Of a stretch of DNA of 22,299 bases, positions 1-22,299 are shown piece by piece. How positions within the stretch are numbered: position 1 is the stretch's first letter; each line of letters starts with the position of its first letter. The stretch spans positions 1-22,299 of the IMG/VR virus record IMGVR_UViG_3300050020_000063; one strand, 5' to 3'. This DNA comes from a virus. The translations under genes were made by a program, and so were the position numbers. Under the pieces are notes generated by a model. It saw only the letters and a list, made by a program, of their open reading frames with translations. It was not told the origin of the DNA and searched no databases.

Positions 1-1
1 C

Positions 2-106
2 AAAAAATGGGAGGCCGAATGCGACGTGAAATACGTTCGGGATCGGTACGGTGTGACCCATTACACCTACAACGCGCCGGGCTGCGAATACGGCAGTCAT
101 CCATGA
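2..106 (+). CDS. 3' end of an unidentified gene, cut by the window edge
   Basis: An open frame enters at the left edge and runs about 34 codons to a TGA at 104-106. The residues read like real protein, with several aromatics and two cysteines, and end in CEYGSHP. The stop overlaps the ATG of the next gene in an ATGA junction, the arrangement used throughout this window, which supports the frame. The start is outside the window and I recognise no domain, so no function is offered. The ATG at position 7 belongs to another frame and is not its start. Confidence 0.55.
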   Translation, partial: KKWEAECDVKYVRDRYGVTHYTYNAPGCEYGSHP

Positions 107-231
107 TCGGAAATTGGTTTTGGTTCGGCGCAGCGAGACTCTCGCTGTGGTTCAACAAGGCTGCGTGGCGCGTCTACTCATTCAGTGAGCGGCTCCGCGT
201 CGCGTGCCTCAATATCTGGATGCACCCATGA
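103..231 (+). CDS. Small tryptophan-rich hypothetical protein (42 aa)
   Basis: The protein begins MIGNWFWFGAARLSLWF and ends NIWMHP. It has four or five tryptophans and several arginines in 42 residues, a basic, aromatic and amphipathic composition rather than a clean membrane span. The start at 103 overlaps the previous stop (ATGA) and its own stop at 229-231 overlaps the next ATG at 228, so it sits in a translationally coupled chain. An in-frame ATG at 7 would give 74 residues but would overlap the upstream gene for 100 bases, so 103 is preferred. I recognise no family. A membrane-interacting peptide is possible but unproven. Confidence 0.5.
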   Translation: MIGNWFWFGAARLSLWFNKAAWRVYSFSERLRVACLNIWMHP

Positions 232-539
232 GCTTGACCTACGCGCCTCGTTTGACAAAGCCGGTCGCGATCAACTTCAATGATCGTGATCGTGTTCGGC
301 TCAAGATGAACGATTTGGGATGGAAGCTTCATCGTCGGTGGCACGATGACTTGTTCGCGGTCACCTGTCCCGACTCGGCGGAGCGCGAACGTCGCTTCCC
401 TTATCGCAAGCCCGAAGTCGGGGAGGATGGGTGCGTGGAATTCCATCTGTGGGAAGTTGCGCACATCTTCGGCAAGTATCTCTACAACGGGTGCGAGCCG
501 CCATTCGAGTTGTCGGGAGTATTATTGCCATGTCTCTGA
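228..539 (+). CDS. Hypothetical protein (103 aa)
   Basis: Starts at the ATGA junction with the preceding small gene; an in-frame ATG at 204 would overlap that gene and is less likely. The protein begins MSLTYAPRLTKPVAINF and is charged, with a mid-region rich in Arg, Glu and Asp and a hydrophobic C-terminus ending LSGVLLPCL. It has no recognised motif, no signal peptide and no membrane span. Its 3' end overlaps the next gene by 10 bases, again suggesting coupled translation. It may belong with the neighbouring 530-1024 gene functionally, but nothing in the sequence shows how. Confidence 0.65.
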   Translation: MSLTYAPRLTKPVAINFNDRDRVRLKMNDLGWKLHRRWHDDLFAVTCPDSAERERRFPYRKPEVGEDGCVEFHLWEVAHIFGKYLYNGCEPPFELSGVLLPCL

Positions 540-1024
540 CCATTCAAGATATGCGTGACGTGCTCAAAGGGCAGGACCGCGCCAACGAAGCGATTTTTTG
601 GTTCGGGCTGTTCTGGAATAACGGACCTGATAGCGACTTGTACCGCATCATGTGCGAGACCAACTACGACCCGCACTTCTACGCGATGCGCAAACGAGTC
701 GGATCAAAAGATAAATTTCTTTCGCCGGAGAGCGATCCCGAAATCGTCTACTGCCACACGTTGCTCCGCGCGCAATGGGAACGAGCGTATGGCCCGCTGA
801 TCGAATATCCGTTGCGTCCGATCAGGTTCGGCACGCTCAAAGAAAACGATGTGATAGTCCACGGTCCCGGTCGGCCATTCATCTGCATCCCGGCCGGATG
901 GCCTTGTCGCGTCTACCTCGATGGCGGCGAATTGAAAGTCCCGTGCGCGGAGGACAAAACCGGGCGCGCGTTCCATCGCCTTACGCGAGGACCGGAAGGC
1001 TACGTTGTCGGCTTCCGCCGGTAG
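530..1024 (+). CDS. Hypothetical protein (164 aa)
   Basis: The start at 530 is chosen because it overlaps the upstream stop by only 10 bases; the frame is open further upstream, but that part lies under the previous gene and has poor composition. The protein looks soluble and globular: an N-terminal helical part with FWFGLFWNNG, a middle with conserved-looking aromatic residues, and a C-terminal part rich in glycine and proline (HGPGRPFICIPAGWP, then LDGGELKVPC) that resembles beta structure. I cannot assign a family. A non-coding gap of about 155 bases follows, so this gene probably ends the left-hand transcription unit visible here. Confidence 0.7.
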   Translation: MSLTIQDMRDVLKGQDRANEAIFWFGLFWNNGPDSDLYRIMCETNYDPHFYAMRKRVGSKDKFLSPESDPEIVYCHTLLRAQWERAYGPLIEYPLRPIRFGTLKENDVIVHGPGRPFICIPAGWPCRVYLDGGELKVPCAEDKTGRAFHRLTRGPEGYVVGFRR

Positions 1025-1179
1025 GACGATAAGATAAAAGTTATAATCTTGAGCGGTTCCGAGAAGATAGAACTTATCATCACTCGGGTCTTGACCTGAG
1101 AGAGAAATTTCTCGAACGCTCGGATTGAGTCGGCGCATCGTTTGTGCGAAGGTTCGGCTTCACCAAATGGAGGCGGACA
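1025..1179. other. Non-coding gap with inverted repeats
   Basis: No convincing gene lies here. The AT content is higher than in the flanking genes. GATAAG at 1028-1033 is matched by CTTATC at 1073-1078, and a perfect 12-bp palindrome GAGAAATTTCTC occupies 1102-1113. The second half contains TTGACC at 1091-1096, which could be part of a promoter, although I see no well-placed -10 box. The gap ends in a good ribosome site, TGGAGGCGG at 1168-1176, for the gene at 1180. A transcription boundary with an operator-like palindrome is the most economical reading. Confidence 0.35.
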
Positions 1180-1548
1180 ATGCGCAAAGGAAAACGCGAC
1201 GCTGTGGCTGTCCCTGACGATGACGACGACCATTTCGTTTCAAGCGGATCGCCCGGCGCATTCCGATGGAGCGGTCTCTACGGTGTGGACGAGGGAGGCC
1301 CGTATGGAATGAATTTCAAGTGCCCATGCGGCTGCGGAGCGGTGCACGGGGTCGGCTTTGATAATCGACCGGCCGATTGGCTGGCGAAGGACCGGCCGCG
1401 CCCGATGTGGCATTGGGATGGCAACAAGGAAAAGCCGACGCTTACGCCGTCCCTTGGACTGCATCGTTCGCACGACGGGCAGACAGTCGGTGCCGATGGC
1501 TATCACTGGCACGGCTATCTAAAAGCCGGAGTTTTCGAGGAGTGCTGA
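1180..1548 (+). CDS. Cys/His-cluster protein, DUF6527-like (122 aa)
   Basis: After a charged N-terminus with a run of five aspartates, the protein has CPCGCGAVHG at roughly residues 47-56, then WHWDGNKEKPTLTPS and a late GYHWHGYLKAGVFEE. From memory, this order (CPCGCG, a W-DGN-PTL-PS segment, a C-terminal H-GYL-GV) matches small phage proteins annotated as DUF6527; I could not check this. The cysteines and histidines could bind a metal. Start choice: ATG 1180 follows a GGAGG-type ribosome site by about six bases, whereas the in-frame ATG at 1144 has none. Its function is unknown even in recognised relatives. Confidence 0.7.
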   Translation: MRKGKRDAVAVPDDDDDHFVSSGSPGAFRWSGLYGVDEGGPYGMNFKCPCGCGAVHGVGFDNRPADWLAKDRPRPMWHWDGNKEKPTLTPSLGLHRSHDGQTVGADGYHWHGYLKAGVFEEC

Positions 1549-1755
1549 TCCGGCCATTAGTGGCTTGACACCCGACGAATAGTTCGGCAGGATACTCAAA
1601 TGCCTGCCGAGACCCGCACGGAAACGTAGTTGGTCAAATCGCGACGGATAAGGGCATCAAAAAGCGCAGCGGCCCCGGCGGATTGCCGAAGGGCGCGTCA
1701 AACCGCCCCAAGGCTCCGCCGGGTTGCCGCTGTGTCTTTTATTGGAAGTCCCCGA
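1549..1755 (+). other. 207-base stretch with nested inverted repeats and an open frame lacking a start codon
   Basis: Two structured elements are visible. TCGGCAGG at 1584-1591 pairs with CCTGCCGA at 1603-1610 across an 11-base loop. CCCGGCGGA at 1674-1682 pairs with TCCGCCGGG at 1715-1723 and encloses GGGCG (1691-1695) with CGCCC (1704-1708). In the frame that ends with TGA at 1842-1844, translation from 1569 gives protein-like sequence (DPHGNVVGQIATDKG and later PPGCRCVFYWKSPN) but no ATG or GTG. The stretch could be a structured leader of the gene at 1756, a decayed gene, or a gene with an unusual start. I cannot decide between these. Confidence 0.35.
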
Positions 1756-2091
1756 ATGCCGAAAAAGAAGTCCGGCTACCCGCAGACTATCGACGGCACA
1801 TGGCAGTATCCCACGATGCCTGTCTCGTTTGTGTCGTGCTGTGATTGCGGCCTCGTCCACAAGCACGTCTATCAGATAACACCCGACGACTTTGCCGTCC
1901 GCGACTCGAAAGGGAAGTGGCGCTACGGTCGGCGCATTCGCGTCAAGGTCTCGCGCGACCGCCGCAAGACGGCGCAAATTCGGCGCGGCTTAGTCGGACA
2001 GAAAAAGCTTTTCAAGACCCGCGATGGATGGTACGTTGCGGCGTTCCCGGTCATCGACCGCAGAATGTATAAACGGAGAAAGCCGAAATGA
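1756..2091 (+). CDS. Basic Cys/His-containing hypothetical protein (111 aa)
   Basis: The start at 1756 follows GGAAG at 1743-1747 by eight bases; upstream in-frame sequence is arginine-rich and looks non-coding. Near residue 27 the protein has SCCDCGLVHKHVY, a compact cysteine/histidine cluster that could bind zinc, followed by a strongly basic second half (KVSRDRRKTAQIRRG and a C-terminal KRRKPK). From memory, small phage proteins with CCDCGLVH followed by R-R-RKTAQ-R recur in proteobacterial phages without assigned function. Nucleic-acid binding is a reasonable guess from charge and cysteines only. The stop overlaps the ATG of the next gene (ATGA at 2088). Confidence 0.7.
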   Translation: MPKKKSGYPQTIDGTWQYPTMPVSFVSCCDCGLVHKHVYQITPDDFAVRDSKGKWRYGRRIRVKVSRDRRKTAQIRRGLVGQKKLFKTRDGWYVAAFPVIDRRMYKRRKPK

Positions 2092-2333
2092 GTGCACATA
2101 CCGGACGATGTTTCAGAGCGTGGCGTCGCACTGTGGCGCGCAAGGCCGCGCAGGGCCAGCCGTGGGAGCGGTCGATCCGGCAGAAGGTGCCGCTTGCGCT
2201 TCGACCGTTCCTCAATGCGGAGCGGAGCCAAAAGCACGCCGGAGCCGCAGCGATGGCGAACGCTATCGCCCGGTACGCACAGCATCAAATGATGATCGGC
2301 GCGCCGCGCCGGGGTGGCGCTCGGGGTCAATGA
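2088..2333 (+). CDS. Small basic hypothetical protein (81 aa)
   Basis: Begins at the ATGA junction with the upstream gene, with GGAG about ten bases before the start. The protein is rich in Arg and Ala, has two tryptophans, and ends GAPRRGGARGQ. There is no recognised motif and no membrane segment; predicted secondary structure would be mostly helical. It is coupled to the preceding Cys/His protein, and together they could form a small basic pair, but nothing visible gives a function. A 110-base non-coding gap follows. Confidence 0.6.
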   Translation: MSAHTGRCFRAWRRTVARKAAQGQPWERSIRQKVPLALRPFLNAERSQKHAGAAAMANAIARYAQHQMMIGAPRRGGARGQ

Positions 2334-2360
2334 CCCGGCGTTAAGTTTTTAGTTTTCTCA

Positions 2361-2405
2361 AGAGAATTCTCTCGGGTTGCTTCATCGGGTAATAGGGTCT
2401 AAAAG
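2361..2405 (+). promoter_or_regulatory. Candidate promoter/operator region before the gene at 2444
   Basis: The gap 2334-2443 holds a perfect 12-bp palindrome AGAGAATTCTCT (2361-2372), directly followed by CGGGTTGCTTCAT (2373-2385). The same 13 bases recur at 19940-19952 before the capsid gene. TTGCTT at 2377-2382 is 17 bases from TAAAAG at 2400-2405, an acceptable -35/-10 spacing with a weak -10. Further on, a CTCTC...GAGAG inverted repeat (about 2418-2438) overlaps the ribosome site of the next gene. No gene is seen in the gap. Confidence 0.35.
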
Positions 2406-2443
2406 GCGGCCATCCCCCCTCTCTGAAATTCAGGGAGAGTGCT

Positions 2444-2671
2444 ATGGCCGTCCTCACCACAAAAGCCCGTAAGCACTTGAAGCCGAGCACATTCGGGCTT
2501 CCGGACGAGAAGTCATACCCGATGCCGGACAAGGCGCACGCGGCCAATGCCAAGGCCCGCGCGACGCAAATGGTTGCCAAGGGCAAGCTGTCCCCGGCCG
2601 ACGCCGCGAAAATCCGCCACAAGGCAAACCACGTCCTCGGCGAGACCGACTCCACCTACCACAACTGTTAA
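2444..2671 (+). CDS. Small phage-type protein of unknown function, DUF6582-like (75 aa)
   Basis: The protein starts MAVLTTKARKHL, then has STFGLPDEKSYPMPDKAHA and an alanine/lysine-rich helical C-terminal half with SPADAAKIRHKANHVLG. This layout, a short basic helix, an F-x-LP...YP-PDKAHA segment and one or two helices, matches from memory a common family of 60-80 residue phage proteins (DUF6582-type); their role is unknown. AGGGAG at 2432-2437 precedes the ATG by six bases, and this ribosome site lies inside an inverted repeat that could modulate initiation. The gene lies just upstream of the tagged-gene array, separated from it by a hairpin. Confidence 0.75.
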   Translation: MAVLTTKARKHLKPSTFGLPDEKSYPMPDKAHAANAKARATQMVAKGKLSPADAAKIRHKANHVLGETDSTYHNC

Positions 2672-2703
2672 CCACGGGTTAACCGAGCCTTCGGGTTTCG
2701 GTT
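2667..2703 (+). promoter_or_regulatory. Inverted repeat GTTAACC/GGTTAAC followed by a TTCG-loop hairpin
   Basis: GTTAACC (2667-2673) and GGTTAAC (2677-2683) form a perfect 7-bp inverted repeat with a 3-base spacer over the stop codon of the preceding gene. Immediately downstream, AACCGAGCC (2681-2689) can pair with GGTTTCGGTT (2694-2703), with one wobble and one bulge, around a TTCG tetraloop; such loops are very stable in RNA. No T-tract follows, so this is not a classic terminator. It may be an operator, an attenuator or a processing site at the head of the tagged array that starts at 2749. Confidence 0.4.
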
Positions 2704-2748
2704 GTCCGGTGGTTCTCTTGTCGCCATATTCGGTTCGGAGCAAAGACG

Positions 2749-3132
2749 ATGAAAGATGCAAAGGGCCACGGCAGCGATCCCCGAAACGGCGGCGTTCCCG
2801 TCGTGCGGCTCGACAGCGCCAACAGCCCGGCGCGCAAGACCGGCTATCTCGGCGCGCCGCAGCCAAAATATAACGTAAATCAGGATGCGGCTCGCGCGGG
2901 AGAGGGCGGCAAGCTCTCGACTGCGGCGGCCGAAAGGCTCGCCATGCGGCGGTCGGCCGACGAGTCGCGTTACCCCGTCACAGATCGGGTGGCAGCGATG
3001 GCGCTCGGTCAGGGTCATCCGAAATCGAATTCAGTGCCGCTCGGGTACGGCGCGGCGGCGGCCAAGTCCGACTTGTGGTTCGGCCGCAATGTCGCGATGC
3101 CTCGCGGCGCGGATAACCGGAGAAAGTCATGA
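2749..3132 (+). CDS. Tagged protein 1 of the array (127 aa)
   Basis: First of eleven proteins that open with the shared tag; here it reads MKDAKGHGSDPRNGG. The body is polar and basic without a recognised catalytic motif. Residues about 83-93 contain MALGQGHPKSN, related to ALAQGGAKSAP in the gene at 4187 and ALSQGHPKSAP in the gene at 10862, so it carries a module shared outside the tag. It has no signal peptide or membrane span. GGAG is centred about ten bases before the ATG. The stop overlaps the ATG of the next tagged gene (ATGA), indicating one operon. Function unknown; see the findings on the tag. Confidence 0.85.
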   Translation: MKDAKGHGSDPRNGGVPVVRLDSANSPARKTGYLGAPQPKYNVNQDAARAGEGGKLSTAAAERLAMRRSADESRYPVTDRVAAMALGQGHPKSNSVPLGYGAAAAKSDLWFGRNVAMPRGADNRRKS

Positions 3133-3443
3133 AGGACGCCAAAGGACACGGGAGCGACGCGCACAACAGCGGTATCAACGCGATTGATCCGGCTGTTATA
3201 GCGCGCTGGTCAAGCCCGAAAGGGAAGTGGACGGCGGAACTGCGCAAAGAAAGCGGCGTGTGGGGTGAAGGCTATCACCTATCCTCAATGAAGAATGGAA
3301 ACCCGGTCGGCGGCTCAAACATGCCAACGACCGATGACCCGCAAGGCCGGTGGAAGGGACTTCACAGCGACGCGGAAGCAATCGCCCACTATGACAATCA
3401 CGTCCGCAACACGTTCGATGTCGGCATGAAGAAGGTGCTGTAA
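3129..3443 (+). CDS. Tagged protein 2 (104 aa)
   Basis: Opens MKDAKGHGSDAHNSGINAID. The first ten residues match the tag consensus, the PRGG part is altered to AHNS, and the second motif (GVNxIG elsewhere) follows at once as GINAID. The body has several tryptophans and alternating polar/hydrophobic stretches (KWTAELRKESGVWGEGYHL) that suggest a small beta-rich domain, then a helical end. No family is recognised. It is joined to its neighbours by ATGA upstream and TAATG downstream. Because tag and second motif are adjacent here, it may show the shortest form of the shared N-terminal region. Confidence 0.83.
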   Translation: MKDAKGHGSDAHNSGINAIDPAVIARWSSPKGKWTAELRKESGVWGEGYHLSSMKNGNPVGGSNMPTTDDPQGRWKGLHSDAEAIAHYDNHVRNTFDVGMKKVL

Positions 3444-3673
3444 TGAAGGACGCCAAGGGCCACGGCAGCGAAGGACGCGGCGGGGACCGAGCCGTTCCCT
3501 TCGACCGATCCAAGATCGGCATGACAGTCGGCGCACAGTTTAGCGGCAAGATACTCGGGCCGCAAAGCGACAACGCTCGCACCATCGCGGGCTTGAGAAC
3601 ACGAATGCAGAGCACCGGCCCGGGCCATCAATCCGGACTGTTGCAGGGCATCAAGAATTTGTTGGGAGGCTGA
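3443..3673 (+). CDS. Tagged protein 3, shortest member (76 aa)
   Basis: Opens MKDAKGHGSEGRGGDRAV, with Glu replacing the Asp at tag position 10. The remaining 60 residues are basic, with several Gln and Gly and a short hydrophobic C-terminal helix (LLQGIKNLLGG). At only 76 residues, the tag is nearly one fifth of the protein, so the tag is likely a main functional part. It lacks the second GVNxIG motif. TAATG joins it to the upstream gene, and GGGAGG precedes the next gene two bases later. No family is recognised. Confidence 0.82.
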   Translation: MKDAKGHGSEGRGGDRAVPFDRSKIGMTVGAQFSGKILGPQSDNARTIAGLRTRMQSTGPGHQSGLLQGIKNLLGG

Positions 3674-3674
3674 C

Positions 3675-4181
3675 ATGAAAGATGCAAAAGGCCGCGGCAG
3701 TGATCCGCGCGGCGGCGCGCAGACCCCGGTACAGGCCGAAAACGCTCCATTCAAATCTCGACTTCCCGGGCCGCATTTCCTTGACCCCAACGATCCGCGC
3801 GGTTCGCATTCGGCAGGCGTGCAGCAAGTCGGCACACAGCCGAAGGTCCTCCCGAAAGAGAGCACCGACTCGCGCGAGTTGCGACTGTTCGCCGACAATC
3901 ATGCGGACCTGAGTCGGCAGTCGTTGCAGCCGATCCGCGACAACCTCGGCAAGAAGATGGACAAGGGCGTCTATGATCCCGAGAAGGCGGCGACGCTTTG
4001 GAAGTACCACGCCGACCGCGCCGCGCAGGCGTATACAAAAGAGTTCGGCAGCGCCAGCAACAATGTGCACGGATCGCACGGAAATTTTAGCCCGGCGGTT
4101 CGGCGCGAAGCCGCGCAGCATTGGGAGGCCGACGAGCGCGATGACATCAAGAGCGGGTCGAGCCGCACTCACAAGGGATAA
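3675..4181 (+). CDS. Tagged protein 4 with a split tag region and a helical domain (168 aa)
   Basis: Opens MKDAKGRGSDPRGG, with Arg replacing the tag His. The second motif appears late, within DPRGSHSAGVQQVG at about residues 40-53. DPRG therefore occurs twice (residues 10-13 and 40-43), as if about 30 residues were inserted or the segment was duplicated. The C-terminal part (about residues 70-160) is helical: FADNHADLSRQSLQPIRDNL, then KGVYD, then YTKEFGS. From memory, this order resembles small phage proteins of unknown function (an N-L-R-x-PI-NL, G-YD-A, Y-KEFG pattern); this was not checked. It reads as a known phage accessory domain placed behind the tag. Confidence 0.83.
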   Translation: MKDAKGRGSDPRGGAQTPVQAENAPFKSRLPGPHFLDPNDPRGSHSAGVQQVGTQPKVLPKESTDSRELRLFADNHADLSRQSLQPIRDNLGKKMDKGVYDPEKAATLWKYHADRAAQAYTKEFGSASNNVHGSHGNFSPAVRREAAQHWEADERDDIKSGSSRTHKG

Positions 4182-4186
4182 CGGTC

Positions 4187-4807
4187 ATGGCAATGGCAAA
4201 GGACGCAAAGGGTCACGGCTCCGAGAAGCGCGGCGGCGCAAGTGCGGTCGCGGCTCCGGCCTATGAAGGCAAGCCGACGTGGCACGGCGTTATGCCGAAC
4301 GGTCAGAAGGTCACGAACCAAGCGGGCAACAAGCTTTCCTATGCAAGCCCGGAGGCAGCGGTCGCCGGAGCGGCATGGCAACATGGGGTGGAAGGTCGTT
4401 CGCTCGCGGCGCGCGACCCGCTTCAAAACCCGCAACTCAACGACAAGCAAGCCGCCTCCGCGCTCGCGCAGGGCGGGGCGAAGTCGGCCCCGGTGCCGGT
4501 GCACGGCGGCGCGACAGGTCGGAGCGACGGCCCCCTCGCCGGAATGACACAATCGAAATGGAGCGGCATGTCACAGGCCGAACGCGAACGGGTACGCGAC
4601 AACAGCGCGCTCACTCCGCAGTTGAAGGGTCTCGAAGGCCACCGAGTCGAAGCGACTACAGGTTCCGGCGAGACACGACGGTTCATTGTCGGCAAATCGA
4701 CCGGATGGGCACCGATCCATCTTGAAATCAAAAAGAGCAACTCATTTGGCGGCGGCCCCGCCAGCAAGTCCTACGCTTCGGTTCGTTCGCTCGGGAAGGT
4801 TCGGTAG
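4187..4807 (+). CDS. Tagged protein 5, longest member, with a basic C-terminal domain (206 aa)
   Basis: The tag sits behind extra residues: MAMAKDAKGHGSEKRGG. The ribosome site AAGGG (about 4174) fits ATG 4187 better than the in-frame ATG at 4193. The middle contains ASALAQGGAKSAPVPVHGG (residues 90-108), a module shared with the genes at 2749 and 10862. The last 60 residues (EGHRVEATTGSGETRRFIVG, STGWAPIHLEI, YASVRSL) look like a small beta domain. From memory, R-RF-VG-STGW-P-HLE recurs in unrelated phage proteins without a known role. At least three modules are therefore joined in one polypeptide. There is no catalytic motif. Confidence 0.83.
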   Translation: MAMAKDAKGHGSEKRGGASAVAAPAYEGKPTWHGVMPNGQKVTNQAGNKLSYASPEAAVAGAAWQHGVEGRSLAARDPLQNPQLNDKQAASALAQGGAKSAPVPVHGGATGRSDGPLAGMTQSKWSGMSQAERERVRDNSALTPQLKGLEGHRVEATTGSGETRRFIVGKSTGWAPIHLEIKKSNSFGGGPASKSYASVRSLGKVR

Positions 4808-4810
4808 GCC

Positions 4811-5293
4811 ATGAAGGACGCAAAAGGACACGGCAGTGACCCGCGCGGCGGATCGCACGCGGATGGCGTCAACAAGATCGGGATCACTCACCCGGCCTAC
4901 AACACGAGGCAGAAGGTGCGCGGCTGGACCGTGCCAGTAAATCCGCTCAACGCCGACTACAGCACGTCGGGTTCGCTGTTGCGTCAGCGCATGGCGAATA
5001 TGAGCAAGGAAGATCACAAGTCGGCCGGTGACGCGCATATTGCGCAATCACAGTCGATGCGCGCCGAGCACGGGAAGCTCGTCGAGAGCGCAATGAACAA
5101 GCTCGGGATGGAGTCGCCCGGCCCGCTGATTTCGGGCATCGTCTCCGACAAGTTCTCGGAGGGCGACAAGAGCCGTCTACGCGATCTGGCGGTTGGTGCC
5201 TCGAACCATACGAGCGCCGCGTTCGCCCACTATTCGGCGTCGGGTATGCGACTGCCCACGGCTCGGACGCGGTATCAGGGACTCAAGGGGTAA
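4811..5293 (+). CDS. Tagged protein 6 (160 aa)
   Basis: Opens with the full bipartite signature: MKDAKGHGSDPRGG, then SHADGVNKIG ending at residue 24. After a polar linker the body is largely helical, with a long charged stretch (MSKEDHKSAGDAHIAQ and SMRAEHGKLVESAMNKLGM) and a C-terminal region rich in Ser, Ala and His. No catalytic or binding motif is recognised. It sits three bases after the previous stop, and the following gene starts three bases after its own stop. This is the cleanest example of tag plus second motif, useful as a reference when comparing members. Confidence 0.83.
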   Translation: MKDAKGHGSDPRGGSHADGVNKIGITHPAYNTRQKVRGWTVPVNPLNADYSTSGSLLRQRMANMSKEDHKSAGDAHIAQSQSMRAEHGKLVESAMNKLGMESPGPLISGIVSDKFSEGDKSRLRDLAVGASNHTSAAFAHYSASGMRLPTARTRYQGLKG

Positions 5294-5296
5294 GCC

Positions 5297-5839
5297 ATGG
5301 CAAAAGATGCAAAAGGTCACGGAAGTGAAAGTCGCGGCGGCGGCGAGGGCAGGGTTCGCGGTATGCCGATAGCTGGTCACCTGTATCACACCAAGACCAA
5401 CGACGAGCTTCACTACATCGCGAAGGACGCGAGCGAAGCGGCGCGAGCACAGCGCGGGATGGCGTCGGAAGGCAAGTATCTCGATCAGGTCAACGACGCG
5501 TCAACAGTTCTCGGCTGGCGCTCACGCGGCGGCAAGGACCTGTCGCAAAGCCCGGCAGTCGATGTCGCGGCTCAGCACGGGATTGGTACGTCGCACCTTG
5601 CCCCGCCGACTCCAATTTGGAACCGGCCCGAAGGAAGCAGCAAGAATATGGTGAGCAACGCCGCGCTTAGCGGTGGCGCTACCAGCACTCATAACTCGCA
5701 GGGTCACGCGTGGGGATCGCCGGAGGCCCTCAAGGATTTCAAGGTCGAACATGGCGGCCCGCGCGATCACGCGGCCGAACAGCGTGGGTTCAACAGCATG
5801 AGCCGAGACATCGCTCGGCTCCGCCGACAGGGCAAGTAA
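5297..5839 (+). CDS. Tagged protein 7 (180 aa)
   Basis: Opens MAKDAKGHGSESRGGG; compared with the consensus, one Ala follows the Met and Glu occupies the acidic position. Residues about 30-75 form a distinct block (LYHTKTNDELHYIAKDASEA, then KYLDQVNDASTVLGWR) that looks like a folded alpha/beta unit. From memory, similar strings occur in phage hypothetical proteins, but I cannot name the family. Residues 90-104 contain AAQHGIGTSHLAPP, closely matching AAKHGIDTSHLSLP in the next gene; HGI-TSHL resembles the recognition-helix region of some HNH-associated DNA-binding modules. It is otherwise polar and likely soluble. Function unknown. Confidence 0.83.
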   Translation: MAKDAKGHGSESRGGGEGRVRGMPIAGHLYHTKTNDELHYIAKDASEAARAQRGMASEGKYLDQVNDASTVLGWRSRGGKDLSQSPAVDVAAQHGIGTSHLAPPTPIWNRPEGSSKNMVSNAALSGGATSTHNSQGHAWGSPEALKDFKVEHGGPRDHAAEQRGFNSMSRDIARLRRQGK

Positions 5840-5840
5840 C

Positions 5841-6374
5841 ATGGCTTGGGATGAAGCGGCACGACAGGCATCAATCGAAGCTCGGCAAGCGGGCGCGAAG
5901 GGCAAGCAAGATCAGCCCGAGCGCCCGGTCGGGTTTGCGCACTTCAAGAAGTCCGGCCATAGCGGGGGTGGTTACGGCGGCGGTCGGCACGGTGGTCGCG
6001 GCGGTGGCGGCGGCGGTGGAGGCGGCGGTGGCGGTGGCGGCGGTGGCGGCGGTCGTTTCGGTGGCGGAGGCGGTGCCCATCAAATCGCTGCGAAACACGG
6101 CATCGACACTTCGCATCTGTCACTCCCGGAGCAACAGGTGCTAAGACAACAGATACAAATGCAACAGATACAAAGACAACAAGTGCAAAAAGCCAATACG
6201 GCCGACGCTGCGCCCGCGAGGGGCAGTGCAGCGGCACAACAGAGCGCACAACAGAGCGAACAACAGAAACCCGCACAGAAGCCCAAAGCGCAGCGTGGCA
6301 AGAGCGGCGGCGGCGGACGAGGCACACCTGTTCTTCGGAGCTTCGGTCCCGGCGGCGGATACGGGGGACGGTAA
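5841..6374 (+). CDS. Untagged Gly/Gln-rich low-complexity protein (177 aa)
   Basis: Lies inside the tagged array but starts MAWDEAARQASIEARQ without the tag. Residues 41-78 are nearly all glycine, including an uninterrupted run of 18 Gly (residues 54-71). They are followed by IAAKHGIDTSHLSLP (82-96), shared with the upstream gene, then a Gln-rich repeat (QQIQMQQIQRQQVQK) and more Gln/Ala/Lys. The C-terminus returns to glycine (GPGGGYGGR). Such composition is typical of flexible linkers or disordered assembly segments. No enzyme motif is seen. It is one base from the previous stop and coupled by TAATG to the next tagged gene, so it belongs to the same operon. Confidence 0.75.
   Translation: MAWDEAARQASIEARQAGAKGKQDQPERPVGFAHFKKSGHSGGGYGGGRHGGRGGGGGGGGGGGGGGGGGGRFGGGGGAHQIAAKHGIDTSHLSLPEQQVLRQQIQMQQIQRQQVQKANTADAAPARGSAAAQQSAQQSEQQKPAQKPKAQRGKSGGGGRGTPVLRSFGPGGGYGGR
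5963..6077 (+). repeat. GGN glycine-codon repeat
   Basis: A run of GGC/GGT/GGA/GGG triplets encodes the poly-glycine part of the protein at 5841. The third bases vary, so it is a codon repeat rather than a perfect microsatellite, but tracts like this can still change length by slippage in units of one glycine without breaking the frame. Confidence 0.8.
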
Positions 6375-6769
6375 TGAAAGACGCAAAAGGTCACGGCTCT
6401 GATCCAAGAAACGCGGGCGGCACGCCGCTCACCAAGCAATTCGGCCCCGGCGAAATGGCCGCGCATCAAACCATGGTGCGCAAGGTGCTGGCGTCAGGCG
6501 ACGTTCATGGAGCTTTGGCGCACGCGGTTACCGGCTACGACCGGAAAGAGCAAGCTCGCGCCGAAGTGAAGGGGTCCTATTACAATCCGAACGTGCTCGG
6601 GATTTATCTCGGGGGCGCTCAACGTGCGGCGGAGAGCATCAAGAAGGGCGCGAGTCACGCCGATGCCATTAACAATGAATTCAACGGGGGTCTTGCCCGG
6701 TCGCTCCATAAGGCGCTAGGAACGGGAGGCACCGACGTTGACACGATGCGCAAGCGGAGCTTCAAATGA
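6374..6769 (+). CDS. Tagged protein 8 (131 aa)
   Basis: Opens MKDAKGHGSDPRNAGG and shares PRN with protein 1 rather than PRGG. There is no clear second motif. The body is strongly helical, with MVRKVLASGDVHGALAHAV, then GAQRAAESIKKGASHADAI and a short amphipathic C-terminal part. A tyrosine/asparagine-rich turn (GSYYNPNVLGIYLGG) separates the helices. I do not recognise a family. The start overlaps the stop of the Gly-rich gene (TAATG), and the next tagged gene starts in an ATGA junction at 6766. Confidence 0.83.
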   Translation: MKDAKGHGSDPRNAGGTPLTKQFGPGEMAAHQTMVRKVLASGDVHGALAHAVTGYDRKEQARAEVKGSYYNPNVLGIYLGGAQRAAESIKKGASHADAINNEFNGGLARSLHKALGTGGTDVDTMRKRSFK

Positions 6770-7224
6770 AGGACGCGAAAGGACACGGCAGCGATCCGCG
6801 TGGCGGGGAGACGGCGCATCAATCGGGCGTCAACCAAATTGGCTTGCGACAGAAAGGTGCGCAGATCATCACTGGTTATGGGCCGCCGTTTGATGTGCAG
6901 ATCAATCCGAGCGAGCGCGACCTGCGAGGGATGGCTAAGGATGCGATGGACAATACCGTGCGAGTCGTAATTGACCGAGCCACGGATAACCTCTATGCTT
7001 GGGACGCAGGAAAGGCGATCCATGCGTCGATAGAGAACGTGATGAACCTTGATGCGAAGCATCAAGACAATTGGGTTCTGCGCGGCGGAAAACTTCTGTC
7101 GCAACGCTATCTCCCGGATCGAGTTGATCCGACCTACGGGCCGCGAACCGCCGGGACTACCTCGGCGAAAGATATTAAAGAGGCGGCGGCCGAAGTCGCC
7201 TCGCACATGAAGGGGCGGATATGA
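6766..7224 (+). CDS. Tagged protein 9 (152 aa)
   Basis: Opens MKDAKGHGSDPRGG, then AHQSGVNQIG ending at residue 26: the full bipartite signature. The middle (residues about 63-95) reads NTVRVVIDRATDNLYAWDAG followed by KAIHASIENVM, an alpha/beta unit resembling R-x-x-D-x-x-x-N-LY-WDA-x-x-x-H segments that I recall from large phage polyvalent proteins; the family is not named and not checked. The C-terminus is charged and helical. It has no signal or membrane segment. It is coupled by ATGA on both sides. Confidence 0.83.
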   Translation: MKDAKGHGSDPRGGETAHQSGVNQIGLRQKGAQIITGYGPPFDVQINPSERDLRGMAKDAMDNTVRVVIDRATDNLYAWDAGKAIHASIENVMNLDAKHQDNWVLRGGKLLSQRYLPDRVDPTYGPRTAGTTSAKDIKEAAAEVASHMKGRI

Positions 7225-7694
7225 AAGACGCAAAAGGACATGGTAGCGATCCGCGCGGTGGCGCATCGCATCAAGGGGGCGTGCAAAACGTCGGCAGGCC
7301 CGCGCCCAAAATAAGCGACGCGGCGCTTAAGGTCATTCGCAATACTCCTCCGGGCGGCGGTGGCTCTGTGACGTTGGGCGGCCAGCAACCGACCGCAGGC
7401 TACATGGTCAGCTTGCCGAGTCGCACCAAAGAGCTTGAAGTCGGTGAATTGCAGGGGCCGAATGCGCGGGCCATTCTCAACGCATATGCACAGACGCACG
7501 CCGATGCTTTCAGCAATCCGGCGATGCACTTCGGCCTGTGGCACGATCCCGACACGAAAAAGATGTCCCTCGACCCATCCGAAAATATCATGAGCCGCAA
7601 GGCGGCGATAGCCGCTGGCGTGGCGCGTAACCAAAAAGAGATTTGGGACGTGAAGCGCGGCGTGGGCATCAAAACCGGCGGCACGGGGACGTAA
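7221..7694 (+). CDS. Tagged protein 10 (157 aa)
   Basis: Opens MKDAKGHGSDPRGG, then SHQGGVQNVG ending at residue 25. A glycine-rich loop (PPGGGGSVTLGG) precedes an alpha/beta region. The C-terminal half contains FGLWHDPDTKKMSLDPSE, then ARNQKEIWDVKRGVGIKTGG. From memory, the order G-W-D-x-x-T-K-x-x-LD followed by NQ-x-x-I-WD recurs in phage proteins near structural genes, function unknown. The tag therefore precedes what may be a recurrent phage domain, as in proteins 4, 5 and 9. ATGA coupling is upstream, and a two-base gap leads to the next gene. Confidence 0.83.
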   Translation: MKDAKGHGSDPRGGASHQGGVQNVGRPAPKISDAALKVIRNTPPGGGGSVTLGGQQPTAGYMVSLPSRTKELEVGELQGPNARAILNAYAQTHADAFSNPAMHFGLWHDPDTKKMSLDPSENIMSRKAAIAAGVARNQKEIWDVKRGVGIKTGGTGT

Positions 7695-7696
7695 CA

Positions 7697-8230
7697 ATGG
7701 CAAAGATGTTGACCACGGCCGATGTGGCGAAGCTAGAGCGCAAGAAGCCGGTGCCGGGAGTGCGGACTCCGGGTCCCGATGCGTTGCAGCCCAAGCCCAA
7801 GAAGTCGGAATTCCGAACCACGGGGCATGATGTGTTGCAGCCCAAGCGCGATAAGCCGGAGGACGCCCCCGGCACGCTGCACCCGCATCACATTCCAATT
7901 GTTGACCACAAGGGACGACATCGCGGTCATGTCGGCCCGAAGGCCACGGCTGCGACCGTTGCGCGCTTCACAGGCCAACACGGCGCGAAGCTCGGCAAGC
8001 ACGATGGGAAGGTCGCGTGGATCAGCCCGCCACCCCCGCCGCCGAAGCCGAAGGAAGCGGACCCGACCGCCGTCGCCGTCGCGGCTCAACACGCGAAGGG
8101 AAAGCTTGCCGTCGCGGCCCATCAAGCGGAGGCGAAGCACAAGCTCACAATCGAGCTTAATCAGGCGAAGGGCAGCGCGACGAAAACCCCAAGCAAGCCC
8201 GAGACGAGTGCTCGTCCGAAGCGGGGGTAA
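7697..8230 (+). CDS. Untagged Pro/Lys/His-rich protein with an internal repeat (177 aa)
   Basis: Starts MAKMLTTADVAKLERKK at 7697, two bases after the previous stop; an upstream in-frame start at 7643 would overlap the tagged gene and is rejected. A 15-residue direct repeat is visible, VRTPGPDALQPKPKK (22-36) and FRTTGHDVLQPKRDK (39-53). The middle has HPHHIPIVDHKGRHRGHVG and a small unit FTGQHGAKLGKHDGKVAWI, then six prolines (111-116) and an Ala/Lys/Gln helix. It is strongly basic, suggesting a disordered or nucleic-acid-contacting protein. It lacks the tag although tagged genes flank it. No family is recognised. Confidence 0.75.
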   Translation: MAKMLTTADVAKLERKKPVPGVRTPGPDALQPKPKKSEFRTTGHDVLQPKRDKPEDAPGTLHPHHIPIVDHKGRHRGHVGPKATAATVARFTGQHGAKLGKHDGKVAWISPPPPPPKPKEADPTAVAVAAQHAKGKLAVAAHQAEAKHKLTIELNQAKGSATKTPSKPETSARPKRG

Positions 8231-8233
8231 GTC

Positions 8234-8647
8234 ATGAAGGACGCGAAGGGCCACGGCTCCGACCCGCGCGGTGCGCACGCCGAAGGTATCAATCAGATCG
8301 GCCAGCCACTCCCTAAAGGCGTGTATGATATTCGCAATGACGTGCGCGACGCGCACGGGGACGAGCTTTATGGCACCGTCCGCGCGGCGACCGCAGCTTT
8401 CGTTACGGACACAAAGCAATACGTCGGCAAGATCGACTACGGCGCGATTACCGGCTACAAGCCGCAAGTCAGCATCCACATGATTGAAGTCAATCCCGAG
8501 CATCGCGGCCAAGGTGTCGCGACTAAGATGATGGACAAGCTCCGCGAGGAATTCACTGAGAACGGAAAAGCTCCGAAAATAAATTGGGGGATGCTGACGC
8601 CGGAGGGTGTCAAATTCAAAAAAGCGTACACGGCGAGGAAGTCATGA
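8234..8647 (+). CDS. Tagged protein 11: GNAT-family acetyltransferase-like (137 aa)
   Basis: Opens MKDAKGHGSDPRGA, then HAEGINQIG ending at residue 23. The body matches the GNAT N-acetyltransferase fold: beta strand VSIHMIEVNPEHRGQGVATK with motif A RGQGVA at residues 91-96, which in this family binds the acetyl-CoA pyrophosphate, then a helix (MMDKLREEF) and a late LTPEGVKFKKAY. At about 110 residues behind the tag it is near the minimum for a GNAT domain. The substrate is unknown. This is the only member with a clear enzyme fold, and it shows that the tag can precede a catalytic-type domain. The stop overlaps the next ATG (ATGA). Confidence 0.82.
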   Translation: MKDAKGHGSDPRGAHAEGINQIGQPLPKGVYDIRNDVRDAHGDELYGTVRAATAAFVTDTKQYVGKIDYGAITGYKPQVSIHMIEVNPEHRGQGVATKMMDKLREEFTENGKAPKINWGMLTPEGVKFKKAYTARKS

Positions 8648-8745
8648 AGTTTGCCAAGATCGGCGTGACTCTCTACCTCGCGCAAGCGGCGGTCGGTGTT
8701 GCCGGGGGCATTGCATGGGCACTGTGGCACACCTTCGGCGGGTAA
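8644..8745 (+). CDS. Very small single-pass membrane protein (33 aa)
   Basis: The ATG at 8644 overlaps the stop of the GNAT gene (ATGA), and 33 codons run to TAA at 8743-8745. The product starts MKFAKIGVTLYLAQAAVG and continues as an uncharged Ala/Gly/Val/Trp segment ending LWHTFGG, a single membrane span with a positive N-terminus. It is the last gene of the tagged operon. Small phage membrane peptides can act in lysis, superinfection exclusion or membrane anchoring; none can be chosen from the sequence. Coupling and composition argue that it is real. Confidence 0.6.
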   Translation: MKFAKIGVTLYLAQAAVGVAGGIAWALWHTFGG

Positions 8746-8761
8746 ATCTCCGATTGCCCTT

Positions 8762-8791
8762 TGTCCGAAATATGTATACAAACTTCGGACA
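8762..8791. promoter_or_regulatory. 30-bp dyad, candidate operator
   Basis: TGTCCGAA (8762-8769) and TTCGGACA (8784-8791) are a perfect 8-bp inverted repeat. The spacer contains TGTATACA (8773-8780), itself a perfect palindrome with exactly the same centre (between 8776 and 8777). Of 30 positions, 26 obey the symmetry. No T-tract follows on either strand, so a terminator is unlikely. Placement between the end of the tagged operon and the ribosome site of the gene at 8818 suits a repressor or activator site. It is the most symmetric non-coding element I see in the window. Confidence 0.55.
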
Positions 8792-8817
8792 CAGGAAGTG
8801 AACACGGGAGGCATGTC

Positions 8818-9024
8818 ATGCCGGTCGTGAGTGGATCACAAGCTGGTCTCATGGGTGAAAGCTTGACTGCCAAAGGGCGTCGCAAGCTCCGCGCGAAAGG
8901 TATCAAGCCGGTCAATCCCAAGGTCGCGCGTGAATTCCTGCGCGCGAGCAAAGGAATGAAATTCAGCAAACTCCCTGCGCATCATCACGGCATCCACTCC
9001 GCGACGCACAAGAAGTCGCTATGA
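8818..9024 (+). CDS. Small basic hypothetical protein (68 aa)
   Basis: GGGAGG at 8806-8811 sits six bases before ATG 8818, giving a strong start; the nearby ATG at 8813 is in another frame. The protein begins MPVVSGSQAGLMGESLTAKG, then is rich in Lys and Arg (RRKLRAKGIKPVNPK) and ends HHHGIHSATHKKSL. It has a strongly positive charge, no membrane segment and no recognised domain. It is the first gene after the 8762-8791 dyad and is likely controlled with whatever binds there. It is coupled by ATGA to the Pro-rich peptide gene at 9021. Confidence 0.65.
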   Translation: MPVVSGSQAGLMGESLTAKGRRKLRAKGIKPVNPKVAREFLRASKGMKFSKLPAHHHGIHSATHKKSL

Positions 9025-9140
9025 CTGTCAAAAAGCCGCCCCCGGCACCCCCGGTTGTCGTTGTGCCGCAGAGTGTTCGCAAGCCGAAACCCACCCCCAT
9101 TCAATTGCCAAAACCGCCCCGCACGGTAGTAAAGCCGTGA
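9021..9140 (+). CDS. Very small proline-rich basic peptide (39 aa)
   Basis: Starts at the ATGA junction with the upstream gene and ends with TGA at 9138-9140. The product begins MTVKKPPPAPPVVVVPQSVR and ends PPRTVVKP. It is about one third proline plus Lys/Arg/Val, lacking any folded domain, and is likely extended. A TonB-like or SH3-ligand-like linker is conceivable but there is no support beyond composition. Coupled start, good length relative to its neighbours and lack of competing frames support it as a gene. The longest gap so far (133 bases) follows. Confidence 0.5.
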   Translation: MTVKKPPPAPPVVVVPQSVRKPKPTPIQLPKPPRTVVKP

Positions 9141-9173
9141 GTTTTTAAGCGCCTCCTGCCCCCGACTGAAACC

Positions 9174-9206
9174 CCGGTTGCTATGGTTAACGATTTCGGA
9201 TAGGTT
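9174..9206 (+). promoter_or_regulatory. Candidate promoter with TATGGTTAAC motif
   Basis: In the gap 9141-9273, TTGCTA (9178-9183) is 17 bases from TAGGTT (9201-9206), a plausible -35/-10 pair, and the motif TATGGTTAAC (9182-9191) lies between them. The same motif recurs before the genes at 17773 and, inverted, 20121. Downstream, AGCCGC and GCGGCT form a 6-bp hairpin (about 9226-9243) in the leader. A strong ribosome site AGGAGGG (9263-9269) precedes the gene at 9274. I see no gene in the gap. Confidence 0.35.
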
Positions 9207-9273
9207 CTCCGCGAGCCTAGCTCCGAAGCCGCCGTATTGCGGCTCGAAAACGAATTCCTTTTAGGAGGGTGCC

Positions 9274-9675
9274 ATGGTGGCAGTAGTCAAAGGCGAAGTC
9301 GATCAGACCAGTTACGACGCCCGCAAGGGCGGCGTTCCGAAGCACCCGCAAACGTCTTTCGCGATCAAGGAAGGCATGAAGGATCAGAACGCGCCGTCCG
9401 GTGTGACGAGCGCGATTTCTCCCATTCATCCCGGCGTAGGCCCCGATGCTTCGGCGGCCGACGTGCTCGATCCCGAAACCTCCGCCGAGCGCGGCAAGAC
9501 GCTTCGGCGTCAGCCCGCAGTGCTCACGGCCAAGTGGGGCGCGAAGGGCGGCGACGGACAGGATGTCGATCCCAACATGGCGGGCAAGGTGCTCGGCGAG
9601 GCCATCCTCTCCGGCGCATCCAAGCTCCCGGACAAAGTGTCGGCAAAATCCGGCCCGGGTCCCGCCTACGGCTAA
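9274..9675 (+). CDS. Hypothetical protein (133 aa), first of three with a P-I/V-HP motif
   Basis: A consensus-like ribosome site five bases upstream marks ATG 9274. The protein begins MVAVVKGEVDQTSYDARKGG and is polar, Gly/Ala/Asp-rich and without hydrophobic segments. It contains VPKHP and SPIHPGVGPDAS (about residues 49-60); the next two genes have VPIHPAQTP and VPVHPGLAP. The late part (AGKVLGEAILSGASKLPDK) is helical. I recognise no family. It is the first gene of a new transcription unit after the 133-base gap. The overlapping frame that starts near 9237 is a shadow before 9675. Confidence 0.75.
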   Translation: MVAVVKGEVDQTSYDARKGGVPKHPQTSFAIKEGMKDQNAPSGVTSAISPIHPGVGPDASAADVLDPETSAERGKTLRRQPAVLTAKWGAKGGDGQDVDPNMAGKVLGEAILSGASKLPDKVSAKSGPGPAYG

Positions 9676-9998
9676 TGCGCGCCTTCCACGGGCGGCAGGG
9701 TACACGGTCGGCCGAAGCCAACGAAGCGCCCGGCTTCCACGACCCGGCTCGAATAGCCAAAACCCCGGCCTCCCAAGGTGCCGAAACGAAAACGGCTGTC
9801 GGCTTTGATAGGATCAGTCCTGTCGAAGCCGCAGCAACAATGCACAACGATCTTGCCGACAACGCGAAGATGATTGCGGACGGATCGAAGAACGTGCCAA
9901 TCCATCCCGCTCAGACTCCGACCGAAGGCTCAGACACTCAAGAAACAGAAGGTGATGGATCGGTTCGCGATCCGAGCGGGATCGGATTTGGCACATGA
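9675..9998 (+). CDS. Hypothetical protein (107 aa), P-I-HP motif
   Basis: The ATG at 9675 overlaps the previous stop (TAATG). The frame is open much further upstream, but that section lies under the gene at 9274. The protein begins MRAFHGRQGTRSAEANEAPG and includes AAATMHNDLADNAKMIADGS and VPIHPAQTPTEGSDTQ. It is polar and probably disordered at both ends. It shares the P-I/V-HP motif with its two neighbours, suggesting they descend from one another or bind one partner. No function is recognised. The stop overlaps the next ATG (ATGA at 9995). Confidence 0.68.
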   Translation: MRAFHGRQGTRSAEANEAPGFHDPARIAKTPASQGAETKTAVGFDRISPVEAAATMHNDLADNAKMIADGSKNVPIHPAQTPTEGSDTQETEGDGSVRDPSGIGFGT

Positions 9999-10450
9999 GC
10001 AACAAGGTGAAACAACGTGGAACAGAATACTCAGGCCCCGACTCGGTACGCCCGAGCCAATCGCAAGAGTCGGATCGCGCAAACACTGGCGGCACTGCGC
10101 CGGGGGGTATCGTCGCATTCATGGGAGCGGCATCCCAATGGAGCACGTCCAACGCGGCATCCCGGAACAACTTTCCCACGGGGTCGCCAAACATCGACCC
10201 CATAAGTGCTGCGAAAATGCAGCACGTCGGACTGGCAGATGAAGCGCCCGCCGAGAAGGGCGACGTACCAGTTCACCCGGGACTAGCACCGGGACAGTTT
10301 CGGACGGCGCGCGATGCCAACTATGACGCGCCGGACGGTATGACCTACGCGCCAAACGAGACCGGCGGCAAACCGCTCTCGGCAAACGGCCGCCATCGTG
10401 GCGAGTCGCCCGAGATTGAGAAACAACCGCGCGGAGCGTATCGGTCATGA
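9995..10450 (+). CDS. Hypothetical low-complexity protein (151 aa), P-V-HPG motif
   Basis: Starts in the ATGA junction with the previous gene. The protein begins MSNKVKQRGTEYSGPDSVRP, is rich in Ser, Asn, Gly, Pro and Arg, and lacks hydrophobic segments. KGDVPVHPGLAPGQF is the third copy of the local HP motif, and ISAAKMQHVGLADEA precedes it. The C-terminus has a charged stretch (RGESPEIEKQPRGAYRS). It appears largely disordered and is of unknown function. A 7-codon frame (10447-10470, MSEGNGG) starts in its stop codon and ends one base before the next ATG; it may only serve translational coupling. Confidence 0.7.
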   Translation: MSNKVKQRGTEYSGPDSVRPSQSQESDRANTGGTAPGGIVAFMGAASQWSTSNAASRNNFPTGSPNIDPISAAKMQHVGLADEAPAEKGDVPVHPGLAPGQFRTARDANYDAPDGMTYAPNETGGKPLSANGRHRGESPEIEKQPRGAYRS

Positions 10451-10471
10451 GCGAAGGTAATGGAGGCTGAT

Positions 10472-10780
10472 ATGGCAGAAGAAATCGTCGGTTCAAAATT
10501 GCCCGCGAACAACGGGTACGGCCAGAACGGCTACTCGGGCGCAAGCTCGGACACGGATTTGAGCAACCCGACGCGCAGTGCGGCGGCGGCCGAGCTTTTC
10601 CCGGTCGATCTGAAAGGCGCGCTCGACAAAGCCGGGCTATCGCAACGCGAGCCGGTAAAGCAGTTGCCGCGCCCGGACTACAAGCAACCCAAATTCAACG
10701 CTCCGCAGACGCGGACGGTTTCGGCTGACTCGCCGCCGCTCAGCTTCGGCATGGCTCAACGATCCCCGCGCAACCGATAA
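10472..10780 (+). CDS. Hypothetical protein (102 aa)
   Basis: GGAGG at 10462-10466 lies five bases before ATG 10472; the in-frame ATG at 10460 overlaps that ribosome site and is less likely. The protein begins MAEEIVGSKLPANNGYGQNG, is rich in Ser, Asn and Pro, and has one helical stretch (FPVDLKGALDKAGLSQREPV) before a Pro/Gln/Arg-rich tail. It has no tag, no enzyme motif and no membrane span. It is probably the last gene of the unit starting at 9274, because an 81-base gap with repeats follows. Confidence 0.68.
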   Translation: MAEEIVGSKLPANNGYGQNGYSGASSDTDLSNPTRSAAAAELFPVDLKGALDKAGLSQREPVKQLPRPDYKQPKFNAPQTRTVSADSPPLSFGMAQRSPRNR

Positions 10781-10791
10781 GCGGGGCTGAT

Positions 10792-10834
10792 ATGCTCTTG
10801 AGGCAACCGTAAGTCGGTTAAGATGCTCTTGAGG
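10792..10834. repeat. 12-bp direct repeat ATGCTCTTGAGG flanking a hairpin
   Basis: ATGCTCTTGAGG occurs at 10792-10803 and exactly again at 10823-10834. Between them, AACCG (10805-10809) pairs with CGGTT (10815-10819) around TAAGT. ATATGC (10790-10795) and GCATAT (10835-10840) further frame the element. The whole lies in the 81-base gap before the gene at 10862. GGTTAA (10816-10821) is present here as in other gaps. It suggests two binding sites for one regulator, or RNA structure in the leader. Confidence 0.5.
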
Positions 10835-10861
10835 GCATATTTCGACGTAAGGAAGTGAGTT

Positions 10862-11140
10862 ATGGCAAAGGCGAAGGTCGCACCACTCGCAATGATCGCC
10901 GCGTTTGATCCGGCTCCCCGAGCCGTCGTACCGACGCGTCGCGACCTGAATGAACTGACACCCGATGAAGTGGTGAGCGCGCTCTCGCAAGGCCATCCGA
11001 AATCGGCTCCCGTCAAAATTCACAAGGGGATGGAGGGTGAGCGTACCGGACTCCCGCACCTGACGCCGCACAGTTTGCGCTATCGTCAAGCGCATGAAAA
11101 GATGGGGACCAAGATCGCGCCGGAACAGGTGATGACATGA
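10862..11140 (+). CDS. Hypothetical protein with the QGHPKSAPV module (92 aa)
   Basis: The ribosome site AAGGAAG ends about six bases before the ATG. The protein begins MAKAKVAPLAMIAAFDPAPR. Residues 34-56 (PDEVVSALSQGHPKSAPV and on to KIHKG) form a module also found inside the tagged proteins at 2749 and 4187, although this protein has no tag. The rest (LTPHSLRYRQAHEKMGTK) is basic and helical. A small DNA- or protein-binding helix pair is possible; nothing is proven. It is coupled by ATGA to the ParB-like gene. Confidence 0.72.
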   Translation: MAKAKVAPLAMIAAFDPAPRAVVPTRRDLNELTPDEVVSALSQGHPKSAPVKIHKGMEGERTGLPHLTPHSLRYRQAHEKMGTKIAPEQVMT

Positions 11141-11475
11141 GTCGCCCCGCGCATCAACAAGGGGTCCAAGTTGCGACCAAAAAGCCGAAGCCTGTGCTGA
11201 TCCCAATCAACGAGATTGCGAGCACCGGCTATCCGCTTGAGGACTACGCCGACATGGAGAAGGTTCAACGGATGCAGGCGGGCATTCGGGACGGGCAGAA
11301 GATAAAGCCGGTTCGTGTCAGCAAGCTGACACCTGAGAACAGGGACCTGTACGGGGTCACGGACCCAAAGAAGAAGTATTATCTCAATAACGGTCATCAT
11401 CGAATGGCCGCGCAGGCACTCGAAGGTGTCAAGAAAATTCGAGCCGTTCCTTTCCTGCACAGCAAGAGGATTTGA
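11137..11475 (+). CDS. ParB/Srx-like domain protein (112 aa)
   Basis: After a basic N-terminus (MSRPAHQQGVQVATKKPKP) the body follows the ParB N-terminal domain pattern: VLIPINEIAST near residues 20-30, a central helix (MEKVQRMQAGIRDGQKIKPV), then YYLNNGHHRMAAQALEGV (81-98) ending in a strand IRAVPF. NGHHR occupies the place of the family's GERR/NGHHR phosphate-binding motif. Family members include CTP-dependent segregation proteins, nucleases and kinase-like enzymes; at 112 residues this is a lone domain, so segregation seems unlikely. AHQQGVQVA recalls the second motif of the tagged proteins (AHQSGVNQIG) without the tag itself. The stop is followed one base later by the next ATG. Confidence 0.8.
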   Translation: MSRPAHQQGVQVATKKPKPVLIPINEIASTGYPLEDYADMEKVQRMQAGIRDGQKIKPVRVSKLTPENRDLYGVTDPKKKYYLNNGHHRMAAQALEGVKKIRAVPFLHSKRI

Positions 11476-11476
11476 C

Positions 11477-11794
11477 ATGGCCTCCACCATCCCGTCGAAC
11501 GCGCCCTCACGAGCATCCTCGATGACGCTCGCCGAAGCGAGCGCCATGGGCACCACGGCCGGAGCACCGGCCGCCTCGACCACTAAGGGTCCTCCGGCTG
11601 GATCGGGCGCGCCCGGTTCGGGACCGGCCCCGGCATTGCCCGGGCAGGATACGCAAGGACCCCCGCCGGTCGGCGGCCCGACACCGGATCGGCCGGTCGT
11701 GACAACGCACTTCGATACGCCGTCAGTCGGCACCCACCCGTCCGCATCGCCTCTCAAACACAGCAATCCGCCCCATGGAATGTCGGATGCCTAA
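11477..11794 (+). CDS. Pro/Gly/Ala/Ser-rich low-complexity protein (105 aa)
   Basis: Starts at ATG 11477, with AGAGGA about nine bases upstream; the frame is open further upstream but lies under the ParB-like gene. The composition is dominated by Pro, Gly, Ala, Ser and Thr (for example PPAGSGAPGSGPAPALPG), and it ends HSNPPHGMSDA. It is almost certainly disordered, and no motif is recognised. The GC-rich codons favour many long open frames here, so reality rests on the ribosome site and coupling. It could be a linker-type structural or decoration protein, but this is a guess. Confidence 0.6.
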   Translation: MASTIPSNAPSRASSMTLAEASAMGTTAGAPAASTTKGPPAGSGAPGSGPAPALPGQDTQGPPPVGGPTPDRPVVTTHFDTPSVGTHPSASPLKHSNPPHGMSDA

Positions 11795-11808
11795 TATACG
11801 AGGCGACA

Positions 11809-11982
11809 ATGCGGACGCCGATGATTTGCGTACACGCTTTGAACGGGCGGCCGATGTTTGTTCGGCTTGGCAAGGATAAGGTTTTGCTGTCGAAGAAGCC
11901 AGTGGTCGCCATAATCCGTGACCAGCGGTATGAGGTTCGAGAAGATCGGAAGGAAATCGAAGGGTATATCAGAGACGCGTAA
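11809..11982 (+). CDS. Small basic protein (57 aa)
   Basis: ATG 11809 follows GAGGCG (11800-11805) by a few bases, and 57 codons run to TAA at 11980-11982. The product begins MRTPMICVHALNGRPMFVRL, continues GKDKVLLSKKPVVAIIRDQR and ends EIEGYIRDA. It alternates strands and charged turns like a small beta-rich fold and has none of the low complexity of its neighbours. A competing 30-codon frame at 11787-11879 overlaps it and has poorer composition. Function unknown. Strongly basic strands would suit nucleic-acid contact. It lies directly upstream of the terminase small subunit. Confidence 0.65.
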   Translation: MRTPMICVHALNGRPMFVRLGKDKVLLSKKPVVAIIRDQRYEVREDRKEIEGYIRDA

Positions 11983-12076
11983 TGTTACGCTTTTCGATAC
12001 TTTTCGCAGACGGAATACACCGCGCGGATGGCCGCGCACGTCGGAATGGTCCGGCGACTGAAATTGGAGTGCTGTC

Positions 12077-12751
12077 ATGGGACAGGATGATACGCCCACT
12101 ACGGGCCGGGAGCTTATGCGCGAGTCGCGTAGCCGCACAATTGTCGGCAAAAAGAACAGCCCCGAGCGCCTGACAAAATTGCTCAACTACGTTGTCCAAT
12201 TTCCGTCGATCAGCCGCGCCTGCAACATGGCCGGACTGAGCGTCACGACGTTGAAGTATTACCTCGTCAAGAGCGAGAAGGGCGCGCCGGGCGACGGCTT
12301 CGACCTGACTTATGGCGAGGAGACCAAGAGATTTCATCTACACTTCGCCGACTGCCGCGACGCCGCTATTCAGATGGTTGAGGATGCGTATGTCAGTCGA
12401 GCCGTCAACGGCTACTACGAAACCCTCTCCGACAAAGGCCGCGTGATCTATCAAATTGATCCCGCACTGTCGGGCTTGGGCCTCACAGGTCCCGACGCAT
12501 ATCTTCTTGACGACGACGGCAAGCCAATCCCCGAACGTATCGAACATCAAGACCCCGAAGTCATGGAGAAGGTGCTGCGCGCCTACCGGCGCGACCGTTG
12601 GGGCACACACGACAAGCTCGATGTCAACTTCCGTGGCGGCGTGATGGTCGTCGGGATGCGGGCAAAGGACTCGAAAGAAATTGAGGAGCTAGAGACGCAG
12701 ACGCTCGCGGCTCCGCTGGATGTTGAATTCCGTGAAGTGGAGGACGAGTGA
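12077..12751 (+). CDS. terS: Probable terminase small subunit (224 aa)
   Basis: It lies immediately upstream of the large terminase, where the small subunit of the packaging motor is normally encoded; the small subunit recognises the phage genome and recruits the large one. The N-terminal third has a helix-turn-helix pattern, VVQFPSISRACNMAGLSVTT followed by LKYYL (about residues 39-63). The middle is helical (HLHFADCRDAAIQMVEDAYV). After a proline-rich turn, the late part (KVLRAYRRDRWGTHDKLDVN) resembles the C-terminal region of terminase small subunits and related HTH packaging proteins. TTGGAG precedes the ATG. The stop overlaps the next gene (TGATG). The call rests on HTH plus position. 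Confidence 0.8.
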   Translation: MGQDDTPTTGRELMRESRSRTIVGKKNSPERLTKLLNYVVQFPSISRACNMAGLSVTTLKYYLVKSEKGAPGDGFDLTYGEETKRFHLHFADCRDAAIQMVEDAYVSRAVNGYYETLSDKGRVIYQIDPALSGLGLTGPDAYLLDDDGKPIPERIEHQDPEVMEKVLRAYRRDRWGTHDKLDVNFRGGVMVVGMRAKDSKEIEELETQTLAAPLDVEFREVEDE

Positions 12752-14397
12752 TGGCTCTCCTCCTCCCGGGTGATAATGATGGTTTGCCGAAAGTCCCCCG
12801 CCGGTCAATCATCAAGGCTTTCGTGAAGGAAAATAACGAATACTTCCCGATTGTCCTTGATGATTACGGCAACGAAAAGCAAACGATTTGGGCACCGCTG
12901 CCCGGATCGCAAGAATTGTTCTTGGTCGCGCCGGAATTCGAGGTTCTCTACGAAGGGACGCGCGGCCCGGGCAAGACGCTCACACTCTTGATGGACTTCT
13001 GTTCCGAAGTCGGCAAAGGCTACGGCGCTGAATGGAAGGGCATGATTATCCGGCGCACGTATCCGGAATTGGCCGACGTGATCGCCATGAGCAAGAAGTG
13101 GATCAAGCGTCTGTGGCCCGACGCCTTCTACAACGAGATTAAATACTTTTGGCAGTTCCCCACGGGCGAGCTTCTTTACTTCCGGCCAATTGCGACGGTC
13201 GATGATTACGACGCACACCACGGCACGAACTATACATGGCTCGGGTGGGAAGAATTGACGCTGTGGGCTGACGACAAGCCGTTCAAGCGGATGCAGTCAG
13301 TCGTCCGTTCGTCGATCAAGAACATCCCGAAACGCATTCGCTCGACCACGAACCCCTACGGCAAGGGGCACAATTGGGTTCAAGCTCGATACGGTCTCTA
13401 CAACTGGCCGATCAAGGTGGGTCGCGACGACCGTGGCGATATTTGGAAGATTGCCGGGCCGCTCATTACCGGAGCGGTTGACGAGGACGGCATTCCCGCG
13501 CCACCGCGTCGGGCATACCACGGGGCGCTGCGCGAGAACATCATTCTCATGCGCGTGCAGCCGCAGTATGTCCACCAACTGAAAGCGTCGGCGCGCAACA
13601 AGGCAGAGCTTGACGCATGGCTCTACGGATCGTGGGACATTGCCGCTGGCGGCATGTTCGATGATATTTGGGCGACGCATCGCGACACGGTTGTCGTCAA
13701 GGATTTTGAAGTGCCGATGAACTGGCGCATCTATCGCGCCTATGACCACGGTTCGTCGAAACCGTGGTCCTGCGGCTGGTACGCAGCGAGCAATGGCGAG
13801 GACCTGACGTTCACTGACGGGACCGTGCTCTCGACTCGGCCGGGCGATTACTTCCGTTGCGGCGAGCTATACGGATGGCAAAAAGATCAACCCGATGTTG
13901 GGCGTCGGCAGCAAATTCCGGACATCAAGGCCGAAATAATCCAATACGAGATTGATCGCGGATGGCGCGACACAAACGCTGGCACATGCCGGGTGCGGCG
14001 CGGCCCGGCGGACACAAGCATCTTCGCGGAGGAGGATGGGCGGCCGTCCGTCGCCAGCGACTTCGAGTCCCCGTGCGTCATCAACGGCCACCGCTGGCGC
14101 GGCATCATTTGGGAGCGGGCCGACAAGCGCCCCGGCTCCCGCGAACAAGGGTGGGAACAGGCTCGGAAACGACTCAAGGCCACCAAGCGCCCGCCGGGCG
14201 GCGTCCGCGAGGAAAAGGGCCTATTTATCGTTGCAGATCGGTGCCCGCAATGGATGCGGACGGTGCCGGTTTTGTCCCGAGACGAGAAGAAATTGGACGA
14301 TGTTGACACCGACACAGAGGACCACATCGGCGATGAAATGCGGTATATGCTGCGGTACGATCCGGGCACGATGCGCTCGGGTCGAGTAGGAGCTTGA
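12751..14397 (+). CDS. terL: Terminase large subunit (548 aa)
   Basis: This is the ATP-driven DNA packaging motor and nuclease that acts at the prohead portal. Walker A is GTRGPGKT at residues 69-76, with Arg/Pro variation of the usual GGRGSGKT. Walker B with the catalytic acid is YTWLGWEEL (161-169). The motif-III-like STTNP is at 198-202. In the C-terminal RNase H-like nuclease, the expected acids are D332 (RAYDHGSS), D421 (PADTSIF) and D524 or D527 (EDHIGDEMRYML). Its length is typical. GGAGG at 12739-12743 favours ATG 12751, which overlaps the upstream stop; a GTG at 12748 is in frame but less likely. A 50-base gap follows. Confidence 0.95.
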   Translation: MALLLPGDNDGLPKVPRRSIIKAFVKENNEYFPIVLDDYGNEKQTIWAPLPGSQELFLVAPEFEVLYEGTRGPGKTLTLLMDFCSEVGKGYGAEWKGMIIRRTYPELADVIAMSKKWIKRLWPDAFYNEIKYFWQFPTGELLYFRPIATVDDYDAHHGTNYTWLGWEELTLWADDKPFKRMQSVVRSSIKNIPKRIRSTTNPYGKGHNWVQARYGLYNWPIKVGRDDRGDIWKIAGPLITGAVDEDGIPAPPRRAYHGALRENIILMRVQPQYVHQLKASARNKAELDAWLYGSWDIAAGGMFDDIWATHRDTVVVKDFEVPMNWRIYRAYDHGSSKPWSCGWYAASNGEDLTFTDGTVLSTRPGDYFRCGELYGWQKDQPDVGRRQQIPDIKAEIIQYEIDRGWRDTNAGTCRVRRGPADTSIFAEEDGRPSVASDFESPCVINGHRWRGIIWERADKRPGSREQGWEQARKRLKATKRPPGGVREEKGLFIVADRCPQWMRTVPVLSRDEKKLDDVDTDTEDHIGDEMRYMLRYDPGTMRSGRVGA

Positions 14398-14412
14398 TCT
14401 GTGGCCTGAAAC

Positions 14413-14420
14413 GTGGTTAA
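14413..14420 (+). promoter_or_regulatory. GTGGTTAA element in the gap before the portal gene
   Basis: The 50-base gap 14398-14447 contains GTGGTTAA, preceded by CTGAAAC as in the gap near 9166 (CTGAAACC). It belongs to a set of GGTTAA-containing gaps discussed in the findings. The gap also holds the portal ribosome site GGAGA at 14436-14440. A role as promoter or processing element is inferred from recurrence only. Confidence 0.25.
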
Positions 14421-14447
14421 AGACCAATCGCCCCCGGAGAGACAGCC

Positions 14448-16121
14448 ATGGCTATTGATGACAAACACCCCGAGTACGTTCAAAAAGTCGGGGAATGGAT
14501 ACAGATGGCGGACACGTATAAGGGCGAGCGCGCCGTAAAGCGCAAGCGCCTTGATTACCTTCCGCCGTCCGAAGCCATGATCCAAGACGGCATGACAACC
14601 CCGTCATCGCCCGGCTGGCGTGACTACGAAGCCTACCTGACCCGAGCCTACTACCACGACGTTGTTCGCGACGCCGTGAAGGCCATGCTCGGCATCATGC
14701 ACATGAAGCCCGCAATCATCAAGCTTCCGGCTCGGCTCGCACCGATGGTGGACAAGGCGACCATCCAAGGCGAAGGCTTGCAGATGCTCTTGCGCCGGAT
14801 CAATGAGGCGCAACTTGTCAAGGGCCGCTGCGGATTGTTGGTCGATGCACCGAATGGCGTCGATCCGTTCAACGCTCTCCCCTACATCGCATTCTACGAT
14901 CCCGAGCGCCTAATCAATTGGGATGCTGGTCGGCGTGATGAAGGGCGCAACGTCCTCGATCTTGTCGTGCTCGACGAGTCGGGCTTTCAACGTGAAGGTT
15001 TTACGTGGGTGACGGAGCGCAAGCACCGCATCCTGACACGCGGCACGCCGCAGAGCCTTGAGAGCGGGTGGGTGCGCCCGCCGCTCGATGCACCCTATCA
15101 GGTGTGCGTGAAGGTCAACGATATGTCAATGCCGATCCCGGACGATTTTATTATGCCGTCCATCGGCGGTCGGCCGATGACGGAAATCCCGTTCGTGTTC
15201 GTCGGCGCAAACGATCTTGTGCCCGAGCCGGACGAACCGCCGCTTCTCGGCTTGAGCAACCTCGCGCTGACGATCTATCGCGGCGAGGCCGACTACCGCT
15301 CGACTCTCCACTATCAGGGCCAGCAAACTCTCGTCATCATCGGCGGCAACGTCTCGGACGTTGACGAGAACCAACAGCTTCGCATCGGCAACAAGGGCGT
15401 CATCGACCTGCGCATCGGCGGCGACGCGAAATACATCGGCGTCAGTGCGTCCGGTCTCGGCGAAATGCGCCAATCCCTCAAGAACGACGATGAAGTCGCT
15501 TCGGGCTTCGGCGTGCAGTTCATGGATGTCGGCAGCGCACGCGGAGCCTCGGGAGAGGCCCTCCGCATTCGCGTTGCCGCGCGCACGACAACCATTCAGC
15601 AAATCGCTGTCGCCGCTGGCGCGGCGCTTGAGCAATGCCTCAAGTTCGCGGCGGTGTGGGTCGGAGAGGACCCCAATGAAGTTTCAGTTGCTCCGCAGAC
15701 CGACTTCGCCGACGCCAACGTGCAGGGCGCTTCCCTCCTCGCGTTCATGCAGGCAAAGCAGTTGGGTCTCCCTCTGTCGCTCAAGTCCCTGCACCGCATG
15801 ATGGTGCTCAACGACATGACCGACATGGACTTCTACTCGGAGAACGATCAGATCGAGCAAGAGGCCGAGAGCCTTGTCGGCATGATGATACACGGGCCGC
15901 TCCCGACCGATGCCGTGGATGCCTCATTCTCCGATACCGCTCCCGACACCGGCACCGATCCAATCGACCCGGGCGATACCATTCCGCCCGCCGAACCTGC
16001 CGAACCCGCCGACACTGGCGCACCCGCCGGTACGCCGGTTCCGGTGACTCCGCATCGACGCGGCTCGCCTAACCCCCTCAAGGTGAAGGTCGGTAAAAAA
16101 GGAGCTAGTGCAGGAAAATGA
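14448..16121 (+). CDS. Portal protein, DUF4055-type (557 aa)
   Basis: The portal forms the dodecameric ring at one capsid vertex through which DNA enters and leaves. Position directly after the terminase, length and motifs fit the DUF4055 portal family: YLPPSE (37-42), the Y-x-x-YLTRAYYHDV segment (about 60-72), and the loop LVKGRCGLLVDAPNG (123-137). Mid-protein ISFYDPER-like and GEADYRSTLHYQG segments follow, then QFMDVGSARGASGEALRIRV. The last 60 residues are rich in Pro, Asp and Thr and end basic (KVKVGKKGASAGK), probably a flexible tail. It lacks an N-terminal signal. The stop overlaps the ATG of the GIY-YIG gene. Confidence 0.88.
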   Translation: MAIDDKHPEYVQKVGEWIQMADTYKGERAVKRKRLDYLPPSEAMIQDGMTTPSSPGWRDYEAYLTRAYYHDVVRDAVKAMLGIMHMKPAIIKLPARLAPMVDKATIQGEGLQMLLRRINEAQLVKGRCGLLVDAPNGVDPFNALPYIAFYDPERLINWDAGRRDEGRNVLDLVVLDESGFQREGFTWVTERKHRILTRGTPQSLESGWVRPPLDAPYQVCVKVNDMSMPIPDDFIMPSIGGRPMTEIPFVFVGANDLVPEPDEPPLLGLSNLALTIYRGEADYRSTLHYQGQQTLVIIGGNVSDVDENQQLRIGNKGVIDLRIGGDAKYIGVSASGLGEMRQSLKNDDEVASGFGVQFMDVGSARGASGEALRIRVAARTTTIQQIAVAAGAALEQCLKFAAVWVGEDPNEVSVAPQTDFADANVQGASLLAFMQAKQLGLPLSLKSLHRMMVLNDMTDMDFYSENDQIEQEAESLVGMMIHGPLPTDAVDASFSDTAPDTGTDPIDPGDTIPPAEPAEPADTGAPAGTPVPVTPHRRGSPNPLKVKVGKKGASAGK

Positions 16122-16672
16122 TATTTTTCTTGTACCGGATAACTCTTCCCGATGGCCGTATGTATTTCGGGGTCGCCAAAAATCCTCAACGCAGGTTCGT
16201 TGAACACTGTCGCAGCCCGTATGTAATCGGGCAGGAGATACGAAAATCGAAACGTGAGGCGATACGATTTGAAATTCTAGTCTGCGGCGAGGATTGGTAC
16301 ATCTTCGAGTTAGAGGCTCAGTCGGTCGCTGCCTTCAATACACGCTGGCCGAACGGATTAAATATAGCAGTCGGCGGTTTTGGCGGGCGCGATCACCTTC
16401 CTATGATACGCGAAAAAATCTCGCGAGTCTGCACAGGCAAAAAGAAAACAACCGAAGCGAGGCGTCACATATCTGCGGCCCTAACAGGTCGTACTCCGAC
16501 GCCGGAAACCCGGGCTAAATTGGCGAAAGCAAACCTCGGGAAGAAGATGCCCGACGCCATCAAAGCCAAAATTTCGGCGGCGCTTGTTGGCCGACCAAAA
16601 CCCAATGGTTTTGGAGATAAGATAGCTGCCATTCACGCAGCGCGCCGCGTCAACCGGGGTGTGAAGCCATGA
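16118..16672 (+). CDS. GIY-YIG homing endonuclease-like protein with NUMOD3-type repeats (184 aa)
   Basis: The N-terminal domain follows the GIY-YIG nuclease pattern: FLYRITLPDGRMYFGVAKN (4-22), where YFG replaces YIG, then QRRFVEHC with the conserved Arg, a Glu in FELEAQSV (E65 region) and WPNGLNIAVGG with the late Asn. Residues about 99-160 hold four repeats of the DNA-binding NUMOD3 type (KISRVCTGKK, HISAALTGRT, KLAKANLGKK, KISAALVGRP). Such free-standing enzymes cut alleles lacking them and spread between phages. It sits between portal and protease, joined by ATGA on both sides, and is visibly more AT-rich than its neighbours, a sign of acquisition. Confidence 0.88.
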   Translation: MIFFLYRITLPDGRMYFGVAKNPQRRFVEHCRSPYVIGQEIRKSKREAIRFEILVCGEDWYIFELEAQSVAAFNTRWPNGLNIAVGGFGGRDHLPMIREKISRVCTGKKKTTEARRHISAALTGRTPTPETRAKLAKANLGKKMPDAIKAKISAALVGRPKPNGFGDKIAAIHAARRVNRGVKP

Positions 16673-17691
16673 CTATCGAGGACGATGCTAAATTTGAGGC
16701 TGAGCACCGCAAGCGGCACCACAAACACCACTTCGGATGGCGTCCCGACTTGCCGGACATTCGAGATTATCAATACAGCACCCGACGCTACCATTTGGAG
16801 AAGCCGCGCACGCTACCGAGAAAAGTAGACCTTCGACCGGGGGACCCTCCCGTGTACGATCAGGGAGATTTGGGGTCTTGCACCGCCAATGGCGTAGCGG
16901 CGGTGTTTGAATTCGACCGCATCAAGCAAAAGGAAGTGGATTTTACCCCCTCTCGGTTGTTCATTTATTTCAACGAACGAAAGATAGAAGGAACCGTTCC
17001 GTTTGACGCTGGCGCGGCCATACGAAACGGCATAAAGTCGGTGGCTACAGACGGCGTTTGCAAAGAAACTGACTGGCCGTATGTCGAGTCCAAGTTTGCA
17101 GACACCCCGCCAGTATCGACCTACGACTTGGCGCGCAAATACCGAGCGTTGAATTATTTTCGCTTGGATAACACCAAACTCTACGAACTAAAAAGCTGCC
17201 TCGCGGCAGGATTTCCATTTGTCTTTGGGTTCACCGTCTACCAGTCATTCATGGACGCGAGCGATAACGGCGGGATCATTCCCATGCCGAGCGCAGATGA
17301 ACAGGCCCTCGACGGACATGCGGTTGTCTGTGTCGGTTATGACGATGACGCGGAGCGGTTCACCATTCGCAATTCTTGGGGTACTGACTCCGGAGATAAG
17401 GGCTATCTCTACATGCCCTATAAGTACCTTACCGATGACAATCTGGCGGATGATTTTTGGACGATCAGAACCGTTACTCATGACGAGGGTCTCGTCGTAC
17501 CGCCGCCTTTTGAATTGCGTCGGGCGTCCCGGCGCGAACAGACACCACACAACGCCGCAGTTGCGGGGTTCGCCGTCGCCATCAATGAGGCCGAGAAGCA
17601 CCGCCAAACCCTGAAACGCCGGTTCGGCTACACGGATCAGCAAATCGGGAATATGGCGCTGACCTATAAAGCTCGAAAAAGAACCCCTTGA
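16669..17691 (+). CDS. Papain-like (C1 family) cysteine protease (340 aa)
   Basis: The catalytic layout of papain-family enzymes is intact. The oxyanion Gln is Q65 in VYDQGDLGSCTANG, the nucleophile is C71, the histidine is H217 in LDGHAVVCVGYDD, and the asparagine is N235 in RNSWGTDSGDKGY. The N-terminal 60 residues, His/Lys-rich then WRPDLPDIRDYQYS, resemble the short prosegment of bacterial members rather than a signal peptide, so the protein is probably cytoplasmic or virion-bound. The C-terminal 60 residues are a charged helical extension. It occupies the spot between portal and scaffold where a prohead maturation protease is usual. A maturation role is inference. Confidence 0.9.
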   Translation: MTIEDDAKFEAEHRKRHHKHHFGWRPDLPDIRDYQYSTRRYHLEKPRTLPRKVDLRPGDPPVYDQGDLGSCTANGVAAVFEFDRIKQKEVDFTPSRLFIYFNERKIEGTVPFDAGAAIRNGIKSVATDGVCKETDWPYVESKFADTPPVSTYDLARKYRALNYFRLDNTKLYELKSCLAAGFPFVFGFTVYQSFMDASDNGGIIPMPSADEQALDGHAVVCVGYDDDAERFTIRNSWGTDSGDKGYLYMPYKYLTDDNLADDFWTIRTVTHDEGLVVPPPFELRRASRREQTPHNAAVAGFAVAINEAEKHRQTLKRRFGYTDQQIGNMALTYKARKRTP

Positions 17692-17705
17692 CCCGGGCGC
17701 TTAAG

Positions 17706-17715
17706 TATGGTTAAT
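17706..17715 (+). promoter_or_regulatory. TATGGTTAAT element in the gap before the gene at 17773
   Basis: The 81-base gap after the protease gene contains TATGGTTAAT, nine of ten bases identical to the elements at 9182-9191 and (inverted) 19965-19974. TTGACC (17688-17693) overlaps the protease stop codon and is a possible -35 box. No terminator hairpin is seen. The gap probably hosts an internal promoter for the scaffold-side genes. Confidence 0.3.
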
Positions 17716-17772
17716 GCCCCGACTGTGGGCTGTGGTCCCGCGCTTTTCCCCTCAAGTCCCCCGGAGCCGGAC

Positions 17773-18138
17773 ATGACCAAACTCTCAGTCAACGCCATTG
17801 GCGGAGCTATCGCGGTCATAGCCCTTGGCGCTGTGTTTTACTTTGGCGCTCAAACGCCGCCGACCGTTTCAACAGTTGCTACGCCCCCTGCGGAGCAAGT
17901 GTTGAAACCGCCGGTCGTCCAATCCCCCGTCGTCGAGAAGCCGGTCATCCCGCCGCTCGTCGAGAAGTCGAAGCCCCACCGTAAGGTGCTCAAGGGCGGG
18001 AAGATAGACGGCAAGATAAACTGTAAATCGGTGCCGGAAGTCGCGCACCAATTCTCGAAGGATCAAGTTCTCGCCGCAGCGAAAGAGTACGGATTGTCCC
18101 CCGCACAGATTTCGGCATTGCGCGTTTGTTTGAGATAA
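17773..18138 (+). CDS. Membrane-anchored proline-rich protein (121 aa)
   Basis: GGAG lies nine bases upstream of ATG 17773; the in-frame ATG at 17707 has no ribosome site and would add a Pro/Cys-rich stretch that spoils the signal. The protein opens MTKLSVNAIGGAIAVIALGA, then VFYFGA, a typical single membrane span (about residues 8-26). A long proline/valine-rich spacer follows (VLKPPVVQSPVVEKPVIPP), then a basic stretch and a small helical domain with two cysteines (INCKSV and ALRVCLR). It resembles an inner-membrane anchor with a periplasmic or cytoplasmic C-terminal domain. A role in lysis or envelope contact is possible; no family is recognised. Confidence 0.7.
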   Translation: MTKLSVNAIGGAIAVIALGAVFYFGAQTPPTVSTVATPPAEQVLKPPVVQSPVVEKPVIPPLVEKSKPHRKVLKGGKIDGKINCKSVPEVAHQFSKDQVLAAAKEYGLSPAQISALRVCLR

Positions 18139-18154
18139 AATCGGAAAGTCCCCC

Positions 18155-18619
18155 ATGCCGCGAAAAGACAGTGAAGAACGGAATAAGTATCTACGGGATT
18201 GGCGACACGCCAATCCCGATAAACGCCGCGCGGCCGATCAACGCTACGTTCTTAAGCACGGTCGCCTCCCGCGCCGAAATACGCCGGAGAAATGGGCTGC
18301 GGCTACCGTCTCTGATATTAAGCGGCGGGCACAAAAACAGGGACTCGCTTTTGACCTTACGGCCGAGTGGCTTTTAAGTATCATTCCGCCGATATGTCCG
18401 ATCTTCCTCGCCCCCTTTGTATTTGGTCGTCTCTCGCCTCAGAATGCAAGCGTCGATCAACTGTTACCGGGTGATGGGTATACGAGAACTAATGTTCGGG
18501 TGATTTCCTTAGAGGCCAATCTGTTGAAGCGCCGTTGTACTGATCCGGCAGTTTTTCGACGGTTAGCCGATTGGGTTGAACAAGAACTACAAGTTCTACC
18601 GCTCCAAAGAGCGGCGTAA
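18155..18619 (+). CDS. HNH/endonuclease-VII-like protein, possible homing endonuclease (154 aa)
   Basis: The N-terminus (RNKYLRDWRHANPDKRRAAD) is the basic helix common in phage HNH and endonuclease-VII-like proteins. The core reads CPIFLAPF (81-88), then ASVDQLLPGDGYTRTNVRVI (98-117), then ANLLKRR (121-127). This matches from memory a phage family with CP-x-G...PS-D-R-x-P-x-x-GY-x-x-NV-x-IS-x-x-AN-x-x-K. Here CPVLG is CPIFL and the usual SLDRI is SVDQL, so activity may be altered. It is the second endonuclease-type insertion in the head cluster and somewhat AT-richer than scaffold and capsid genes. GGAAAG lies upstream of the ATG. Confidence 0.7.
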   Translation: MPRKDSEERNKYLRDWRHANPDKRRAADQRYVLKHGRLPRRNTPEKWAAATVSDIKRRAQKQGLAFDLTAEWLLSIIPPICPIFLAPFVFGRLSPQNASVDQLLPGDGYTRTNVRVISLEANLLKRRCTDPAVFRRLADWVEQELQVLPLQRAA

Positions 18620-18679
18620 AGGAACCATGGGGTTCGCCCGCGCGAATGGTCAAACGGGAAAATCGGAGGAGACACGGCC

Positions 18680-19540
18680 ATGCCAGTCAAGTTGAAAACC
18701 ATCTACGAAAAGCAGGAAGAAATCCCCGAAGGGTTCGGCGAGCTTTACGCCGAGAAGAACGGGAAGTTTGAGTTGAACGCCATCGAGGGCGTCAAGACTC
18801 AGGCCGACATCGACCGCGTGAACGAGGCGCTCAAGAAAGAGCGAGGCGATCACAAGATTGTTCGCGAGAAACTGCAAGCGTTCGGCGAAGTCGATCCCGC
18901 AACACTCCCCGTGTTGCAAGAAGAACTGGCCGAAGCCAAGGCTCGGCTCGACAACCTCACCGCCGAAGGCAAGCTCGACGAGACCAAGGTGCAGGCGCAG
19001 ATCGACGCGGCGGTTAACCGTGCGGTCGGCCCGGTCACTCGCGACAAGGACTCGCTCGCGCGGCAACTCGAAGCGTCGAAGAAGATCGTCGCCGACAAGG
19101 AAGCCGAAATCGCCAGCGTCAAGCAAGAGCAACAGCAAGAGCGCGTTCGCAATACGCTTCGCGACGCGATCATTGCTGCGAAGGTCGTTCCCACGGCCAT
19201 CGACGACGCGGTGCTGGTCGGCGAGCGCATGTTCGAGCTTGTCGATGGCAAGCTGGTCACCAAGAACGAGAACGGCCTGACTCCCGGCCTCAACCCGAAG
19301 GAATGGGCGAAGGACATGGAGGAGAAGCGTCCGCACTGGTTCCCCACGAGCGTCGGAGGCGGCGCGCAGGGTGGCAAGGGCGGCGGCACCAACGTCAAGG
19401 ACAACCCGTGGAGCGCCGCAGGCTGGAACTTGACTCGTCAGGGCCAAGTCGTCAAAGACATCGGCGAGGCGAAGGCGGCCGAAATGGCGGCTCGCGTCGG
19501 CTCGTCTCTCGGTGCCACGAAGCCCGCGAAGGCGGCCTAA
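18680..19540 (+). CDS. Probable capsid scaffolding protein (286 aa)
   Basis: Begins MPVKLKTIYEKQEEIPEGFG, and the phrase IPEGFGELYAEKNGKFEL is typical of scaffolds encoded before capsid genes. Residues about 42-165 are a long charged helical/coiled-coil region (DIDRVNEALKKERGDHKIV to EAEIASVKQEQQQERVRN). A small domain follows (ISFVVPTAIDD-like VVPTAIDDAVLVGERMFEL), then a glycine-rich linker (SVGGGAQGGKGGG) and an NPWSAAGWNLTRQGQ tail that probably contacts capsid subunits. GGAGGA at 18665-18670 precedes the ATG. Scaffolds guide capsid assembly and then leave or are cleaved; the nearby cysteine protease is a candidate for that. A terminator follows. Confidence 0.85.
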   Translation: MPVKLKTIYEKQEEIPEGFGELYAEKNGKFELNAIEGVKTQADIDRVNEALKKERGDHKIVREKLQAFGEVDPATLPVLQEELAEAKARLDNLTAEGKLDETKVQAQIDAAVNRAVGPVTRDKDSLARQLEASKKIVADKEAEIASVKQEQQQERVRNTLRDAIIAAKVVPTAIDDAVLVGERMFELVDGKLVTKNENGLTPGLNPKEWAKDMEEKRPHWFPTSVGGGAQGGKGGGTNVKDNPWSAAGWNLTRQGQVVKDIGEAKAAEMAARVGSSLGATKPAKAA

Positions 19541-19573
19541 GACAGTCCAGCGAAAGCCGGATTGCGAAATCAG

Positions 19574-19610
19574 ACCGCCCGTGGTAGAGCCACGGGCGGT
19601 TTTCGTTTTT
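19574..19610 (+). terminator. Rho-independent terminator after the scaffold gene
   Basis: ACCGCCCGTGG (19574-19584) and CCACGGGCGGT (19590-19600) form a perfect 11-bp stem with loop TAGAG, followed by TTTCGTTTTT. It is the only textbook terminator in the window. It ends transcription, at least partly, 34 bases after the scaffold stop, which separates the scaffold unit from the capsid gene. Confidence 0.93.
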
Positions 19611-19621
19611 AGGGTGCTGCC

Positions 19622-19837
19622 ATGGTCGCTTACGATTATTCCAGAGAGCCGAATAATCCTTGGGACCGAGCATCGTGGGACCCGCGAGCGCAGATCGAAT
19701 TCATGCGTCGGATGCGGTATGAATTTGGGGGCGCTAAGGGTCACGCGGAGGACCGCATAATGCAGCGCATAGCGCAGTCCGATACGAAGGGGATGCCGCC
19801 AAAAGCCGATCCGCGCCCTCTGATTTCAAAGCGATAG
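19622..19837 (+). CDS. Small hypothetical protein (71 aa)
   Basis: ATG 19622 lies 12 bases after the terminator T-tract, with AGGGTG seven bases upstream as ribosome site. The protein begins MVAYDYSREPNNPWDRASWD, is charged, has a methionine/arginine-rich middle (IEFMRRMRYEFGG) and ends DPRPLISKR. No family is recognised. There is almost no room for a promoter between terminator and start, so expression would need terminator read-through or a promoter inside the hairpin region. This makes it either weakly expressed or less certain as a gene, although its composition is protein-like. Confidence 0.6.
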   Translation: MVAYDYSREPNNPWDRASWDPRAQIEFMRRMRYEFGGAKGHAEDRIMQRIAQSDTKGMPPKADPRPLISKR

Positions 19838-20120
19838 GACGCTACCAATCATATTTACCGCGCAGTGAATTAGCGAATTGCATCGAAGATACAAGCGTTT
19901 CTCGCAAGTCCGACCCCACAAAACACGAAAAAGAAATACCGGGTTGCTTCATTGAGCAAAACACGTTAACCATACGCTACGCAAATGGGGATTTCCCTCG
20001 TGTTCTGACGCGCTCATGGGAGTGCTCGACACGATCCGAACCCCCGGGACGAGCAAACGCCCGCGATGCCTCACATGGGTGAGGAGCCGGAGCAATCCAG
20101 TTTCACCCTTGGAGAGTGCC
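19838..20120 (+). promoter_or_regulatory. Long leader region of the capsid gene with candidate promoter motifs
   Basis: At 283 bases this is the longest gap in the window, and I see no gene in it. It contains CGGGTTGCTTCAT (19940-19952), repeated from 2373-2385, with TTGCT and AGCAA forming a short inverted repeat. GTTAACCATA (19965-19974) is the inverse of the TATGGTTAAC element. Near the gene, CCTCAC (20069-20074) and GTGAGG (20079-20084) form a 6-bp hairpin with loop ATGG. GGAG at 20111-20114 is the capsid ribosome site. A strong late promoter is expected for a capsid gene placed behind a terminator; its exact boxes are not clear. Confidence 0.4.
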
Positions 20121-21251
20121 ATGACCGTATCAACCACTATCGCAGACGTTATCGTTCCCGCGATCTTCACGCCGTACACCCAACAGTTGACGATGGAAAA
20201 GACCGCCATCATCCAGTCGGGCATCGCGGCGCGCGACGACTTCCTCGACAACCTCCTCGCTGGCGGCGGTTTGACCTTCACGGTCCCGTCTTGGCAGGAC
20301 ATCGGCGACCCCGCCGAAAACGTGTCGAGCGATGATCCGAATTCGGACTCGACGCCCAACACCACGCAGACTTCCGGCGAAGTCGCCGTTCGTCTGTCCC
20401 GCAACAGTTCGTGGAGCACGATGCGCCTCGCGACCGCCCTCGCCGGAGCCGACCCGATGCAGTCCATCGCATCGCGCGTGTCCGACTATTGGGTCCGTCG
20501 TCTACAGCGCGCGTTCGTCGCCGTTGCCAACGGCGTGTTCACCACCAACGACCAAACCAACGCGGGTGCCACCCCGGGCGGCAAGGGTCTCTCGGCTCAG
20601 TTCGGCACGCAGTCCGACCTGACCAACTCCATCGCGGGCACCGCCTTCTCGGCCGGTGTCACCGACTTCAACGCCGAAGCGTTCATCGACACCTGCACGT
20701 TGCTCGGCGACGCCGCCGAAGATGTGACTGCCGTGTTCATGCACAGCATCGTGTACTCGAAGGCGCAGAAGAACAACCTGATCGACTTCATCCCGGATGC
20801 CGAAGGCCACATCAATATCCCGGTGTTCCTCGGCCGTCGCGTGATCGTCGATGACGGTATGCCCAACCCGGCGGGCGACACCGCCAACAACGCCCACACC
20901 GCCTCCGGCGAATACCACACTTGGCTCGTCGGCCCGGCCAGCTTCCGACTCGGCGTCGGCACCCCCGTGGTCCCGACCGAAGTGTTCCGCTACCCGTCTC
21001 GCGGTAACGGCGCAGGCTCGGACGTTCTGTTCAACCGCGTCGAGTGGGTCATCCACCCGGTCGGTCACGCGTGGGTCGGTTCCTCGCCCCACTACGAAGG
21101 TGGCCCGACCAACGGCCAGCTTTCCGCCGCCGGATCGTTCGTCCGCGTGTTCCCGGAGCGCAAGCAGATCAAGCTCGCTCGCTTGATTACCCGGGAAAGC
21201 ACCGCCATCCCGCAGGCGTGGGATGCGACAGGCGGCCAGAACGTCGAGTAA
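20121..21251 (+). CDS. Major capsid protein, HK97-fold type likely (376 aa)
   Basis: GGAGAG six bases before ATG 20121 sets the start; the frame is open upstream to 20016 without a ribosome site. The protein begins MTVSTTIADVIVPAIFTPYT and is balanced in composition, Ala/Gly/Thr-rich, with no signal or membrane span. Features typical of capsid subunits are an N-terminal segment that inserts at the shell (VIVPAIFTPYTQQLTMEKTA), a long spine-like helical middle (SRVSDYWVRRLQRAFVAVAN), VFLGRRVIVDDGMP, and a late FNRVEWVIHPVGHAWVG. Its position after scaffold and high-quality codon use support a strongly expressed shell protein. No N-terminal delta domain of HK97 type is obvious. The family was not verified. 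Confidence 0.85.
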   Translation: MTVSTTIADVIVPAIFTPYTQQLTMEKTAIIQSGIAARDDFLDNLLAGGGLTFTVPSWQDIGDPAENVSSDDPNSDSTPNTTQTSGEVAVRLSRNSSWSTMRLATALAGADPMQSIASRVSDYWVRRLQRAFVAVANGVFTTNDQTNAGATPGGKGLSAQFGTQSDLTNSIAGTAFSAGVTDFNAEAFIDTCTLLGDAAEDVTAVFMHSIVYSKAQKNNLIDFIPDAEGHINIPVFLGRRVIVDDGMPNPAGDTANNAHTASGEYHTWLVGPASFRLGVGTPVVPTEVFRYPSRGNGAGSDVLFNRVEWVIHPVGHAWVGSSPHYEGGPTNGQLSAAGSFVRVFPERKQIKLARLITRESTAIPQAWDATGGQNVE

Positions 21252-21275
21252 TTCGACGCCGGTTTAAGAGATACG

Positions 21276-21304
21276 CCGGGAGCCAAGTAACGCTTGGCTT
21301 CCGG
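21276..21304 (+). promoter_or_regulatory. 12-bp stem-loop after the capsid gene
   Basis: CCGGGAGCCAAG (21276-21287) pairs with CTTGGCTTCCGG (21293-21304), with one G-U pair, around loop TAACG. No T-run follows, so complete termination is unlikely. It is a candidate attenuator or 3'-end stabiliser that keeps capsid mRNA more abundant than the downstream genes. Confidence 0.6.
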
Positions 21305-21333
21305 CCATTCCTTCAAACCAAGGAAACACGCCC

Positions 21334-21558
21334 ATGGCCGACGCAATCAACACCAATGTCTCGCCCCTTTCGCGCAAGCGTCATCAACGCTACGCGCAGT
21401 TTTCGCGGCTCAATCACAGCAAGCAAGAGCTTTCTTTCCTTCAAACGGAAGCGACTCGGCTCAGCACGACAGTGGCCGCAGTCTTTGGCGCGCTCGACAG
21501 CCACACGGCCGATCAGGTTCGTGCAGCGGCGAGCAAGAGCGACCTTGGCATTGCATAA
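21334..21558 (+). CDS. Small hypothetical protein downstream of the capsid gene (74 aa)
   Basis: AAGGA about nine bases before the ATG serves as ribosome site. The protein begins MADAINTNVSPLSRKRHQRY, is basic at the N-terminus and helical after that (HSKQELSFLQTEATRLSTTV, then LDSHTADQVRAAASKSDLG). Length and position, between capsid and head-completion-type genes, suit a decoration or assembly protein, but no motif decides. It is separated from the capsid gene by the strong stem-loop at 21276-21304 and from the next gene by a structured gap of 135 bases. Confidence 0.65.
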   Translation: MADAINTNVSPLSRKRHQRYAQFSRLNHSKQELSFLQTEATRLSTTVAAVFGALDSHTADQVRAAASKSDLGIA

Positions 21559-21604
21559 GCCTTCGGTGTCCGTCCAGAGGGGGGACTTCCGGCGGATGCT
21601 GATC

Positions 21605-21628
21605 GGCGGCGGACTACGGCCCGCCGCC
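21605..21628 (+). promoter_or_regulatory. GC-rich stem-loop in the gap before the last gene
   Basis: In the gap 21559-21693, GGCGGCGG (21605-21612) pairs with CCGCCGCC (21621-21628) around an 8-base loop, and a second weaker hairpin GGGG/CCCC (about 21663-21675) follows. There is no T-tract, so neither is a classic terminator. No gene is seen in the gap. These structures could again tune transcript levels between capsid and later head genes. Confidence 0.45.
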
Positions 21629-21693
21629 ACCTAATTCAAGCTTTCCCCGCTGCATGGGCATCGGGGCGTGTCCCCAAGCGAAAGGCTACCAAG

Positions 21694-22299
21694 ATGGCAA
21701 ATGACCTGTCCCCCAAAGACAAAATCCTCGCTGCGCTCGCGCAGCTTGATCCGAACAACGACAGCCATTGGAACACCGATGGCCTCCCCAACACCGGAAC
21801 CGTCCAGCGGATCGCCAACGATCAGACGATCAAGCGCGGCGATCTTCAAAACGCCCGCCCCGGTTTCGACCGGGAAACGGCTCGGACGGAAGCGGCTGCG
21901 GCAGCGGCGGCTCCGGCGGATTTCGAGGAAGCTCCGGCGGCTCCGGCCGCCCCGGGTCTTGCTTCGGCCACCAAAGCCGAAGCGGTCGCGGCGGTTGCAG
22001 CGGACGAGGAAGTCGAGATTACCGACGACCAGCTTCGGGCATTGCTCGCCAAGCGAGTCAAGGACGCCGAAGCGAAGCTCGAACAAGGGCGTCAGATGGC
22101 GCGCGATGCCGCTGTGATGCAGCAAGAGGGCCTCGCGGAAATTAACGCCTCCCGGCGCGACTTCCACAAGTGTTTCCCGCCTTTGACAGAGGCGCAGAAC
22201 ATCAAGGCGCACTTGGCGGCCGAGAATGAGGCCCGCGCAGCGCGCGTCGCACATCAAGGCGCGGCGTCGCACTTGGATGCGGTTCGGCGCGCCCCGGTC
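21694..22299 (+). CDS. Head-associated protein, 3' end beyond the window (first 202 codons)
   Basis: The frame opens at ATG 21694 and is still open at the window end. The N-terminal domain reads DKILAALAQLDPNNDSHWNT and then DGLPNTGTVQRIANDQTIKR, ending in a PGFDRE turn (about residues 9-61). This L-x-x-LDP-ND-x-HW-x-x-DGLP pattern is, from memory, common in proteins encoded just after phage capsid genes. An Ala/Pro-rich linker (about 62-100) leads to acidic EEVEITDDQLRALLAKR and a long charged helix (DAEAKLEQGRQMARDAAVMQ). It is probably a head-completion or capsid-associated protein. The linker plus coiled coil suggests an extended molecule. Confidence 0.78.
   Translation, partial: MANDLSPKDKILAALAQLDPNNDSHWNTDGLPNTGTVQRIANDQTIKRGDLQNARPGFDRETARTEAAAAAAAPADFEEAPAAPAAPGLASATKAEAVAAVAADEEVEITDDQLRALLAKRVKDAEAKLEQGRQMARDAAVMQQEGLAEINASRRDFHKCFPPLTEAQNIKAHLAAENEARAARVAHQGAASHLDAVRRAPV

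Follow-up and report, generated by a model that had tools for sequence, protein, structure and literature searches.

The window, the whole 22,299-nt stretch analyzed here (IMG/VR record IMGVR_UViG_3300050020_000063, positions 1 to 22,299), encodes phage packaging and head proteins in its right-hand part, and all genes described below are on the + strand. We identified a small terminase (TerS; 12077..12751, phrog_4044), a large terminase (TerL; 12748..14397, phrog_979), a portal (14448..16121, DUF4055/phrog_145), a papain-like C1 peptidase (16669..17691), a head scaffolding protein (18680..19540, phrog_206, 9e-39), and the major capsid protein (20121..21251, phrog_247, 4e-95). Promoter and terminator scans of the window gave no excess over shuffles, and a search of it for tRNAs and Rfam RNAs found none.

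To the left of these genes lies an array of small open reading frames (ORFs), eleven of which share the start M(A/AM)KDAKG[HR]GS[DE], hereafter the tag. The array is bounded on its left by a phrog_16160 gene of no known function (2444..2671; PHROG 2e-28), a homologue of which is also found 5' of the array in the related phage L236. The first three tagged proteins have 127 aa (2749..3132, with a GHPKSxxVP motif in the body), 104 aa (3129..3443), and 76 aa (3443..3673). The fourth (168 aa; 3675..4181) belongs to an LRLFADN family with four tagged members, and the fifth (206 aa; 4187..4807) ends in a phrog_10759 domain (1.2e-20). The tag runs on as SHADGVNKIG in the sixth (160 aa; 4811..5293) and as AHQSGVNQIG in the ninth (152 aa; 6766..7224). 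The seventh (180 aa; 5297..5839) represents a YHTKTNDELxYIAKDA family, for which structure prediction gave a helical model of low confidence, and the eighth (6374..6769) has 131 aa. The tenth (157 aa; 7221..7694) belongs to a group that we call family A. The last (137 aa; 8234..8647) has the GNAT acetyltransferase fold (Pfam Acetyltransf_1, 7.3e-8) that the initial annotation had assigned to one of the bodies. That annotation also described the array as consecutive. The eleven ORFs are real, each starting with its tag at the coordinates given, and both the claimed length range of 76-206 aa and the D or E at tag position 10 hold throughout, but the array is not strictly continuous. Interspersed are a Gly-rich ORF without KDAxGHGS (5841..6374), whose start, MAWDEAARQASIEAR, resembles the T3 tag introduced below, and an untagged Pro/Lys/Ala-rich ORF (7697..8230). 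A short hydrophobic untagged ORF (8644..8745) resembles the C-terminal half of a tagged protein of relative G021 (17236-17469).

A degenerate DNA pattern for KDA-x-GHG-[ST] matches 10 of the eleven tagged ORFs and had matches in none of 100 dinucleotide shuffles; the eleventh ORF (3675) has R in place of H. The ORF at 4187 starts with MAMAKDAKGHGSE and that at 5297 with MAKDAKGHGSE, which puts the tag at an offset of 1-3 residues. In 4811, 6766, 7221, and 8234 the tag is followed by a second segment, [AS]HxxG[VI]xxxG. Among related phages the same segment occurs within 45 aa in 76 of 207 tagged proteins versus 11 of 973 untagged ORFs of >=150 aa, indicating that a subset has an extended tag of about 27 aa. 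The window's bodies are not all unique: tagged relatives elsewhere exist for each of 7221, 5297, 3675, 3443, 4811, and 6374.

Related IMG/VR phage contigs encode 207 non-redundant tagged proteins, whose bodies fall into at least 59 clusters; this number is a lower bound, as single-linkage clustering chains 103 of the proteins via shared short motifs into a cluster that is not one family. Position 10 of the tag is N in 47, D in 37, E in 30, and A in 5 cases across relatives. The phages with the tag are uncultured and mostly of soil type. A scan of 84,980 prokaryote genomes returned eight stretches matching the tag, true tags being only those on two Hyphomicrobiales MAG contigs; most of the eight were rejected as an unrelated motif, RKDAKGHGT, with a phosphoribosyltransferase-like look. 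A literature search for KDAKGHGS or GRFASG found no paper.

Several tagged bodies have recognizable effector-type domains. In tagged relatives we found ART-PolyVal (8.7e-14; also in relatives G008 and G001), Arr-ms (7e-7), ParB_N (3e-4), and GNAT (4e-4), GNAT being the only such domain matched in the window itself. Zincin-like HEXXH motifs were seen in bodies by eye only. A Pfam search of ten further tagged bodies gave no match. Foldseek of family A against the PDB returned nothing with E below 0.18 and thus offers no biochemical function for that body, and neither the window's 5297 body nor a metallopeptidase-like protein with the T2 tag (see below) had a match in INPHARED. Bodies also have untagged relatives in other phages: in internal virion proteins of cyanophages P60 and S-CBP42 and in a VG15 minor capsid protein of Microbacterium phage Caron (all by depositors' annotation), and in gp111 of mycobacteriophage I3, which is encoded between the major head protein and head decoration genes. 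Relatives of family A without the KDAxGHGS tag occur inside internal virion proteins and polyproteins. A literature search found no virion proteomics for Bxz1-like phages or Syn5-type proteins.

The position of the array is also conserved. Nine large contigs of relatives (76-127 kb) contain 72 tags, all on the TerL strand, and the 12 kb upstream of TerL hold 65 of these, where a uniform spread would place 12.6%. This position partly reflects the shared ancestry of one phage group, however, and is not independent evidence. The array was said to adjoin head genes, and a conserved place beside head and packaging genes, just before TerS, is indeed found in relatives; in the window, however, 3.4 kb separate the end of the array from the small terminase gene. 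The tag could instead be an address inside the infected cell (a host complex, membrane, or replication site) for proteins made during infection, the array being a host-takeover or anti-defence island that merely sits beside the terminase genes. Tagged proteins are small and varied, as in anti-defence islands, and a few tagged genes (7 of the 72) lie outside the array, some far from it. Untagged relatives of the bodies also occur in early-looking regions of other phages, namely as the first gene of Pseudomonas phage UNO-SLW3 and in a small-gene region of Fusobacterium phage phiKSUM, which implies that such bodies can also act as early-expressed proteins. We nevertheless regard an intracellular address as rather unlikely, given the invariant strand and placement, the relatives in virion-annotated proteins and head-gene polyproteins, and the occurrence of the tag, in relative G015, within an ORF that also encodes an XkdF-type head protease domain. 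It would also leave unexplained the tags at module starts of head-adjacent polyproteins.

The tag of the window (T1, KDAxGHGS) is one of three. T2 is RDxxGRW[ST]xG (with HDxxGRFAxG) and T3 is MW[ST]DEARxAA. Tags have been exchanged between homologous bodies: family A carries T1 in most phages, T3 in L200/L236, and T2 in L221-L224. In L236 an array occupies the same place upstream of TerS, and its homologues of window proteins 3443 and 7221 carry T3. T2 proteins are encoded downstream of the portal gene in seven relatives. Within ORFs, T2 precedes modules in L221 and L224, and G001 has repeated copies of the T1 tag, set in [VLF]xKAKDAxGHGS. These internal copies would suit a role in processing, as a protease site between polyprotein modules that is retained at gene starts. 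We consider that improbable, since most phages have the tag at residue 1-2 of a gene of its own, where cleavage would free nothing, and the residues preceding the tag vary. Head proteases of families S78, S78_2, and S49 were not found in the window or in twelve TerL-bearing relatives, a search limited to these three families and to contigs that may be incomplete. The papain-like protease encoded nearby was not found in the twelve relatives either and is not a conserved part of the system; removal of the tag by this adjacent enzyme is therefore unsupported. The MuF domain (PF04233) is absent from the window and the twelve TerL-bearing relatives; it is present in G015 and falls below the cut-off in G001.

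Swapping of bodies behind constant starts, together with neighboring ORFs that abut or overlap by 1-4 bases like cassettes, might point to a recombination seam, a conserved gene start for exchanging effector cassettes with no function as a peptide. Such a seam is disfavoured by the codon data and is very improbable, because the DNA is not conserved: there are 114 distinct 24-mers among 121 tags, and copies encoding the same peptide are 94, 94, and 49% identical at codon positions 1, 2, and 3. The tag is kept at the protein level. Its variable positions, 4 and 9, are uniform within each genome, to a degree reached by none of 5,000 shuffles. In AlphaFold2 models of family A, tag residues 1-24 have pLDDT <50 and the body (residues 30-157 in the window protein) is folded at about 95, so that in this one family the tag is predicted to be disordered yet is invariant. 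That all tagged proteins are paralogues that share a single fold and have diverged at their C-termini, as the shared N-terminus and the relatives and short motifs common to some bodies might suggest, is hardly credible when bodies match distinct folds (GNAT, ART, ParB), homologous bodies can bear another tag or no tag, and the tag lies outside the predicted fold.

We infer that the tag is probably a virion-loading label for injected effectors, similar to the T4 capsid targeting sequence but in phages with no recognized prohead protease. This retains the common address tag of the initial annotation, now backed by its modular placement on unrelated effector-like bodies, its head-adjacent genes, the body relatives in known or predicted virion proteins, and tag exchange, and drops cleavage by the adjacent protease. 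The KDAxGHGS[DNE] segment (about 10-27 residues) would act as a disordered linear motif at the N-terminus that directs a cassette of small effectors, unrelated to one another, to the assembling head, presumably through binding to one of the phage's own head-assembly proteins (scaffold, portal, or coat), and it need not be cleaved. The effectors would be packaged, injected with the DNA, and act on the new host, possibly by acetylation, ADP-ribosylation, or action on DNA or defence targets. T1, T2, and T3 appear to be exchangeable on the same kinds of bodies, whether in separate genes or at module boundaries of head-associated polyproteins. More tentatively, they may belong to a general virion-addressing code of tailed phages without a T4-type head protease, in which exchangeable short N-terminal tags, each largely uniform within a phage, load effector arrays into heads and mark cargo modules in polyvalent and head-protein fusions.

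If the tag is a loading label, a ten-residue signature would allow virion-carried proteins of the first moments of infection to be read directly from sequence; most are of unknown families and would be candidate anti-defence factors. The T4 capsid-targeting principle would extend to phages without a recognized head protease, and the short peptide could be tried as a means of bringing foreign proteins into phage heads. Terminase- and portal-related phages that put different tags on homologous bodies provide a natural experiment in which to look for the receptor.

The T4 internal proteins, which bear a capsid targeting sequence and are packaged and injected, likewise combine a short shared N-terminal peptide with diverse small defence-type proteins (PMC3012670), a feature found here on otherwise unrelated bodies. 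They differ in being matured by proteolysis, whereas no head protease of the three families searched was found here, and the present tag has other exchangeable tags alongside it and also turns up where polyprotein modules begin. We regard it as a probably different tag, on proteins that are candidate virion cargo. Polyvalent proteins (Iyer et al. 2017, PMC5512222), whose genes neighbor those of virion proteins, are predicted to enter the particle and be injected; tagged relatives share their kinds of domain (ART-PolyVal, ParB, and by eye the zincin HEXXH) and their coding beside virion genes. There, however, the domains form large multidomain chains, and the available text of that paper does not mention a short common tag; here each module has a small gene and a tag to itself. 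The window proteins (76-206 aa) have one recognizable body each, and two or more domains per chain are seen only in ORFs of the G001 and L221/L224 types. MuF-fused polymorphic toxins and effectors (PMC5576092; also PMC5512222) similarly carry an effector domain by attachment to a head-associated element, the carrier here being a short peptide rather than a MuF domain. Phage P1 also has a set of head-loaded internal proteins, Dar/Hdf/Ddr, that serve in anti-restriction; according to the accessible parts of PMC12810830 and PMC9024508, they have no short common tag described, and the former reports that their loading follows a dependent order, DarA and Hdf being capsid-bound.

The KDAxGHGS tag stands at the start of 11 plus-strand ORFs of this 22.3-kb fragment (an IMG/VR virus record), from 2749 to 8647, as the initial annotation had claimed. 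A degenerate tag pattern gave 10 matches in the window and none in 100 shuffles. Neighboring array ORFs overlap or abut by at most 5 bases, an arrangement resembling a single operon; two untagged ORFs (5841-6374 and 7697-8230) lie within it. About 3.4 kb of small ORFs separate the array from the small terminase gene (TerS), followed by the large terminase (TerL), portal, GIY-YIG homing endonuclease, papain-like peptidase, endonuclease VII-like, scaffold, and major capsid protein genes.

Two DNA-pattern scans of IMG/VR returned 62 and 28 stretches with tags; together with whole contigs, and after removal of redundancy, these yielded 207 tagged proteins, whose bodies (the parts C-terminal to the tag) fall into at least 59 clusters. 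Among tag copies identical as peptides, codon positions 1 and 2 are 94% identical and position 3 is 49% identical, and 121 copies are encoded by 114 different 24-mers. What is conserved is the peptide rather than the DNA, which counts against the alternatives that the tag marks a recombination seam or is a purely translational signal. Residues at the tag's variable positions, 4 and 9, differ less within a genome than in 5000 shuffles, as expected if the tag matches a partner of the same phage, or from within-genome tag copying.

Most tagged bodies lack a family assignment. The window body at 8234 is a GNAT, and tagged relatives in four IMG/VR phage contigs carry ART-PolyVal (L028), Arr-type ADP-ribosyltransferase (L046), GNAT (L038), and ParB_N (L015) domains; others appear ART-like or zincin-like (HEXXH), by eye only. 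Domains of these types have been described in polyvalent proteins (PMC5512222). In contig G008, a tagged ART-PolyVal gene adjoins a tagged gene of family A, the body family of the window protein starting at 7221. An untagged window ORF between array and TerS (11137-11475) looks, by eye, like a ParB/Srx-type domain (NNGHHRMAAQ); a ParB_N body with the tag is the one in L015. A short motif is shared by 22 of the 207 tagged proteins, some untagged array neighbors, and window ORFs 2749, 4187, and 10862-11140; it reads approximately A-x-x-[AL]-x-x-G-x-[PA]-K-S-x-P-V-x-x-H. Another, HGIxTxHL, occurs in seven tagged and also in untagged array proteins (5297 and 5841 in the window).

In the AlphaFold2 model of family A, the best-populated family (23 aligned members), residues 1-24 score below 50 pLDDT and the body about 95; these residues nonetheless contain invariant alignment columns. 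The tag is thus predicted to lie outside the fold of the body, on a good model from family A only; the 5297 family gave no good AlphaFold2 model.

Homologous bodies bear different tags. Contig L200/L236, in which MW[ST]DEARxAA opens four genes, has TerS, TerL, a portal gene with 69% identity, and neighboring genes on either side in common with the window; in an array at the same location, homologues of 3443 and 7221 carry it in place of KDAxGHGS. A further motif, MxFDPxExRDxxGRWTxG, is N-terminal in proteins of 290-1044 aa in seven relatives, encoded downstream of the portal gene (immediately after it in most); by eye, two of the bodies look like ARTs and another two contain HEXXH. In L221-L224 this motif immediately precedes family A within 564- and 1045-aa ORFs. 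It shares with KDAxGHGS the skeleton [KR]-D-x-x-G-[HR]-x-[ST], a likeness noticed post hoc. In G001, HDxxGRFAxG variants occur at the start of ART-like proteins and also between domains.

The portal-scaffold interval, which holds proteins with the RDxxGRW-type tag in relatives, contains two endonuclease genes in the window (GIY-YIG, 16118-16672; endonuclease VII/HNH-like, 18155-18619). The N-terminal part of the 1045-aa ORF (L224, 1316-4453) contains, by eye, two HxT motifs resembling those of 2H phosphoesterases; GNAT-like and family A modules with the RDxxGRW-type tag come after it. Between 9 and 44 kb, the 197-kb phage contig G001 (IMGVR_UViG_3300027908_000001) encodes multi-domain ORFs with internal tag repeats (KAKDAxGHGS, HDxxGRFA) and several ART-PolyVal domains; one 1600-aa ORF gave a weak MuF match.

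In the 12 related contigs with a recognizable TerL that were analyzed, the array always shares the strand of TerS and lies upstream of it. Across the nine of 76-127 kb, all 72 tags are on the TerL strand and 65 lie within 12 kb upstream of TerL, where an even spread would put 12.6%; common descent of the contigs contributes to this clustering. The seven outlying tags, all on the TerL strand, are at 68-69 kb (G003), 35 kb (G004), 89 kb (G005), and 60-61 kb (G008).

Body relatives without the KDAxGHGS tag include virion-type proteins. The family A body is present in cyanophage proteins annotated as internal virion proteins, from P60 (1639 aa, where by eye an ART-like stretch precedes it) and S-CBP42. 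The PHROG (3170) of mycobacteriophage I3 gp111, whose gene stands between genes for the major head protein and for head decoration, takes in family A and the body of an RDxxGRW-type tagged protein. An acetyltransferase-like body (L020) corresponds to the C-terminus of the VG15 minor capsid protein of Microbacterium phage Caron, encoded next to the portal. Family A structure matches in BFVD include an 811-aa protein named XkdF, and in G015 the KDAxGHGS tag lies within an ORF bearing an XkdF-type protease domain. As counter-examples, relatives of the bodies in UNO-SLW3 and phiKSUM are encoded by small genes in regions that look early. The phiKSUM gene (L180, 2022-2381) is a solo family A gene of 119 aa in a small-gene region that includes a DUF1874 gene, possibly an anti-defense neighborhood.

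The proposal in the initial annotation that the tag is a common address is strengthened, and the virion is its best supported but unproven destination. We infer that each effector would enter the head through binding of its tag to a head-assembly component and would then be injected from there. Cleavage by the adjacent protease, to which the initial annotation drew attention, is unsupported: this papain-like peptidase was not found in the twelve TerL-bearing relatives and, in a difference from the T4 scheme, a head-protease search covering S78, S78_2, and S49 found none in the window or these relatives. In T4, varied defense proteins have a conserved capsid targeting sequence (CTS) as their sole common part (PMC3012670). 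That scheme is the model for the tag; by analogy, the tagged proteins may work like the CTS-bearing internal proteins of T4, without being classed as members of that family.
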